This document shows positions 1-64,000 of a stretch of DNA of 64,000 nt, one piece after another (the first letter of the stretch is position 1; each line of letters begins with the position of its first letter). Position numbers and translations under genes: made by a program. Source of the DNA: an uncultured Aquabacterium sp. (GTDB lineage: Bacteria; Pseudomonadota; Gammaproteobacteria; Burkholderiales; Burkholderiaceae_C); the NCBI RefSeq assembly GCF_947366995.1, contig NZ_CANBCC010000001.1, positions 62,001 to 126,000 on the forward strand, written 5' to 3'. The notes beneath the pieces were generated by a model. The model did not search any database. It was not told the origin of the DNA and worked only from the letters and a program-made list of their open reading frames with translations.

Positions 1-40
1 AACGCGCCACCTGCCTCTTTTGACCTTAGGAGCCACCGCC

Positions 41-655
41 ATGATGGTGCTGTATTCCGGAACGACCTGCCCCTACTCGCACCGTTGCCGTTTCGTCCTG
101 TTTGAAAAAGGCATGGATTTCGAGATCCGTGACGTCGACATCTTCGCCAAGCCCGAAGACATCGCCCTGATGAACCCGTACAACGAGGTGCCCATCCTGG
201 TGGAGCGCGACCTCATCCTGTACGAGTCGCACATCATCAACGAGTACATCGACGAGCGCTTCCCGCACCCGCAGCTGATGCCCGGCGACCCCGTGGCCCG
301 TGCCCGCGTGCGCCTGTTCCTGCTCAATTTCGAGAAGGAACTGTTCGCCCACGTCAACCTGCTCGAAGGCCGCGGCGGCATCAAGGCCAACGACAAGCAG
401 CTCGAGAAGGCCCGTTCGCAGATCCGTGATCGCCTGACCCAGCTTGCCCCGATCTTCCTGAAGAACAAGTACATGCTGGGCGACGACTTCTCGATGCTCG
501 ACGTGGCCATCGCCCCGCTGCTGTGGCGCCTGGACTATTACGGGATCGAGCTGTCGAAGAACGCGCTGCCGCTGTTGAAGTATGCTGAGCGCATCTTCTC
601 GCGCCCCGCCTACATCGAGGCGCTGACGCCTTCCGAGAAGGTCATGCGCAAGTGA
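41..655 (+). CDS. sspA: Stringent starvation protein A (GST-fold)
   Basis: This is a glutathione-S-transferase-fold protein of the SspA family. In enterobacteria SspA binds RNA polymerase and co-regulates stationary-phase and acid-stress genes; it is not a detoxifying GST. The N-terminal thioredoxin-like half (about residues 1-80) carries the family segment CPYSHRCR near residue 9 and ESHIINEYIDERFPHP near residue 60. The remainder is the helical GST-C domain. The 204 residues match the family's usual length. The ATG at 41 is chosen because AGGAG lies at 28-32, although the frame also opens upstream at a TTG at 20. sspB follows after 32 bases, the usual proteobacterial pairing. The identification is firm; the promoter lies outside the window. 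Confidence 0.95.
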   Translation: MMVLYSGTTCPYSHRCRFVLFEKGMDFEIRDVDIFAKPEDIALMNPYNEVPILVERDLILYESHIINEYIDERFPHPQLMPGDPVARARVRLFLLNFEKELFAHVNLLEGRGGIKANDKQLEKARSQIRDRLTQLAPIFLKNKYMLGDDFSMLDVAIAPLLWRLDYYGIELSKNALPLLKYAERIFSRPAYIEALTPSEKVMRK

Positions 656-687
656 TCGCCCCGTGACCGCCCAGGACCAGAACGAGC

Positions 688-1275
688 ATGTCCACTGAAC
701 AAGAAGCACAGGGTTCGTCCACGCGGCCCTATCTGATCCGTGCATTGCACGACTGGTGCACCGACAACGGGTTCACGCCTTATCTCGCGGTGTACGTGGA
801 CCGGTCCGTTCAGGTCCCCCAGGAGTACGTCAAGAACAACGAGATCGTGCTGAACGTCAGCTTTGAGGCGACCAGCCAGCTGCAGTTGGGCAATGAGTTC
901 ATCGAGTTCAAGGCGCGCTTTGGCGGCGTGGCACGCGACATCTCCGTGCCGGTGGACCACGTGATCGCCATCTATGCCCGCGAGAACGGGCAGGGCATGG
1001 CGTTTCCGGTGCCGACGTCATTGGGTGGTGAAGGGCAGGACGCCCCGCCCTCGACCGGGACGGTGGTGGACGGCGTGCACGAGGGTGTCGATCGCACCCC
1101 GGTGAGCAAGGAGGAGGCCACCGAGCGGCCGCCGGCCTTGCGCCTCGCCCGAACCCCGAAGCCGGCCAAGAGCCGGCCGGTCGAGCCTGTGGCCGTGGTC
1201 GACAAGGGCAGTGAGGATCCGCCGCCCGAGCCTCCCGGTGGTGGCGCCCGACCCACACTGCGGCGGGTGAAGTGA
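688..1275 (+). CDS. sspB: Stringent starvation protein B, ClpXP adaptor
   Basis: SspB tethers ssrA-tagged and some other substrates to the ClpXP protease. The folded domain covers about residues 12-115, starting with RPYLIRALHDWCTDNGFTPY and running through the conserved VPVDHVIAIYARENGQGM segment. The rest is a long Pro/Glu/Arg-rich, probably disordered tail, as is typical, because SspB binds ClpX through a short motif at its extreme C-terminus. Here the last residues are RPTLRRVK, which resembles that ClpX-binding tail (hydrophobic-Arg-Val-Val/Ile-Lys type). The gene sits directly downstream of sspA on the same strand and is probably co-transcribed with it. Transcription is likely to run on into the tRNA-Thr, since no terminator is seen between them. 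Confidence 0.95.
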   Translation: MSTEQEAQGSSTRPYLIRALHDWCTDNGFTPYLAVYVDRSVQVPQEYVKNNEIVLNVSFEATSQLQLGNEFIEFKARFGGVARDISVPVDHVIAIYARENGQGMAFPVPTSLGGEGQDAPPSTGTVVDGVHEGVDRTPVSKEEATERPPALRLARTPKPAKSRPVEPVAVVDKGSEDPPPEPPGGGARPTLRRVK

Positions 1276-1299
1276 TCCGCTGTGTAGAATGAGGGCGTT

Positions 1300-1375
1300 G
1301 CCGGCTTAGCTCAGTTGGTAGAGCAACCGCCTTGTAAGCGGTAGGTCGTCAGTTCGAATCCGACAGCCGGCACCA
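1300..1375 (+). tRNA. tRNA-Thr (anticodon TGT)
   Basis: The 76-nt cloverleaf has acceptor stem GCCGGCT paired with AGCCGGC. The D arm is GCTC...GAGC. The anticodon stem ACCGC/GCGGT encloses the loop CTTGTAA, giving anticodon TGT. The T arm contains GTTCGAATC. The discriminator A is followed by an encoded CCA at 1373-1375. It is followed within 10 bases by an intrinsic terminator. Confidence 0.96.
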
Positions 1376-1382
1376 GACAAAG

Positions 1383-1414
1383 AAAGAGGCCCCTTGCGGG
1401 GCCTCTTTCGTTTT
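1383..1414 (+). terminator. Intrinsic terminator after tRNA-Thr
   Basis: An 11-bp perfect stem AAAGAGGCCCC/GGGGCCTCTTT (1383-1393 with 1398-1408) with a TTGC loop is followed by CGTTTT. Read on the minus strand it is followed by CTTTGTC, so it may also end transcription of the PEP-CTERM gene. Confidence 0.9.
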
Positions 1415-1458
1415 GGCCAGGCCGCAGTGTCAGATGCACTGCAGCCCGGTCAGGCAGC

Positions 1459-2247
1459 TCAGGCGGCCTTGCGGCGGCGAGCCATGACGCCAGCGACGCC
1501 CAGACCAGCCAGCATCAGGGCGACCGACGAAGGCTCCGGCACGGCCGTCACTTCGATGGTCGACACGATCGAGCCGTAGTTGGTGATGCCTTCCAGGGCG
1601 CTGATGCCAGGGGCCAGCAGGCCCAGCGACTTCGAGAACGTGTTGAAGGCTTCACCGCCGATGCCGCCGGCGATGGTCAGGCCGCTCAGCGTGTTCGTCA
1701 GGACGCCAGCACGCACCGTGGTGTCGCCGGTGATGGTGGCGAAGTCCCACAGGTAGAAGTTGGTCAGCGTGCCCACGCCGTTGCCGCCCACGATGTCCAC
1801 GTAGACGCGCTTGGTCGTCAGGTCAGCGTGGATGTTGGTCACCGACAGCGAGCCGCCGCTGGAGGCCAGGTTGTCCTCGCCGTCGATCACGCCTTCCACG
1901 GTCATGTTGGCACCGCCAGCGGTGTAGGCGTCCGTCACGTTGCCGCCGCTCACGGCCAGGCCGGTGATCGGGGCAGTGAAGGTCGGGCGGTTGCCTTCGG
2001 TGTTCTGATAACGGCCGGTGGCGGTCGTCTTCAGCACGGCGGTGGCGGGAGCGGCCTCGGCCAGCTTGATCTGGCCGGTGTTGATGGCCGTGACCAGCGA
2101 GCGGTCGAACGTCAGCGTGCCGGTGCCGCCAACCAGGGTGAAGCCATCGATGCTCCCACCGACGCTGACGTTGGCGGGCGCTGCGGAAGCCGCGCCCATG
2201 GCGATGAAGGAGGCGGTGGCAATGATGCTCTTCAATGCGAGTTTCAT
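1459..2247 (-). CDS. PEP-CTERM sorting domain protein
   Basis: This is a secreted protein of 262 residues with a Sec signal peptide (MKLALKSIIATASFIAMGAASA) and a C-terminal exosortase-recognition tail. The tail has a VPEPSS motif, a hydrophobic helix (VALMLAGLGVAGVMA) and a final basic RRRKAA. In this family the tail is cut by an exosortase and the protein goes to the cell surface or exopolysaccharide. The mature region is Gly/Thr/Ala-rich with beta-propensity and shows no catalytic motif that I recognise, so its function is unknown. The start at 2247 is preferred over 2259 because a GGGGA ribosome-binding site lies 5 bases upstream. No exosortase gene is in the window. The gene stands alone between two convergent-side neighbours. 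Confidence 0.85.
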   Translation of the reverse strand: MKLALKSIIATASFIAMGAASAAPANVSVGGSIDGFTLVGGTGTLTFDRSLVTAINTGQIKLAEAAPATAVLKTTATGRYQNTEGNRPTFTAPITGLAVSGGNVTDAYTAGGANMTVEGVIDGEDNLASSGGSLSVTNIHADLTTKRVYVDIVGGNGVGTLTNFYLWDFATITGDTTVRAGVLTNTLSGLTIAGGIGGEAFNTFSKSLGLLAPGISALEGITNYGSIVSTIEVTAVPEPSSVALMLAGLGVAGVMARRRKAA

Positions 2248-2573
2248 GAGTATCCCCATTTGTGTTGCGGCGCTTGCGGGTTCAAAGCAACGTCAGGCGG
2301 CCGCTTGGGCCTCACGCCGGCCACTGCAAACTGCAGAGGCGAACGTAGGGTAATGGCCGTTACCGAGGCGCGCCGTGAGTTTTTGTGTGCGCTTCGTCAC
2401 GGCCGTCATCTACCCGGCTGGGAGCAAAGGACGACAGGCAAGAGGGAGCCGGTTTGCATCGTCGTGCGCCACTTCAGGGCAAACCCGAAAGGTGTTTCTG
2501 ACACTTGGGTTGCATATCGTTACGGGAACCCCCTTGATCAGGTGGGATCGTCAGACCGCGTCGGGCAAAAGAA
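2248..2573. other. Intergenic region upstream of the PEP-CTERM gene
   Basis: No convincing gene is seen here. The region should hold the leftward promoter of the PEP-CTERM gene. The only structure noticed is a 16-base dyad, GGTAATGGCCGTTACC, at 2349-2364, about 100 bases upstream of the start. It could be an operator but I cannot assign it. Confidence 0.4.
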
Positions 2574-2593
2574 AAGGGCCCCGGCGGGCCCTT
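2563..2593 (-). terminator. Intrinsic terminator of the tolC-like gene
   Basis: Reading leftward, the stem AAGGGCCC/GGGCCCTT (2586-2593 with 2574-2581) has a 4-base loop and is followed by TTCTTTTG. It lies about 36 bases beyond the tolC-like stop codon. Confidence 0.85.
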
Positions 2594-2628
2594 GATCTTC
2601 TGTCCGGTTCAGCAGGCGCTTGCGGCGC

Positions 2629-4053
2629 TCACGGCGTCGGGGGCGCGGCGGTCAGCAGACGCTCGAGTTGCGCCACATCCTCGGCGCTCAGCGTGCCGGC
2701 GGCCTGACGCAGCCGGACGCTGCCGACGATGACGTCGTAGCGCGCCTTGTAGAGGTCTTTCTGGGTGTTCGCCAGTGCCGTCTGGGCATCCAGCACATCT
2801 TTGTTGATGCGCACGCCCACGCGGTAGCCCAGTTGCGTGGCTTCCAGGGCGAGCTTGGCCGAGGCCTCGGCTGCCTCATACGCCTTGACCTGAGCCAGGC
2901 CAGACATCACACCGGTGAAGGCCTGGCGGGTGGTGAGCGCCACACTCCGGCGAGCGTTGTCGACATCGCGCTCCGACTTCTCTTGCAGCGCCAGGGCTTC
3001 CTTCACGCGGTTTTCGACCGCAAAGCCGGCAAACAGCGGCATGTTCACTTCGAGGCCCACCGTGGCCGCGGTTCCCGCACCCTGGTTGGTCCGGACGAAC
3101 GCCGAACTGGCATCCACCTCGGTCTGGGCTACGGAGGCGGTGGCCGCTACCGTGGGCAGGTGACCGGCCCGTGCGCGGTCGATCTCCAGTCGGGCCACAT
3201 CCAGCCCCAGTTCTGCCTTGCGCACCAGCGGCGCGCCGCGGCTCTTGTCCACCCATTCGTCGACATTGCCGGGATGGAGTCTGTCGAGGTTGCCGGGGGC
3301 ACCCAGCGGATCGGGCTGGACCTGGTTGCGGCCCACGAGCTGGTCGAGTGCGATGCGCTTGACCTGCAGGTCGTTCGTGGCCGCGATTTCCTGGGCCGTG
3401 GCCAGGTCGTAGCGCGCCTGTGCTTCGCGTGTGTCAGTGATGGTGGCGTTGCCCACTTCGAAGCTGCGCTTTGCGGCCGCCAGTTGCTCGGCCAGCGCCT
3501 TTTTGTTGGCTTGCGTGGTGGTCAGCACGTCCTGGGCGGCGAGCACGTCGAAATAGCCCTGCGTGAGCCGCGCGATCAGGTCGTTCTCTGCGGTCTGGAG
3601 GTCCGCCATGGCGACCTCCAGCGAGCGTTCCGCCTGCCCGATCTGGGCGTTGTCCTGAGCGTTGTAGATCGGTTGGCGCGCTTGCAGGCCCACGCGGCGG
3701 CTCGTGTAGTTCGCGTTGTTGCTGCGCTGACCGAGCGCCGCCGTGAGCTGGTTCGGCGGCACTGAGGAATCGAGATGCGACCGCGTCACCGCAGCCTGCA
3801 CGCCCAAGGTGGGGCGACGCAGCGCGTACGCTTGTTCGACGCGGAATTGCACCGAGTCGGCCTGTGCCTTGGCGGCCAGGTAAGCCGCGTCGTAGCCCCG
3901 CGCCGACTGCAGCAGGTCGACCAGATTGTCCGCCTGCGCCCCGGCCGACACCGCCAGTCCGATCAGGGCGGCCGACACCGTACGCCGCAGGCCGGGCCTG
4001 GAGGCAGGCGTGGTCCGACGCGCACGGTGCAGGAAGCGGGCGTGGTGGTACAT
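2629..4053 (-). CDS. tolC: TolC family outer-membrane efflux/secretion channel
   Basis: This is the outer-membrane trimeric channel used with RND or ABC inner-membrane pumps or type I secretion. At 474 residues it has the family's usual length. An N-terminal basic stretch and hydrophobic segment ending in VSAGAQA mark the signal peptide (cleavage near residue 41). The body shows the TolC duplication of long amphipathic helices and short strands: LLQSARGYDAAYLAAKAQ, then LRQPIYNAQ-type segments, repeated in the second half as NMPLFAGFAVENRVKEA and YRVGVRINKDVLDAQTALANTQKDLYKARYD. The gene follows the PCMT-like gene by 40 bases, probably as one operon, and ends at a good terminator. The TetR gene upstream could regulate it. 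No pump partner is adjacent. Confidence 0.9.
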   Translation of the reverse strand: MYHHARFLHRARRTTPASRPGLRRTVSAALIGLAVSAGAQADNLVDLLQSARGYDAAYLAAKAQADSVQFRVEQAYALRRPTLGVQAAVTRSHLDSSVPPNQLTAALGQRSNNANYTSRRVGLQARQPIYNAQDNAQIGQAERSLEVAMADLQTAENDLIARLTQGYFDVLAAQDVLTTTQANKKALAEQLAAAKRSFEVGNATITDTREAQARYDLATAQEIAATNDLQVKRIALDQLVGRNQVQPDPLGAPGNLDRLHPGNVDEWVDKSRGAPLVRKAELGLDVARLEIDRARAGHLPTVAATASVAQTEVDASSAFVRTNQGAGTAATVGLEVNMPLFAGFAVENRVKEALALQEKSERDVDNARRSVALTTRQAFTGVMSGLAQVKAYEAAEASAKLALEATQLGYRVGVRINKDVLDAQTALANTQKDLYKARYDVIVGSVRLRQAAGTLSAEDVAQLERLLTAAPPTP

Positions 4054-4093
4054 CTCGGGTGTTCCTCGGCTGGACGCGGCGGTCCGTTGGGTG

Positions 4094-4747
4094 TCAGAAG
4101 TGGAAGCGGCTCGGCTCGGTGAAGCCGGGCAGGCGCTGGACGACCGTGTCGAACAGCGCCTGACGGCTGAACTGGTTGCCTTCGCCTCGGGTGAACAGCG
4201 TGGCCTGCATGACCGGCTCGCTGCCGACCACGGCCAGCAGTCGGCCGCCGACCTTCAACTGGTCCAGCAGGGCCTGCGGCACCTCCGGCACGGAGCCGCA
4301 CAGCAGGATGGCGTCGAACGGCGCCTGGGCTGCGAGGCCCTGGGTGCCATCACCCTGCACGACTTCGGCGTTGCTCACGCCAGCCTGGCGCAGGTTGGCG
4401 CGCGCGGCCGACACCAGGGCGGCGTCGGCTTCGAGCGCAATGACGCGCTGCGACTTGTGGGCGAGCAGGGCGGTGACGTAGCCGGTGGCCGCGCCAATCT
4501 GCAGCACGGTGTCACGCTTGCTGAGATTCAGGTCCTGAACGAGGCGGGCCTCGACACGGGGTGCCAACAGGTTGCGACCTTGACCGAGCGGCAACTCGAC
4601 GTCCATGAACGCCTGGCTGCGGTGTGCGGCCGGTACGAAATCTTCACGGCGAACCATCGACAACAGACCCAGCACGGACGTGTCCAGGACGTCCCACGGG
4701 CGGATCTGTTGCTCGATCATGTTGAAGCGGGCTTGTTCGACGTTCAT
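4094..4747 (-). CDS. Protein-L-isoaspartate O-methyltransferase-like protein
   Basis: This is an SAM-dependent methyltransferase of the PCMT family, 217 residues long. The SAM-binding motif I appears as VLQIGAATGYVTALLA and the acidic residue after strand 2 as VIALEAD. The PCMT-type N-terminal segment (MIEQQIRPWDVLD, then REDFVPA) and the VGGRLLAVVG strand are present. The usual motif VLDIGTGSGY is here QIGAATGY, so activity on isoaspartyl residues is not assured. The start at 4747 is favoured because an AGGA lies 8-11 bases upstream; an ATG also exists at 4756. It lies immediately upstream of the tolC-like gene, an arrangement common in betaproteobacteria. A TAGAAT-like -10 is visible just upstream. 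Confidence 0.85.
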   Translation of the reverse strand: MNVEQARFNMIEQQIRPWDVLDTSVLGLLSMVRREDFVPAAHRSQAFMDVELPLGQGRNLLAPRVEARLVQDLNLSKRDTVLQIGAATGYVTALLAHKSQRVIALEADAALVSAARANLRQAGVSNAEVVQGDGTQGLAAQAPFDAILLCGSVPEVPQALLDQLKVGGRLLAVVGSEPVMQATLFTRGEGNQFSRQALFDTVVQRLPGFTEPSRFHF

Positions 4748-4922
4748 GCTGGGCATCCTACGAGAGACGGTATGGAAAGGAATGGGGGCAAAACCGTGAT
4801 TCTAAGAAGAGCCGCTGATTCAGGGGGGCGGGGGCGGTGGGGCGTGCGTGTCCCGGTTCGATGCAGGTGTGGGCAGATGGGCCCGGTGGTGTCTCGCAGA
4901 TGCCACGCCAGCAGGGGCGGGC

Positions 4923-5654
4923 TCATGTCCGGGGCGGTGCCGTCAGGCCATGGAGCAGCAGGTCCAGCTGCATGTCGAGGTAGGTCTCGGGTGCCATGTC
5001 AGCGAGGCTGCCTGCGCAGGGTGCGAGGCTGTGCTGGTGCATGACGAGAAAGTGAACGGGCGCGATCAAGGCCAGCACCGCCATGCGGGTGTCCACCGGG
5101 CGGAACTCACCGCGGTCGATGCCGCGCTGCACCGCACGACCGAGCAAGCGGTGTGTGGGCTCGATGACATGATCGACATAGAACTGGGCGAGTTCCGGGA
5201 AGTGGGCGGACTCGGCCATGATGATGGGCACGAGGCCGGAGGCCTTGGCCGATCCGACACGGGCCCACCAGGTGTGAACGAGCAGCCTCAGCAGGGCGGC
5301 GGAGTCGCCGTCGAACTGCTCGGTCAGGTCGGTGCCCTCGGCAATCACCTGGACCAGGTAGGTGTGGACGACCGCCTTGAAGAGCTCGTCCTTGCTGGTG
5401 TAGTACAGGTAGAGCGTGCCCTTGGAGACCCCGGCCAGTCGCGCGACGTCGTCGGTGCGGGTCGCCGCGAGCCCCTTGTCGACGAACAGCGTGAGGGCGG
5501 CCTCGAGCAACTCCTGTGGTCGGGCGGCCTTGCGGCGCTGTCTCAGACGCGGCGCGAGGCTGGCCACTGCCGCCTGGAGCGGGCAGCAGGACTCTGACAG
5601 AGGGGGGGCGGCGCGGGAGCGGGAGGATTTGGGCGAAGACACGTCGTTGTGCAA
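4923..5654 (-). CDS. TetR/AcrR family transcriptional repressor
   Basis: This is a ligand-responsive DNA-binding repressor. The TetR helix-turn-helix occupies about residues 45-92 (ELLEAALTLFVDKGLAATRTDDVARLAGVSKG, then TLYLYYTSKDELF). The C-terminal helical domain resembles the AcrR-type TetR_C family. The frame opens with TTG at 5654, and the first 40 residues are unusually long and Ser/Arg/Pro-rich, so the true start may be further in. A perfect dyad at 5654-5671 overlaps this start and probably mediates autorepression. It may also control the downstream PCMT-like/tolC genes (175-base gap) or the divergent deacetylase gene. The ligand is unknown. Confidence 0.88.
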   Translation of the reverse strand: MHNDVSSPKSSRSRAAPPLSESCCPLQAAVASLAPRLRQRRKAARPQELLEAALTLFVDKGLAATRTDDVARLAGVSKGTLYLYYTSKDELFKAVVHTYLVQVIAEGTDLTEQFDGDSAALLRLLVHTWWARVGSAKASGLVPIIMAESAHFPELAQFYVDHVIEPTHRLLGRAVQRGIDRGEFRPVDTRMAVLALIAPVHFLVMHQHSLAPCAGSLADMAPETYLDMQLDLLLHGLTAPPRT

Positions 5655-5671
5655 CTGACTCGTCGGTCAGT
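5654..5671 (-). promoter_or_regulatory. Putative TetR operator with promoter just upstream
   Basis: The inverted repeat ACTGAC-N6-GTCAGT is perfect. Reading leftward, TTGACC (5699-5704 region) and a weak TACATT-like -10 about 17-18 bases on lie just before it, so the dyad covers the expected transcription start of the TetR gene. Related ACTGAC/GTCAGT dyads are known operators for efflux-linked TetR proteins. Assignment to this regulator is inference. Confidence 0.6.
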
Positions 5672-5759
5672 AATGTAGCCCTCGCTGCGTGTCGTGGTCA
5701 ATCACGGGTCGGGACCGCGCTCGGCATTGGGCCGGGCCGCCAGCCGTTAAGCTGATCGC

Positions 5760-6677
5760 ATGCTCGTCTTCCACAGTGACCGTTTCGAGCCCGATCTGCC
5801 CGCCGGGCATCGCTTTCCGATGCAGAAGTACCGGCTGTTGCGCGAGGCCGTGGCCGACACGCTGCCCGGTGTGCGCCTGCGCGAACCGGACGCCGCCGGG
5901 GATGCCTTGCTCGCCCTGGCGCATGACCCGGCGTATGTGCAGGCCGTGGCGACGGGCACGCTGGCGCCTGCAGCCGTGCGCGAAATCGGCTTTCCCTGGT
6001 CGCCAGCGCTGGTGGAGCGCTCGCGACGGTCGGTGGGCGCGACGCTGGCTGCCGTCGACGCCGCCTGGGCGGAAGGCGTGGGCGTCAATCTGGCGGGGGG
6101 CACCCACCACGCCGGCTCGGCGCAGGGCAGCGGCTTCTGCGTGTTCAACGACGTGGCCGTGGCCATCCGGCGGGATCAGCAACGCCGGCCGGGCGTGCGC
6201 TGTGCCGTGATCGACCTGGATGTGCACCAGGGCAACGGCACGGCGGCGATCTTTGCCGGTGATCCGGATGTGTTCACGCTCTCGCTGCATGGTGACCGCA
6301 ATTTTCCGTTTCGCAAGGTGCTGAGCAGCCTGGATGTGCCCTTGCCGGATGGGTGTGACGACGCCCTATACAGCAGGGCGCTGGACGGGGCCCTGGCCCG
6401 GCTGAACGAAGCGCACTGTGCCGCGCCGTTCGACCTCTTGTTCTATCTCGCGGGCGCCGACCCGCATGAAGGTGACCGCCTTGGACGGTTGAAGCTCACG
6501 GCAGCGGGCCTGAGGCGGCGGGATCGCACCGTATTCGACTGGGCTGCGGCCCGGGCGCTGCCTGTGGTCATGTGCATGGCAGGGGGGTACGGCACCGATC
6601 TGGATGCCATGGTGGCCGTGCAGCTCGGCAGCGTGGCCGAGGCGTTTCACGCATGGCAGGCGCGTGCCGGCGTGTGA
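5760..6677 (+). CDS. Histone deacetylase family protein (AcuC-like deacetylase)
   Basis: This is a Zn-dependent deacetylase of the arginase/HDAC fold, 305 residues. The catalytic features are visible: the paired histidines in [19 protein letters not shown] (about residue 118-121), the metal-binding [11 protein letters not shown] (about residue 152), the second Asp in [15 protein letters not shown] (about residue 239) and the GGY loop carrying the catalytic Tyr (about residue 278). Bacterial members act on small acetylated amines or protein lysines, including acetyl-CoA synthetase. The substrate cannot be told from sequence. The acyl-CoA thioesterase starts 11 bases downstream, so the two are likely co-transcribed. 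Confidence 0.9.
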
Positions 6678-6688
6678 ATAATCGCCGC

Positions 6689-7129
<441 letters not shown>

Positions 7130-7213
7130 TCCAGAAGTGCCGCCGCGCCCGCGCCACGTCCGCGGGTACTCCCTGAGGGTCACGGACGACACTCTCGGTA
7201 CAAACTTTCCTAT

Positions 7214-7242
7214 GATTGCCCAAATCTGAGGGCAATCGTTTT
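7214..7242 (+). terminator. Hairpin after the thioesterase gene, possible terminator
   Basis: Perfect 8-bp arms GATTGCCC (7214-7221) and GGGCAATC (7230-7237) enclose an 8-base loop, and GTTTTC follows. It could end the deacetylase-thioesterase transcript. Because it lies about 70 bases before the acyl-CoA ligase start it could instead be a leader structure or operator of that gene. Confidence 0.5.
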
Positions 7243-7308
7243 CAGATTAAAACTGTACCGTTCTCCGAATCGCGGAGCACGTTTTCTGTACTGCCGGAGG
7301 TCAATTCC

Positions 7309-8940
7309 ATGAGCCTGATGGGCCAAATGATGCATATGCCCCTGATGATCTCGTCGCTGCTCGCGCATGCGGCGAAGCACAATGGGGACATCGAGATCGT
7401 CTCCAAGCGCGTCGAGGGCGACATCCATCGCACGACATGGGCAGAGGTCGACTTGCGCTCGCGCAAGCTGGCCCAGGCGCTGGACCGTCTTGGTGTCGAG
7501 CCGGGCGACCGCGTCGGCACCCTGGCCTGGAACGGCTATCGCCATCTCGAGATCTATTACGGCGTGTCGGGCTCGCAGCGCGTGTGTCACACGATCAACC
7601 CGCGTCTGTTCCCGCAGCAGGTGGCGTGGATCGCCAACGACGCGCAGGACAAGGTCATCTTCGTCGACCTCAACATCTTCCCGCTGGTCGAGAAGCTGGC
7701 GCCGTCGCTGCCTTCGCTGAAGCACGTGGTGCTGATGTGCGACCGCAGCAACATGCCGCGCGAGTCGGCACTGCCCAGCCTGCTGTGCTACGAGGACATG
7801 CTGGCCGCAGAAGATGGCCGCTACACCTGGCCCACGTTTGACGAGAACACCGCGGCCAGCATCTGCTACACCTCGGGCACAACCGGCAACCCGAAGGGCG
7901 CCGTCTATTCGCATCGCTCCACCGTGCTGCACGCCTACGCGGCCGCGCTGCCCGATGCCATGGGCGTCTCGAGCGCCGACACGGTGCTGCCGGTGGTGCC
8001 GATGTTCCACGTCAATGCGTGGGGTCTGCCGTATTCGGCCGCGCTGATCGGCTGTCGCCTCGTCTTCCCTGGGCACCATCTGGATGGCGGCTCGCTGTAC
8101 GAGCTGTTCGAGAAGGAGCGCGTGACCTTCTCGGCCGGCGTGCCCACGATCTGGCTGGGTCTGATCAACCATGCCAAGCAGCACGACCTGAAGTTCAGCA
8201 CCTTCAAGCGCACGGTGATCGGGGGCTCGGCCTGCCCGCCTGCCATGATCAAGACGCTGCAGGACGATTTCGGTGTCGAAGTCATCCATGCCTGGGGCAT
8301 GACCGAGCTGTCTCCGCTGGGCACGCTCAGCCGCCTGAAAGCCAAGCACGCCGACCTGCCCAAGGAGGACAAGGAGAAGATCCTGGCCAAGCAGGGCAAG
8401 GGCATCTATGGCATTGACATGCGGATCGTGGACGCCGAAGGCAAGGAGCTGCCCTGGGATGGCAAGGCGGCCGGCGACCTGGAAGTGCGCGGCCACTGGG
8501 TGGTGAGCGGCTACTTCAACATCGACAAGTCGCCGCTGCATGAAGGCTGGTTCCCCACCGGCGACGTGGCGACCATCGATCCGGACGGCTACATGCAGAT
8601 CACCGACCGCTCGAAGGACGTGATCAAGTCCGGCGGCGAGTGGATCAGCTCGATCGACCTCGAGAACGTGCTGATGGCCCACCCGGCCGTGCACGAGGCC
8701 GCGGCCATTGCCTGCGCGCACCCCAAGTGGGACGAGCGCCCGCTGATGGTGGTGGTGAAGAAGCCGGGCGCCGAGGTGGCCAAGGAGGAGCTCATCGCCT
8801 TCTTCAAGGGGAAGATTCCGAACTGGCAGACGCCCGACGACATCGTGTTCGTCGAGGAAATTCCGCACACGGCCACAGGCAAGATCTCGAAGCTGCAGCT
8901 ACGCGATCGCTTCAAGGAGCACAAGCTTCCGTCGGCATGA
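7309..8940 (+). CDS. Long-chain fatty acid--CoA ligase (AMP-forming)
   Basis: This is a cytoplasmic adenylate-forming enzyme of 543 residues that activates a fatty acid with ATP and transfers it to CoA. The AMP-binding P-loop reads YTSGTTGNPKGAVYSH (about residue 187). HAWGMTELSP is the A5 motif, GWFPTGDVATIDPDGY the A7 motif, and DRSKDVIKSGGEWIS the hinge. The catalytic lysine lies in TATGKISKLQLRDR near the C-terminus. The start at ATG 7309 follows a CGGAGG ribosome-binding site. It is of the medium/long-chain AlkK-like type, but chain-length preference is not decided by sequence. A strong terminator follows, separating it from the ABC transporter operon. Confidence 0.93.
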   Translation: MSLMGQMMHMPLMISSLLAHAAKHNGDIEIVSKRVEGDIHRTTWAEVDLRSRKLAQALDRLGVEPGDRVGTLAWNGYRHLEIYYGVSGSQRVCHTINPRLFPQQVAWIANDAQDKVIFVDLNIFPLVEKLAPSLPSLKHVVLMCDRSNMPRESALPSLLCYEDMLAAEDGRYTWPTFDENTAASICYTSGTTGNPKGAVYSHRSTVLHAYAAALPDAMGVSSADTVLPVVPMFHVNAWGLPYSAALIGCRLVFPGHHLDGGSLYELFEKERVTFSAGVPTIWLGLINHAKQHDLKFSTFKRTVIGGSACPPAMIKTLQDDFGVEVIHAWGMTELSPLGTLSRLKAKHADLPKEDKEKILAKQGKGIYGIDMRIVDAEGKELPWDGKAAGDLEVRGHWVVSGYFNIDKSPLHEGWFPTGDVATIDPDGYMQITDRSKDVIKSGGEWISSIDLENVLMAHPAVHEAAAIACAHPKWDERPLMVVVKKPGAEVAKEELIAFFKGKIPNWQTPDDIVFVEEIPHTATGKISKLQLRDRFKEHKLPSA

Positions 8941-8966
8941 ACAGGTTGATGACCGGCTCGTGACAC

Positions 8967-8990
8967 AAGGCGCCTTCTGGCGCCTTTTTC
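8967..8990 (+). terminator. Intrinsic terminator of the acyl-CoA ligase gene
   Basis: The 8-bp stem AAGGCGCC/GGCGCCTT (8967-8974 with 8979-8986) with loop TTCT is followed by TTTC. It lies 26 bases after the ligase stop. Confidence 0.92.
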
Positions 8991-9158
8991 CATTTGTACG
9001 GGTATGTCCCCGATGTCCCGTGGGTGGCGCGAGACACCCAGTGGCATCGGACATCAGGCAAAACGCTGAGCTTGCGGGACTTCCCTGAGGCACCCCGTAA
9101 ATGAGGGACTTAAATTGTGACGGAAGCCCAATCCATCACGCTTGAAGAGGAGCCTGCA

Positions 9159-10391
9159 ATGACGTTCAAAGTTCGTGCCCTGACCGTGCTCGTGACCGCA
9201 TCCCTGGCTGCGGGTGCCGCGCTGGCCCAGAAGGGAGAGACGGTCAAGGTTGCCTGGATCGACCCGCTCTCCGGCCTGATGGCCAGCGTGGGCCAGAACC
9301 AGCTCAAGAGCTTTCAGTTCGTGGCAGAAAAGATCAGCGCCAGCAACCCCGCCGGCGTGAAGTTCGAGATCATCAGCATCGACAACAAGCTGAGCCCCGC
9401 TGAAACGCTCAACGCCCTGAAGTCGGCGGCCGACCAGGGGGTGCGCTACGTGGTTCAAGGCCTGGGCTCGGGCGCTGCCACGGCCCTGGTCGATGGCATC
9501 AACAAGCACAACGAACGCAATCCCGGCAAGGAGATCGTGTTCCTGAACTACGCGGCGGTCGACCCCGACCTGACCAACAGCAAGTGCAGCTTCTGGCACT
9601 TCCGTCTGGACGCCGACACCTCGATGAAGATGGAGGCCATGACCACCTTCATCAAGGAGCAGGCCGATGTCAAGAAGGTCTACCTGATCAACCAGAACTA
9701 CGCGCACGGGCAGCAGGTGTCGAAGTTCGCCAAGGCCACGCTGCAGCGTAAGCGCCCTGACATCCAGATCGTGGGCGACGACATGCACCCGCTGGCCCAG
9801 GTGCGCGACTTCACGCCTTATGTCGCCAAGATCAAGGCGTCGGGTGCCGACACCGTGATCACCGGCAACTGGGGCTCCGACCTGGCCCTGCTGGTGAAGG
9901 CCGCCAACGATGCCGGCCTGACCGCCAAGTTCTACACCTACTACGCGAACTTCGGGGGCACACCCACCGCGCTGGGCACGGCAGCCGATGGCCGCGTGTA
10001 CCAGGTGGGCTATGGCCACTACAACATGGGTGGTCTCTACGGCAACCTGATCGCCGACTTCAAGAAGCGTTTCAACGACGACTACTACTCGGGCGCCACC
10101 TACCACGCGCTGCACCTGCTGTCGCTCGGTATGGCGCAGGCCAAGTCCACTGACCCGGTGAAGGTGGCGGCCGCGATGGAAGGCATGAAGTTCAAGAGCT
10201 TCAACGGCGATGTCGAGATGCGCAAGTCCGACCACCAGCTGCAGCAGCCGCTGTACATCGCCCGCTGGCAGAAGCTCGATGCGAAGAACACCTACAACGT
10301 CGAGAGCACCGGCATGACCTTCTCGCCCGTGAAGTCGTTCGACGCGTTCGTGTCCAGCACACCGACGTCGTGCCAGATGAAGCGCCCCTGA
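9159..10391 (+). CDS. livK: Branched-chain amino acid ABC transporter substrate-binding protein
   Basis: This is a periplasmic type I binding protein of the Leu/Ile/Val family, 410 residues. A signal peptide (MTFKVRALTVLVTASLAAG, ending AALAQ) is followed by VKVAWIDPLSGLMASVGQNQ, the usual start of the first lobe, and by VVQGLGSGAATALVDGIN. Start ATG 9159 is chosen because GAGGAG precedes it and it begins the signal peptide; the frame also opens upstream at GTG 9117. It is the first gene of a complete liv-type cassette (binding protein, two permeases, two ATPases). Ligands in this family range from branched-chain amino acids to aromatics and amides, so the ligand is open. Confidence 0.92.
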   Translation: MTFKVRALTVLVTASLAAGAALAQKGETVKVAWIDPLSGLMASVGQNQLKSFQFVAEKISASNPAGVKFEIISIDNKLSPAETLNALKSAADQGVRYVVQGLGSGAATALVDGINKHNERNPGKEIVFLNYAAVDPDLTNSKCSFWHFRLDADTSMKMEAMTTFIKEQADVKKVYLINQNYAHGQQVSKFAKATLQRKRPDIQIVGDDMHPLAQVRDFTPYVAKIKASGADTVITGNWGSDLALLVKAANDAGLTAKFYTYYANFGGTPTALGTAADGRVYQVGYGHYNMGGLYGNLIADFKKRFNDDYYSGATYHALHLLSLGMAQAKSTDPVKVAAAMEGMKFKSFNGDVEMRKSDHQLQQPLYIARWQKLDAKNTYNVESTGMTFSPVKSFDAFVSSTPTSCQMKRP

Positions 10392-10399
10392 TGCGCTGA

Positions 10400-10431
10400 G
10401 GCTCGCCCGGCCGGGTCGGCCGGCGTGAGCC
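10400..10431 (+). other. Intercistronic hairpin between livK and livH
   Basis: A GC-rich imperfect hairpin has GGCTC/GAGCC outer arms (10400-10404 with 10427-10431) and GCC/GGC inner pairs. It lies in the 167-base gap after the binding-protein gene. No U-tract follows, so it is more likely to stabilise the upstream mRNA or attenuate than to terminate fully. Confidence 0.5.
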
Positions 10432-10558
10432 ACCCAAAGGCCGTCGCCCCCGGCGGCCTGCTTTCCCGATGTGCCAGTGCGGTCCGCCACAAGCGGGCCG
10501 CTCAGGCCGGTTGCGCCACGCCGTACCGGCCCGGGTCTTTCAACGCGCACGCGCCACC

Positions 10559-11584
10559 ATGGAAACCTTCTTCGTCTTCTTCCTGAACGGCATCAGCTAC
10601 GGGCTGCTGCTGTTCATGCTCAGCTCCGGGCTGACGCTGATCTTCAGCATGATGGGTGTGCTCAATTTCGCGCACGCCAGCTTTTACATGATCGGGGCCT
10701 ACCTGGCCTACACGCTCACCGGACTGGTGGGCTTCTTTCCGGCCTTGATCCTGGCGCCCCTTCTGGTGGGCGCCATGGGTGCGTTCTTCGAACGCTTCAG
10801 CCTGCGCAAGGTGCACCAGTACGGCCACGTGCCCGAACTGCTCATCACCTTCGGTCTGTCGTATGTGGTGCTCGAGGTGGTTCGCCTGATCTGGGGCCCG
10901 GCCAACGTCGACTACCGTGTGCCTGAAGCGCTCAGCGGGCCGCTCTTCACGCTGGCCAATGTGCAGGGCGAGGGCCTGCGCTGGCTGGCCGGTGCGGGCG
11001 ACCCGTCGGTGTGCGGCCCGGCCACGGGCAACAGCTGCACGCAGTTCCCGCTGTACCGGGGCTTCATGGCCCTCGTGGCGCTGTTCATGCTCGGCTCGCT
11101 GTGGTTGCTGCTGACGCGCACGCGGGTCGGTCTCATCATCCAGGCCGCGCTGACTCACCCGGACATGGCCCAGGCCCTGGGCCACAACGTGCCCCGCGTG
11201 ATGATGGGTGTGTTCGGTGGCGGCTGTGCACTGGCCGGTCTGGCGGGCGTGATCGGCGGCAACGCCTTCGTGACCGAGCCCAACATGGCCGCATCCGTGG
11301 GCGCCATCATCTTCGTGGTGGTGGTGGTCGGCGGCATGGGCTCGCTGGCCGGCGCCTTCCTGGCCTCGCTGCTGATCGGCCTCATCCAGACCTTTGCTGT
11401 CGTCATCGACGTGTCGGTGGCGTCGGTGATGCAGAAGATGGGCAACCCCGTCGACTTCGAGCACTGGGCCTATCCGCTGCTGAAGATCACGGTGGCGCAA
11501 ATGGCGCCGATCCTCCCGTACCTGCTCCTGGTGTTGATGCTGATCCTGCGGCCGAAGGGCCTGCTGGGCACCCGCGAGGAGTGA
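10559..11584 (+). CDS. livH: Branched-chain amino acid ABC transporter permease LivH
   Basis: This is an inner-membrane permease of 341 residues with about eight hydrophobic segments. The N-terminus FVFFLNGISYGLLLFMLSSGLTLIFSMMGVLNFAHASFYM is diagnostic of LivH. The conserved RVGLIIQAALTHPDMAQALGHN loop contacts the ATPase. A loop of about 45 residues after residue 120 (SGPLFTLANVQG to CTQFPLYRG) is longer than in E. coli LivH. The start at ATG 10559 opens the first membrane segment; the frame extends further upstream without support. livM starts 4 bases after the stop. Confidence 0.92.
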   Translation: METFFVFFLNGISYGLLLFMLSSGLTLIFSMMGVLNFAHASFYMIGAYLAYTLTGLVGFFPALILAPLLVGAMGAFFERFSLRKVHQYGHVPELLITFGLSYVVLEVVRLIWGPANVDYRVPEALSGPLFTLANVQGEGLRWLAGAGDPSVCGPATGNSCTQFPLYRGFMALVALFMLGSLWLLLTRTRVGLIIQAALTHPDMAQALGHNVPRVMMGVFGGGCALAGLAGVIGGNAFVTEPNMAASVGAIIFVVVVVGGMGSLAGAFLASLLIGLIQTFAVVIDVSVASVMQKMGNPVDFEHWAYPLLKITVAQMAPILPYLLLVLMLILRPKGLLGTREE

Positions 11585-11588
11585 TGCC

Positions 11589-12884
11589 ATGACGACCAAG
11601 ACAACCTACGATTTCAAACCGGTCAACCTGGGCCGGTGGGTGGTGTGGACGCTGTTCGCGCTCGTCCTTCTGGTGGCGCCCAAGGTGTTCACCAGCAGCC
11701 TGTCGATGACCATGCTCACGCAGATGGGCACCGCCATCATCATCTGCCTGTCCTACAACATGCTGCTGGGGCAAGGGGGGATGCTGAGCTTCGGCCATGC
11801 GGTCTACAGCGGGCTGGGTGCGTTTGCCTCCATCCACGTGCTCAACAAGGTGGGCGCCGGCGCATGGGATGTGCCGGTCAGCCTGATCCCGCTGGTGGGC
11901 GGCGCCACTGGCCTGCTGATTGCCGCGGTGCTGGGCGCCGTGACGACGAAGAAGTCGGGCACCATCTTCGCGATGATCACGCTGGGCGTGGGCGAACTGG
12001 TGTGGTCGATGTCGCTGATGCTGCCGGAGTTCTTCGGTGGCGAGGGCGGTGTGTCGGCCAACCGCGTGGTGGGCGAGCCGGTCATGGGCATCACCTTCGG
12101 CCCGCAGATTCAGGTGTACTACCTGATTGCCGTGTACTGCTTCATCTGCACGGCCTTGATGTTTGCCTTCACGCAGACGCCGCTGGGCCGCATGCTGAAC
12201 GCGGTGCGCGACAACCCGGAGCGCGTGCAGTTCATCGGGTATGACACGCAGCGCGTGCGCTACTTCGCCTTCATGATCGCGGGCTTCTTCGCCGGCATCG
12301 GCGGTGGGCTGTATGCGATCAACTTCGAGATCGTGACGGCCGAGGTGGTCGGGGCACATGCATCCGGCGCCTACCTGCTGTTCACTTTCCTGGGTGGGGC
12401 GCTGTTCTTCTTCGGCCCGATCATCGGTGGTGTGTTGATGGTGCTGGCGTCGGTGCTGATGTCGGAGCTGACCAAGGCCTGGCTGCTGTACCTCGGACTG
12501 ATCTTCCTGTTCATGGTGATGTATGCGCCCGGCGGCATCGCGAGCCTGATCCTGATGAACGTGCGGGTGGCGGCCCATGGCCTGCTTCGCAAGCTGTGGA
12601 CCTCGTACCTGGCGCTGGCCGGTACCGCGCTGGTCGCGATGACGGGCGTCGCGGTGATGGTCGAGATGATCTACCACCTGAAGCTCAATGAGGCCCTCGG
12701 CCCCGTGATGCGCTTTGCCGGTGCCGAAATCGACACGCATGGCACGGATGCCTGGGTGGGCGCTGCGATGCTGTTCATCACTGGCGCCGGCCTCTTCGAG
12801 TTGACCCGACGGCAGTTTGCGCGGCAGTGGGGACAGATTCAGGAAGAAATCGAACTGGCTCAGCGACGCGCTGAGGGCCATTGA
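11589..12884 (+). CDS. livM: Branched-chain amino acid ABC transporter permease LivM
   Basis: This is the second permease of the Liv-type importer, 431 residues. Family segments include LSYNMLLGQGGMLSFGHAVYSGLGA near residue 55 and the ATPase-contact loop TPLGRMLNAVRDNPERVQFIGYDTQRVRYFAF near residue 200. After the usual permease core (to about residue 335) there is an extra C-terminal part with two more hydrophobic segments and a charged tail, which makes it longer than E. coli LivM. It overlaps no gene; livG begins 10 bases downstream. Confidence 0.92.
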   Translation: MTTKTTYDFKPVNLGRWVVWTLFALVLLVAPKVFTSSLSMTMLTQMGTAIIICLSYNMLLGQGGMLSFGHAVYSGLGAFASIHVLNKVGAGAWDVPVSLIPLVGGATGLLIAAVLGAVTTKKSGTIFAMITLGVGELVWSMSLMLPEFFGGEGGVSANRVVGEPVMGITFGPQIQVYYLIAVYCFICTALMFAFTQTPLGRMLNAVRDNPERVQFIGYDTQRVRYFAFMIAGFFAGIGGGLYAINFEIVTAEVVGAHASGAYLLFTFLGGALFFFGPIIGGVLMVLASVLMSELTKAWLLYLGLIFLFMVMYAPGGIASLILMNVRVAAHGLLRKLWTSYLALAGTALVAMTGVAVMVEMIYHLKLNEALGPVMRFAGAEIDTHGTDAWVGAAMLFITGAGLFELTRRQFARQWGQIQEEIELAQRRAEGH

Positions 12885-12894
12885 GGATCACACG

Positions 12895-13704
12895 ATGAGC
12901 CAAGTTTCCACATCGACGGCGCCGCTGGCGCTGGAGCTCCGCGACGTCCGCAAGTCGTTCGGCAAGACCGAGATCATCCGGGGCGCCAACCTGGCCGTGG
13001 CGGCCGGGGAACGCGTGGCCCTGATCGGGCCGAACGGCGCAGGCAAGTCCACGCTGTTCAACCTGATCAGCGGCCGCATGGCCCCCACCAGTGGCGAGAT
13101 CCTGCTCAATGGCCAGGCCATTCAGGGCCACGCGCCGTACGAGATCAACCGCCGCGGGCTCGCTCGCAGCTTCCAGGTTTCCAACCTGTTTCCGCGCCTG
13201 AGCGTGTTCGAGAACATCCGCTGTGCGGTGCTCTGGTCCATGGGCGAGCGTTATGCCTTCTGGCGCTTTCTGTCCAACCTCACCGAGGTGAACAGCCGGG
13301 CCGAAGAGGTGCTGGACATGATCCGCCTGCGTCGCAAGCGCGACACCAGCGTGTCGTCGCTGACCTATGCAGAACAGCGTGCGCTCGAGGTGGGCGTGAC
13401 GATCGCCGGTGGCGGCAACGTCATCCTGCTCGACGAGCCGACCGCCGGCATGAGCAAGTCGGAAACCGCGAACTTCGTGCGCATGATCCGCGAGGTGACG
13501 GAGGGCAAGACCTTGCTGACCGTGGAGCACGACATGGGCGTGGTCTTCGGCCTGGCCGACCGCATTGCCGTGCTGGTGTACGGCGAGGTGATTGCCTGCG
13601 ACACGCCCAAGAAGGTGCGCGCCAACGAGCGCGTGAAGGAAGCCTACCTGGGCTCGGTGCTGGCCGAGAGCCAGGCCGCCGAAGCCCAAACCAGCGGAGC
13701 CTGA
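12895..13704 (+). CDS. livG: Branched-chain amino acid ABC transporter ATPase LivG
   Basis: This is a cytoplasmic ATPase of 269 residues. Walker A is GPNGAGKST (about residue 46). The LivG-type insertion NRRGLARSFQVSNLFPRLSVFENI follows. The signature motif is degenerate (SLTYAEQRALEVG in place of LSYGQQR). Walker B is VILLDEPTAGMSKSE, and the switch His is in TVEHDM. The start at ATG 12895 is chosen because the domain begins about 14 residues later; the open frame upstream overlaps livM. It pairs with LivF to drive LivHM. Confidence 0.92.
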   Translation: MSQVSTSTAPLALELRDVRKSFGKTEIIRGANLAVAAGERVALIGPNGAGKSTLFNLISGRMAPTSGEILLNGQAIQGHAPYEINRRGLARSFQVSNLFPRLSVFENIRCAVLWSMGERYAFWRFLSNLTEVNSRAEEVLDMIRLRRKRDTSVSSLTYAEQRALEVGVTIAGGGNVILLDEPTAGMSKSETANFVRMIREVTEGKTLLTVEHDMGVVFGLADRIAVLVYGEVIACDTPKKVRANERVKEAYLGSVLAESQAAEAQTSGA

Positions 13705-13707
13705 CGC

Positions 13708-14403
13708 ATGTTGCGCATCGAGAACCTGCATGCCTTCTACGGCAAGAGCCACATCCTGCATGGCGTGAACCTGGAGGTGCAGCCCGGCGAAATCGTGAGC
13801 CTGCTGGGCCGCAACGGCTCCGGGCGGTCGACCACCATCAAGACCATCATGGGCCTCGTGGACGGCCACGGCAAGGTGGAGTGGAATGGGCAGAATCTGC
13901 TGGGCCACAAGACCTACGACATCGCCCGGCACGGTCTGGGCTACGTGCCCGAAAGCCGCGACGTGTTCCCCAAGCTGACGGTGGAGCAGAACCTGCTGCT
14001 GGGCCAGCAGTCGGGCCGCAAGAAGAGCCGCTGGAGTCTGGACGACATGTACCAGATGTTCCCGCGCCTGAAGGAGCGCCAGCACACCGAGGCGGGCGTG
14101 ATGTCGGGCGGCGAGCAGCAGATGCTGACGCTGTGCCGTACGCTGATGGGTGACCCTGACCTGATCATGATCGACGAGCCGACGGAAGGTCTGGCGCCGA
14201 AGATCGTGGAACTGGTGGGCGAGTACCTGAAGGAGCTGCAGAAGCGCGGCCTGGCCGTGCTGCTGGTGGAGCAGAAGCTCACCATTGCACTCGACATCTC
14301 GCAGCGCTGCTACGTGATGGGGCACGGCGAGGTGGTCTTCCATGGCACGCCCGATGAGCTGCGCGCCGACCAGTACGTGCGCAAGGAGTGGCTGGAGGTC
14401 TGA
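13708..14403 (+). CDS. livF: Branched-chain amino acid ABC transporter ATPase LivF, Walker A Lys replaced by Arg
   Basis: This is the second ATPase of the importer, 231 residues, starting 3 bases after livG stops. The order of motifs is normal: VMSGGEQQMLTLCRTLMGDP signature, LIMIDEPTEGLAP Walker B, LLVEQK switch. Walker A reads GRNGSGRST, with Arg (codon CGG) where the phosphate-binding Lys is expected. I recall Arg at this place in other betaproteobacterial LivF proteins, so it may be a lineage feature rather than damage, but it suggests an asymmetric nucleotide site. A terminator directly follows and abuts the nirS regulatory region. Confidence 0.92.
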   Translation: MLRIENLHAFYGKSHILHGVNLEVQPGEIVSLLGRNGSGRSTTIKTIMGLVDGHGKVEWNGQNLLGHKTYDIARHGLGYVPESRDVFPKLTVEQNLLLGQQSGRKKSRWSLDDMYQMFPRLKERQHTEAGVMSGGEQQMLTLCRTLMGDPDLIMIDEPTEGLAPKIVELVGEYLKELQKRGLAVLLVEQKLTIALDISQRCYVMGHGEVVFHGTPDELRADQYVRKEWLEV

Positions 14404-14435
14404 GCCCCGCCGCCGCTTCTTCGTCCTGAAGCCCG

Positions 14436-14480
14436 ATCCAGATCAAGCTCTGAAGCGCCGGGGCAGATCTGGATTTTTTT
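14436..14480 (+). terminator. Intrinsic terminator of the liv operon
   Basis: The 9-bp stem ATCCAGATC/GATCTGGAT (14436-14444 with 14466-14474) has a 21-base loop and runs into TTTTTTT. The T-tract touches the dyad that controls nirS. Confidence 0.82.
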
Positions 14481-14496
14481 CTTGAACTGCTTCAAG
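14481..14496 (+). promoter_or_regulatory. Fnr/Dnr-type box upstream of nirS
   Basis: The dyad CTTGAACTGCTTCAAG matches TTGA-N6-TCAA, the half-site arrangement recognised by Fnr/Dnr/NnrR proteins. Its arms are identical to those of the box upstream of norC. It is centred 141 bases before the nirS ATG, which would give a leader of about 100 bases if activation is from -41.5. The likely ligand is the Crp/Fnr protein encoded at 23184-23882. Confidence 0.8.
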
Positions 14497-14539
14497 GACG
14501 CTCCTTCTCTCCAGTCCGAACATGGCTCCGCTTGTATGA

Positions 14540-16351
<1,812 letters not shown>

Positions 16352-16375
16352 CCTCCACACCGGAAGGACTTCATC

Positions 16376-16687
16376 ATGAAGAAGATGATCTGCATGCTGG
16401 CCGCGCTCATGCTGGCCGGCGGGGTGGCCCACGCGGGCGCCGATGACACCTTGAACAAGACCGGCTGCATGGCCTGCCATGCCAAGGACAAGAAACTGGT
16501 CGGGCCGTCGTTCAAGGACATTGCGGCCAAGTACAAGGGCGACAAGCAGGCGCCGGCCCGCCTGGCCGAGAAGGTGCGCAAGGGCGGGGCCGGGGCGTGG
16601 GGCCCTGTGCCCATGCCCCCGCACGCACCGGAGCGCCTGAATGACGCCGACCTCAAGGAAGTGGTCGCGTCCATCCTGGCGCAGTGA
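16376..16687 (+). CDS. nirM: Cytochrome c551/c8-type electron donor
   Basis: This is a small periplasmic monohaem cytochrome c of 103 residues, the usual electron donor to cytochrome cd1 nitrite reductase. It has a signal peptide (MKKMICMLAALMLAGGVAHA), haem motif CMACH at about residue 31-35 and the axial Met in the PVPMPPH segment (about residue 82). The family features KKLVGPSFKDIAAKYKG and LKEVVASILAQ at the C-terminus are present. A GGAAGGA ribosome-binding site precedes the ATG, 25 bases after nirS stops. Confidence 0.94.
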   Translation: MKKMICMLAALMLAGGVAHAGADDTLNKTGCMACHAKDKKLVGPSFKDIAAKYKGDKQAPARLAEKVRKGGAGAWGPVPMPPHAPERLNDADLKEVVASILAQ

Positions 16688-16712
16688 ACCTCACTCGCTC
16701 AGGAGGTGATCC

Positions 16713-17069
16713 ATGTGGGTAACCCTGATCAGAAGGATGGCGCTGGCCGGGATGGCGTCGCTGGTCGGGGGTGCGAGTATGGCATCGGATGGTGCGCCTG
16801 TGCCCACCACCGATCGCCAGGCGAAGCTGGTCCGCGTGGTTCGCCAGGACTGCGGGTCCTGCCATGGCATGCGGCTGACGGGCGGATTGGGGACGGCCCT
16901 CACACCCGACCAGCTGCGTGACTGGCCTGTGTCGTCGTTGGTGGCGGTGATCCTGCACGGTCGACCCGGCACGCCGATGCCGGGCTGGAAGGCGATGCTG
17001 TCGGAGGCCGATGCGCGCTGGATTGCGATGCAGTTGCAGGCGGGCTTCCCTGAGGAGACAAATCCATGA
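16713..17069 (+). CDS. nirC: Cytochrome c55X, NirC
   Basis: This is a small c-type cytochrome of 118 residues with a signal sequence and one haem site, CGSCH (about residue 47-51, in RQDCGSCHGMRLTGGLGTALTP). NirC can donate electrons to NirS and is thought to help mature haem d1. The axial Met is probably in GTPMPGWK. The ribosome-binding site is a strong AGGAGG. Its last four bases overlap the nirF start (ATGA), so translation is coupled. Confidence 0.92.
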   Translation: MWVTLIRRMALAGMASLVGGASMASDGAPVPTTDRQAKLVRVVRQDCGSCHGMRLTGGLGTALTPDQLRDWPVSSLVAVILHGRPGTPMPGWKAMLSEADARWIAMQLQAGFPEETNP

Positions 17070-18253
17070 AGCGGTGGATCAGATGGGGGCTGGTGCTGTG
17101 GCTGCCGATGTGGCTCATGGCCTGCGCCAGTGACGCACCGCCGTTGCGCGGAACGGGCGATCTGGGTGTGGTGATCGAGCGGGCCAGCGGATCGGTGTCC
17201 GTGGTGGACACGACACGGCATAGTGTGCTGGGCACCGTGCCAGGGCTGGGCGATCTGTCGCACGCCTCGGTGGTGTTTTCTCGCGATGGTGCGGTGGCCT
17301 TCGTGTTCGGGCGCGACGGCGCGCTGACGAGGGTGAACCTGTTGTCGCGCCGCATCGAGGGCCGTGTCATTCAGGCCGGCAACAGCATCGGTGGCGCCGT
17401 GTCGCAGGACGGCCAGTGGGTGGCGGCCCAGAACTACCAGCCTGGCGGCATCAAGGTGTTCCGCGCCGACACGCTGGCGCTGGTTGCCGATGTACCGGCC
17501 GAGTATGCGCCTGGCCGGTTCTCTCGCGTGGTGGGCCTGGCCGATCTGCCGGGTCAGCGCTTCATCTTTTCGCTTTTCGATGCCGACGAGATCTGGATTG
17601 CCGATCTGTCGCGCGACGCCGGGCACCCGGCGATCCAGCGTTTCCGTGATGTCGGGCGCCAGCCTTACGACGCGCTGGTGACGCCCGACGGTCGCCACTA
17701 CATCGCGGGCCTGTTCGGCGAAGACGGCCTGGCGCTGATCGACCTGTGGCAGACAGAGCCGCGTGTGCGGCACATCCTGCAAGGCTATGGGCGAGGCGAG
17801 CAGCCCTTGCCCGTCTACAAGATGCCGCACCTGCGCGGCTGGGCCGTGGCAGGCCGGCAGGTGTGGCTCCCCGCCATTGGCCGGCACGAGGTGCTGGTGG
17901 TGGACATGGACACGTGGCAGGAAGTCGGCCGCGTGCCGGTGGCCGGCCAACCCGTGTTCGTGATGGCCCGTCCGGATGGTCGACAGGTGTGGGTGAACTT
18001 TGCCGTGCCCGACTACGACCGGGTGCAGGTGATCGACACCCCGTCGCGCCAGGTGGTGCAGACACTTAGCCCTGGCGCGGCGGTGCTGCACATGGAATTT
18101 ACGCCGCGTGGTGAGTCGGTCTGGATCTCGTCACGCGATGCCAACCGGGTGTCGGTGATCGACACGCAATCCTTCTCGACCCGGTCGGTGCTCGATGTGC
18201 CGGCGCCCAGCGGCATCTTCTTCACCAGCCGCGCCCATCGCATGGGGATGTGA
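17066..18253 (+). CDS. nirF: NirF, haem d1 biosynthesis lipoprotein
   Basis: NirF is a d1-type beta-propeller protein of 395 residues needed for haem d1 formation in the periplasm; biochemical work on homologues assigns it a late step (dihydro-haem d1/d1 precursor handling). Here the N-terminus MKRWIRWGLVLWLPMWLMACAS has a lipobox (LMAC), so it should be anchored as a lipoprotein, as in some other species. Repeated blade motifs such as GSVSVVDTTRHSVLGTVPG and VSVIDTQSFSTRSVLDVP are seen. It lacks a CXXCH site. It overlaps nirC by 4 bases and nirDL starts 1 base after its stop. Confidence 0.93.
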   Translation: MKRWIRWGLVLWLPMWLMACASDAPPLRGTGDLGVVIERASGSVSVVDTTRHSVLGTVPGLGDLSHASVVFSRDGAVAFVFGRDGALTRVNLLSRRIEGRVIQAGNSIGGAVSQDGQWVAAQNYQPGGIKVFRADTLALVADVPAEYAPGRFSRVVGLADLPGQRFIFSLFDADEIWIADLSRDAGHPAIQRFRDVGRQPYDALVTPDGRHYIAGLFGEDGLALIDLWQTEPRVRHILQGYGRGEQPLPVYKMPHLRGWAVAGRQVWLPAIGRHEVLVVDMDTWQEVGRVPVAGQPVFVMARPDGRQVWVNFAVPDYDRVQVIDTPSRQVVQTLSPGAAVLHMEFTPRGESVWISSRDANRVSVIDTQSFSTRSVLDVPAPSGIFFTSRAHRMGM

Positions 18254-18254
18254 C

Positions 18255-19289
18255 ATGAACTTGAACGAGTTTCCGCTGCTCGAGCAGACCTTGCTCAACG
18301 ACTGGCAGCGCGGCTTTCCGCTGTGCGAGCAGCCCTTCGCCGAGATGGCCCGGATGGCCGGTGTGTCGGAAGTCGTCGTGCTGGAGACGCTGACCCGGCT
18401 GCAGGCCACTGGTGCCATCGGCCGCCTTGGCGGTGTCTGGGGCAACGGGGCAGGGGGCGCGGCCATGCTGTGCGCGATGGCAGTGCCTCCTGACGATGTG
18501 GCGCGCGTGGCCCGCGTGATCAACGGGGTGCCGGGGGTGAACCACAACTACGAGCGCGAGCACACCTTCAACCTGTGGTTCGTGATCACGGGGGGAGGGC
18601 GTGATGCCATTCACCGCGAGGTCGATGCCATCGAGCGGCAAGCGGGCTACCAGGCCTTGCGCCTGCCCATGGTGCGCTCGTACGCCATCGACCTGGGGTT
18701 CGACATGCGGGGCCCAGTCGCTGCCAGAACGGCGGAAAGCCTGGGCAGCAGCCGGGCGGCGCGCCGTGTGTTGCCAGAGGACAGGCCGCTGGCCGCCTTG
18801 CTGGAGGGCGGTATTCCACTGGTGAGCCGCCCCTTTGATGCCTGGGCTGCTGAACTGGATCAGCCGGTGAGCCAGGTTCTGACCACGCTGGGCCAGTGGC
18901 TGACGCGCGGCACGTTGCGCCGCCTGGGGGTGATCGTGCGGCATCACGACGTGGGCATCGCGGCCAATGCGATGACCGTGCTTGATGTGCCGGAGGATGC
19001 CGTGGATGCGGCGGGCGCGCGCCTGGCCCGCGAGCCGGGCGTCACGCTGTGCTACCAGCGGCAGCGCGCCGAGGGCTGGCCCTACAACCTGTATGTGATG
19101 GTGCATGGTGCACACCGACGCGATGTGCAGCAGCGGATCGATGAGGCGCTGTCTGCGGCAGGGGCGGATGCCTGGCCGCGCGAGACGCTGTTCAGCGGTC
19201 GTCGCTTCAAGCAGACCGGGGGGCGCTACTTCAGCGCACCGGCACAGGCGCAGCGCAGCGAGGAGGCCGCACATGCATGCACGCTCTGA
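18255..19289 (+). CDS. nirDL: Fused sirohaem decarboxylase NirDL
   Basis: This is an AsnC/Lrp-like protein of 344 residues made of two tandem copies of the Ahb/Nir fold. Residues 1-150 correspond to NirD (LLNDWQRGFPLCEQPFAEMARMAGVSEVVVLETLTRLQATGAIGRLGGV) and residues 175-335 to NirL (PLVSRPFDAWAAELDQPVSQVLTTLGQWLTRGTLRRLGVIVRHH). With NirG and NirH it decarboxylates sirohaem to 12,18-didecarboxysirohaem. Catalytic-type histidines occur in the NHNYEREHTFNLWFV segment. The start at ATG 18255 comes one base after the nirF stop. The 3' end overlaps nirG by 17 bases. The fusion is known in several denitrifiers; separate nirD and nirL occur in Pseudomonas. Confidence 0.92.
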   Translation: MNLNEFPLLEQTLLNDWQRGFPLCEQPFAEMARMAGVSEVVVLETLTRLQATGAIGRLGGVWGNGAGGAAMLCAMAVPPDDVARVARVINGVPGVNHNYEREHTFNLWFVITGGGRDAIHREVDAIERQAGYQALRLPMVRSYAIDLGFDMRGPVAARTAESLGSSRAARRVLPEDRPLAALLEGGIPLVSRPFDAWAAELDQPVSQVLTTLGQWLTRGTLRRLGVIVRHHDVGIAANAMTVLDVPEDAVDAAGARLAREPGVTLCYQRQRAEGWPYNLYVMVHGAHRRDVQQRIDEALSAAGADAWPRETLFSGRRFKQTGGRYFSAPAQAQRSEEAAHACTL

Positions 19290-19827
19290 CGTGGTGTCGT
19301 CCGCCAAGGCGGTGAGACAGGGGCTCCTGGATCAGGTCGATGCCCAGTTGATGGACCGGCTGCATGGCGGCTTTCCTTTGAGCGAGCGGCCATACGCCGA
19401 TGTGGCAGCCGACCTCGGCCTGTCGGAGGAGGACGTGCTGACCCGACTGCAGCGCCTGCTCGATGCGCGGATGCTGACGCGCTTTGGGCCGCTGTTCCAG
19501 ATCGAGCGCGCGGGCGGGCAGTTTCTGCTGGCGGCCATGGCCGTGCCCGAGCCGGATTTCGAGCGCGTGACCGAGGTCGTGAATGCCCAGCGTGAGGTGG
19601 CGCACAACTACCGGCGCACGCACCGGCTCAACATGTGGTTCGTGGTGGCGGCCAGTTCGCCTGACGAGGTCGAGGCGACCTGCGCACGCATTGAGTCGGC
19701 CACCGGCCTGCAGGTGCACCGCTTCCCGAAGGAGCGCGAGTATTTCATCGAGTTGCGGCTCAGCGCGCTCGCAGCGTGGGCCCGGCAGCACGCCTCAGCC
19801 CATCAGGGGGATCACCATGTTGGATGA
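19273..19827 (+). CDS. nirG: Sirohaem decarboxylase subunit NirG
   Basis: This Lrp/AsnC-like subunit of the sirohaem decarboxylase complex has 184 residues. The winged helix reads LMDRLHGGFPLSERPYADVAADLGLSEEDVLTRLQRLLDARMLTRFGPLF. The C-terminal half carries the AHNYRRTHRLNMWFVVA segment that matches the NirD half of NirDL. The start at ATG 19273 has AGGAGG at 19261-19266; the longer upstream frame lies inside nirDL. It overlaps nirH by 11 bases, so all these genes appear translationally coupled. Confidence 0.9.
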   Translation: MHARSDVVSSAKAVRQGLLDQVDAQLMDRLHGGFPLSERPYADVAADLGLSEEDVLTRLQRLLDARMLTRFGPLFQIERAGGQFLLAAMAVPEPDFERVTEVVNAQREVAHNYRRTHRLNMWFVVAASSPDEVEATCARIESATGLQVHRFPKEREYFIELRLSALAAWARQHASAHQGDHHVG

Positions 19828-20296
19828 GCTGGACCGCCGCCTCATTGCCTCCACGCAGGGCGGTCTGCCGCTGGTTCCGCGTCCTTACGAGGCGGTGGCA
19901 GCCGAGTTGGGCGTCAGCGCCGACTGGGTGACCGCCCGGCTCAGGACCATGCTGGATCAGGGACTGATCCGCCGCATCGGGGCGGTGCCGGACCACATGC
20001 GCCTGGGCTACACCGCCAATGGCATGACGGTGTGGAATGTGGCCGACGACCGGGTGGACGAACTGGGCGCCAAGGTGGGCGCGCTGCCCTCGGTGTCGCA
20101 TTGCTACCGCCGCCCGCGTGCCTTGCCCGACTGGCCCTACAACCTGTTTGCGATGGTGCACGGGCAGGCCCAAGCGGAAGTGGAGCGCGAGGCGGCCCGC
20201 ATCCGCGCCCTGCTGGGCGAGGCCTGCAGCGGGGCGGACATCCTCTACAGCACGGCCATTCTCAAGAAGACCGGACTGCGCCTGGCGCGCCCATGA
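19817..20296 (+). CDS. nirH: Sirohaem decarboxylase subunit NirH
   Basis: This is the fourth Lrp-like domain of the decarboxylase set, 159 residues. It begins MLDELDRRLIASTQGGLPLVPRPYEAVAAELGVSADWVTARLRTMLDQGLIRRIGAVPDH. The later HCYRRPRALPDWPYNLFAMVHG segment matches the NirL half of NirDL (CYQRQRAEGWPYNLYVMVHG), so NirH is NirL-like and NirG is NirD-like. The start at 19817 is supported by GGGGG just upstream and overlap with nirG. nirJ starts 13 bases later. Confidence 0.9.
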   Translation: MLDELDRRLIASTQGGLPLVPRPYEAVAAELGVSADWVTARLRTMLDQGLIRRIGAVPDHMRLGYTANGMTVWNVADDRVDELGAKVGALPSVSHCYRRPRALPDWPYNLFAMVHGQAQAEVEREAARIRALLGEACSGADILYSTAILKKTGLRLARP

Positions 20297-20309
20297 TCAG
20301 GAGCTGAGC

Positions 20310-21557
20310 ATGTTCCGCATATCCCAGTATCTTCGCGAGGTTCACGAGGCCGAGCGCGAGGGTCGCTACCCGGTGCCCGCACGACGTGGGTCGGGCACGC
20401 CGCCAGGCCCGGTGGTGATCTGGAACCTGACCCGCCGGTGCAACCTGACGTGTCGCCATTGTTACGCGCTGTCGGCCGACCACGCATATCCCGGTGAACT
20501 GAGCACCGACGAGATAGCGACGGTGATGGACGATCTGCGGGCCTTCCACGTGCCCTTTCTCATCCTCTCGGGCGGTGAGCCACTGCTGCGACCGGATCTG
20601 TTCGAGATCGCGGCGCACGCGCGTGCGCGCGGCCTGCGCATGGGTCTGTCGACCAATGGCACGCGCATCGACGAGGCCGTGGCCGATCGCATCGCGCAGG
20701 CCGGGTTCGACTATGTGGGCATCAGCCTCGATGGCCTGGCTGCCACGCACGACCGGTTCCGGCGACAGGAGGGGGCGTTTGCGGCCTCGCTGCAGGCGCT
20801 GCGGTGGCTGCGTGATCGCGACGTGAAGCTGGGCCTGCGCTACACGATGACGGCGCAGAACGCGCACGACTTTCCCGCCCTGCTTGCGCTGATGCGGGAC
20901 GAGGGCATCGAGAAGTTCTACTTCTCGCACCTGAACTACGCCGGGCGCGGCAACATCCACCGGGGTGACGATGCGCACTTCTCGGCCACGCGCCAGGCTG
21001 TGACGCGGCTGTTCGAGGCGGCCTGGTCGGCCGTCGAGGCGGGGCGAGACGAAGAGTACGTGACCGGCAACAACGATGCCGATGGTCCTTTCCTGCTGAA
21101 CTGGGTGGCGGCCCGATGGCCCCGATGGGCGGCGACCTTGCGTGAGCGCCTGGTGGCCTGGGGCGGCAATGCCTCGGGCCTGCACGTGGCCAACATCGAC
21201 AACCTGGGCCAGGTTCACCCCGACACCATGTGGTGGCATCACGATCTGGGCGATGTGCGCAAGCGGCCGTTCTCGTCGATCTGGACGGATCTGAGCGACC
21301 CGCTGATGGCCGGGCTCAAGCGGCAGCCGCGCCCCGTGCAAGGCCGCTGCGGCGCCTGCCGCCATCTCGACATCTGTGGTGGCAACACCCGCGTGCGCGC
21401 ACACCAGCTCACCGGCAACTGGTGGGCCGAAGACCCGGGGTGCCATCTGCTCGATGAAGACGTGGGCTGGCAGACGGAGCGCGTGCCGCTTCGGCCGTTC
21501 ACCTCGGCAAAGCGGGCGACCGTCATGATGGAGGCGAAATCATGCGAAGCGAATTGA
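20310..21557 (+). CDS. nirJ: NirJ, radical SAM enzyme of haem d1 synthesis
   Basis: This radical SAM enzyme of 415 residues removes the propionate side chains of the didecarboxysirohaem intermediate. The radical SAM cluster motif is CNLTCRHC (about residue 42-49, CX3CX2C). GGEPLL follows about 40 residues later. The C-terminal auxiliary-cluster (SPASM-like) cysteines appear as CGACRHLDICGGN with a further Cys in DPGCHLL. The start at ATG 20310 follows AGGAG; the longer frame runs back through nirH and is not real. The 3' end overlaps nirN by 16 bases. Confidence 0.94.
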   Translation: MFRISQYLREVHEAEREGRYPVPARRGSGTPPGPVVIWNLTRRCNLTCRHCYALSADHAYPGELSTDEIATVMDDLRAFHVPFLILSGGEPLLRPDLFEIAAHARARGLRMGLSTNGTRIDEAVADRIAQAGFDYVGISLDGLAATHDRFRRQEGAFAASLQALRWLRDRDVKLGLRYTMTAQNAHDFPALLALMRDEGIEKFYFSHLNYAGRGNIHRGDDAHFSATRQAVTRLFEAAWSAVEAGRDEEYVTGNNDADGPFLLNWVAARWPRWAATLRERLVAWGGNASGLHVANIDNLGQVHPDTMWWHHDLGDVRKRPFSSIWTDLSDPLMAGLKRQPRPVQGRCGACRHLDICGGNTRVRAHQLTGNWWAEDPGCHLLDEDVGWQTERVPLRPFTSAKRATVMMEAKSCEAN

Positions 21558-23143
21558 TTGCGCGCGCGGTTCTGGTGGCATGCCTTGCTGGCGGCGCCTG
21601 TGAGGTGCCCGCTGCCGAGTCGGCCTTGCCACAGCCCGTCGGCCCCGGGGCGCTCTACCAACAGCACTGCGCCAGCTGCCATGGCGAGGCCCGCACCGGC
21701 GGCATGGGCCCGGCCCTGCTGCCCGCCAGCCTGGATCGCCTCAAGCAGGCCGAGGCCACGCGCGTGGTCACCCACGGCCGTGTTGCCACGCAGATGCCGG
21801 CGTTTGCCCGTGTGCTGAGCGAGGCCGAGATCCGTGGCGTGACGCAGTGGCTGTACACCGCGCCGGATGTCATGCCCGCGTGGGACGAGGCCGACATCCG
21901 CGCCTCGCGCGTGGTGTCGAAGGCCGAGCGACCGGACCAGCCCACACCGCGCTGGCCGGGTGACCCGCTCAACCTGTTCGTCGTGGTGGAGGGCGGAGAC
22001 CACCATGTCTCGCTCGTGGACGGCGATCGGCTGGAGGTCATTCACCGCTTCGCATCGCGGTATGCGCTGCATGGCGGCCCCAAGTTCTCGCCCGACGGAC
22101 GCTTCGTGTACTTCGGGTCACGCGACGGCTGGGTCACGAAGTACGACCTCTACAACCTGCGTGTGGTGGCCGAGGTGCGGGCCGGGCTCAACATGCGGAA
22201 CGTGGCGGTCTCGGGTGACGGCCGCTGGGTGATGGCGGGCAACCACCTGCCGCGCACCGTGGTGCTGTTCGATGCCGACCTCAATCTGGTCAAGACGCTG
22301 CCTACGGCCTCGCTTGACGGACGCGTGACCTCACGGGTGTCGGCGGTGTACGACGCCGCGCCCCGCCGCAGCTTCATCGTGGCAATGAAAGACCTGCCCG
22401 AGCTGTGGGAGGTCTCGTATGACACGAAGGCCGAGCCGGTGCATGACGGGCTGGTGCACGACTACCGCATGGGGGAGGCCATCGCCAAGCCGGGTTTCCT
22501 GACGCCCCGGCGCACGCCGCTGAGCCAGCCGCTGGACGACTTCTTCTTCGATCCCGGCTACCGCCATGTGCTCGGCACGGACCGCACGACAGGCAGCGCG
22601 GCCAGCGGGGCGGCCGCTCAGGTCATCAACCTCGACGCCCGCTCTCGGGTCGCCACGTTGCCACTGGGCGGCATGCCGCACCTCGGATCGGGCATTGCCT
22701 TGCAGCATCAGGGGCGTGCCGTGCTCGCCACGCCCAGCCTCGAACAACCCGTCATCAGCGTCATCGACATGAAGGCCTGGACGGTGATGCGGCAGATCCC
22801 GCTGCCGGGCCCGGGCTTCTTCCTGCGCAGCCATCCGCAGTCGCCCTACATGTGGGCCGACTCGATGTTGTCGCCGGCATCGCGTCACATCCTGACGGTG
22901 ATCGACAAGCAGACGCTGGAGCCCAAGGCGCAGATTCAGGTGCCGCCCGGTCGCACGCTGGCCCATGTGGAGTTCACGCGCGATGGCAGCAAGGTGCTGG
23001 CGAGCCTGTGGGAGCAGGACGGTGCACTGATCGTGTACGACGCGGTGACGTTGAAGGAGCTCAAGCGCCTGCCCATGAGCAAGCCGGTGGGCAAGTACAA
23101 CGTGTTCAACAAGACCACACGCACCGAAGGCACGTCGCACTGA
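21542..23143 (+). CDS. nirN: NirN, cytochrome cd1-like dihydro-haem d1 dehydrogenase
   Basis: This paralogue of NirS has 533 residues: a signal peptide, a haem c domain (CASCH near residue 42, in YQQHCASCHGEARTGGMGPALLP) and a d1-type propeller. NirN catalyses the last step of haem d1 formation and passes the cofactor to NirS. The d1-binding His candidate lies in HRFASRYALHGGPKFSPDGRF. It is the last gene of the nir operon and ends near a GC-rich hairpin. nirE, the uroporphyrinogen III methyltransferase usually in such clusters, is not in this window. Confidence 0.93.
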   Translation: MRSELIARAVLVACLAGGACEVPAAESALPQPVGPGALYQQHCASCHGEARTGGMGPALLPASLDRLKQAEATRVVTHGRVATQMPAFARVLSEAEIRGVTQWLYTAPDVMPAWDEADIRASRVVSKAERPDQPTPRWPGDPLNLFVVVEGGDHHVSLVDGDRLEVIHRFASRYALHGGPKFSPDGRFVYFGSRDGWVTKYDLYNLRVVAEVRAGLNMRNVAVSGDGRWVMAGNHLPRTVVLFDADLNLVKTLPTASLDGRVTSRVSAVYDAAPRRSFIVAMKDLPELWEVSYDTKAEPVHDGLVHDYRMGEAIAKPGFLTPRRTPLSQPLDDFFFDPGYRHVLGTDRTTGSAASGAAAQVINLDARSRVATLPLGGMPHLGSGIALQHQGRAVLATPSLEQPVISVIDMKAWTVMRQIPLPGPGFFLRSHPQSPYMWADSMLSPASRHILTVIDKQTLEPKAQIQVPPGRTLAHVEFTRDGSKVLASLWEQDGALIVYDAVTLKELKRLPMSKPVGKYNVFNKTTRTEGTSH

Positions 23144-23155
23144 CGCTGGCATGTG

Positions 23156-23177
23156 CCGGCGCCGCGCTGGGCGCCGG
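23156..23177. terminator. GC-rich hairpin between convergent nirN and dnr-like genes
   Basis: Perfect arms CCGGCGCC (23156-23163) and GGCGCCGG (23170-23177) lie in the 40-base gap between two convergent genes. There is no T-tract on either side, so termination strength is uncertain. Confidence 0.5.
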
Positions 23178-23183
23178 TGCGCT

Positions 23184-23882
23184 TCACTGCATCTGGTATG
23201 CAGCCAGGGCTTGCGGATCGAGGATGCGGATGTCGCGCCGGTCCATGGCGATGTAGCCGCGCTCTTCGAGCTCGCGCAGCACGCGCGAGAAGTACTCCGG
23301 CGTGAGCGACAGCAAGGAGGCGATGGTGGCCTTGCTCACGGGCAGCGACACGCGGGGTGCGCGCCCGGTGGGCTGGCCGTGCTCGGCCTGCTCACGCAAC
23401 AGGTAGCTCACCACGCGCTGGATGCCCGAGTGCAGTGCCGAGGCCTCGACGTCCTGCACCAGCCCGTCCATGCGGCGCGCGATGCCGGCCAGCATGCGCA
23501 ACGCAAAGCGGCCATCGTGCGCGATCTCGTCGAGCACCGCCTGCTTGCGCACGGTGAGGATGGCCCCGTCACACAGCGCCTGGGCATGCACCATGTAAGG
23601 GTTGCCAGTGAACATCAGCGATTCGGCAAAGGTCTGGCCGGGCCGCACCAGTTCGATCACTTTTTCCTGTCCGGCGTGTGACAGCGCGAACAGCTTGACC
23701 TGTCCGTCGAGCACCACGTGAAAGCCTTCGCACGGGTCGCCCACGCGGAAGATCACGTCACCTCGGTCGATGGGACGGATCAGCGAAGATGCGGCGAGCC
23801 GGCCCAGCTCGGCGGTGTGCATCTCGTGAAAGAGCGGCAGGGCGGCCAGGCAATCCGCAATGTCGGGTGTGGGGGCTCGCAT
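23184..23882 (-). CDS. dnr: Crp/Fnr family regulator, Dnr/NnrR-like
   Basis: This cAMP-receptor-fold regulator has 232 residues. The cyclic-nucleotide-binding-like barrel covers about residues 20-130 (IDRGDVIFRVGDPCEGFHVVLDGQVKLF). The helix-turn-helix is near residue 175-205 (VSKATIASLLSLTPEYFSRVLRELEERGYI). The recognition helix keeps the E-x-x-S-R pattern used by Fnr to read TTGA. There is no N-terminal cysteine cluster, so it is not an O2-sensing Fnr; position inside the nir/nor island suggests an NO-responsive Dnr/NnrR type. The start at ATG 23882 is chosen by homology length because the ribosome-binding site is weak. It could be read from the nor operon, since norD ends 153 bases upstream. 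Confidence 0.88.
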   Translation of the reverse strand: MRAPTPDIADCLAALPLFHEMHTAELGRLAASSLIRPIDRGDVIFRVGDPCEGFHVVLDGQVKLFALSHAGQEKVIELVRPGQTFAESLMFTGNPYMVHAQALCDGAILTVRKQAVLDEIAHDGRFALRMLAGIARRMDGLVQDVEASALHSGIQRVVSYLLREQAEHGQPTGRAPRVSLPVSKATIASLLSLTPEYFSRVLRELEERGYIAMDRRDIRILDPQALAAYQMQ

Positions 23883-24035
23883 GGGCGGCAGCGTTCGTTG
23901 TGTGGTTTGCTGCGGATTCTTGTGACCCTTGCATGACGTGGTTTTGCGCTGCCACAAATGCACACTTTGGAACGATGGCGAGGGTTGGAGCCCTCTGCCG
24001 AAGGGTGTAGTTCGATCGGAGTAGGTGTGTCTGAT

Positions 24036-25913
24036 TCAGGCCGTGCGGGCCATCAGTTGGCCCACCAGCTGTGTCAACCGTGTCACAAGCTCGGTCGGTC
24101 GGTGGATCACCGCATGACCCTGTGCCCCGAACAGGTGGGGCAGGTAGGCGGGCGCCTGTCGATCGATGGTGATGCAGAAAGGCAGCAGCCCTTGCGCGCG
24201 GGCTTCACGCACGGCTTGTCGCGTGTCTTCCAGCCCGAAGCGGCCCTCGTAGTGATCGAGGTCGTTGGGTTTGCCGTCGGTGAGCAACAACAGCAGTCGG
24301 TGGGTTTCGCCCCGTGCAGCCAGCTGCCGCGTGGCATGGCGGATGGCGGCGCCCATGCGGGTGTAGTAGCCGGGGCGGATGGCGCCGATGCGGTTCTGGA
24401 CGGCGGGGCACCACGTCTCGCCAAAGGCCTTCAGCTGGTGGATGCGCACATGGTGGCGCTTGACGGAACTGAATCCCAGCACCTCGAACGGGTCGCCCAG
24501 TCGGTGCATGGCCTGGCCGAACACGTACAACGCGTCGCGGGTCACGTCGATCACGCGGGCGTCGTTGCCCACCCATGCATCCGTCGATTGCGACAGGTCA
24601 GCCATCAGCAAGACCGACAGGCTCCGATCGCGGCGGTGGCGGCGCAGGTGGATGCGTGGTTCGTCGCCAGGGGCATCGGTGCGCCAACGCACCCAGGCAT
24701 CCAGGTCGAGGTGCTCGCCGCTTTCATGGCCACCCTGCCACGCCGGTCGTGCAGTCAGCGTCTCGAGCCGCCGCCCCATGCGCGAGGCGAGCGCCTTCAG
24801 TTGGGCCGGGGGCGACCAGGTTTCGGCATGTCGGGGCTGCAGCAACTGCACCGCACAGCGGTCCGCCTCCAGCACCCCGCGGCGGTAGTCCCATTCGGGC
24901 AGGCGCAGGTCGGCGGCCAGCACGATGTCGTCCGAGGCGGCGCTGGGCAGGTCGAGGTCGAACCGCACACGCGAGGCCAGCGTGCTGCCGCCGCTGTCCA
25001 CCGTCAGGGATTCCATGTCATTGGCCACCTGTGCGGCGTCCGGCGTGGGCTCGTCTTCCGTCTGCCGGCTTACACGCACGAACTCCGACCACGACAGCAG
25101 CGACTCCGTGCGGAAGAACATCATCAGGCCGTGCCGGTCGGGCTGAACGGCCATCTGGCGGGCTCGGCGCCGTGTGTCGTCGCGGTCCTCGCCATCGGGC
25201 GCGAGCGGTCGGTCCGACGAGGTGCGTGCTTCCCGCGCCGCGACCGGCGTGGCCGCTGCGGTCGCCTGCAGGCAGGCAGCATCGATCCAGATCGGCACAG
25301 GCAGCACCTCGTTGGCCTGCACGGGCAGGCGGGAGGGCACAAGGCTGGCCGGCCAGTCGGGTGAGCCGAGCGCGCGCTGCACCAGGCGCTCTGCTTCGGC
25401 CGCGCGGCCACGCAAGCTGAACGGGTCAGGTCGTTGCGCCAGGATGGCGGTGAGCAGGCGCTGGTGGCGATCACGCCAGCCGGGCAGGGCGGCCAGCACG
25501 CGCGCGGTGGCCGTGCGGTTCAGACCGATCCAGTCTTGTGCCAACGAGGGCTCATGGCGGCACAGGGACAGGCACTCCGCGGCCTGTGCGGCCAGCCACA
25601 GATAGAGCGCGCGGTTCAAGGCCGTGTCCGCGAACACGGCCACCTCCGATGGCAGCGCCAGGGTCTCGGCATCCAGCGTGGGCAGCGCGGCGCGGTCGCC
25701 ACTGCCGGCCAAACGTTGCAGCCAGCCGCGCGGTCCACCGTGGCGGCGCGGGGCGGCGGTCGCGAGCCGCCAGGCCGGCGGCGCGCCGAGTGCGCGGAAC
25801 ACCACGCCCAGCTGCGCCCGCACCTCATCCAGCCGGACCGCGGCCTGCGGATGCCGACGGTCGGCCAGCTGCACGACGGCCCGGTGCCACCATTGGCCTA
25901 CCCATTCTTCCAT
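24036..25913 (-). CDS. norD: NorD, nitric oxide reductase activation protein (VWA domain)
   Basis: This is an accessory protein of 625 residues needed for active nitric oxide reductase. The C-terminal von Willebrand A domain (about residues 435-620) has the MIDAS motif DLSQST and a later TDGKPNDLDHY. Long helical N-terminal parts are typical of the family. NorD works with the AAA+ ATPase NorQ, probably to insert or activate the non-haem iron of NorB. The start shares one base with the stop of the upstream polyferredoxin gene (TGATG). It is the last gene of the norCBQ-polyferredoxin-norD unit. Confidence 0.9.
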   Translation of the reverse strand: MEEWVGQWWHRAVVQLADRRHPQAAVRLDEVRAQLGVVFRALGAPPAWRLATAAPRRHGGPRGWLQRLAGSGDRAALPTLDAETLALPSEVAVFADTALNRALYLWLAAQAAECLSLCRHEPSLAQDWIGLNRTATARVLAALPGWRDRHQRLLTAILAQRPDPFSLRGRAAEAERLVQRALGSPDWPASLVPSRLPVQANEVLPVPIWIDAACLQATAAATPVAAREARTSSDRPLAPDGEDRDDTRRRARQMAVQPDRHGLMMFFRTESLLSWSEFVRVSRQTEDEPTPDAAQVANDMESLTVDSGGSTLASRVRFDLDLPSAASDDIVLAADLRLPEWDYRRGVLEADRCAVQLLQPRHAETWSPPAQLKALASRMGRRLETLTARPAWQGGHESGEHLDLDAWVRWRTDAPGDEPRIHLRRHRRDRSLSVLLMADLSQSTDAWVGNDARVIDVTRDALYVFGQAMHRLGDPFEVLGFSSVKRHHVRIHQLKAFGETWCPAVQNRIGAIRPGYYTRMGAAIRHATRQLAARGETHRLLLLLTDGKPNDLDHYEGRFGLEDTRQAVREARAQGLLPFCITIDRQAPAYLPHLFGAQGHAVIHRPTELVTRLTQLVGQLMARTA

Positions 25914-26887
25914 CAGTCCTCCCGGTCGGCCGGTGCGCCGGCCTGCCTGCGCGCACGCAGCGTTTCGCGCAGCGCCGCTTCATCCACCGTCCACGTCAGC
26001 AGCGGGCTGCGTTGCTGAGCGCCTTGCGATCGGTCGCATGCGCTCAGGCACTGCCCGCATTGCACGCACGAGAACATGCGGCGCTTGATGTCCCGCGGGT
26101 GCAGGCGCATCGGGCAATGGCGGTCGCAGGCCGATCCGATCGGCACGTCGCAGGTGCGGCATTCGCGCGCCCGCTCGCGCATGAAGCCGACCACCATGCC
26201 TTTCGGGTTGGCCATCCACACCAGGCTCTGGAACAGGCCCACGGCGCAGCCGAAGCGGCAGAACAGATGGCGCGCCAGCACGAACTCCAGTGTGAAGACC
26301 AGCGTGCCGATTGCCAGAAAGCGCGCCTCGCCCGGTGAGAGCTGGCCGCGCGCCAGATGCGACCAGATGCGCTGGGGTGGCAGCAGGTAGCTCAGCAGCG
26401 TGATGGCCCAGACAAAGGCCAGCGCCAGGCTGAGCCCGTAGAAGACAGGCCACCAGCGGCGATCAGGTGGCAGCACGCGGCCGCTTGCATCCTGCCGCGG
26501 GGTGGTGTGGCTATCCCACAGGCTGAACTTGCCGATGGCGCGGTGCATGACCGCGTTCAGCCCTTCGACGATGGAGAAGTGGGGGCACAGCCAGCCACAG
26601 TAAAGCCGGCCATAACGGCGCGCCACCAGCAGAAAGCCCACCACCAGCACGAGCAGCGGCAGCAGGCCCTTGAGCACCAGGCTCAGGGCCGCTTCTGTGG
26701 GGGTGAGCCGGCCCTGCATCAGGGCCTCGATGCCGAGCGACCAGGGCTGGCCCAGCACCCACAACTGCGCCTGCGTCACATCGAAGCGCAGCAGGTCGAG
26801 CACCGGCGCCAGCACGAAGAGGGCAAAGAACCCCGCCTGCCAGCGCCGCCGTCGCGGCTGCAGATCAGTGCCTGCCGAACACCCCAT
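25913..26887 (-). CDS. Membrane polyferredoxin (4Fe-4S, NapH/NosR/CcoG-like) in the nor operon
   Basis: This is an inner-membrane iron-sulfur protein of 324 residues with about four hydrophobic segments ([64 protein letters not shown]). Cys motifs occur at the cytoplasmic faces: [10 protein letters not shown] (about residue 96), [12 protein letters not shown] (about residue 210) and two 4Fe-4S sets towards the C-terminus, [17 protein letters not shown] and [13 protein letters not shown]. This layout is that of NapH, NosR C-terminal half and CcoG proteins, which move electrons or metals across the membrane. It is embedded between norQ (23-base overlap) and norD (1-base overlap), so a role in NO reductase assembly or electron supply is likely but unproven. 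Confidence 0.82.
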
Positions 26888-27686
26888 GGACGATCTCCAT
26901 CAGCGCCGAGACGATGTCGGGGTCGTCGGTCATGGCTTCGACGATGGCAGCACGACAGGCTGCCTCCTCGCCCATGCCGGAGGCCATCAGGCGGCCGGCC
27001 ATGACCAGCAGGCGTGTGCTGGCCTTTTCTTCCAGATCGTGCTCCGTCAGTCGGCGCAGGGCCGCGCCGAGTGCCACCAGGGCCTCGGCCCGGGCTGTTC
27101 CCACGCCGGCCTCGGACGCCACGATGGCCTGCTCCACCGGCGCCGCCGGATAGTCGAAACCGATCGCGACGAAGCGCTGGCGTGTGCTGGGCTTGAGGGC
27201 CTTCAGCAGGTTCTGGTAGCCGGGGTTGTACGACACCACCAGCATGAACTCGGGTGGGGCCACCAGCTGCTCGCCGGTGCGCTCGATCGGCAGGATGCGT
27301 CGGTCGTCGGTGAGCGGGTGGATCACCACGGTGGTGTCCTTTCGGGCTTCCACCACCTCGTCGAGGTAGCAGATGGCGCCCGTGCGCACGGCGCGGGCCA
27401 GCGGCCCGTCCTGCCAGACGGCATCGCCGCCAGCAATCAGGTGGCGGCCCACCAGGTCGGCGGCCGCCAGGTCGTCGTGGCACGACACCGTGATGAGCGG
27501 CCGGCCCAGCCGAGCCGCCATGTGCTCGACGAACCGCGTCTTGCCGCAGCCCGTCGGGCCCTTGATCAGCAGCGGCAGGCTGGCCCGCCAGGCGTGCTCG
27601 AACAGCGCGCATTCCTCGCCCTGCGGCACATAGGCCGGCATGGCGCCCTGCGGGTTGACCAAGGCCTGGGGATCGAGCCTGTCCAT
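26865..27686 (-). CDS. norQ: NorQ, CbbQ/NirQ/NorQ/GpvN family AAA+ ATPase
   Basis: This is a MoxR-type AAA+ ATPase of 273 residues that with NorD activates nitric oxide reductase. Walker A is GPTGCGKT (about residue 44). Walker B is [14 protein letters not shown]. The pore-loop and sensor regions follow ([23 protein letters not shown] with the sensor Asn). The ATG at 27686 is chosen because AAAGGG lies 7 bases upstream; the frame opens further out inside norB. It begins 13 bases after norB stops. Confidence 0.92.
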
Positions 27687-27699
27687 AATCTGCCCTTTC

Positions 27700-29590
<1,891 letters not shown>

Positions 29591-29651
29591 GCCGATCTCC
29601 TTCCTCTGTCAAGCAATGTCGAGCAGACTAGAGAGAGTGCTTGCGCATTTC

Positions 29652-29667
29652 CTTGAAGCGGTTCAAG
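29652..29667 (-). promoter_or_regulatory. Fnr/Dnr-type box upstream of norC
   Basis: The dyad CTTGAAGCGGTTCAAG has the TTGA-N6-TCAA arrangement, with the same six-base arms as the nirS box. A transcription start 41.5 bases downstream would fall near 29618, leaving a leader of about 28 bases before norC. Confidence 0.82.
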
Positions 29668-29777
29668 AAAACGGAGAAGGTGCGACGGCGCTATGCTTGG
29701 CGGGCCCGGCTAGGTGTTTTCACCAACACGCTGCGGGCAAGGGATGCAGGCCCGCCAGGCCTGTGTCAGAATCTTCC

Positions 29778-29809
29778 TCAATTCGTACAAGACTTCTTGT
29801 CAGAATTGA
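29778..29809. promoter_or_regulatory. Nested palindrome upstream of the acyl-CoA operon, putative operator
   Basis: Two concentric dyads share one centre: outer arms TCAATTC and GAATTGA, inner arms ACAAG and CTTGT around ACTT. The 32 bases are AT-rich compared with the surroundings and lie 89 bases before the first acyl-CoA gene. It looks like a repressor operator; no regulator gene for it is adjacent. Confidence 0.5.
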
Positions 29810-29897
29810 ATTCAGCTGAGCGGGCGCCGCCGGCCATCCCTGTGCGCAGGGTGACTGTCGGGGTCCGTGTGTCTTCATTGAACGCCCCGACACCGAC

Positions 29898-31994
29898 ATG
29901 AGCGCTTCCTACCAAGTCACCGACGGCGTGGCCGTCATCACGCTGACCAACCCCCCCGTCAACGGCCTCGGCCACAGCACCCGTGCCGGCATCGTCGACG
30001 GCGTGAACCAGGCCAATGCCGACGCCTCGGTCAAGGCCATCGTCATCACCGGCGGTGGCAAGGTGTTCTGCGGTGGCGCAGACATCCGCGAATTCAACAC
30101 CCCGGCTGCCTTTGCGGCGCCCGGCCTGCACCTCACCATCGAGACCATCGAGAAGAGCAGCAAGCCCGTCGTCGCTGCCATCCATGGCGTCGTCATGGGC
30201 GGCGGGCTGGAGCTGGCCCTGGGCTGCCACTACCGCGTGATGGCGCCTGGCGTGCAGGTGGCCTTGCCGGAAGTGAACATCGGCCTGATCCCCGGCGGCG
30301 GTGGCACCCAGCGCCTGCCGCGCGTGCTGCCCGTCGAGCAGACGCTGCAGATGGTCACCACCGGCGCTTCGGTGCCGAGCGACAAGCTCGCCAAGGTGCC
30401 CGGCCAGCAACTGATCGCCAAGCTGATCGAGGGCGACCTCGTGGCCGGCGCCGTGGCCTTTGCCAAGGAAGTGGCCGACGTGCGCCCGATGCCGCTGGTG
30501 CGCCACCTGCCCGTGTCGCCCGTCAGCGATCCCGAGCTGTTCAACAAGGCCCGCGCAGACATGGCCAAGGCCCGCCGCGGCCTGATCTCGCCGCAGCGCT
30601 GCGTCGACGCGATCGAGATCGCCGCGAACACGCCGGACATCGACGTCGGCATCCAGAAGGAACTGGACATCTTCAAGGAGATCATGGTCGGCCCGCAGGC
30701 CAAGGCCATGCAGCACGCCTTCTTCGGTGAGCGCGCTGCCAGCAAGATCCCCGATGTGCCCGAGAGCACGCCGGCCCGCAAGATCGAGAAAGTGGCCGTG
30801 ATCGGTGCCGGCACGATGGGCGGCGGCATCACGATGTGCTTCCTGAACGCCGGCATCCCCGTGACGCTGCTGGAGATGAAGCAGGAAGCCATCGACCGTG
30901 GTGTGGGCACCATCCGCAAGAACTACGAAGCCCAGGTGGCCAAGGGCAAGCTCGCGCAAGACAAGTACGAGCAGCGCATGAGCCTGCTGACCACCACGCT
31001 GAGCTACGACGACATCGCCCAGGCCGACATGGTGATCGAAGCCGTGTTCGAAGACTTCGGCGTGAAGTCGCAGGTGTTCACCAAGCTGGATGCCGTGATG
31101 AAGCCCGGCGCCATCCTGGCCTCGAACACCTCGACGCTGGACGTGGACAAGATCGCCGAGGTGACGAAGCGCCCGGCCGACGTCGTGGGCCTGCACTTCT
31201 TCAGCCCCGCCAACGTGATGCGCCTGCTGGAAGTGGTGCGCAGCAAGCACACCGCCAAGGACGTGATGGCCACGGTGATGCAGGTGGCCAAGAAGATCAA
31301 GAAGGTGGCCGTGGTGTCGGGCGTGTGCGATGGCTTCATCGGCAACCGCATGTTCGAGCAGTACGTGCGCCAGAGCTTCTTCCTGGTGGAAGAGGGCGCC
31401 ACCGTGCAGCAGGTCGACAAGGCCGCCGAAGCCTTTGGCTTCGCCATGGGCCCGTTCCGCGTGGGCGATCTGGCCGGCAACGACATCGGTTTTGCCATCC
31501 GCAAGCGCCGCAAGATCGAGCAGCCCGACGTGATCTACAGCCCGGTGGGCGACGCCGTGTGCGAACTCGGCCGCTTCGGCCAGAAGGTCGGCAAGGGCTG
31601 GTACGACTACGAAGCCGGCAAGCGCGAACCCGTGCCCTCGGCCGAGGTGCAGGCCTGCATCGACAAGGTGCGTGCCGACAAGGGCCTGACGCCGCGCGCC
31701 ATCAGCGACGACGAGATCGTGCAACGCCTGGTGCTGGCCCTGGTCAACGAGGGGGCCGCCATCCTGGAAGAAGGCATCGCCTCCAAGGCTTCGGACATCG
31801 ACATGGTCTACCTGACCGGTTACGGCTTCCCGCTGACCTGGGGCGGCCCGATGCTGTACGCCGACCTGCTGGGCCTGCCCAAGGTGGTCGAGCTGATGAA
31901 GGGCTTTGCCGGCAACCCGCACGGCGACCCGGCTTTCTGGACGCCAGCGCCGCTGCTGGCGAAACTGGCCGCCGAAGGCAAGACCTTCAACTGA
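29898..31994 (+). CDS. Bifunctional enoyl-CoA hydratase / 3-hydroxyacyl-CoA dehydrogenase
   Basis: This is a beta-oxidation enzyme of 698 residues. The N-terminal crotonase domain (about 1-190) has the oxyanion-hole segments GGKVFCGGADIREF and HGVVMGGGLELALGC, with Glu residues in LPEVNIGLIPGGGGTQRL. The NAD-binding Rossmann domain (about 295-475) has VAVIGAGTMGGGITM and GLHFFSPANVMRLLEVV. Two C-terminal 3HCDH domains follow (GFIGNRMFEQYVRQ; TGYGFPLTWGGPM). The layout matches the peroxisomal multifunctional enzyme/FadJ type. It is the first of seven same-strand genes for acyl-CoA metabolism. Confidence 0.93.
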   Translation: MSASYQVTDGVAVITLTNPPVNGLGHSTRAGIVDGVNQANADASVKAIVITGGGKVFCGGADIREFNTPAAFAAPGLHLTIETIEKSSKPVVAAIHGVVMGGGLELALGCHYRVMAPGVQVALPEVNIGLIPGGGGTQRLPRVLPVEQTLQMVTTGASVPSDKLAKVPGQQLIAKLIEGDLVAGAVAFAKEVADVRPMPLVRHLPVSPVSDPELFNKARADMAKARRGLISPQRCVDAIEIAANTPDIDVGIQKELDIFKEIMVGPQAKAMQHAFFGERAASKIPDVPESTPARKIEKVAVIGAGTMGGGITMCFLNAGIPVTLLEMKQEAIDRGVGTIRKNYEAQVAKGKLAQDKYEQRMSLLTTTLSYDDIAQADMVIEAVFEDFGVKSQVFTKLDAVMKPGAILASNTSTLDVDKIAEVTKRPADVVGLHFFSPANVMRLLEVVRSKHTAKDVMATVMQVAKKIKKVAVVSGVCDGFIGNRMFEQYVRQSFFLVEEGATVQQVDKAAEAFGFAMGPFRVGDLAGNDIGFAIRKRRKIEQPDVIYSPVGDAVCELGRFGQKVGKGWYDYEAGKREPVPSAEVQACIDKVRADKGLTPRAISDDEIVQRLVLALVNEGAAILEEGIASKASDIDMVYLTGYGFPLTWGGPMLYADLLGLPKVVELMKGFAGNPHGDPAFWTPAPLLAKLAAEGKTFN

Positions 31995-32085
31995 TCGTTC
32001 CGTGATCCACGGGGCGCTGGAAGGTGCCCCGGCCTGATCCGCTGCTTGAAGGCAGCGGACGGGCTGCGCTCATTCTGGAGAAAGC

Positions 32086-33960
32086 ATGACCCACCGCGCC
32101 ACCGTCGACTTCCTGCTGTATGACTGGCTCAAGGCCGATGGCCTGTGCGCCCGCGAACGCCACGCCGAGCACAACCGCGAGACCTTCACGGCCGTGCTGG
32201 ACCTGAGCGAGCAGATCGCCACCGAGCAGTTTGCGCCGATCAACCGCCTGATCGACGTGCACGAGCCCGAGTTCGACGGCACCACGGTGACCCTGCCCAA
32301 GGAAACACCGGTGGCGCTGCAGGCCTTTGCCGATGCGGGTCTGATGGCCGCCAGCAAGGACGCCGAGGTGGGCGGCATGCAACTGCCCACGGTGGTCGAA
32401 ATCGCATCGATGAGCTTCTTCTACAAGTGCAGCGTGGGCCTGGCGGCCTACCCGATGCTCACGCGCGGCAACGCCAACACCATCCTGGCGCACGGCACGC
32501 CAAAGCAGATCGAGGTGTTCGCCAAAGGCGGTCTGGAAGGCCGCACCTTCGGCACCATGTGCCTGAGCGAGCCGCAGGCTGGCTCCAGCCTGTCCGACAT
32601 CGTCACGCGGGCCGTGCCCGATGTGCAGGGCGATGGCAGCGGCGTGGCATGGCAGCAGGATGAGCTGGGCCCGCGCTACCGCCTGACGGGCAACAAGATG
32701 TGGATCTCGGGCGGCGAGCACGAGATGGGCGAGAACATCGTTCACCTGGTGCTGGCCAAGATCCCGGGGCCCGATGGCAAGCTGATTCCTGGCGTGAAGG
32801 GCATTTCGCTGTTCATCGTGCCCCGCAAGCTGGTCAAGGCCGACGGCACGATCACGGGCCAGCGCAACGACGTGGCGCTGGCCGGCCTCAACCACAAGTG
32901 CGGCTACCGCGGCACGGTGAACACGCTGCTGAACTTTGGCGAAGGCAAGTTCCCGGTCAACGGGCATGCCGGGGCCGTGGGCTACCTGATCGGCAAGGAA
33001 GGCGAGGGCCTGAAGTGCATGTTCACGCTGATGAACGAGGCGCGCATCAGCGTGGGCCTGGGCGCGACCATGCTGGGCTATGCCGGCTACGAGGCCTCGC
33101 TGGAGTACGCCAAGCAACGCCCGCAGGGCCGTGCCATGGGCGCCGGTGGCAAGGACCACAGCGCCCCGCAGATCCCCATCATTGAGCACACCGACGTCAA
33201 GCGCATGCTGATGATGCAGAAGGCCGTGGCCGAAGGTGGTCTGGCGCTGGGCCTGCTGTGCGCGCAGCTGGTGGACGACGAGTACACCGGCTCACCCGAT
33301 GAGCGAGACAACGCCCGCCTGCTGCTCGAGCTGCTGACGCCGATTGCCAAGAGCTGGCCGAGCGAGTGGGCCCAGGAGGCCAACAGCCAGGCCATCCAGA
33401 TCCTGGGCGGCTACGGCTACACGCGCGACTTCCCGGTCGAGCAGTACTGGCGCGACAACCGCCTGAACATGATCCACGAAGGCACGCACGGCATCCAGGG
33501 GCTGGACCTGCTGGGCCGCAAGGTGGTGATGAACGGCGGCAAGGCGCTGGCTGTGCTGGCCGCGCGCATCAGCGACACGGTGACCCGCGCCGGTCAGGTC
33601 GACGGGCTGGCCGAGCACGCGAATGCGCTGGCCGGCGCGCTGCAGAAGGTGGGCGCGGCCACGAAGGCGGCCTGGGCCACCGGCGTGCCGGAAGAGGCCC
33701 TGGCCAACGCCACGCCCTACCTGCAGGCGTTCGGCCACACCGTGATGGCGTGGATCTGGCTGGAGCTGGCGCTGGCCGCCAAGACGGCGCAGGCCGCAGG
33801 GGAATGGGACAAGGGCCCACTCGGTACCGGCTTCCTCAAGGGTAAGCTCGCCACCGCCGACTACTTCTACGCCTACGAGTTGCCCAAGATCGACGCGTGG
33901 CTGGGGGTGGTGGCACGCCGTGACCTGACCTGCGCCCGCGCCGAGGCCGACTGGTTCTGA
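32086..33960 (+). CDS. Acyl-CoA dehydrogenase with extended C-terminus
   Basis: This FAD-dependent dehydrogenase of 624 residues makes the first oxidation of beta-oxidation. The FAD/substrate segment is FGTMCLSEPQAGSSLSDI (about residue 160). RLTGNKMWISGGEHEMGENIVHLVLAKI follows, and RISVGLGATMLGYAGYEASLEYAKQR starts the helical C-domain. The ILGGYGYTRDFPVEQYWRDNRLNMIHEGTHGIQGLDLLGRK region includes the catalytic-Glu area of long-chain types. A further C-terminal domain of about 110 residues is present, as in the ~600-residue FadE-like group. The ribosome-binding site is CTGGAGAAAG, 91 bases after the previous stop. Confidence 0.92.
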   Translation: MTHRATVDFLLYDWLKADGLCARERHAEHNRETFTAVLDLSEQIATEQFAPINRLIDVHEPEFDGTTVTLPKETPVALQAFADAGLMAASKDAEVGGMQLPTVVEIASMSFFYKCSVGLAAYPMLTRGNANTILAHGTPKQIEVFAKGGLEGRTFGTMCLSEPQAGSSLSDIVTRAVPDVQGDGSGVAWQQDELGPRYRLTGNKMWISGGEHEMGENIVHLVLAKIPGPDGKLIPGVKGISLFIVPRKLVKADGTITGQRNDVALAGLNHKCGYRGTVNTLLNFGEGKFPVNGHAGAVGYLIGKEGEGLKCMFTLMNEARISVGLGATMLGYAGYEASLEYAKQRPQGRAMGAGGKDHSAPQIPIIEHTDVKRMLMMQKAVAEGGLALGLLCAQLVDDEYTGSPDERDNARLLLELLTPIAKSWPSEWAQEANSQAIQILGGYGYTRDFPVEQYWRDNRLNMIHEGTHGIQGLDLLGRKVVMNGGKALAVLAARISDTVTRAGQVDGLAEHANALAGALQKVGAATKAAWATGVPEEALANATPYLQAFGHTVMAWIWLELALAAKTAQAAGEWDKGPLGTGFLKGKLATADYFYAYELPKIDAWLGVVARRDLTCARAEADWF

Positions 33961-34018
33961 TGCCCGGGGCAGGGGGCGGCGTTTCACCGATTGTTTCCCT
34001 GTTCCAGAAAGACAGACC

Positions 34019-34300
34019 ATGCTTCGCCACATCGTGATGTTCACCCTCAAGAACCCGGCCGACGCGCCCAAGGTCAAGGCCCTGCTCGACAGCTGCAAGG
34101 ACCTGGTGCCCGGCATGCACGAGTTCGATGTTGGCATCCGTACCGAAGGCCTGGAAGCCAACGCCGACGTGGTGCTGGTGTCCACCTTCACCGACCAGGC
34201 GGCCCTGGCCGCCTACCAGCCGCACCCGCATCACCAGGGCGTCGTCGCGCAGATCCGCGAGATGGCCTCTGGCCGGCAGGTGATCGATTACTTCGTCTGA
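34019..34300 (+). CDS. Dabb (stress-responsive A/B barrel) domain protein
   Basis: This is a small ferredoxin-like-fold protein of 93 residues. MLRHIVMFTLKNPADAPKVKALLDSCKDLVPGMHEFDVGI and the YQPHPHHQGVVAQIREMASGRQVIDYFV end match the Dabb family. Members form dimeric barrels; some act in polyketide or phenolic metabolism and others have no known reaction. It lies within the acyl-CoA operon, 58 bases after the dehydrogenase, and 14 bases before the next gene. The role here is unknown. Confidence 0.88.
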   Translation: MLRHIVMFTLKNPADAPKVKALLDSCKDLVPGMHEFDVGIRTEGLEANADVVLVSTFTDQAALAAYQPHPHHQGVVAQIREMASGRQVIDYFV

Positions 34301-34314
34301 CCCCTCACACATCC

Positions 34315-35115
34315 ATGAGCCACACGCCCCGCACCGTTCAGCAACTGTTTGACCTTCGCGGGCGAACCGCCCTGATCACCGGCGGCTCGCGTGGGCTGGG
34401 CCTGCAGATGGCGTTTGCGCTGGGCGAGGCCGGCGCCCGCGTGCTGGTCAGCTCGCGCAAGGCGGCCGACCTGGAAGAGGCGGTGGCCGCGCTCCAGCAG
34501 GCGGGCATCGATGCGCAGTGGGTGGCGGCCGATGCCGGTCAGCCCGAGGACATCGCCCGCCTGGCCGACGAGGCCATGGCCCGCCTGGGCCAGATCGACA
34601 TCCTCGTGAACAACGCCGGTGCCACCTGGGGCGCGCCCGCCGAAAGCCACCCGCTCGAGGCCTGGGACAAGGTGATGAACCTCAATGTGCGCGGCTACTT
34701 CCTGCTGTCGCAGGCGGTGGCCCAGCGCAGCATGATCCCGCGCCAGCAGGGGCGCATCATCAACGTGGCGTCCATCGCCGGGCTGGGGGGCAACCCAGCC
34801 TTCATGCAGACCATTGCCTACAACAGCAGCAAGGGCGCGGTGGTGAACTTCACGCGGGCGCTGGCGGGCGAGTGGGGCCGGCACGGCATCCGCGTCAACG
34901 CGCTGGCGCCGGGCTTCTTCCCGAGCAAGATGACCGCCGGCTTCCTGGGGGCGGTGGGTGAAGACAAGATCGCCGAAGGCGCGCCGCTGCGCCGTGTCGG
35001 TGACGACGAAGACCTCAAGGGCGCCACCGTGCTGCTGGCCTCGGATGCAGGCAAGCACATCACCGGCCAGATCCTCGCGGTCGACGGCGGGGTGAGCGCC
35101 ATCATCGGTGCCTGA
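34315..35115 (+). CDS. SDR family oxidoreductase
   Basis: This short-chain dehydrogenase of 266 residues has the Rossmann glycine motif TGGSRGLG (about residue 24), NNAG (about residue 99), the active-site Ser in VASIAGLGG and YNSSKGAVVNF carrying the catalytic Tyr-x-x-x-Lys. GFFPSKM and VDGGVSAI complete the classical SDR pattern of the 3-oxoacyl reductase type. The substrate is probably an acyl-CoA or alcohol intermediate, given its neighbours. The start at ATG 34315 is taken just before the domain; the reading frame extends upstream through the Dabb gene without support. Confidence 0.9.
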   Translation: MSHTPRTVQQLFDLRGRTALITGGSRGLGLQMAFALGEAGARVLVSSRKAADLEEAVAALQQAGIDAQWVAADAGQPEDIARLADEAMARLGQIDILVNNAGATWGAPAESHPLEAWDKVMNLNVRGYFLLSQAVAQRSMIPRQQGRIINVASIAGLGGNPAFMQTIAYNSSKGAVVNFTRALAGEWGRHGIRVNALAPGFFPSKMTAGFLGAVGEDKIAEGAPLRRVGDDEDLKGATVLLASDAGKHITGQILAVDGGVSAIIGA

Positions 35116-35118
35116 TCC

Positions 35119-35586
35119 ATGTCCATTCCCTTTCCCGTTCACATCCCGCTGGTCGAGCACCTGGGACTGCGCCTGGAGCGCTTTGCCGATGGCGAGGCCG
35201 AGTTGAGCCTGACGCTCGACCCGGACGTGCACACCAACTCGTTCAAGGTGGCCCACGGCGGGCTGTTGATGATGATGCTCGACGTGGCCATGGCGCATGC
35301 TGCGCGCAGCCGCAACAAGGACGCCCCCGATGGTGGCCCCGGCATCGTCACCATCGAGATGAAGACCAGCTTCATGCGACCCGGCCAGGGCACGCTGCGT
35401 GCCGTGGGCACGGTGATGCATGCCACGGCCAAGATGGCCTTTTGCGAAGGCCGTGTGCTCGACGAGGCGGGGCAGATCTGCGCCCATGCCACGGGCACCT
35501 TCAAGTTCCTGCGCGCGCTGCCGGTGTCTGGCCGTGCCACGCAGGCCCTGTCGCGCGTTCCCCTGCAAGGGGACGGGTCCGACTGA
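35119..35586 (+). CDS. PaaI family thioesterase
   Basis: This hot-dog-fold thioesterase of 155 residues has the segment HTNSFKVAHGGLLMMMLDVAMAHAAR (His-Gly-Gly and the following Asp about residue 52), which carries the PaaI active site. KTSFMRPGQGTLRAVGTVMH forms the later strands. It likely releases CoA from an acyl-CoA in this pathway. It starts 3 bases after the SDR stop, a tight operon junction. Confidence 0.88.
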   Translation: MSIPFPVHIPLVEHLGLRLERFADGEAELSLTLDPDVHTNSFKVAHGGLLMMMLDVAMAHAARSRNKDAPDGGPGIVTIEMKTSFMRPGQGTLRAVGTVMHATAKMAFCEGRVLDEAGQICAHATGTFKFLRALPVSGRATQALSRVPLQGDGSD

Positions 35587-35620
35587 ACCCCGCTGTGCCA
35601 ACCCACCCAAGGAGCATCCC

Positions 35621-36652
35621 ATGAGCCAGGCCGTCAACCACCAGCTGCTGCTGGCCTCTCGCCCGCAAGGCGAGGTCACGCCCGACAACTTCCGTATGGT
35701 CGAAGCCCCCGTGCCGTCGGCCGACGATCTGGCCGACGGCCAGGTGCTGGTGCGCCACCACTACCTGTCGCTCGACCCGTACATGCGCGGCCGCATGAAC
35801 GACAGCAAGAGCTACGCAGAGCCGCAGCCGCTGGACACCGTGATGATCGGTGGCACGGTGGGCGAGGTGGTCGCCAGCAAGCACCCGAAGTTCGCCGTGG
35901 GCGACAAGGTGGTCGGCATGGGCGGCTGGCAGGAGTACAGCGTGGTCGACGCCACGCAGCGCGGCCTGCTCAACAAGGTCGACACCACCCACATTCCGCT
36001 GTCGGCCTACCTGGGCTCGGTCGGCATGCCGGGCGTCACGGCCTGGTACGGTCTCATCAAGATCATCCAGCCCAAGGCCGGTGAGACCGTGGTGGTGAGC
36101 GCCGCCAGCGGAGCGGTGGGCAGCGTGGTGGGCCAGCTCGCCAAGGCGCGCGGTTGCCGTGTGGTCGGCGTGGCGGGCTGCGCCGAGAAGTGCCGCTACG
36201 TGGTCGACGAGCTGGGCTTCGACGCCTGCGTGGACTACAAGGCCCACTCCGATCCGAAGTCGTTCTACAAGGCGCTGAAGGAAGCGACGCCGAACGGCAT
36301 CGACGGCTACTTCGAGAACGTGGGCGGCATGGTGCTGGACGCCGTGCTGGCGCGGATGAACGCGTTCGGCCGCATCGCCGTGTGCGGCATGATCGCCGGC
36401 TACAACGGTGAGCCCACACCCATGCAGAACCCGGCGCTGATTCTGGTCAACCGGTTGAAGGTGGAAGGCTTCATCGTCAGCGAGCACCCGGAGGTGTGGC
36501 CCGAGGCCATGACCGAGCTGGGCAGCATGGTGGCCACCGGCAAGATGAAGTTCCGCGAATCGGTGGCTCAGGGGCTGAGCGCCGCGCCGGAAGCCTTCAT
36601 AGGCCTGCTCAAGGGCCGCAATTTCGGCAAGCAGCTGGTGAAGCTGATCTGA
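35621..36652 (+). CDS. NADP-dependent MDR-type oxidoreductase (CurA/alkenal reductase-like)
   Basis: This zinc-free medium-chain reductase has 343 residues. SLDPYMRGRMNDSKSYAEPQPLD near residue 50 is typical of prostaglandin/alkenal reductases and CurA. The nucleotide-binding motif is VVVSAASGAVGSVVGQLAK (about residue 150). DGYFENVGGMVLDAVLARMNAFGRIAVCGMIAGYN is also diagnostic. Such enzymes reduce alpha,beta-unsaturated carbonyls. The start at 35621 follows AAGGAG; the upstream open frame overlaps the thioesterase. Confidence 0.91.
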   Translation: MSQAVNHQLLLASRPQGEVTPDNFRMVEAPVPSADDLADGQVLVRHHYLSLDPYMRGRMNDSKSYAEPQPLDTVMIGGTVGEVVASKHPKFAVGDKVVGMGGWQEYSVVDATQRGLLNKVDTTHIPLSAYLGSVGMPGVTAWYGLIKIIQPKAGETVVVSAASGAVGSVVGQLAKARGCRVVGVAGCAEKCRYVVDELGFDACVDYKAHSDPKSFYKALKEATPNGIDGYFENVGGMVLDAVLARMNAFGRIAVCGMIAGYNGEPTPMQNPALILVNRLKVEGFIVSEHPEVWPEAMTELGSMVATGKMKFRESVAQGLSAAPEAFIGLLKGRNFGKQLVKLI

Positions 36653-36692
36653 GCCTGACTTTCATTGAACAACGCTTCAGCAGGAGACCTAC

Positions 36693-37622
36693 ATGAGTGC
36701 ATTGACCCTTCGCCCTGGCATGACGGCCGTGATCACGGGCGCCGGCAGCGGCTTCGGGCTGGAACTGGCGCGCCTGGGCGCCGAGAAGGGCCTGAACCTG
36801 GTCCTGACCGACGTGCAGCAGGACGCGCTGGATGCGGCCGTGACCGAGCTGACCGCCAAGGGCGTGAAGGTGGCGGCCCTGCGCGGTGACGTGTCGCGCG
36901 CCGAGGACGTGCAGGCCCTGGCCGACCTGTGCATGGAGCGCTTCGGTGCGCCCCACATCGTCATCAACAACGCCGGCGTGGCCCACGGTGGCCTGATCTG
37001 GGAGCACACCCAGCGTGACTGGGAATGGGTGCTGGGCGTCAACCTGTTCGGCGTGGTGCACGGCGTGCGCATCTTCACGCCCCTCATGCTCAACGCCGCG
37101 CGCAAGGACCCGAGCTGGCAGGGCCACATCGTCAACGTGGCCTCGATGGCCGGCCTGCTGAACTCGCCCAACATGGGCGCGTACAACGTCAGCAAGCATG
37201 CGGTGGTCAGCCTCTCCGAGACGCTGTACCAGGATCTGGCGCTGGTCAGCGAGCAGGTGCATGCCTCGGTGCTGTGCCCTTACTTCGTGCCCACCGGCAT
37301 CCACATGTCGCACCGCAACCGCCCGGCGGAGCTGCGCAGCGAAGGCAAGCCCACACCCAGCCAGATGATTGCGCAGGCCATGAGCACCAAGGCCGTCACG
37401 TCGGGCAAGGTGACGGCGGCCGACACGGCCAAGCTGGTGTTCGACGCCATCGAAGCCGGGCAGTTCTACATCTACACGCACCCGCAGGCGCTGGCCATGG
37501 TGCAGACCCGTCTGGAAGATGTGATGCAGGCGCGCAACCCGACCGACCCGTTTGCCGGCAAGCCGGAGATCGGCGCGCAGCTCAAGACGGCGTTGCGCGA
37601 AGCGATGGCCAAGCAGGGCTGA
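36693..37622 (+). CDS. SDR family oxidoreductase
   Basis: This second short-chain dehydrogenase has 309 residues. The glycine motif is TGAGSGFG (about residue 15), then NNAG (about residue 92), the catalytic Ser in NVASMAGLLNSP and YNVSKHAVVSLSE with the Tyr/Lys pair. The C-terminal extension of about 60 residues (TAADTAKLVFDAIEAGQFYIYTHPQALAMVQTR) is typical of the SDR group that includes many steroid- and alcohol-like dehydrogenases. It is the last gene of the run, and a weak hairpin follows before the convergent rapZ. Confidence 0.9.
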   Translation: MSALTLRPGMTAVITGAGSGFGLELARLGAEKGLNLVLTDVQQDALDAAVTELTAKGVKVAALRGDVSRAEDVQALADLCMERFGAPHIVINNAGVAHGGLIWEHTQRDWEWVLGVNLFGVVHGVRIFTPLMLNAARKDPSWQGHIVNVASMAGLLNSPNMGAYNVSKHAVVSLSETLYQDLALVSEQVHASVLCPYFVPTGIHMSHRNRPAELRSEGKPTPSQMIAQAMSTKAVTSGKVTAADTAKLVFDAIEAGQFYIYTHPQALAMVQTRLEDVMQARNPTDPFAGKPEIGAQLKTALREAMAKQG

Positions 37623-37638
37623 GCTGGCCACGTCGACA

Positions 37639-37659
37639 AGGCCCGGCCCGGGAGGGCCT
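37639..37659. terminator. Weak hairpin between convergent SDR and rapZ genes
   Basis: Arms AGGCCC (37639-37644) and GGGCCT (37654-37659) enclose a GC-rich loop in a 62-base convergent gap. No T-tract is seen. Confidence 0.35.
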
Positions 37660-37684
37660 GGCCCATGTCATGCGGGCAGGCGCT

Positions 37685-38599
37685 TCAGCGGGCGTCCTGC
37701 TCGCGGTGCCGGGCCAGCACCACGCCACGTGGCGCAAAGCGCCGCACCAGTTGCTCGACGCAGTACACCGAGCGGTGCTGGCCGCCTGTGCAGCCAATGG
37801 CGACCGTGACGTAGCTGCGTTGATCGCCCTCCAGCGTCGGCAGCCAGCGCAGCAGGAAGGCCTCGATCTGGGTGATCAGCTCGGCCGATTCAGGCTGGGC
37901 CGCCAGGTAGTCGATCACGGGCTGGTCGCGACCGGTCAGCAGCTTCAGTTCCTTCAGGTAGAAGGGATTGGGCAGCATGCGCACGTCGAACACGAAGTCG
38001 GCGTCCAGTGGCACGCCGTGCTTGAAGGCGAACGACTCGAAGACCAGCGTGAGCCGGGCTGGCGCCGCCTGCACGATGTTGCGGATCCAGGTGCGCAGCT
38101 GGGCGGGGCGCAGCAGCGTGGTGTCGATCACCGTCGACACGTCGCGCAGCGGGCTCAGCAGTTCGCGCTCCAGGTTGATGGTGTCGATCAGGGCCTGGTC
38201 TTCCTGAGACAGCGCCCGGTCGGGCTGCTCGCCTTGTGCGGGGACGTGGCCCGTGGCCTGCAGCAGCGGGTGAGGGCGGCGTGTTTCCGAGAAGCGCCGC
38301 ACCAGCACCTCGGTGCTGGCATCGAGGAACACCGATCGCAGTGTGTGCCCTTCCGTGCGCAGCTCGCTCAGCACGGGCAGCAACTGTGGCAGCGAACCTG
38401 CGCTGCGCACATCCACCGACACGGCCAGTCGGCGCTGTTGCTCGGGCAGGCGTTGCTGCTCGAGGTTCACCAGGCCGCGCAGCAGTTCCGGGGGCAGGTT
38501 GTCGACGCAGAAATAGCCGGCGTCTTCCAGCGCATTGAGCGCCACAGATTTGCCCGAGCCCGAGATGCCGGTCAGCAGGACGATGTCGAGCGATCTCAT
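37685..38599 (-). CDS. rapZ: RapZ, RNase adapter / nucleotide-binding protein
   Basis: RapZ is a P-loop protein of 304 residues that in E. coli guides RNase E to the sRNA GlmZ and senses glucosamine-6-phosphate. Walker A is GISGSGKS (about residue 11). NLPPELL, FLDASTEVLVRRFSETRRPHPL and the C-terminal CTGGQHRSVYCVEQL segment are diagnostic. The start at 38599 overlaps the recN stop by four bases (ATGA). Its link to recN and nadK rather than to ptsN is a betaproteobacterial-type arrangement. Confidence 0.94.
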   Translation of the reverse strand: MRSLDIVLLTGISGSGKSVALNALEDAGYFCVDNLPPELLRGLVNLEQQRLPEQQRRLAVSVDVRSAGSLPQLLPVLSELRTEGHTLRSVFLDASTEVLVRRFSETRRPHPLLQATGHVPAQGEQPDRALSQEDQALIDTINLERELLSPLRDVSTVIDTTLLRPAQLRTWIRNIVQAAPARLTLVFESFAFKHGVPLDADFVFDVRMLPNPFYLKELKLLTGRDQPVIDYLAAQPESAELITQIEAFLLRWLPTLEGDQRSYVTVAIGCTGGQHRSVYCVEQLVRRFAPRGVVLARHREQDAR

Positions 38600-40347
38600 G
38601 CGGCTTCCTTGCGGCGGCGGGGCTTGGTCGAGGCCGAGGCGGACACGGGTGCTTCGCGGTCCTGTGCGTCCTGCAGGTGCGCGGCCTCCAGCATGGCGCG
38701 CGCATGCGCCAGGCTGGTGTCGCTGACGGCGCCGCCCAGCATGCGTGCCACTTCGGCCACGCGCGGCTCGGCGCTCACCGGGCGGATGTCGCTGGTGGTC
38801 TGGCCGCCCTGCAGCGACTTCGCCACAAGCAGATGCTGGTGCGCACACGCCGCCACCTGCGCGAGGTGCGTCACGGCCAGCACCTGACGGCCATGGCCCA
38901 GGCGCTGCATCAGCCGGCCCACGGTGTCGGCCACGGCCCCGCCCACGCCCGAGTCGATTTCGTCGAAGATCAGCGTGCCGACCTGATCAGCATCGGCCGT
39001 GCGCTGCGTGGTCGTGACCGCAATGGCGAGTGCCAGGCGCGACAGCTCACCGCCGGAAGCCACCTTGCCCAGCGGGCGCGGCGTGCTGCCGGCGTGCCCC
39101 GCCACCAGAAACTCCACCGATTCCAGGCCAAAGGCCTGCGGTTCGGCCTGCGCTGTCAGGGCCACCTCGAAGCGGCCACCGGCCATGCCCAGCTCCTGCA
39201 TGGCGGCCGTGACGGCCTCGGCCAGGGCGGGTGCGGCCTGGGCGCGCTGTTTCGATACCGCGCGCGCCACGGTCAGCCAGGCCTGGTGCGCACGTGCGGC
39301 GTCGCGTTCCAGCGCGTCGAGGTCGGTGGCGGCGTCCAGCTCGGCCAGCTCGGCTTTCCAGCCTTGCAGCAGTTCGGGTAGCTCGACCGGCTGGCGGCGG
39401 TAGCGGCGCGACAGGCTCATCCAGGCCGACATGCGGCCGTCAAGCTCGGCCAGGCGGTCCGGGTCGAGCTCGGTGTGGTGCAGCGCACTGTTGAGGCTGT
39501 GGGCGGCGTCCTGCAACTGCGCCTGGGCGTCGCGCAGTACTTCCAGCGCATTGGCCAGGTGGGGCTCGACGCTGGCGACGTCCTCCAGCGCGTCGATGGC
39601 GCGGCTGGTGAGCGACTCGGCGCTGTCGTCGGCCTCCGAGACGGCGTCGACCGCCAGCCGGGCGGCGTCCAGAATCGCCTGGCCATGGCTCAGGCGCTGG
39701 TGTTCTGCGTTCAGCGTGTCCCACTCGTCGGGCTGGGGCGACAGCTTGTCGAGCTCTCCGATCTGCCACTGCAGGCGTTCCCGCTCACGCTCCAGATCGG
39801 CCTGGCGGCTGCGGGCGTCGTCGAGGCGGCGCTGCGCATCGCGCCGGGCGGCCCACGCCTGCTGCAACGCGGCGGTGTCGACGCCCGCCTGGGCGTCCAC
39901 CAGCGCACGCACGGCGTCGGCACGCGTCAGGCTTTGCCAGGCATGCTGGCCGTGGATGTCGACAAGGTGCTCGCCCAGTTCGCGCAGTTGCGACACCGTG
40001 GCCGGCGCGCCGTTGATCCACGCGCGGCTCTTGCCTTGCGCATCGACCACCCGGCGCAGCATCAGCGGGGCGCCGGGGTCCACCTCGAAGCCGGCCTCTT
40101 CCAGCCAGGGGGCCAGGCGGGTGGCCAGCGCTTCGGGCAGGTCGAACTCGGCCGTGATGTCTGCCTTGGCGGCGCCTTCGCGCACCACGCCGGCGTCACC
40201 GCGGCTGCCCAGCGCCAGTTGCAGCGCGTCGATCAGGATGGACTTGCCGGCACCCGTTTCGCCCGTGAGGGCCGTGAAGCCGGCGCCCAGCTCGACTTCC
40301 AGCTGGGTGACGATGACGAAATCGCGCAGGCTCAGGCGGCGCAGCAT
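38596..40347 (-). CDS. recN: DNA repair protein RecN
   Basis: This SMC-like ATPase of 583 residues acts in double-strand-break repair. The N-terminal Walker A is GETGAGKSIL (about residue 30), in LTGETGAGKSILIDALQLALGSRGDAGVVREG. A coiled-coil centre (ARSQADLERERERLQWQIGELDKL and RAHQAWLTVARAVSKQRAQ) is followed by the ABC signature VASGGELSRLALAI and Walker B LIFDEIDSGVGG. VTHLAQVAACAHQHL closes the ATPase. It follows nadK by a single base and overlaps rapZ. Confidence 0.96.
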   Translation of the reverse strand: MLRRLSLRDFVIVTQLEVELGAGFTALTGETGAGKSILIDALQLALGSRGDAGVVREGAAKADITAEFDLPEALATRLAPWLEEAGFEVDPGAPLMLRRVVDAQGKSRAWINGAPATVSQLRELGEHLVDIHGQHAWQSLTRADAVRALVDAQAGVDTAALQQAWAARRDAQRRLDDARSRQADLERERERLQWQIGELDKLSPQPDEWDTLNAEHQRLSHGQAILDAARLAVDAVSEADDSAESLTSRAIDALEDVASVEPHLANALEVLRDAQAQLQDAAHSLNSALHHTELDPDRLAELDGRMSAWMSLSRRYRRQPVELPELLQGWKAELAELDAATDLDALERDAARAHQAWLTVARAVSKQRAQAAPALAEAVTAAMQELGMAGGRFEVALTAQAEPQAFGLESVEFLVAGHAGSTPRPLGKVASGGELSRLALAIAVTTTQRTADADQVGTLIFDEIDSGVGGAVADTVGRLMQRLGHGRQVLAVTHLAQVAACAHQHLLVAKSLQGGQTTSDIRPVSAEPRVAEVARMLGGAVSDTSLAHARAMLEAAHLQDAQDREAPVSASASTKPRRRKEAA

Positions 40348-40348
40348 C

Positions 40349-41251
40349 TCAACTCACTCCTTCGTTCCAGCGCAGCTTGCGGCGCAGGGTCGCGTAGTAA
40401 TTCCAGCCTTCCGGGTGCAGGAAGCGCACCCGATGGGGCGAGCGGCGCACCGTCACGCGGTCGCCGGGCAGCAGGCTGGCCAGGCTCTGCATGTCGAAGT
40501 TCATGCTCGCATCGCGCGCGGCCACGATCTCGATCGTGACGGTGCCGGTGTCGGGCAGCACGATGGGCCGGTTGGACAGCGTGTGCGAGGCAATGGGCAC
40601 GATGGTCCAGCCACCCAGATCCGGATGCAGGATCGGGCCGCCCGCCGACATGGCGTAGGCGGTGGAGCCGGTGGGCGTCGACACGATCAGGCCGTCGGCG
40701 CGGTAGTTGGCCACGAACAGGCCGTCGACCTCGGCGCGCACCTCGACCATCGAGGCCACGGCGCCGCGGCTTACGACGATCTCGTTGATGGCGAAGCCCT
40801 CGTAGATGGTGTCGAACTCGCCGTCGCGGGTGGGGCGCAGCACGGCGCCGGCCAGCAGCACGCGTTTTTCTTCTTCGTACTGGCCGCCCAGGATCAGGGG
40901 CAGGGCGCTGGCCATGTCCTTGAGCTGAATGTCGGTGATGAAACCGAGGCGGCCCTGGTTGATGCCGATGAGGGGCACGTCGAACGGGGCCAGTTCACGG
41001 GCAGTGGCCAGCATGGTGCCGTCGCCGCCCACCACGACCACCACGTCGCACTGGCGGCCGATGTCGCGCATGCCCAGCGAGGGGTAGTCCGACATGCCGG
41101 TGCTTTGCGAGGTCTCCTGCTCGATCGAGACATCGAGTCCGGCGCGCACCAGAATCTGGGCGACATCTTCCAGTACCGGCTTGATACCGCGCGCGTGGTA
41201 CTTGCCCACCAGGGCGGCGTGGGTGAAGCGGCAGGGCAGGGGGCTCGGCAT
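40349..41251 (-). CDS. nadK: NAD kinase
   Basis: NAD kinase phosphorylates NAD to NADP in the cytoplasm. The 300 residues include the GGDGT motif (VVVVGGDGTMLATAREL, about residue 72), GINQGRLGFITDI, the NEIVVSRG segment and TPTGSTAYAMSAGGPILHP, all diagnostic. It is the first gene of the nadK-recN-rapZ unit and is divergent from hrcA, with a 95-base shared upstream region in which I see no CIRCE element. Confidence 0.96.
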   Translation of the reverse strand: MPSPLPCRFTHAALVGKYHARGIKPVLEDVAQILVRAGLDVSIEQETSQSTGMSDYPSLGMRDIGRQCDVVVVVGGDGTMLATARELAPFDVPLIGINQGRLGFITDIQLKDMASALPLILGGQYEEEKRVLLAGAVLRPTRDGEFDTIYEGFAINEIVVSRGAVASMVEVRAEVDGLFVANYRADGLIVSTPTGSTAYAMSAGGPILHPDLGGWTIVPIASHTLSNRPIVLPDTGTVTIEIVAARDASMNFDMQSLASLLPGDRVTVRRSPHRVRFLHPEGWNYYATLRRKLRWNEGVS

Positions 41252-41346
41252 GCGGGGAATTACACCACACGGACCATGACAAACCTGTGCTTTTCCCCAG
41301 GGCGAGGGGACCCAGCGGCGCCACCTGCGCCTAGAATGAAGCAGCC

Positions 41347-42375
41347 ATGCTGGACGACCGTGCCAAGATTCTCCTGAAAGCGCTGGTCGAGCGCTACATC
41401 GCCGACGGGCAGCCTGTCGGCTCGCGCACGCTGTCGCGCGCGTCAGGGCTGGATCTGTCGGCGGCCACCATCCGCAATGTGATGGCCGACCTCGAAGAGC
41501 TGGGCCTCATCGTCAGCCCGCACACCTCGGCCGGCCGCGTGCCCACGCCCAAGGGCTATCGCCTGTTCGTCGACACCATGTTGACGGCCCGCCCGTTGAC
41601 GCTGGATGCGCTTTCGGCCGAAGCGGGGGAGCAGGCGCCGCACTTGCAGCCCGACCAGCCCCAACGTGTGATCGCCAATGCGGCGCACCTGCTGTCCAAC
41701 CTGTCGCAGTTCGTCGGCGTGGTGACGGCGCCCCGCAAGGCTTCCGTGTTCCGGCACATCGAGTTCGTGCGCCTGGGCGACAAGCGCGTGCTGGTGATCC
41801 TGGTGGCGCCGGACGGCGATGTGCAGAACCGCGTGCTGTTCACGGCGCACGATTACACCCAGTCGGAGCTGGTGGAAGCCAGCAACATCCTGAACGCGCA
41901 CTATTCGGGGTTGACCATCGACGAGATGCGCAACCGCCTCAAGACCGAGGTCGACCAGCTGCGCTCGGACATCGCCACCCTGATGAGCCAGGCGGTGCAG
42001 GCCGGCGGCGAGGCCATGGCCGAGAGCACCGACCAGCTGGTCGTCTCCGGCGAGCGCAACCTGCTGACGGTGCAGGACTTCTCGAACGACCTGGGCTCAC
42101 TGCGGCGGCTGTTCGACCTGTTCGAGCAGAAGACCCAGCTGATGCGCCTGCTGGATGGCTCCAGCCGCGCAGAGGGCGTGCACATTTACATCGGCGGCGA
42201 AAGCCAGGTGGTGCCGTTCGAAGAATTGTCGGTCGTGTCGGCGCCCTACGAGATCAACGGGCAGGTGGTGGGCACGCTGGGCGTGATCGGGCCGACGCGC
42301 ATGGCCTACGACCGCATGATCGAGATCGTCGACATCACCTCGCGCCTGGTCAGCAACGCCCTGAGCGTGAAGTGA
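41347..42375 (+). CDS. hrcA: Heat-inducible transcription repressor HrcA
   Basis: HrcA represses groESL and dnaK operons by binding CIRCE. The 342 residues start with the winged helix [54 protein letters not shown], followed by [20 protein letters not shown]. The C-terminal part contains GERNLL and [26 protein letters not shown]. Its divergence from nadK is conserved in related bacteria. No CIRCE is visible upstream, so it does not seem to autoregulate here. Confidence 0.95.
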
Positions 42376-42407
42376 CCGCCTGAGCTGGCAATGCAGCCGG
42401 CCACGGC

Positions 42408-43529
42408 ATGACGCTTGCCGCCGGCAGGAGACCTCCACTCCCGTGCCGCGCTGTGCCTGCTCTCGTTGCCACCCTTTGCCCCGCGCCGCAGCGGGATGCC
42501 GGCCATTCACATGGGGCCTTGCCGCGCCCCGAGGCCGGGCCGTTGCTGCAGCAGTGGACGCCCCGGCGCGTGCTGGTGTTTCGCGCGCTGAACCTGGGTG
42601 ACATGCTGTGTGCGGTGCCCGCTTTGCGTGCGCTGCGGCGCGCGCTGCCGACCGCACACATCACGCTGCTTGGCCTGCCGTGGGCTGCCGACTTTGCTCA
42701 CCGGTTTGCCGACCTGCTGGATGGGCATCTGAGCTTTCCAGGCTACCCGGCCCTGCCCGAGCGAGAGACCGATGTGGCTGCGTGGCCGCGCTTTCTTGCT
42801 GCGGTGCAGGCGCAGGCGTTCGACCTGGTCGTGCAGATGCACGGCAACGGCCACCACACGAACGCGATGCTGGCGCTGCTGGGCGCCCGGGTGCACACCG
42901 GCTTTTGCGACGCGGCGGACCGCTCGCCTTGGTGCCTGCCATGGCCGACGTCCGGGCCGGAACCCTTGCGGCTGCTGGCGCTCGCACGGCATCTGGGGGC
43001 GCCGGCCGATGACGGGGCGCTCGCCTTTCCGCTTCAGGCGGCGGACGCCCAGGCCTGGGCCGCCTACCCCGAGGTGCGGCGGGCCATGGCCGGCCCCTAC
43101 CTGTGCCTGCATCCCGGCGGCCGTGCAGCCGAGAAGCGTTGGCCTGTTGCGCATTTCGCGGCCGTGGCCGATCGGCTGCACGAGGCCACCGGCCTGCCTG
43201 TGGTGCTCACGGGGGGCGCGGAAGAGGCAACCCTGACGGCCGCCGTGCGTCGCGCCATGCGCCATCCCGCGGTGGATGCGGCCGCGCCCGTGCCGGTGGG
43301 GGGGCTTGCCGCCCTCATTGCGGGCAGCGAACTGCTGGTGAGCAACGATACGGGGGCCTCGCATCTGGCCGCGGCGTTGCGGGTGCCCAGCGTGGTGATC
43401 TTCCGTTGTACCGATCTGGCCCGCTGGGCCCCGCTGAACCGCGCACTGCACCGCGTGGTGTGGGACCCGGCTGGCGATCGGGTGGCCGACGTGCTCGCGG
43501 CGGCGATGGACCTCTTGCAACAGGGTTGA
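42408..43529 (+). CDS. Glycosyltransferase family 9 (heptosyltransferase-like)
   Basis: This LPS/heptosyltransferase-type enzyme has up to 373 residues. The domain begins at about residue 52 with RRVLVFRALNLGDMLCAVPALRALRRALPTAHITLLG. The donor-binding half has PYLCLHPGGRAAEKRWPVAHFAAVADRL and LLVSNDTGASHLAAALRVPSVVIF, typical of GT9. The N-terminal 50 residues are Pro/Arg-rich and may not be translated, since no ribosome-binding site precedes ATG 42408; the true start is unsure. The acceptor is unknown. It converges on a second GT9 gene 12 bases away. Confidence 0.82.
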   Translation: MTLAAGRRPPLPCRAVPALVATLCPAPQRDAGHSHGALPRPEAGPLLQQWTPRRVLVFRALNLGDMLCAVPALRALRRALPTAHITLLGLPWAADFAHRFADLLDGHLSFPGYPALPERETDVAAWPRFLAAVQAQAFDLVVQMHGNGHHTNAMLALLGARVHTGFCDAADRSPWCLPWPTSGPEPLRLLALARHLGAPADDGALAFPLQAADAQAWAAYPEVRRAMAGPYLCLHPGGRAAEKRWPVAHFAAVADRLHEATGLPVVLTGGAEEATLTAAVRRAMRHPAVDAAAPVPVGGLAALIAGSELLVSNDTGASHLAAALRVPSVVIFRCTDLARWAPLNRALHRVVWDPAGDRVADVLAAAMDLLQQG

Positions 43530-43541
43530 GCGCGCCGGGGC

Positions 43542-44675
43542 TCAGCGGGTGAGCGTCTCCGCAACGTGGTGGGGCGCCGGTGCCGTGTGGCCCCCGGGGC
43601 CCGCCTGCCATTCGGCGAGCGCTGCCTGCCGCACTTCGTCCACCGTCACATCCTCGACAAACGACACCTGGTGCGGGCAGCGCTGGCGCACGTTCTCCAC
43701 GCCGCACACGGGGCACATCAGCCCCATCGACAGGATGGCGCGCTGGCGGCCCTGAACAAGCGGCGCCGCGGTGATGATGTTCATGGCCCAGTAGATGCCC
43801 ACGCTGGGGCAGCCCAGGGCCGAAGCGAGGTGCAGCGGCCCTGTGTCGTTGGACACCAGCAGGCGCGCCCGCTGCAGCAGCGCAAGCAGGCCGGGCAGTG
43901 GCAGGCGGCCGGCGAGGTCCACATGCGGTACGGGCAGCAGACTGGCCAATCGGGCGGTGAGGGCCCGCTCGGCTTCGCTGCCGTTGATGACGAGGAATGC
44001 CCCGGACTCGGCCAGCGCACGGCCCACCTCCGCGAAACGCTCGACCGGCCAACGGCGGCGCTCGTCCGTTGCGCCGGGCTGCAGCACCGCCAGCGGCTGA
44101 TGGGGCAGGGTGACCGCTGCGGCAAGGGCCGCGTGGTCCTGCGCCGTGACGGTGAGGCGAGGGTTCAGCTCACGCGGCGTGGCGCCCGCCAGGCCGACGA
44201 CCTCCAGCAGGCGCAGCCGCTCGTTGCGCCAGCGTTCGTAAGGCAGATTGCGGTCAAGCGGGGGCGCGTCGTCGGCCTGCATGCCCACAGAATGGGCGGC
44301 GCCGAGGCTGGCCACAAAGGGGTTGGTGTAGCGGCCGCCGCCGTACAGCTGGATGGCCACGTCGAAACGCGCCTGCCGCAGCGTGTGCAGGAAGGGCTGG
44401 ACGACAGCCGGGTCGGCCACGGCGTCTTCGGGGGCGCCCACGCCGGGCAGCGTCGGCACCACCACCACCTCGTCGACTGGACCGGGTCGGCCCGTGAGCA
44501 GCGCATGGTGCCAGGCTCGGCCCAGCAGCGTGATGTGCGCCTGCGGCCAGGTGGCGCGCAGCGCATGCAGGGCGGGCAGGGCGAACACGAAGTCGCCGAT
44601 GGCATTGGGCCGCAGCACGGCCACGCGGCGCACGTTGTGGGATCGTGTGGACAGCATCATGTCGCTGGGCCTCAT
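43542..44675 (-). CDS. Glycosyltransferase family 9 (heptosyltransferase-like)
   Basis: This second GT9 enzyme has 377 residues. The acceptor domain begins VRRVAVLRPNAIGDFVFALPALHALRATWPQAHITLLG. The donor domain has LAVLQPGATDERRRWPVERFAEVGRAL and LLVSNDTGPLHLASALGCPSVGIYW. A Cys-rich stretch MCPVCGVENVRQRCPH near residue 325 is unusual and could bind a metal. The start at 44675 is preferred because it overlaps the upstream glycosyltransferase stop as ATGA. It likely acts on lipopolysaccharide or another surface glycan. Confidence 0.85.
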   Translation of the reverse strand: MRPSDMMLSTRSHNVRRVAVLRPNAIGDFVFALPALHALRATWPQAHITLLGRAWHHALLTGRPGPVDEVVVVPTLPGVGAPEDAVADPAVVQPFLHTLRQARFDVAIQLYGGGRYTNPFVASLGAAHSVGMQADDAPPLDRNLPYERWRNERLRLLEVVGLAGATPRELNPRLTVTAQDHAALAAAVTLPHQPLAVLQPGATDERRRWPVERFAEVGRALAESGAFLVINGSEAERALTARLASLLPVPHVDLAGRLPLPGLLALLQRARLLVSNDTGPLHLASALGCPSVGIYWAMNIITAAPLVQGRQRAILSMGLMCPVCGVENVRQRCPHQVSFVEDVTVDEVRQAALAEWQAGPGGHTAPAPHHVAETLTR

Positions 44676-45517
44676 GGCAGCGTCGCCTGCAGCGCCCACG
44701 GCGCGTCGCACTGCCGGTCTGGCACGGTTGTGGGCAGTTCCTGGTGATAGGCGCCGGAGGGAAAGAGGCCGCAGCCGCCGTCACGCGCCATCACGCGCAG
44801 CTGGGCGAGCACGTCTTCGCCGCAATGGGCGGCGGGCAATGCTTCCCAGAAGTCAAACCCGCCAGCGGCGCGGAGTCTGGCGGTGTCGAACAGCACGCAG
44901 CCGCCAATCCAGGCGACCTTGTACAGGCGGGAGGGACCTCGGGAATGGGGCCAGGGTGCGCTCAGGCGCTGCTGCAGGTGGTGGAGGTTGGCTGCGCTGT
45001 GCAGATGGTGGCGCGCCCATTGCGGGCCACCGGGGGCAATCGCCTCCGGCTGCACGGGCCCTTCCCACCACGTCACGGTCTGCTGATGGGGCCGCTCGTC
45101 ATCCTTGAAGCTCAGCCCATGCACCGCGCTGCCGACGAAGCCGCAGCGGGCGTCCTGCAGGGCGGCCAGCATCCGGGCGACGAGGTCGGGCTCCAGAATC
45201 ACGTCGTCGTCGAGGAAGAGGGCGTACGGCGCCTTGGCCTGATCGAGCAGGAACTGGCGTTGCTCGGCCAGGCCACGGCGCGGGCGGGGGCCATGCAGCT
45301 CGACCTCGCGGCCCTGCGCCTGCAGCACGTTCACGATGGCGCGCAGCTCGCCCGATTGCTGCCAGACGGGTTCGTCAGACTGGTCAGCAATGACGACGCG
45401 CAGGGCTCGCACCGTCTGCGCCATCACGCTGGTGAGGGTGACAGCCAGCGCGGCCGGGCGGTTGAAGGTGGGGATGAGGATGTCGACTTCAGCGGGTGGG
45501 GTTGGAGCTCTGGACAT
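44672..45517 (-). CDS. Glycosyltransferase family 2
   Basis: This GT-A-fold enzyme has 281 residues. VDILIPTFNRPAALAVTLTSVMAQ opens the nucleotide-sugar domain, followed by GLAEQRQFLLDQAKAPYALFLDDDVILEPDLV with the DDD metal motif (about residue 95). GGCVLFDTARLRAAGGFDFWEAL and CGEDVLAQLRV (the ED base motif) follow. The start at ATG 45517 is chosen at the domain edge; the longer frame upstream has no support. It is coupled by ATGA with the GT9 gene downstream. Sugar and acceptor are unknown. Confidence 0.85.
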   Translation of the reverse strand: MSRAPTPPAEVDILIPTFNRPAALAVTLTSVMAQTVRALRVVIADQSDEPVWQQSGELRAIVNVLQAQGREVELHGPRPRRGLAEQRQFLLDQAKAPYALFLDDDVILEPDLVARMLAALQDARCGFVGSAVHGLSFKDDERPHQQTVTWWEGPVQPEAIAPGGPQWARHHLHSAANLHHLQQRLSAPWPHSRGPSRLYKVAWIGGCVLFDTARLRAAGGFDFWEALPAAHCGEDVLAQLRVMARDGGCGLFPSGAYHQELPTTVPDRQCDAPWALQATLP

Positions 45518-45666
45518 GGGCACAGGCGGTGGCGTGGCGACATGGCCTGAGAGCAATCGGCGTGCGTGGCGCCACCGGCTCGCGGTTTGCGGGGGCTCTG
45601 CTACGATATCGGGCTGTCCAAAACGGGGCCCGGGAGGGCCACACGGGCAGCGTTGCTGCATGCAGG

Positions 45667-45743
45667 GGGCCGTTAGCTCAGTCGGTTAGAGCAGAGGACT
45701 CATAATCCTTTGGTCGTTGGTTCAAGTCCAACACGGCCTACCA
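45667..45743 (+). tRNA. tRNA with CAT anticodon (probably elongator tRNA-Met; Ile-CAT possible)
   Basis: The 77-nt cloverleaf has acceptor GGGCCGT paired with ACGGCCT (one G-T pair at the end). The D arm is GCTCAGTCGGTTAGAGC. The anticodon loop CTCATAA gives anticodon CAT, and the T arm has GGTTCAAGTCC. The CCA is encoded (45741-45743). Paired position 1-72 rules out initiator tRNA. Elongator Met and lysidine-modified Ile tRNAs both read CAT in DNA; identity elements must decide. Confidence 0.9.
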
Positions 45744-45875
45744 ATCGCGCGCACATCCTTCCAGACGCATGACTCGCCCGCCCGCACGGAACAGCACCGA
45801 CCCCACGGACCGGCTGGATTGATGCTGCCTGTGGCCGCTTGTACTGCGGAGGCATGCATATGTCTGGCATCCCGC

Positions 45876-45890
45876 GCACGGCCACGGTGC
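45876..45890 (+). promoter_or_regulatory. NtrC-like binding site
   Basis: GCACG-GCCAC-GGTGC matches the NtrC dyad GCACC-N5-GGTGC with one mismatch. Its centre is about 127 bases before the predicted sigma-54 start. A second GTGCGCAC palindrome lies about 30 bases further on. Confidence 0.6.
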
Positions 45891-45983
45891 AGGCGCACCG
45901 TTGTCGACCTCGTGCGCACCACATGACCGCGCTCTGGGCGCCGTCCGCTGCGCGAATCACCTCCGTCGCCCTCTAGATCCGTC

Positions 45984-45999
45984 TGGCACGCTTGATGCA
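45984..45999 (+). promoter_or_regulatory. Sigma-54 (-24/-12) promoter of the transporter operon
   Basis: TGGCACGCTTGATGCA has GG and GC exactly ten bases apart and matches TGGCACG-N4-TTGCA except for A in place of the first T of TTGC. The predicted start is near 46010, about 49 bases before the substrate-binding-protein gene. Confidence 0.75.
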
Positions 46000-46058
46000 A
46001 TGACTCCGTCGGTATTACTGCTTTATCAACCCGTAATAACCGTGGAGTGGTTGCAATC

Positions 46059-47063
46059 ATGTTGTCTGGTGCCGTGTCGAAGCGTTGGATGGGTGGGGTC
46101 AAGGCCCTGGTGGCCGCAGCAGCGGTGGTGGGAACACAGCTGGCGTGGGCCGCGCCGCCCCTGAAAGTCGGCTACAGCGACTGGCCGGGCTGGGTGGCGT
46201 GGCAGGTGGCCATCGACAAGGGTTGGTTCAAGCAGGCCGGGGTCGATGTCAAGTTCGAGTGGTTCGATTATTCGGCGTCGATGGAGGCCTTCGCGGCGGG
46301 CAAGATCGACGCCGTGACCATGACCAACGGCGACGCGCTGGTGACGGGCGCCGGGGGTGCCCGCAGCGTGATGGTGATGGTGACCGACTACTCCAACGGC
46401 AACGACATGATCGTCGGCAAGCCGGGCATCAAGTCGCTCAAGGACCTCAAGGGCAAGAAGGTGGCGGTCGAGTTCGGCCTGGTCGAGCACCTGTTGCTGC
46501 TCAATGGCTTGAAGAAGGCGGGCCTGAAGGAAAAGGACGTCACGCTGGTCAACGCCAAGACCAACGAGATGCCGCAGGTGCTGGCGTCAGGCGATGTGGC
46601 CGCGGTGGGGGCATGGCAGCCGGTGGCAGGGCAGGCCATCAAGGGCCTGCCGGGTTCGCGTCCGATCTACACCTCGGCCGACGAGCCGGGCCTGATCTAC
46701 GACGTGCTGGCCGTGAGCCCCACGAGCCTGGCTGCCCGCAAGGCCGACTGGCAGAAGGTGGTGGGCGTGTGGGACAAGGTGGTGGGCTTCATCAACGACC
46801 CCAAGACGCAGCCAGAGGCTTTGAAGATCATGGCCGCCCGCGTGGGCGTGCCGGCCGAAACCTATGCCGGCTTCCTGAAGGGCACCAAGCTGCTGACCTT
46901 GAAGGAAGGCCAGGCCGTGATGGCGAAGGGCGAGGGCTTCAAGTCGCTGCATGGGTCGAGCAAGATCGCCGACGATTTCAACGTGGCGAATGACGTCTAC
47001 AAGAAGGCGCAGCCCGTCGATGCCTACATCGATGCCTCGCTGACGAGCGCGGCCGCCAAGTAA
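46059..47063 (+). CDS. ABC transporter substrate-binding protein, urea-carboxylase-associated type
   Basis: This is a periplasmic binding protein of the NitT/TauA/SsuA fold with 334 residues. A signal peptide ends LAWAAP. The body starts [63 protein letters not shown], the pattern of the subfamily encoded beside urea-carboxylase-type genes. [29 protein letters not shown] and [12 protein letters not shown] fit too. Guanidine or urea is the likely ligand, by context only. The start at ATG 46059 follows GGAG by 11 bases. It heads a six-gene operon under a sigma-54 promoter. Confidence 0.87.
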
Positions 47064-47134
47064 GCGCGCCCGCGTGATGCACGGCCAGGCTTGCGGCCTG
47101 GCCCCCTCCTGACACCTGCCTGAACGGGATCACC

Positions 47135-48100
47135 ATGAGTGCCTCCGCCTGGTTCGCCGTGCGCGCGCCACTGTCGCCCCGCCGCAAGCTGCTGCTCGGC
47201 ATCGGCTCGTTCGTGTTGCCCCTGCTGCTGTGGGCCGCCGTGAGCTATGTGCCATGGCTGTGGCATCCGCAGGTGCTGGTGTCGTCGGTGGGCGAGGTGG
47301 ACTATCTCGAAGTGGGCATGCGCATGGACCGTGCGCAGTTTGCAGAAGAGGTGGCCGCCATGCACGAGGCTGGCAAGACGCCACCGCAGGGCACGCCGGC
47401 CAACCCCGTCTACCTGCCGGCCCCGCATGAGGTGGCGCGGGCCTTCTACACGGCCTTCACCACGGCGCCCGAGCAGAAGGACGGGCTGTGGCTGCATGAG
47501 AGCCTGTGGCAGAGCATGCAGGTGATCTTCTGGGGCTTTCTGATCTCGTCGGTGATCGGCGTGCCGCTGGGCATTCTGTGCGGCGTCTACAGCCCCATTG
47601 CCCGGCTCAATGAGCCTTTCATCGAGTTCTTTCGCTATCTGCCCGCGCCGGCCTTCGGTGCGCTGGCCGTGGCCATCCTGGGTATTCACGATGGCCCCAA
47701 GATCGCCATCATCGTGATCGGCACGTTCTTCCAGCAGGTGCTGGTGATCGCCAACACGACGCGCAAGCTGGAGTTCGGCTTGCTGGAGGCCGCGCTCACC
47801 CTGGGCACGAAGCGCTGGCGTCTGCTGAGCCGCGTGGTGCTGCCCGGCATCCTGCCGGACCTGTACCGCGACCAGCGCGTGCTGCTGGGCTGGGCCTGGA
47901 CCTACCTGATCGTGGCCGAGCTGATCGGCACCAGTTCTGGCATCACCTTCTTCATCACGCAGCAGGCGCGCTACCAGCACTTCGAGAACGTCTATGCGGC
48001 CATCGCCATGATCGGTGTGATCGGGTTGGGCATCGACCTGATGCTGGCGTGGCTGGGGCGGCGGCTGTTCCCGTGGGACCGCAGCCAGGGCAAGTCGTGA
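47135..48100 (+). CDS. ABC transporter permease (SsuC/TauC type)
   Basis: This inner-membrane permease has 321 residues. The first helix (LLLGIGSFVLPLLLWAAVSYV) is followed by a periplasmic stretch of about 90 residues before the next helix, larger than in SsuC but usual for the urea-carboxylase-linked subfamily. The EAA loop reads EAALTLGTKRWRLLSRVVLPGILPDLY (about residue 210). Remaining helices include VIFWGFLISSVIGVPLGILCG and YAAIAMIGVIGLGIDLMLAWLG. It lies 71 bases after the binding-protein gene. Confidence 0.88.
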   Translation: MSASAWFAVRAPLSPRRKLLLGIGSFVLPLLLWAAVSYVPWLWHPQVLVSSVGEVDYLEVGMRMDRAQFAEEVAAMHEAGKTPPQGTPANPVYLPAPHEVARAFYTAFTTAPEQKDGLWLHESLWQSMQVIFWGFLISSVIGVPLGILCGVYSPIARLNEPFIEFFRYLPAPAFGALAVAILGIHDGPKIAIIVIGTFFQQVLVIANTTRKLEFGLLEAALTLGTKRWRLLSRVVLPGILPDLYRDQRVLLGWAWTYLIVAELIGTSSGITFFITQQARYQHFENVYAAIAMIGVIGLGIDLMLAWLGRRLFPWDRSQGKS

Positions 48101-48121
48101 GCACACCGCGAGGAACACCCC

Positions 48122-49045
48122 ATGAATGACAACGCCATGCCTGCCGTGAGCTACCTCGACCAGTCGGAGGTGGTGAAGGCCCGCTTCGATCGGCTCAAGG
48201 CTCGCGAAGTGATCCTGGAGGTCAAGGGCCTGGGCAAGGTCTATGACTCGCACCAGGGGCCCGTCACGGCCTTGAAGGGCATCGATTTCAAGACGCACCG
48301 CCGCGAGTTCGTGTGCGTGCTGGGCCCCTCGGGCTGCGGCAAGTCGACGCTGATCCGCATCCTGGCCGGGCTGGAGTCGCACACCAGCGGCGAGGTGCTG
48401 CTGGATGGCAAGCCGGTGAACGGGCCGGGCAAGGACCGCGGCATGGTCTTCCAGGGCTACACGCTGTTCCCCTGGCTGACGGTGAAGAAGAACGTGATGT
48501 TCGGGCTGGAGGTCAATGGCGCCGGCCGCAACGAGGCCGAGGCGCAGGCACGCCAGTGGCTCGAGTTGGTTGGGCTGACGAAATTTGCCGACGCCTACCC
48601 GCACCAGTTGTCGGGCGGCATGAAGCAGCGCGTGGCGATTGCACGTGCGCTGGCCAACCAGCCGCGCATCCTGCTGATGGACGAGCCCTTCGGTGCACTC
48701 GATGCACAGACGCGCGCAAAGATGCAAGCGCATCTGCTGGAGATCTGGCGCAACATCGACATCACGATCCTGTTCATCACGCACGATCTGGACGAGGCCA
48801 TTTACCTGGCCGATCGCATCCTCGTGCTCAAGGCCCATCCGGGCGAGGTGCAGGAGCTGATCGAGGTGCCTGTGCCGCGACCTCGCAGCCCGGCTCAGTT
48901 CCGGTCGCCCGAATTCCTGGCGACCAAGGCGCGTGTCGAGGCGCTGATCCATCCGCCTGCCGCACACACCGACGAGGGCGACCCCGAGCCCGATGTGGTG
49001 CCGCAGGTCATCCGGCTGACGAACGTCGGCGACGACGTGGAATGA
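48122..49045 (+). CDS. ABC transporter ATP-binding protein (SsuB/TauB type)
   Basis: This cytoplasmic ATPase has 307 residues. Walker A is GPSGCGKST (about residue 70), the Q-loop is [14 protein letters not shown], the signature is LSGGMKQR, and Walker B is [15 protein letters not shown], with the switch [15 protein letters not shown]. There is an N-terminal extension of about 35 residues and a Pro/Glu-rich tail. It powers the adjacent permease. The creatininase-family gene starts 10 bases downstream. Confidence 0.91.
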
Positions 49046-49055
49046 GGAGCACGAG

Positions 49056-49847
49056 ATGTTCTGGTCTCACCTGACCTGGGCCGAGCTGCCCGAGGCCCTG
49101 CAGGCGGCATCGCAAGCGGCCATCCTGCCTGTGGGCGCCACCGAGCAGCACGGGCCGCACATGGGTTGCGGCATGGACACCGAGATCGCCGACAAGCTGT
49201 GCCGCGCGGTGTCGAAGGAAACGGGTGTGCCCATGCTGCCGCCGCTGCCGTACGGCTGCTCGCTGGGCCACAGCCGGCGCTGGCCGGGCACGATCCCGGT
49301 TCAGCCCATCACGCTGATCGAGCTGATCAAGCAGATTGGCGATGGCGCGTACCACAGCGGGGTGCGGCGCCTCTTCATCGTCAACACGCACGTGACGAAC
49401 GCGGCGCCGCTGCGCTGTGCGCTGGAGATGCTGCGTTCCGAGCACGATGACCTGATGGTGGCCGTCATCAACTCCCCCGACATCAGCGAGCGCGTGCGGG
49501 CCTTCCACTTTGCCGATGCGGTGGACTGGCATGCGAACGATGCCGAGACCTCGCTGATGCTGGCGGTGTCGCCCGAGATGGTGCGGCCCGAGCGGCTGGC
49601 CGAGGGCGATGACCCGGACCGCACGGGCGGGCAGGTGTTTGCGCATCCGGTGAACCGCACCAGTGCCAACGGCGTGACGGGTTTTCCGAGCCGTGCGACG
49701 GCCGAGAAGGGCCATGAGGCCTTTGCGTGGATGGTGGAAGACCTGTCGGCCCTGATCCGCCGCGGCCTGACTCAGACGCCGCCGCTGCCGCACTCGTACT
49801 TCACGTCGTGCACGACCGCGCCTGCGCCACCCGCGCCGCCGCGCTGA
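49056..49847 (+). CDS. Creatininase family amidohydrolase
   Basis: This metal-dependent cyclic-amide hydrolase family member has 263 residues. The metal ligands are visible: Glu in LPVGATEQHGPHMGCGMDTEIA (also His and Asp there, about residues 29-40) and Glu in DWHANDAETSLMLA (about residue 164), with GHSRRWPGTI and VNTHVTNAAP between. True creatininase opens creatinine to creatine, but the family also includes hydrolases of other cyclic and N-formyl compounds. Its position in a guanidine/urea-type transporter operon suggests a guanidino or amide substrate, which remains to be found. The C-terminal tail is Pro/Ala-rich. Confidence 0.86.
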   Translation: MFWSHLTWAELPEALQAASQAAILPVGATEQHGPHMGCGMDTEIADKLCRAVSKETGVPMLPPLPYGCSLGHSRRWPGTIPVQPITLIELIKQIGDGAYHSGVRRLFIVNTHVTNAAPLRCALEMLRSEHDDLMVAVINSPDISERVRAFHFADAVDWHANDAETSLMLAVSPEMVRPERLAEGDDPDRTGGQVFAHPVNRTSANGVTGFPSRATAEKGHEAFAWMVEDLSALIRRGLTQTPPLPHSYFTSCTTAPAPPAPPR

Positions 49848-49946
49848 ACGACCGCGCGTTCGGTTTCCTGATCCTGTTCATCGATCCGTCCTGGGGCCGC
49901 CTGGCCCGCAGGCTGGCCCTGTTCGTCCTCACTCCTGGAGTCCCTC

Positions 49947-51332
49947 ATGTCTTCTCCTGCCGCTTCCTCGTCCCACTCCCCGGAACAGATCGCCGCCATC
50001 CAGCAGTCGCTGAAGGCCAAGGGCGTGAAGTACTGCATCGGCGCCTATGTCGACATCCACGGCGTGCAGAAAGCCAAGGTGGTCCCCATTGACCACCTGC
50101 CGCAGATGGCGGCCGGCTCGGAGCGCTACACCGGCTACGCGCTGGACGGACTGGGCCAGGCGCCCAACGACGACGAGCTGACCTCGGTGCCCGACCTGAA
50201 CCACATTGTGCAGTTGCCGTGGGAGCCCAAGGTGGCCTGGATGCCGGCCGACAACCACTTCCAGGGCAAGCCGTACCCGCTGAGCACCCGTGTCGCCTTG
50301 AAGAACGTGCTGGCGCAGGCGGCCGAGATGGGATTCGGCATGAACCTGGGCATCGAGTGCGAGATTTACCTGCTGAAGAAGGAAGCCGATGGCTCGCTGA
50401 GCGTGCCGCGCCCCAACGACAAGCTCGTCAAGCCTTGCTACGACGTGCAGGGCTTTCTCGACAACTTCACGTGGCTCGACAAGGTGGGCAGCTGCATCAA
50501 CGACCTGGGCTGGGACCTTTACTCCTTCGACCACGAGGACGCCAACGGCCAGTTCGAGTTCGACTTCAACTACAGCGATGCCCTGACGTCGTGCGACCGG
50601 CTGACCTTCTTCCGCATGATGGCCAAGCACTATGCCGAAGAGGAGGGCCTGATCGCCACGATGATGCCCAAACCCTTTGCGAACAAGACGGGCACGGGCG
50701 CGCACTTCAACATGTCGCTGTACGACCTGAAGACGGGCAAGAACCTGTTCGCGTGCGACCCCAAGGAGGATCCGCGTGGCATCGGCCTGACCCCGCTGGG
50801 CTATCAGTTCGTGGCGGGCATCCTCAAGCACGGGCGGGCGTTGTGCGCGGCCTTCGCGCCGACCGTCAACAGCTACAAGCGCCTGGTGCGCCGTGGGGGC
50901 ATGAGCTACTTCTCGTGGGCGCCTGTGTTCAACTCGTATGGCTCCAACAACCGGACGAACTCGGTGCGCATCCCGGCCGGTGGCGGTCGTTGCGAATCAC
51001 GCAATGCCGACGGTGCGGTGAATCCCTACCTGGCCGCCGCGCTGGCGCTGGCGGCCGGCCTCGAGGGCATCCGTGAGGGGCTGGATCCGGGTGCGCCCAA
51101 CGAGGACAACCTGTACGAGCTGAGCGACGCACAGCGCCGCGAGCGGGGCATCGCGTTTCTGCCCCAGACGTTGCAGGAAGCGGTGCAGGCTTTTGCCGCC
51201 GATCCGTTGGTGGAGAAGACGCTGGGCAAGGAACTGCGCGACGAGTTCATCACCTACAAGACCAACGAGTGGGAGGCTTACCACCTGTCGGTCAGCGAGT
51301 GGGAAGTCGAGCGCTACAGCCACATGTTCTGA
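49947..51332 (+). CDS. glnT: Type III glutamine synthetase-like enzyme (GlnT family)
   Basis: This is a glutamine-synthetase-fold ligase of 461 residues. The N-terminal beta-grasp holds [25 protein letters not shown]. The catalytic domain has [46 protein letters not shown] and [36 protein letters not shown], in the usual GS order. GlnT proteins make glutamine or gamma-glutamyl amides from amines. Here it could capture ammonia released by guanidine or amide breakdown, or ligate an amine product. It lies 99 bases after the creatininase-family gene with CTGGAG before the ATG. Confidence 0.88.
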
Positions 51333-51356
51333 ACCTGATTCCGGAAAGTGACCACC

Positions 51357-51839
51357 ATGCCGAACAGCCCGATCTCCGCCGCCGCCGAGCCGCGCAACAG
51401 CCCGGTGGCGCGCATCAGTGTCTCGATGCCGGAAGACCTGCTGGCCGAGCTGGACAGCATGGTGGCCGCGCGCGGCTTCGAGAGCCGCTCGCAGGCCATC
51501 TCGGAGATGATCAACCTGCAGTTGCTCGAGCACAAGCGCAAGCTGGGCGACGAGGTGATGGTGGGCACCATCACCTTGCTGTACGACCGCTCGGTGCGGG
51601 GGCTGCAGAAGGAGCTGGCCGACCTGCAGTGCGATCACATCGACGAGGTCATCAGCTCGCTGCACGTGCACCTGATGGGGCAGCAGATGATGGAAGTGAT
51701 TCTCGTGCAGGGGCCCGCCGCCAAGCTGCAGGGCATTGCCGACCGCATGACAACCTTGCGCGGCGTGGTCACGGGGCGTCTGCAGTTGATGGCGGCCACC
51801 ATGCCGCCGCTGCATCCGCTGTCGCCTTCGAAGGGCTGA
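51357..51839 (+). CDS. NikR-like ribbon-helix-helix regulator with altered metal ligands
   Basis: This is a CopG/NikR-type repressor of 160 residues. The ribbon-helix-helix is VARISVSMPEDLLAELDSMVAARGFESRSQAISEMI (about residues 17-52). The C-terminal ACT-like domain has VMVGTITLLYDRS and SSLHVHLMGQQMMEVILVQG. Aligned without gaps to E. coli NikR as I remember it, the Ni ligands His76, His87, His89 and Cys95 become Cys92, His103, His105 and Met111. It may therefore bind another metal or none. The start at ATG 51357 has GGAAAG 8 bases upstream. It ends the operon and may control it. Confidence 0.84.
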   Translation: MPNSPISAAAEPRNSPVARISVSMPEDLLAELDSMVAARGFESRSQAISEMINLQLLEHKRKLGDEVMVGTITLLYDRSVRGLQKELADLQCDHIDEVISSLHVHLMGQQMMEVILVQGPAAKLQGIADRMTTLRGVVTGRLQLMAATMPPLHPLSPSKG

Positions 51840-51842
51840 AAC

Positions 51843-51861
51843 GCGGGGCCGGCGGCCCCGC
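51843..51861. terminator. Shared hairpin between the two convergent nitrogen operons
   Basis: Perfect 8-bp arms GCGGGGCC and GGCCCCGC with loop GGC sit in the 28-base gap between the NikR-like and allophanate hydrolase stops. T-tracts are poor on both strands (GTTT on the minus side). It probably serves both operons. Confidence 0.6.
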
Positions 51862-51867
51862 ATCCCA

Positions 51868-53751
51868 TCAAGCGGTCTGGCTCGCCAGGTAAGCCCGCCA
51901 GCCGCCAAAGGCGGTGATGTCCGTGGCGCCCTGGGTGCCGATGCCTTCACAGATGAAACCCGACACCGTGCGGCCGTCGGCCAGCTCGACCTTGCCGATG
52001 CCCAGCGGTGCCGGGATGCCGGCGACAAAGCTGCCGAAGTGTTCTGCTGGCATCTCCCACACCTCCATGGCAATGGCCTGACCGCCCTCGGCCACGCGCA
52101 CCATGCCGGGCCGGGCCACGGGGCCGCCCGGCAGGGCGTAGAGGCGGTAGTAAGGTGCCGAGTCAATGGCGCACACGCGCTTCGCACCGCGCGAGGTGAG
52201 TTGCGGGTTGAGTGGCAGGCCGCTGAGGTGGGCCCCGCACACGGCCACCAGGATGGTGCCGCTGCGCGCAGTGTCAGGCGTGTGCAGGGCGGAAGATGTG
52301 GTCTGCGCGTCCACCTGCGCGAAGTCCGTCGGGGTGGCGCCCAGGGTGTAGCCCGGGCTGTGTGCTGCGAGTGATCGGTGAAACCGGTCGGCCAGGCGCA
52401 GCAGCGGCAGGTCTTTGTGGGCCGGTGCCACCCAGGTCACGCCCCAGGGCAGCCCGGCTGCATCGCCCTCGGCCAGGAAGCCGGCCGGCACAGCCACTGC
52501 GGCGTAATCCAGCAGGTTCACGAAGTTGGTGTAATGCCCCAGGTGGCTGTTGAGCCGGATCGGGTCGGCCTGCATGTCGGCGATGCGGTAGAGGGTTCCG
52601 GCCGTGGGGGTGAGCAGGCAATCGACGTCGTTCCATACGGCATTGCACGTGCGCTGGAGTGCCTTGAGGCGGTACTGCGCGGCGAAGAGATCGGCCGCCG
52701 ACTTGGACTTGCCCGCTTCGATGATGGTCCGCACGGGCGGGAACACGGCCTCGGGTTGCGCGTTGATGAAACCGCGGATGGCCTGGTAGCGCTCGGCCAC
52801 CCAGGGGCCCTCGTACAGCAGGCGGGCGGTTTCAAGAAAGGGGGCGAAGTCGATTTCGACCGGGGTGCCGCCCAGGGCGATGGCGCGGGACACGGCGGCC
52901 TCGAACAGGGCCTGCGCCGCGGCGTTGCCGAAGAAGGCCTGGTGCTCGGCGCGGGGCACGCCGAAGCGGAAGGGGCCTTGTGAGAAATCGACCCCACTGG
53001 GCGCCACCGGTCGGCTGAACGGGTCGGCGGCGTCAAAGACGGCAGCGGCCTGCAGCACATCGTGCGCGTCACCTGCATGCAGCGCAAACACGTTCACCGT
53101 GTCGAGCGAGCGGCATGCCGGCACCACGCCGGTGGTCGACAGCAGTCCGCATGTGGGCTTGAGGCCGACCAGGTTGTTGAAGGATGCAGGCACCCGGCCC
53201 GAACCCGCCGTGTCGGTGCCCAGCGAGAAGCTTGCCCAGCCCATGGCCACCGCGACGGCCGAGCCCGAGCTGGAGCCGCCGCTGATGAAAGCGGGGTTGA
53301 ATGCGTTCGCGCAGGCGCCGTGGGGCGACCGCGTGCCGTTCAGGCCGGTGGCGAACTGATCAAGGTTGGTCTTGGCCATCGGGATGGCGCCGGCATCCAG
53401 CAGGCGTTGCACCACAAAGGCGCCGTCCTTGGGGGTGTAGGCGTACTGAGGGCAGCCGGCCGTGGTGGGCACACCGGCCAGGTCGATGTTGTCCTTGATC
53501 ACGAAGGGCACGCCATAGAGCGGCAGGCTCTGTGGGTCGATGCCCGCAAGGCGGTCGACGTAGGGCGCCAGTTCGGCGGGGCTCAGTCGATGGATGAAGG
53601 CGTGATGGTGGTCGAGCGCGCAGCGGCGGGCGGCTTCGGCCGCCACGGCCCGCACGCTGACGCCCGCGCGGTAGGCGGCGCGCAGGCTGGCCAGGTCGAA
53701 GCTCAGCTGGCTCAGGTCTTGATCCGGTGCAGTCGGTTTGGAAAAGCTCAT
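51868..53751 (-). CDS. atzF: Allophanate hydrolase
   Basis: This amidase-signature enzyme of 627 residues converts allophanate to two ammonia and two CO2. The catalytic Lys lies in PFVIKDNIDLAGVPTTAGCP (about residue 79), the Gly/Ser motif is FISGGSSSGSAVAVAMG and the nucleophile Ser region is LGTDTAGSGRVPASFNNLVGLKPT. The C-terminal domain (about residues 465-620) is the AtzF-specific decarboxylating part. The start at ATG 53751 has AAGGAG upstream; the longer frame runs into the carboxylase. It follows the carboxylase by 35 bases and is the last gene of the riboswitch-controlled operon. Confidence 0.94.
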   Translation of the reverse strand: MSFSKPTAPDQDLSQLSFDLASLRAAYRAGVSVRAVAAEAARRCALDHHHAFIHRLSPAELAPYVDRLAGIDPQSLPLYGVPFVIKDNIDLAGVPTTAGCPQYAYTPKDGAFVVQRLLDAGAIPMAKTNLDQFATGLNGTRSPHGACANAFNPAFISGGSSSGSAVAVAMGWASFSLGTDTAGSGRVPASFNNLVGLKPTCGLLSTTGVVPACRSLDTVNVFALHAGDAHDVLQAAAVFDAADPFSRPVAPSGVDFSQGPFRFGVPRAEHQAFFGNAAAQALFEAAVSRAIALGGTPVEIDFAPFLETARLLYEGPWVAERYQAIRGFINAQPEAVFPPVRTIIEAGKSKSAADLFAAQYRLKALQRTCNAVWNDVDCLLTPTAGTLYRIADMQADPIRLNSHLGHYTNFVNLLDYAAVAVPAGFLAEGDAAGLPWGVTWVAPAHKDLPLLRLADRFHRSLAAHSPGYTLGATPTDFAQVDAQTTSSALHTPDTARSGTILVAVCGAHLSGLPLNPQLTSRGAKRVCAIDSAPYYRLYALPGGPVARPGMVRVAEGGQAIAMEVWEMPAEHFGSFVAGIPAPLGIGKVELADGRTVSGFICEGIGTQGATDITAFGGWRAYLASQTA

Positions 53752-53786
53752 GGGGTGATCTCCTTGTGGCAGCGGGGCCGCGGTGT

Positions 53787-56700
53787 TCAGTCTTCGATCA
53801 GGATCAGCACGTCCTGACCCGCATCCACGGGTGCACCTTCGCGGCACATCACGCGGTGCACCTGGCCGTTGCAGGGGGCAGTGATGGCGAATTCCATCTT
53901 CATGGACTCGACGACGACGAGCACCTCGCCGGCCTTGACCCGCTGTCCGTCCTTCACGGCAACCTGCCAGACATTGCCGGGCACGCTGGTGGCCACGAAC
54001 TGGCCGCCTTCGGGCAGGTCGAGCTCCGAATCCGTTCCGGCGGCATTGACCTCGGCTTCGCCCACGTATTCGGCCTGGCCGGTGGCCGCCCATCGCTCGC
54101 GCTCGGCCTCGAAAGCGGCCTGCTGCCGGGCCTTGAACGCGGCGATGTCATCGGCCTGTTCGGCCAGGAAGCGGCGGTAGCTGCGCAGGTTGAAGCTGGA
54201 CTCTTCGATGCGCAGCGCGTAGCCGCCGTGCGGGAAGGTGGCCCGGATGCGCAGCAACTCGGCTTCGCTGACGGGATGAAAGCGGATCTCGTCGAAGAAG
54301 CGCAGCAGCCAGGGTTGCGCAAAGGCCGGGTGGCCGCTGCCCTCGCCATGCCGCCAGCGGTTCCACATCTGCAACGTGCGGCCGACGAACTGGTAGCCGC
54401 CGGGGCCTTCCATGCCGTAGACGCACATGTAGGCGCCACCGATGCCGACGGCGTTCTCGGGTGTCCAGGTGCGGGCGGGGTTGTACTTGGTGGTGACCAG
54501 CCGGTGGCGCGGATCGACCGGCGTGGCCACCGGCGCACCCAGGTACACGTCGCCCAGCCCCAGCACCAGGTAGCTGGCATCGAACACGACCTTGAAGACG
54601 TCGTCGATATGGTCGAGGCCGTTGATGCGGCGGATGAACTCGATGTTGCTCGGGCACCAGGGCGCATCCGGCCGCACCGACTGCATGTACTTCTCAATGG
54701 CCAGGCGCGTCTGCGCGTCGTCCCATGACAGCGGCAGGTGCACGACGCGGTTGGGAATCGTGATGTCGTCCAGCGGCGGCAGGTGGTCTTCGACCTCGAG
54801 CAGCACGCGCAGCAGTTCGTCGCGCGGCAGCATGGCCGGGTCGAAGTGCACCTGCAGCGAGCGGATGCCCGGCGTCATGTCGATGACCCCAGTCAGACCT
54901 TGTCCGCCGTTGAGCTTCTTCAGCTCGGCCATCAGCGCGTGTACCCGGAAGCGCAGCTCGAGGTCGAGCACCAGCGGGCCGAACTCCATGAGGACGTAGC
55001 GGTCGCCGGCCTGGCGCACCACCACGTGGGGCTTTTCGCCGTCCGCCGCCACATCGGCGAGGATGGGGCTGAGGCAGGCGCCGGCGTCATCGCGCGGTGA
55101 GGCGGGCAGGGGGGCGGTCAGCGTGTGGATGCAGGCTTCGAGCGCGGCTTCGCGTTCGGCAGCCTGCGTGGCGGAAATGCGGTGGAAACGCACCGTGTCG
55201 CCCGGTCGCAGTTGCCCCAGTTTCCACAACTCTGCGTTGACCACCACGGCCGGGCAGACGAACCCGCCGAGGCTGGGGCCATCAGGCCCCAGGATCACGG
55301 GCATGTCGCCGGTGAAGTCGATGGCGCCGATCGCGTAGGCGTTGTCGTGGATGTTGGAGGGGTGCAGGCCGGCCTCACCGCCATCGGCACGCGCCCACTT
55401 GGGGCGGGGCCCGATGAGGCGCACGCCGGTGCGGCTGGAGTTGTGGTGCACCTTCCAGTCAGTGGCGAAGAAGGTGGTGATGTCGTCGTTCTGGAAGAAA
55501 TCCGGTGCGCCATGTGGCCCGTAGAGCACGCCGATGTCCCAGTGCTGCGCGTAGCCTGGCGTGGCGGGCGGTGAGGCCGCGTTGCCGGCCCGGCCACTGC
55601 CCGGACTGGCCAGGTGCAGCACATCGCCCACGCGCAGGTTGCGCCCGCCATGTCCGCCGAACTGCCCCAGGGTGAAGGTGGCGCGGCTGCCCAGATAGGT
55701 GGGCACATCGAGCCCGCCACCCATGGCCAGGTAGATGCGGCAGCCGCGCTCGGCACGGCCGATGGCCAGGGTGCCGCCCGCCGGAATGCGATGGCTCTGC
55801 CACATCGGCAGCGGGGTGCCGTCCAGCGCCACCGTGACCGGGGCGCCGGTCACGGCCACGACGGCGTCGGTGTGGAACTTCAGGGTCGGGCCGGCCAGCG
55901 TGCATTCCAGCGTGGCCGCGTCCGGCGCATTGCCCACGAGCTGGTTGGCCATGCGGTGGGCCAGGGCGTCCATCGGGCCGGAAGGCGGCACGCCCACATC
56001 CCACAGCCCCTGTCGGCCCGGCCAGTCCTGCACGGCGGTCTGCACGCCGGCGGCCAGCACTTCGACGGTGTCGGGCCGGAAGGCAAACGTGCCCAGAAAG
56101 CGTGTGACCTGACGGCCTTCCCGGAACACCGGGTGCTTCACCACCTGCCGCAGGTAGGGGAGGTTGGTCTCGATGCCGGCCAGGCGTGTGTCGGCGAGGG
56201 CCTGGTCGAGTTGCTGCAGCGCCGCCTCCCGCGTCTCGGCCGTCACGATGAGCTTGGCCAGCATGGGGTCGTACCAGGCGGGCACCTCGGTGCCGCGCTC
56301 GACCCAGCCGTCCACGCGGGCCTGTCGAGGGAAAACGACCTCGGTCAACAAGCCGGCGCTGGGCTGGAAGTTGCGTGCAGGGTCTTCCGCGTACAGCCGG
56401 ACCTGGATGGACGCGCCTTGTGCACGGGGCTGCAGCGAAGCGAGGTCAGGCAGCTCCCCTGCGGCCAGTTGCACCATCCACGCGACCAGATCGACGCCGC
56501 AGACCTGTTCGGTGACGCCGTGCTCGACCTGCAGCCGGGTGTTGACCTCCAGGAAGCAGAACTGCGCTGTGTCGGCGTCGTACACGTACTCCACGGTCCC
56601 GGCCGATCGGTAGCTCACCGCCAGAGCCAGGCGGATGGCCGTGTCGTGCAGCGCCTGGCGCTGCGCCTCCGTGAGGCCAGGGGCGGGCGTTTCCTCGATG

Positions 56701-57410
56701 ACCTTCTGGTTGCGGCGCTGCACGGAACAATCGCGCTCGCCCAGCGCAATCACCTGGCCCTGCCCATCCCCGAAGACCTGCACCTCGATGTGACGGGCGT
56801 TCTCGACGAATTTCTCCAGGTAGAGGCCGGCGTCCTTGAAGTTGGCCGAGGCCAGGCGTTGCACCGACGTGAAGGCGTCGGCCAGCTCGGCGTCGGAGCG
56901 CACCAGCCGCATGCCGATGCCGCCGCCGCCGGCAGTGCTCTTGAGCATCACCGGATAGCCGATGCGCACAGCTTCGCGCTGGGCATGGTCGACATCGTTC
57001 AGCAGGCCCGATCCGGGCAGCAGCGGCACTTGGCTGCGTTGCGCCAGCTCGCGGGCCGTGTGCTTGAGGCCGAACGCGCGCATCTGGTCGGCGGTGGGGC
57101 CGATGAAGGCGATGCCGGCCGCTTCGCACGCCTCGGCAAAGGCGGGGTTTTCGGAAAGGAAGCCGTAGCCGGGGTGGATGGCCTGGGCGCCACATGCCTG
57201 CGCAATGCGCAGGATCTCGTCGGCGCGCAGGTAGCTTTCTGCAGCCGGGGCCGGTCCCACGCAGAAGGCCTCATCGGCCTCGCGGACGTGGCGGGCCGAG
57301 GCGTCGGCCTCGGAGTAGATGGCCACGCTGCGCACGCCCAGCGCCTTCAGCGTGCGGATGATGCGGCAGGCGATGGCGCCCCGGTTGGCGATCAGAACCT
57401 TCTCGAACAT
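53787..57410 (-). CDS. uca: Biotin-dependent guanidine/urea carboxylase
   Basis: This is a biotin-dependent carboxylase of 1207 residues. Biotin carboxylase comes first (about 1-450: [25 protein letters not shown]-grasp [35 protein letters not shown]). A KipA-like/KipI-like carboxyltransferase follows (about 480-1090: [68 protein letters not shown]). The C-terminal biotinyl domain carries the biotin Lys in [12 protein letters not shown]. Automatic annotation would call it urea carboxylase. A guanidine-I riboswitch at the operon front and two DUF1989 partners indicate guanidine as the real substrate, as shown for homologues. Start ATG 57410 begins the conserved domain. Confidence 0.93.
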
Positions 57411-57484
57411 GGGCTCATTCCGGCGGGCCGTCCCGCGAACGTGTGTCGCACAGCGGGCCGTCCCGCTGGCCGTGTTCAGAAAGG

Positions 57485-58171
57485 TCAGGCGGCTTCGCGG
57501 ACGGGATCCCACACCAGCAACTGGATCGGCGTGGGGTTGTAGGCGTTGCAGGGGTTGTTGAGCTGCGGGCAGTTCGAGATCAGCACCCACACGTCCATCT
57601 CGGCGCGCAGTTCAACGTACTTGCCTGGCCCGGACACGCCGTCTGCAAAGGTCAGTTGCCCGTCGGCCGTCACGGGCACGTTCATGAAGAAGTTGATGTT
57701 GGGCACCAGATCGGCCTTGCCCAGACCGACGTCGGCGTGCTGGATGGCGAGCAGGTAGTTGTCCCGGCAGCTGTGCATAAACTTCTTCTGCAGCGCGTAG
57801 CGCACGGTGTTGCTTTCGGCCGCGCAGGCGCCGCCCAGCGTGTCGTGTCGCCCGCAGGTGTCGGCCACGATGGTCAGCATCGGTTGGCCTTCGTTGCTGT
57901 ACAGCACGGAGCCGGTGGTGAGGTAGATGCCCCCCTGGCGCAGCAGGGTGTCGGTGGCGCTGTAGTGCTCGGCCACGTCGTTGGCGTTGTAGAAGAGAAC
58001 GTCGGCGGCCTGGTTGCCTTCGAGGTCGACAATGCGCAGGGTCTGCCCGCGCGTGACCTTGAAGAGAATGGGTTCCCCCGCGGGGTGGCGCAGGTTGGTG
58101 ACCGCATTGGCCTCTTGCAAGGCGCTGTGCTGGATGCGGAAGGCGGTGGCGTGAGGGGCGGTGTGCGTCAT
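57485..58171 (-). CDS. Urea-carboxylase-associated protein 2 (DUF1989), carboxyguanidine deiminase subunit
   Basis: This DUF1989 protein of 228 residues contains [77 protein letters not shown] and the end [24 protein letters not shown]. The conserved Cys/His residues are likely metal ligands. Homologues pair with a second DUF1989 protein to deiminate carboxyguanidine to allophanate and ammonia. The start at 58171 is chosen for the GGAGG upstream. It follows its paralogue by 14 bases and precedes the carboxylase by 74 bases. Confidence 0.9.
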
Positions 58172-58185
58172 GACGTGCCTCCGGA

Positions 58186-59007
58186 TCACAGCGCGAAGAC
58201 GTCGCTGTTGTGGTGCGCGCGGGCGTTCTCGCCGCGGAAGGTGCGGCAGAAGTCATCCGACGCGGCCGGCCCGCTGTGCCATGCCACCACACCGACTTGC
58301 GGCGGGGCATAGTCGGGATTCGGGTTCAGCGGATGCGGGGCCGTGGAGATCGCGATCACCACGTCCATGTCCAGACGAAGTTCGACGTGGTCACCCGCCT
58401 GGCTGTGGCTGCGGGCGAAATGGAAGCGCCCCTCTTCATCGACCGACACCTTGCTGAACAGGTTGACCGGCGCGATGAGGTCCCGGCGTCCCAGGCCGTG
58501 CTTGCCGATCTCGATCAGCAGGCCGTCCTTGCCCGAGCGGTGCATGGCGTTGCGGTGGGCCTCGAACCGCCGTTCGCCAAAGCGCTGCTGCATGGTGGGC
58601 GTGTCGAGCAGGGCGCCGAGCGGGTCGTGCCAGCCCAGGCTGTCCGCCGTGATGCTGGCCATGGCGCGCCCCATGTCGCTCATCAGCACATGGCCGCGGC
58701 CGTAGTGGGCCGTGTGCTGTGCCTTGAGCGAATCCGGCATGTTGTAGCGCTCGAGCGTGTTGTGGGCGGCATAGAGCACCACGCTCACGTTCGCATCTGC
58801 GCCCAGGGCCACGAAGCGCAGCGCGGTCCCGCGCCTCAGTCGCCACGACCAATGGCCGCCACCGGGCACACGTTCAGACCACAGGATCCGGTCGGTGGGC
58901 ACGCCAGCGAGGGCATCGCTGGGCAGTCGCTGCCAGTGCGCCACGGCATCGACCGGCGCGGTGGCGGGCGGGTTGTCGAGGGTGTGTTCGGGATGATGGG
59001 CAGACAT
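58186..59007 (-). CDS. Urea-carboxylase-associated protein 1 (DUF1989), carboxyguanidine deiminase subunit
   Basis: This is the first gene of the riboswitch operon, 273 residues, DUF1989 family. [69 protein letters not shown] forms the core. [11 protein letters not shown] and [21 protein letters not shown] are family markers. With its partner downstream it should form the carboxyguanidine deiminase. A GGAG ribosome-binding site lies 6 bases before the ATG, about 69 bases after the aptamer's end. Confidence 0.9.
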
Positions 59008-59076
59008 CGCGGGCTCCAGCAGGTCAGGACACAGGCGCGAGAGACACCGACATCGGCGTGACCGCCTCTGTCAGGA

Positions 59077-59176
59077 CCTCCCGGGCTTTTGTCCCTCCGT
59101 GGAACCGCGTTGCCGCAGCCGAGTGCTCTCGGACCAGCCAGCCGGCAAGCATGCCGACCCGGAACCCTAGCGCTCA
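59077..59176 (-). promoter_or_regulatory. Guanidine-I (ykkC) riboswitch
   Basis: Read on the minus strand, the conserved aptamer blocks occur in order. GCTAGGGTTCCG is at 59173-59160, CTGGTCCGAGAG at 59137-59126, and CACGGAGGGACAAAAGCCC, running into GGGAGG, ends near 59077. The intervening stems (GCCGGC-type P1b region and GCCGAGTGC/GCACTCGGC arms) are present. No U-tract hairpin follows before the UAAP1 start, so control is probably at translation or by another mechanism. Its presence marks the operon as responding to free guanidine. Confidence 0.95.
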
Positions 59177-59226
59177 CTCAGCCCGGCGGCGTGGTGCGCC
59201 GACCGGACTGCTCTCACTGGTCTTCA

Positions 59227-59242
59227 TGCAAGGGTGATGCCA
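59227..59242 (-). promoter_or_regulatory. Sigma-54 (-24/-12) promoter of the guanidine operon
   Basis: On the minus strand TGGCATCACCCTTGCA matches TGGCAC-N5-TTGCA with the GG and GC ten bases apart. The predicted start is near 59216, some 40 bases before the riboswitch aptamer. Confidence 0.85.
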
Positions 59243-59261
59243 GCTTGCCATGCAGTGCCGC

Positions 59262-59276
59262 GCACCATGGCGGTGC
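59262..59276 (-). promoter_or_regulatory. NtrC-like binding site upstream of the guanidine operon
   Basis: GCACC-ATGGC-GGTGC is a perfect match to the NtrC dyad. It sits about 35 bases upstream of the -24/-12 element, closer than the classical enhancer distance. A further GGTGCA half-site lies near 59291. Confidence 0.7.
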
Positions 59277-59301
59277 GAGGCAGTGCCGCTGGTGCACAGG
59301 A

Positions 59302-61227
59302 TCAGGCTGCGAGCCTGAAGGTGTTGACGGCCTTCACCAGTTCGGCCGCCTGGCTGTGCAGGCTTTCGGCCGCCGCCGCGCTTTGCTCCACCAGCGCGGC
59401 GTTCTGCTGCGTGGAGGCATCCATCTGATGCACGGCCAGACCCACTTGCGAGACGCCGGCCCGTTGCTCTTCGCTGGCTGAGCGGATCTCCGACATGATG
59501 TGCGCCACGCGTTCGACGGCGCCCACGATGGTCTTCATCGCTTCGCCGGCCTCCTCGGCATGGTCGCGTCCTTCCTGAACGCGCTCCACACTGGCGGCGA
59601 TCAACTGCTTGATCTCCCTGGCTGCCTCGGCACTGCGCGAAGCCAGCAGACGCACCTCGCTCGCCACGACGGCAAAGCCCCGGCCGTGATCGCCCGCGCG
59701 CGCGGCCTCCACAGCCGCATTGAGCGCAAGGATGTTGGTCTGAAAGGCAATGCCGTCGATCACGCCGACGATGTCGGTGACGCGCTGCGAGTGCTCGTCG
59801 ATGCTGCGCATGCTGGTGACCACACCCTGCACGATCTCGCCCCCGCGCATGGCGGACTCGGTGGCGGCCTGGGTGAGGGCATCGGCCTGGCCGGCGCTGT
59901 CGGCGTTCTGCCGCACGGTGGCGCCCAGTTGCTCCATCGACGAGGCAGTCTGAGCAAGCGCGCTGGCTTGCTCTTCCGTGCGCTGTGACAGATCGCTGTT
60001 GCCATGGGCAATCTGCTGGCTGGCGCTGGCCACGCAGTCCGCATTGGCGCGCACGGCACCCACGGTGGCCGACAGGCTGTCCGTCATGCGGTCCAGCGCG
60101 CGGATCAGGTCGCCCACCTCGTCGCGGTCGGTCGAGGCCACGCGCTGCGTCAGATCGCCGTCGGCAACGGCCTTGGCGAGGTCGACCGCGCGGGAGATCG
60201 ACCGCACGGTGGAGCGCGTGATCGACAGAACGAGGGCGGCGCCCAGCACGCCGAGCAAGGCCAGGACAGCGAGCACCATCAGGACGCGTTGCTGTGTGCG
60301 GGCGGCGTTCTGGTCGAGGTTGGCCTTCAACGCTGCGAAGGCCGCATCCACCAGCTTGAACTGCGTGTCGATGACCTGGGTGGTTTCGGCGAAGTACTGC
60401 GCTGGCGGGTGGGTCAGCGATTCAGCGCGGATCAGCGCACGGTCGATCAGCGCGAGCCCACGCTCGCCGGCCTGAACTGCCTCGCCGATCGGGCCATTCA
60501 GTGTCCGGCCGAGTTGCGCGTCCTCGGCCACCGCCTGCGCCAGGGCGCGCTTGGCGTGGTCCAGGCTGTCTTTCATCGCACCAGCCAGCGAGGCAATGGC
60601 CGCACGTTCATCGGGCGTGCCCTGACCGTTGGTCAGCAGCAGCGTGCCGCGTGCGCGCATCTGTCCCAGGCTTTCTGCCAGGGCAGGCAGATGCTCCAGC
60701 ACCGCAAGCTGCAGGTAGTAGCCCGCCGGCTGCTGGTGGGTGGCGATGCCCGTGGCCCGGGCGATATCGAGCACCAGGTTGCGCTGGGCCGTCACCAGGG
60801 CCGTGTGGCGCGCGAAGCTCTCGGGGCCGGCCACGCCGCGCGCATCCACGGCCGATGCCACGGCGCGCCAGTCACGCGCGATGCCCTGTGCCGCATCCGA
60901 CAGCGCGTTGCTGTCCAGTGCCTTGACTTCGGCCAGTGCGGTCTCGATGGCCGCATTGATTTCACGTTGCTTGGCCTGCCGCGGCTCCGGGCTCTTCTCC
61001 TTGCCACCGAGGTACAGCGCCGAGAGCCCGCGGTGCTGCTGAGTGAGCTGCACCAGCTTGAGCAGCGAACCGGATGGCGCAAGCCCTTGCACTTCTTCCT
61101 GTGCCCGGTGGATGGACTGGAGATCGCCCCGCATGAGGAGGGCCGAGGGCACCACCATCATCGCCGCGGCCAGGATGCCAAGGATGAGGAATTTGTGCGC
61201 AAACCGCAGGTCGTTGATCGAACGCAT
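59302..61227 (-). CDS. Methyl-accepting chemotaxis protein with NIT-like sensor region
   Basis: This chemoreceptor has 641 residues. The first membrane helix ([20 protein letters not shown]) and second helix ([22 protein letters not shown], about residue 315) flank a helical periplasmic region of about 280 residues. It contains [18 protein letters not shown], a pattern like NIT (nitrate/nitrite-sensing) domains. HAMP follows ([22 protein letters not shown]), then the signalling tip [48 protein letters not shown]. The start at 61227 begins the membrane anchor. The ligand is not known; the NIT match is by eye. Confidence 0.9.
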
Positions 61228-61367
61228 GAGTGGGAATGACCGATGCCGATGAATGCCCGCAATGTAGGCAGCGGCGTCGCTTTGCGCTGTCAGGAGATCT
61301 CGACAGTTTTTGCCGGCCCGCGCGGAGAGCCGCACGACAACGGCTTGCGCGTGATGCCGTTCACGCC

Positions 61368-62960
61368 TCAGGGCGTCACGGCATCGCCGTTCAGGCGGAA
61401 CACGGCCACCGAAGCCGCGACATCGTCGGCCTGTCGGGTGACGTCGACGGCCGCGTGCGCAATGCGTTCAACGAGTGCGGCATTCTGTTGCGTGATGTGA
61501 TCGAACTCGCTGATCGCCCCGTTGACCTGCTGGATGCCAAGCTTCTGCTGCTGCATGCCATGGGTGATGTCGGCGATGAACGCATGCACGGCGTGAATGG
61601 CCTGTTGCACATCGTCCATGCCCTGCTGCACCAGGAGGGTCTGTGCGTCGCCGGCTTCTACCTGCTGCACCGTGTCCTTGATCAGGGTCCGCACCTCCTG
61701 CGCCGCCACCGCACTGCGTTGCGCCAGCGTGCGTACCTCGCCGGCCACCACGGCAAAGCCGCGGCCATGCTCGCCTGCCCGGGCCGATTCGACCGCTGCG
61801 TTCAGGGCCAGCAGGTTGGTCTGAAAGGCGATCTCGTCCACCACCTGAATGATGTCCATCACGCGGCCGGATGCCGTGTGGATGCGTTGCATGCTGGTTG
61901 ACATCTGCGCGACCGAAGCGGCACTGGCCTCGGCGGCGCGCTTGGCGGCGTTGGCCATGCTGGTGGCCTCTTCGGCCTTGTGCGCGCTCTGCGACACGCT
62001 CGTGGTGATCTGCTCGACCGAGGCCGCCGTCTGCTGCAATTGACCGGCCGACACGATGGTGCGCTGATTCAGGTCGCCATTGCCATGGGCGATGTCCGCG
62101 GTGTCGCTGCGCAGGTGAGAGACCCCCCGGCGCGCATCGCGGACGATGGCAGTGAAGTTGGCGTTCACCTGTGTGAGGGCCTCTGACAGTCGGCCGATCT
62201 CGTCATGGTGTGCCGAAGCCACCTCGGCGGTCAGGTTGCCGCCCGCCATCTGATGCACAGACCGGGTGAGCGAGGCGATCGGGCGCAGCACCTGGCGTGT
62301 CAGATAGAACCCACCGAGCAGCGCGCAGCCTCCAGCGGCCGTCAGACCCAGTGTCAGCATGCCCGCCGACGGGGACGCGGGCCCACCGGCCTGGTACGCG
62401 CCCAGGAGAAAACCCAGCAAGCCCAGGCTGCCGGACATCAATGCCATCCTGCCCTTCAACCCCGGCTGCAGACGATCCAGCGCGCGAGCCAGCGGATGGG
62501 TGGGCAACAGGTGACCCCGGTCGAGCTTCAGCGGGCCGCTCATGTCGCCACCAGCCTTCATGCGCTGGTACAGCGCTTCGGCCTCTGCCACGGCGGCACG
62601 GTCCGGCCGGTTACGCACCGACATGTAGCCGGTGAGCTCGCCGCGTGCGTCCAGCAGCGGGGTCACGTTGGCTTTCACCCAGTAGAAGTCACCGTTCTTG
62701 CGCCGGTTCTTCACCATGCCGGACCACGGCAGGCCTTGCGAGATCGTGGCCCACATGTCCCGGAAGGCCTCTTCCGGCATGTCGGGGTGACGGATCACGT
62801 TGTGCGGTTGCCCGAGCAACTCGTCCTTGGTGAAGCCGCTGACTTCGATGAAGCTGGGATTGCAGTAGCAGATGCGGCCCTTGAGGTCCGTCGTGGTGAC
62901 GAGGGAGTCACCCTCGGCAAACAGGACCTCGTTTTGAGTGACGGGGAGATTTGACCGCAT
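61368..62960 (-). CDS. aer: PAS-domain methyl-accepting chemotaxis protein (Aer-like)
   Basis: This energy-taxis-type receptor has 530 residues. The N-terminal PAS domain (about residues 10-115: [54 protein letters not shown]) has the IRHPDMP segment of FAD-binding Aer proteins. Two hydrophobic stretches ([41 protein letters not shown]) anchor it, then comes HAMP and the signalling tip [41 protein letters not shown]. No periplasmic domain is present. It should sense redox or electron-transport state, which fits a denitrifier. Confidence 0.9.
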
Positions 62961-63170
62961 TTGTGACGCCGTGTAACAAACAGGCAACTGATTATCTGCA
63001 CGGACGCAGGGATGTCTAGGGTTTGCCCGAGTGGTGGCTGGTAACGCTCGGTTTCTGTCAGCGCTGCGTCATGCTCGTGCGCAGATCGCGCAGGCGATGG
63101 GGGCAGTGGCCCGGTGCGGCGCGTACATAATCGGCGGCTTCAACAAGTCGGGTCTCCAGGCTGTACTTTC

Positions 63171-64000
63171 ATGTGGCGTGTTCGAGCGGTTGTCAGGTGT
63201 TTGGGGATGTGCTTTGCCGTGGCCGGTACCGCCGCTGCACGTGCCGATGTGCGCACGCCCTCCGAAGACGACTACTACGCCAACATCCCGGTGGTCTTGA
63301 CAGCCAGCCGGCTCGAGCAGCCGCTCAATGAAGCGCCGGGTGCGATCACGGTGGTCGATCGCAAGACCATCCGCCAGTCGGGCGCGCGCACGGTGGCCGA
63401 GGTGCTGCGACTGGTGCCGGGCTATGTCTCCAGCGGCTGGAACGGTGCCAACCCGCTCGCCGCCTACCATGTGCCGCTGGATGACTTCGGCACGCGCAAC
63501 CTGGTGCTGATCGATGGCCGCTCGATCTATTCCTCGGCCTATCTGGGTGACACGCACCGCGGCATGATGGGCGTGATGCTCGAGGACATCGAGCGCATCG
63601 AGGTGCTGCGCGGGGCCAACTCGGCCGCCTATGGTGCCAACGCCATGTTCGGCGTGATCAACATCATCACGCGGCACAGCGCCGACACGGTGGGTGGCGA
63701 ATTGGGTGTGACCCTCGGCAACGACGGCATCTTCGACAAGCGGGCGCGTGTGGGCGCCGGCAACGAGGTGGCCAGCTTCCGGTTGTCGGCCGGGGAACAG
63801 CGCGACACCGGATACGAGAACGCCTACGACAACAAACGCCTCAGCCAGCTCAATGGCCGGATGGACCTGCGCCCGTCTTCGGTGGATGAAGTGATGCTGG
63901 CCAGCGGGGTGTCCTACCTGGCCGCCGGGGAAGGGTACAGCGCCACCGACGACGGCAACCCGTACCACACGATCCACAGCCGCGACATGTATCTGCAGGT
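63171..64000 (+). CDS. TonB-dependent outer-membrane receptor (3' end outside window)
   Basis: This is the N-terminal 276 residues of a TonB-dependent receptor; the gene runs off the window. A signal peptide (MWRVRAVVRCLGMCFAVAG, ending TAAARA) is followed by a TonB-box-like stretch and the plug domain: VVLTASRLEQPLNEAPGAITVVD, SGARTVAEVLRLVPGYVSS, NLVLIDGRSIYSS and IERIEVLRGANSAAYGANAMFGVINIITR. The first barrel strands follow. The substrate (siderophore, haem, cobalamin or a glycan) cannot be told. A CATAAT -10-like element lies at 63126-63131. The start is set by the signal peptide; the ribosome-binding site is weak. Confidence 0.88.
   Translation, partial: MWRVRAVVRCLGMCFAVAGTAAARADVRTPSEDDYYANIPVVLTASRLEQPLNEAPGAITVVDRKTIRQSGARTVAEVLRLVPGYVSSGWNGANPLAAYHVPLDDFGTRNLVLIDGRSIYSSAYLGDTHRGMMGVMLEDIERIEVLRGANSAAYGANAMFGVINIITRHSADTVGGELGVTLGNDGIFDKRARVGAGNEVASFRLSAGEQRDTGYENAYDNKRLSQLNGRMDLRPSSVDEVMLASGVSYLAAGEGYSATDDGNPYHTIHSRDMYLQ

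Follow-up and report, generated by a model that had tools for sequence, protein, structure and literature searches.

Bacterial gca operons that combine a Guanidine-I with a Guanidine-II riboswitch are already known from PMC12186494 and PMC12508155. The operons of Raoultella, Erwinia and Klebsiella, as presented in the consulted sections of PMC12186494, resemble the locus described here in starting with Guanidine-I, in carrying Guanidine-II before gca and the allophanate hydrolase gene, and in encoding the same enzymes. However, their importer lies inside the Guanidine-I unit, whereas in the window (the whole stretch of 64,000 nucleotides analysed here) it belongs to a convergent unit that lacks Guanidine-I and is placed behind a predicted operator for a NikR-like protein. 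Likewise, the gca operon of Vreelandella boliviensis shares Guanidine-I, the internal Guanidine-II, an ABC importer and accessory genes beyond the core pathway; there, as far as the excerpts of PMC12508155 extend, the accessory genes are mgdH/mgdL for methylguanidine, whereas in the window they encode a creatininase-family hydrolase (CRN), a type III glutamate-amine ligase (GS3) and a NikR-like regulator. The guanidine sensors named in the consulted sections of the review PMC12186494 are RNA only, with four riboswitch classes.

A sequence-only reading of this DNA had recast its urea carboxylase genes as a guanidine degradation operon. This recasting of such loci is correct and, according to the excerpts of PMC12186494, PMC11410670 and PMC12508155, already published, so that it is not new. 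Moreover, it covers only half of the locus. The other half, termed unit 2 below, is without description in the literature searched, where we likewise found no paper linking creatininase to guanidine riboswitches or NikR-like regulators to guanidine. A search combining NikR or ribbon-helix-helix with guanidine, nitrogen source or riboswitch returned nothing related, as judged by abstract, and PMC2667541, in its consulted sections, treats NikR and urea carboxylase without linking them.

Results

The locus consists of two convergent units. Unit 1, on the minus strand, comprises in this order a sigma54-type promoter, a Guanidine-I leader, cgdB-cgdA, a Guanidine-II leader, gca and the allophanate hydrolase gene. 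Unit 2, on the plus strand (45984-51839), comprises a sigma54-type promoter, a 28-bp palindrome, the genes for the ABC importer, CRN, GS3 and finally the NikR-family protein. Taken together, the two units probably form a guanidine nitrogen-assimilation locus of a Burkholderiales bacterium near Aquabacterium. On its importer unit, a NikR-type repressor blind to nickel would take the place of Guanidine-I. The interval originally assigned to the operon (53787-59176) covers the DUF1989 genes and the carboxylase gene but omits the allophanate hydrolase gene (51868 to about 53751) named in the same reading. The chemoreceptor genes at 59302-62987 were rejected as members of the locus, since they were not found in L003-L006 or L026 at over half length.

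The importer genes of unit 2 encode a substrate-binding protein of the SsuA/NMT1 type (46047-47063; PF09084; TIGR03427 with 155.9 bits, under the cut-off of 333.9), a permease (47135-48100; PF00528) and an ATPase (48122-49045; PF00005). They are followed by the CRN gene (49056-49847), whose product is a metal hydrolase matching PF02633 with 231.6 bits. Its NTHVTN motif aligns with NGHYEN of 1q3k, and Thr stands at the position of creatininase Glu122 in 22 of 22 rows. In creatininase, this residue is a ligand of the second metal. Given the missing Glu122 and a creatininase equivalog score of 116.5 against a cut-off of 235, CRN was rejected as a creatininase; it retains Glu, His, Asp and His at the sites expected for metal binding. 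GS3 (49947-51332; TIGR03105, 652.8 bits) has as its nearest solved structure the glutamate-methylamine ligase 9qur, which together with the related 7cql belongs to the same family of GS-like ligases. The Asp of the FDGSS motif, which belongs to the ammonium site of glutamine synthetase, is replaced in all of them, by Thr in GS3 and by Ala in 9qur and 7cql. In an alignment with the glutamine synthetase 7tdv this Thr is present in the window and four relatives, and the same site reads YTG, YTA or FTG in 22 of 25 rows, the other three not reaching it. On the basis of this substitution, GS3 was rejected as an ammonia-dependent glutamine synthetase. In L003, GS3 is cut after its C-terminal 280 residues, and an importer gene was not found in the remaining 5 kb.

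Both units start with a predicted sigma54-like promoter, the sigma54 consensus being TGGCAY-N5-TTGCW. The element TGGCATCACCCTTGCA before the Guanidine-I leader (59227-59242, minus strand) agrees with it at 11 of 11 positions, and TGGCACGCTTGATGCA before unit 2 (45984-45999, plus strand) at 10 of 11. An element with at least 9/11 agreement precedes 58 of the 61 Guanidine-I sites examined, compared with a background of 13 in 540 random 102-nt stretches from nine sources (2.4%).

The element of unit 2 lies 28 nt before the predicted NikR-like operator, GTATTAC-N14-GTAATAA (46012-46039, plus strand), which matches at 13 of 14 positions and, with zero expected, is unique in the window at up to two mismatches; one other site exists in the genome. 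In sequence terms this is the 28-bp palindrome that would be looked for near a NikR target. The E. coli NikR operator likewise consists of two half-sites and spans 28 bp end to end; its half-site is GTATGA, whereas NikR-like units have GTAWTA, with L165 as an exception (GTATGA-N16-TCATAC). In NikR-like units the palindrome GTAWTAC-N14-GTAWTAC is placed between the sigma54-like promoter and the first gene. It reaches at least 12/14 in 26 of 27 rows with a NikR-like gene and at most 9/14 in all 33 rows lacking one. When the motif was kept fixed, it directly preceded the importer, CRN or regulator gene in all 16 new NikR-like loci, with no more than two mismatches. Genome scans with the fixed pattern gave a match right before the importer gene of G197, on another contig, and a second one in G340, where it precedes the CRN-GS3 pair at a distance of more than 10 kb from gca. 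Since the pattern with one mismatch is also present in 16 of 24 genomes without a NikR-like gene, only exact or well-placed sites are informative.

The occurrence of the regulator is tied to that of gca. Among 274 genomes of the class, gca is present in 21 and a nickel-degenerate NikR-like gene in eight, all of which have gca (p 2.9e-10, a value uncorrected for kinship). Moreover, the regulator and Guanidine-I exclude each other: comparison of 77 importer units revealed a NikR-like gene in 28, Guanidine-I in front of 44, neither in 5 and both in none, and Guanidine-I is likewise missing from all 16 new NikR-like loci. On the tree, the swap between the two requires four changes, two of them forced by starred branches; a paired sign test has only two starred pairs, too few to reach significance.

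Nevertheless, unit 2 could serve the scavenging of nitrogen from another amine or amide, with the NikR-like protein sensing that compound or a general nitrogen signal, and travel with the guanidine genes of unit 1 since both are useful under nitrogen starvation. In 7 of the 16 new loci (L163, L165, L171-L175) the unit stands alone, with neither gca nor cgd within about 8 kb. In G953 (L175), the only one of these seven genomes searched for it, gca lies about 100 kb off on the same contig, in a locus (L059) with a different importer behind its own Guanidine-I. In view of such stand-alone units, the regulator may respond to a different amine or to a nitrogen signal. In addition, no known step of the guanidine pathway is assigned to CRN or GS3. 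The latter, without the ammonium Asp, most resembles a glutamate-methylamine ligase, and the sigma54-like promoters suggest general nitrogen control. This explanation is at odds with the presence of gca in all eight class genomes that have the regulator, and with sister operons in which the importer-CRN-GS3 run is found behind Guanidine-I (L051, L055, L058, L064 and L134) and in many cases is codirectional with cgd-gca. Operator-like sites also stand upstream of cgdB in both G233 and G275, and in the latter upstream of gca as well, which likewise speaks against it. We consider separate scavenging possible, but rather unlikely.

The regulator itself (51348-51839, plus strand) combines a ribbon-helix-helix domain (PF01402) with the NikR C-terminal domain (PF08753), as do the NikR proteins 2bj1 (E 4e-28), 2ca9 and 1q5v. 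It scores 117.8 bits with PRK04460, over the cut-off of 105, and 88.2 bits with TIGR02793, under the cut-off of 175.45. Unlike these NikR proteins, it adjoins guanidine genes and has lost the nickel-binding Cys, its ligand columns reading C, H, H, M instead of H, H, H, C, so that the nickel site of NikR is not preserved. This Cys is gone in all 47 distinct relatives read (24 plus 7, and the 16 new loci), in contrast to 21 of 21 other NikR proteins, which retain all four ligands.

A nickel or other metal sensor of the ordinary kind, by which the unit would adjust one of its metal-dependent enzymes, for instance CRN with its expected metal-binding residues, to the supply of metal, would agree with the protein family and with the NikR-type 28-bp palindrome. 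Of the four ligands, two or three are still present in many of the NikR-like proteins (for example CHHM or HHHT), and two ligand His in most relatives, so that these proteins may bind a metal other than nickel. However, besides the general loss of the Cys, three or all four positions are altered in several loci (YNNT, SNNI, VHFS, GHFS), the regulator also occurs in units without CRN (L047, L061, L068, L072 and L078), and in sister units Guanidine-I substitutes for it, which makes such a metal sensor improbable.

For unit 1, the sequence-only reading had listed three Guanidine-I consensus blocks on the minus strand before two DUF1989 genes, a carboxylase gene and an allophanate hydrolase gene. 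All three blocks are present in order, all four genes were found downstream, and the Infernal search with RF00442 that it had suggested gave a full-length match (59076-59181, minus strand; model 1-107; cmscan 81.7 bits against a gathering threshold of 63; E 5.3e-13), the only one in the whole 4.0-Mb genome. What had been missed is a Guanidine-II (mini-ykkC, RF01068) aptamer before the carboxylase gene (57423-57469, minus strand), with two hairpins, both bearing ACGG loops. With 33.2 bits against a gathering threshold of 32 (E 0.0075), its score is by itself marginal, being 1.2 bits above the threshold. Its position, between the UAAP2 gene and the carboxylase gene and 12 nt 5′ of the carboxylase ATG at 57410, supports the assignment, and it is the sole match in the genome. 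With a custom model, built from 25 such sites including that of the window, 63 of 81 sources show a Guanidine-II no more than 200 nt upstream of gca. Between 45600 and 59400, a scan by E-value revealed no further guanidine riboswitch before unit 2 beyond these two.

Terminator-type output of Guanidine-I was rejected, as no terminator-like hairpin was found near the aptamer. In the predicted fold of the leader the Shine-Dalgarno (SD) sequence of cgdB can pair with the GGUUCC block of the aptamer, relatives having been compared by eye only; we give this no weight, because the block is complementary to most SD sequences.

The two DUF1989 genes (both PF09347) encode a cgdB-like protein (UAAP1; 58186-59007; TIGR03425, 334.5 bits) and a cgdA-like protein (UAAP2; 57485-58189; TIGR03424, 340.7 bits), each over its cut-off. 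Two different subunits thus lie beside gca, as expected for the carboxyguanidine deiminase CgdAB. They are followed by gca (53787-57410; TIGR02712, 1884 bits), annotated as urea carboxylase, and the allophanate hydrolase gene (51868-53751; TIGR02713, 780.7 bits; PF21986), whose start was placed from MSFSK; all four genes lie on the minus strand. According to the rule given in the consulted part of PMC11410670, an Asp at position 1584 of the K. lactis enzyme is required and an Asp at 1330 marks the guanidine type. In the urea amidolyase of K. lactis (5i8i), residue 1330 is Asn, whereas the window carboxylase has D698 at the matching position and D954 at that of D1584, and is thus of the guanidine type by this rule. 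Position 698 could be read in 104 of 107 stretches examined and is Asp in 103; the sole Asn is found in L093, where a hydrolase gene lies upstream and our search found no DUF1989 gene, which makes it a fitting urea-type control. In G388, a gca fragment lies at the contig end. The genome carries two urease alpha genes besides the carboxylase locus.

As the sequence-only reading had foreseen, the NCBIfam gene names denote urea catabolism; that urea is the substrate of the carboxylase, with the riboswitch signalling only a by-product, is nonetheless hardly credible in view of the guanidine-type Asp, the two riboswitch classes, the DUF1989 subunits and the two ureases, all of which support guanidine degradation.

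Discussion

In unit 1, guanidine would be carboxylated, then deiminated to allophanate, which would be hydrolysed to ammonia. For unit 2 we put forward, as a tentative reading with somewhat less than even chances, that guanidine is sensed by the NikR-family protein, a transcription factor derived from a metal sensor. Its nickel pocket would have been lost and put to a new use, and the protein would have changed places with Guanidine-I between the sigma54 promoter and the importer gene. Comparison of sequences shows the riboswitches, the enzyme types, the lost nickel ligands, the operator and the exclusivity with Guanidine-I; we infer repression, sigma54 and nitrogen control, the ligand of the regulator and the substrate of the importer. 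Having kept the ribbon-helix-helix and NikR C-terminal domains and lost the nickel site, the protein would most likely occupy, as a repressor, the palindrome that immediately follows the sigma54 start, and dissociate from it in the presence of guanidine or a close derivative. Bound to DNA, it would be the counterpart, at the same place, of Guanidine-I on the RNA of sister operons.

The locus cautions that NikR annotations next to nitrogen genes can be wrong. It also connects guanidine loci with a creatininase-family hydrolase and a glutamate-amine ligase, an association that may reveal an unknown branch of the pathway. If the proposed role of the regulator is true, it would provide a guanidine-responsive repressor, and operons alike except for the exchange of an RNA sensor for a protein would offer a natural experiment on the use of RNA versus protein switches.

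Guanidine degradation operon of the window

The sequence-only reading had placed a Guanidine-I riboswitch ahead of two DUF1989 genes, a carboxylase and an allophanate hydrolase, and had interpreted the locus as guanidine instead of urea degradation. The Rfam search it proposed yielded a match of 81.7 bits at 59181-59076 (-), followed 3′ by the genes for UAAP1 (cgdB), UAAP2 (cgdA), the carboxylase (gca) and allophanate hydrolase, confirming the observation. A Guanidine-II match (33.2 bits) is located at 57469-57423 (-), and each family has one match in the whole 4.0-Mb source genome, which is 99.85% complete. Aquabacterium parvum B6 and a Comamonadaceae isolate provide the nearest named homologues of the carboxylase, each 88% identical to it.

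According to the available text of PMC11410670, Asp at K. lactis position 1330 marks guanidine versus urea carboxylases and Asp 1584 is required; that of the review PMC12186494 states the same residue rule. In our alignment, residue 1330 is Asn in K. lactis 5i8i and Asp (D698) in the window carboxylase, and position 1584 corresponds to D954 of the latter. Across 107 compared stretches, in which the window's gene appears twice, one gene is split into two pieces and further repeats may occur, position 698 reads D in 103 and N in one of 104 readable, and position 954 reads D in 103 of 103 readable. Together with two urease alpha genes elsewhere in the window's genome, this comparison, likewise proposed by the sequence-only reading, argues for guanidine degradation, a reading that is already known. 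The single Asn occurs in locus L093, where the hydrolase lies upstream of the carboxylase and no match to a DUF1989 gene was found. As this is the pattern expected for a urea enzyme, L093 probably encodes a true urea carboxylase, a natural control. Since both the pathway and the Guanidine-I/Guanidine-II layout are published, as far as the available text of PMC12186494 and PMC12508155 goes, the guanidine part of the locus is a further example of known operons.

Two genes for methyl-accepting chemotaxis proteins are found directly 5′ of the Guanidine-I unit (59302-62987); none like them was found at that place in the close relatives checked. Locus L025 carries a separate Guanidine-I (21866-21981 (-)) far from its gca locus.

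A NikR-like protein without the nickel site accompanies the importer unit

End to end with this operon lies a second unit (46047-51839 (+)) comprising an ABC importer, a creatininase-family hydrolase (CRN), a type III glutamate-amine ligase (GS3) and a NikR-family gene. Among the relatives mapped (the best 80 of 591 loci), many have this gene run immediately 5′ of cgdB and codirectional with it, and the window's convergent arrangement recurs in L004-L006 and L026. In A. parvum (L003) the unit is broken: at 15809-17202 it retains the NikR-like gene and the C-terminal 280 residues of GS3, and no importer gene or other part of GS3 was found in the 5 kb left of the stretch.

The four ligand residues are HHHC in the NikR proteins of P. 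horikoshii and H. pylori; the window protein has CHHM in the same alignment columns. The Cys is absent in all 24 rows from the window and the loci of the best 80 relatives, in seven further degenerate rows of the class sample (L098-L103, L121) and in 16 of 16 relatives found later; these 47 Cys-less sequences are all distinct. Of 35 NikR-family matches in the class search, 8 are degenerate; 22 of the other 27 were fetched, and HHHC is kept in 21 of 21 readable, L125 giving no alignment row. Thus, the residues suggest a nickel-blind NikR-type regulator, which is new here.

In the class sample of 274 genomes, gca was found in 21. Degenerate NikR-like genes occur in eight, all with gca (8/8; p = 2.9e-10, kinship ignored), and GS3 (at least 72% identity) in seven, all with gca (7/7); in six of these the two genes share a contig and are no more than about 15 kb apart. 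CRN (at least 44% identity) occurs in eight. Seven of these carry gca on the contig of CRN; in the eighth, G388, cgdB, cgdA and Guanidine-II are present and the contig breaks off within gca, after its first 335 residues.

In the alignment, CRN keeps Glu30, His32, Asp41 and His112, and Thr114 takes the place of Glu122 of creatininase. GS3 is closest to the glutamate-methylamine ligase 9qur, with Thr at the position of the GS ammonium Asp. In guanidine loci both genes move as a pair (window, 49056-51332; L128, 3664-5944). One possibility for the role of these extra enzymes is gamma-glutamylation of a guanidino compound.

The regulator alternates with Guanidine-I

We counted sensors on 77 importer units preceded by 300 nt or more of sequence (L018 dropped; L052 measured from the permease), scoring Guanidine-I within 1.2 kb in front (about 0.9 kb off in L053) by a model trained on 25 sites of this same set: 28 have the NikR-like gene, 44 Guanidine-I, five neither (L048, L077, L080-L082) and none both. 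For the window's importer type (37 units) the numbers are 28, 7, 2 and 0. Both kinds occur within Methylophilaceae. In the permease-ATPase tree the sensor label changes four times, two forced by starred branches, and the independent pairs (two starred, five on all branches) are too few for a sign test to reach significance; the association therefore rests on few swaps. Taken together, these distributions suggest that a NikR-type regulator alternates with Guanidine-I on guanidine importer units. This is new here: no description of the link was found in the openly accessible literature searched.

In loci L134 (6424-6532, 13562-13679) and L135 (3600-3714, 8712-8823), the importer and cgdB each have a Guanidine-I copy in front, giving two per locus.

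A predicted operator in front of the putatively regulated units

Dyads 5′ of the importer yielded the pattern GTAWTAC-N14-GTAWTAC, equivalently GTAWTA-N16-TAWTAC, which has the 28-bp geometry of the E. coli NikR operator. At least 12 of 14 positions match near the start of the binding-protein gene in 26 of 27 rows with the NikR-like gene (in the 27th, L052, this gene is cut by the contig end and lacks a valid upstream), versus at most 9 of 14 in 33 of 33 rows without it, a split that is not an independent test, as the motif was drawn from these same loci.

With the pattern fixed, the window contains a single site at up to two mismatches (0 expected), and its genome one further site besides 46012-46039. 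We then scanned 32 genomes at up to one mismatch. The eight with the NikR-like gene contain six exact sites, three of them importer sites already seen (G361, G293, G275); of the new ones, one precedes gca in G275, one precedes CRN in G340 (over 10 kb away from gca) and one, on a separate contig of G197, immediately precedes the importer. In G340 the CRN-GS3 pair is apart from importer and gca, and its own exact operator suggests membership in the putative NikR-like regulon. The only exact site in the 24 genomes without the gene (G192) is not close to any query gene; one-mismatch sites occur in 16 of these 24 (1 to 11 each) and thus carry no weight alone.

Sixteen new NikR-like loci were obtained from 378 genomes of the phylum and 330 of the order, partly overlapping (E <= 1e-26). 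In all 16, a site (up to two mismatches) precedes the importer, CRN or regulator gene by no more than about 170 nt, and Guanidine-I was found in none (0/16). Their 272 kb hold 26 such sites, six or seven of them at other places.

L131 (7338-7537, 10162-10189) and L132 (8402-8429), in which Guanidine-I was not found, have extra sites before cgdB or gca, as though these riboswitch positions, too, had passed to the NikR-like protein. In L165, the NikR-like gene and CRN-GS3 diverge from a shared GTATGA-N16-TCATAC (8870-8897), the operator of E. coli NikR; despite this operator type, the L165 protein reads RHHT at the nickel site.

Ligand and mode of action

Within about 8 kb, neither gca nor cgd was found in 7 of the 16 new loci (L163, L165, L171-L175), which makes the ligand the weakest step. 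Guanidine or a close derivative is a tentative candidate, to which we give slightly less than an even chance. L175 lies in G953, the genome of L059, whose gca is on the contig of L175 at a distance of about 100 kb. The two importer units on this contig (C14; L175, L179), separated by about 100 kb, differ in type: one comes with the NikR-like gene and operator, and the second belongs to a gca operon with Guanidine-I. Thus, gca can be present in the genome, yet the NikR-like unit be a second importer unit.

Elements similar to the sigma54 consensus were identified at 45984-45999 (importer unit) and 59227-59242 (gca operon). They occur 19-31 nt before the operator in 26 loci (9-11 of 11 matches) and, with at least 9 of 11, before 58 of 61 Guanidine-I sites (63 matches minus L025 and L073) versus 13 of 540 random stretches. 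Hence, both sensors would lie just downstream of a nitrogen-type start. In the simplest model, sigma54 would be used at these starts and the NikR-like protein would act as a repressor, a roadblock under nitrogen limitation that the substrate would remove.
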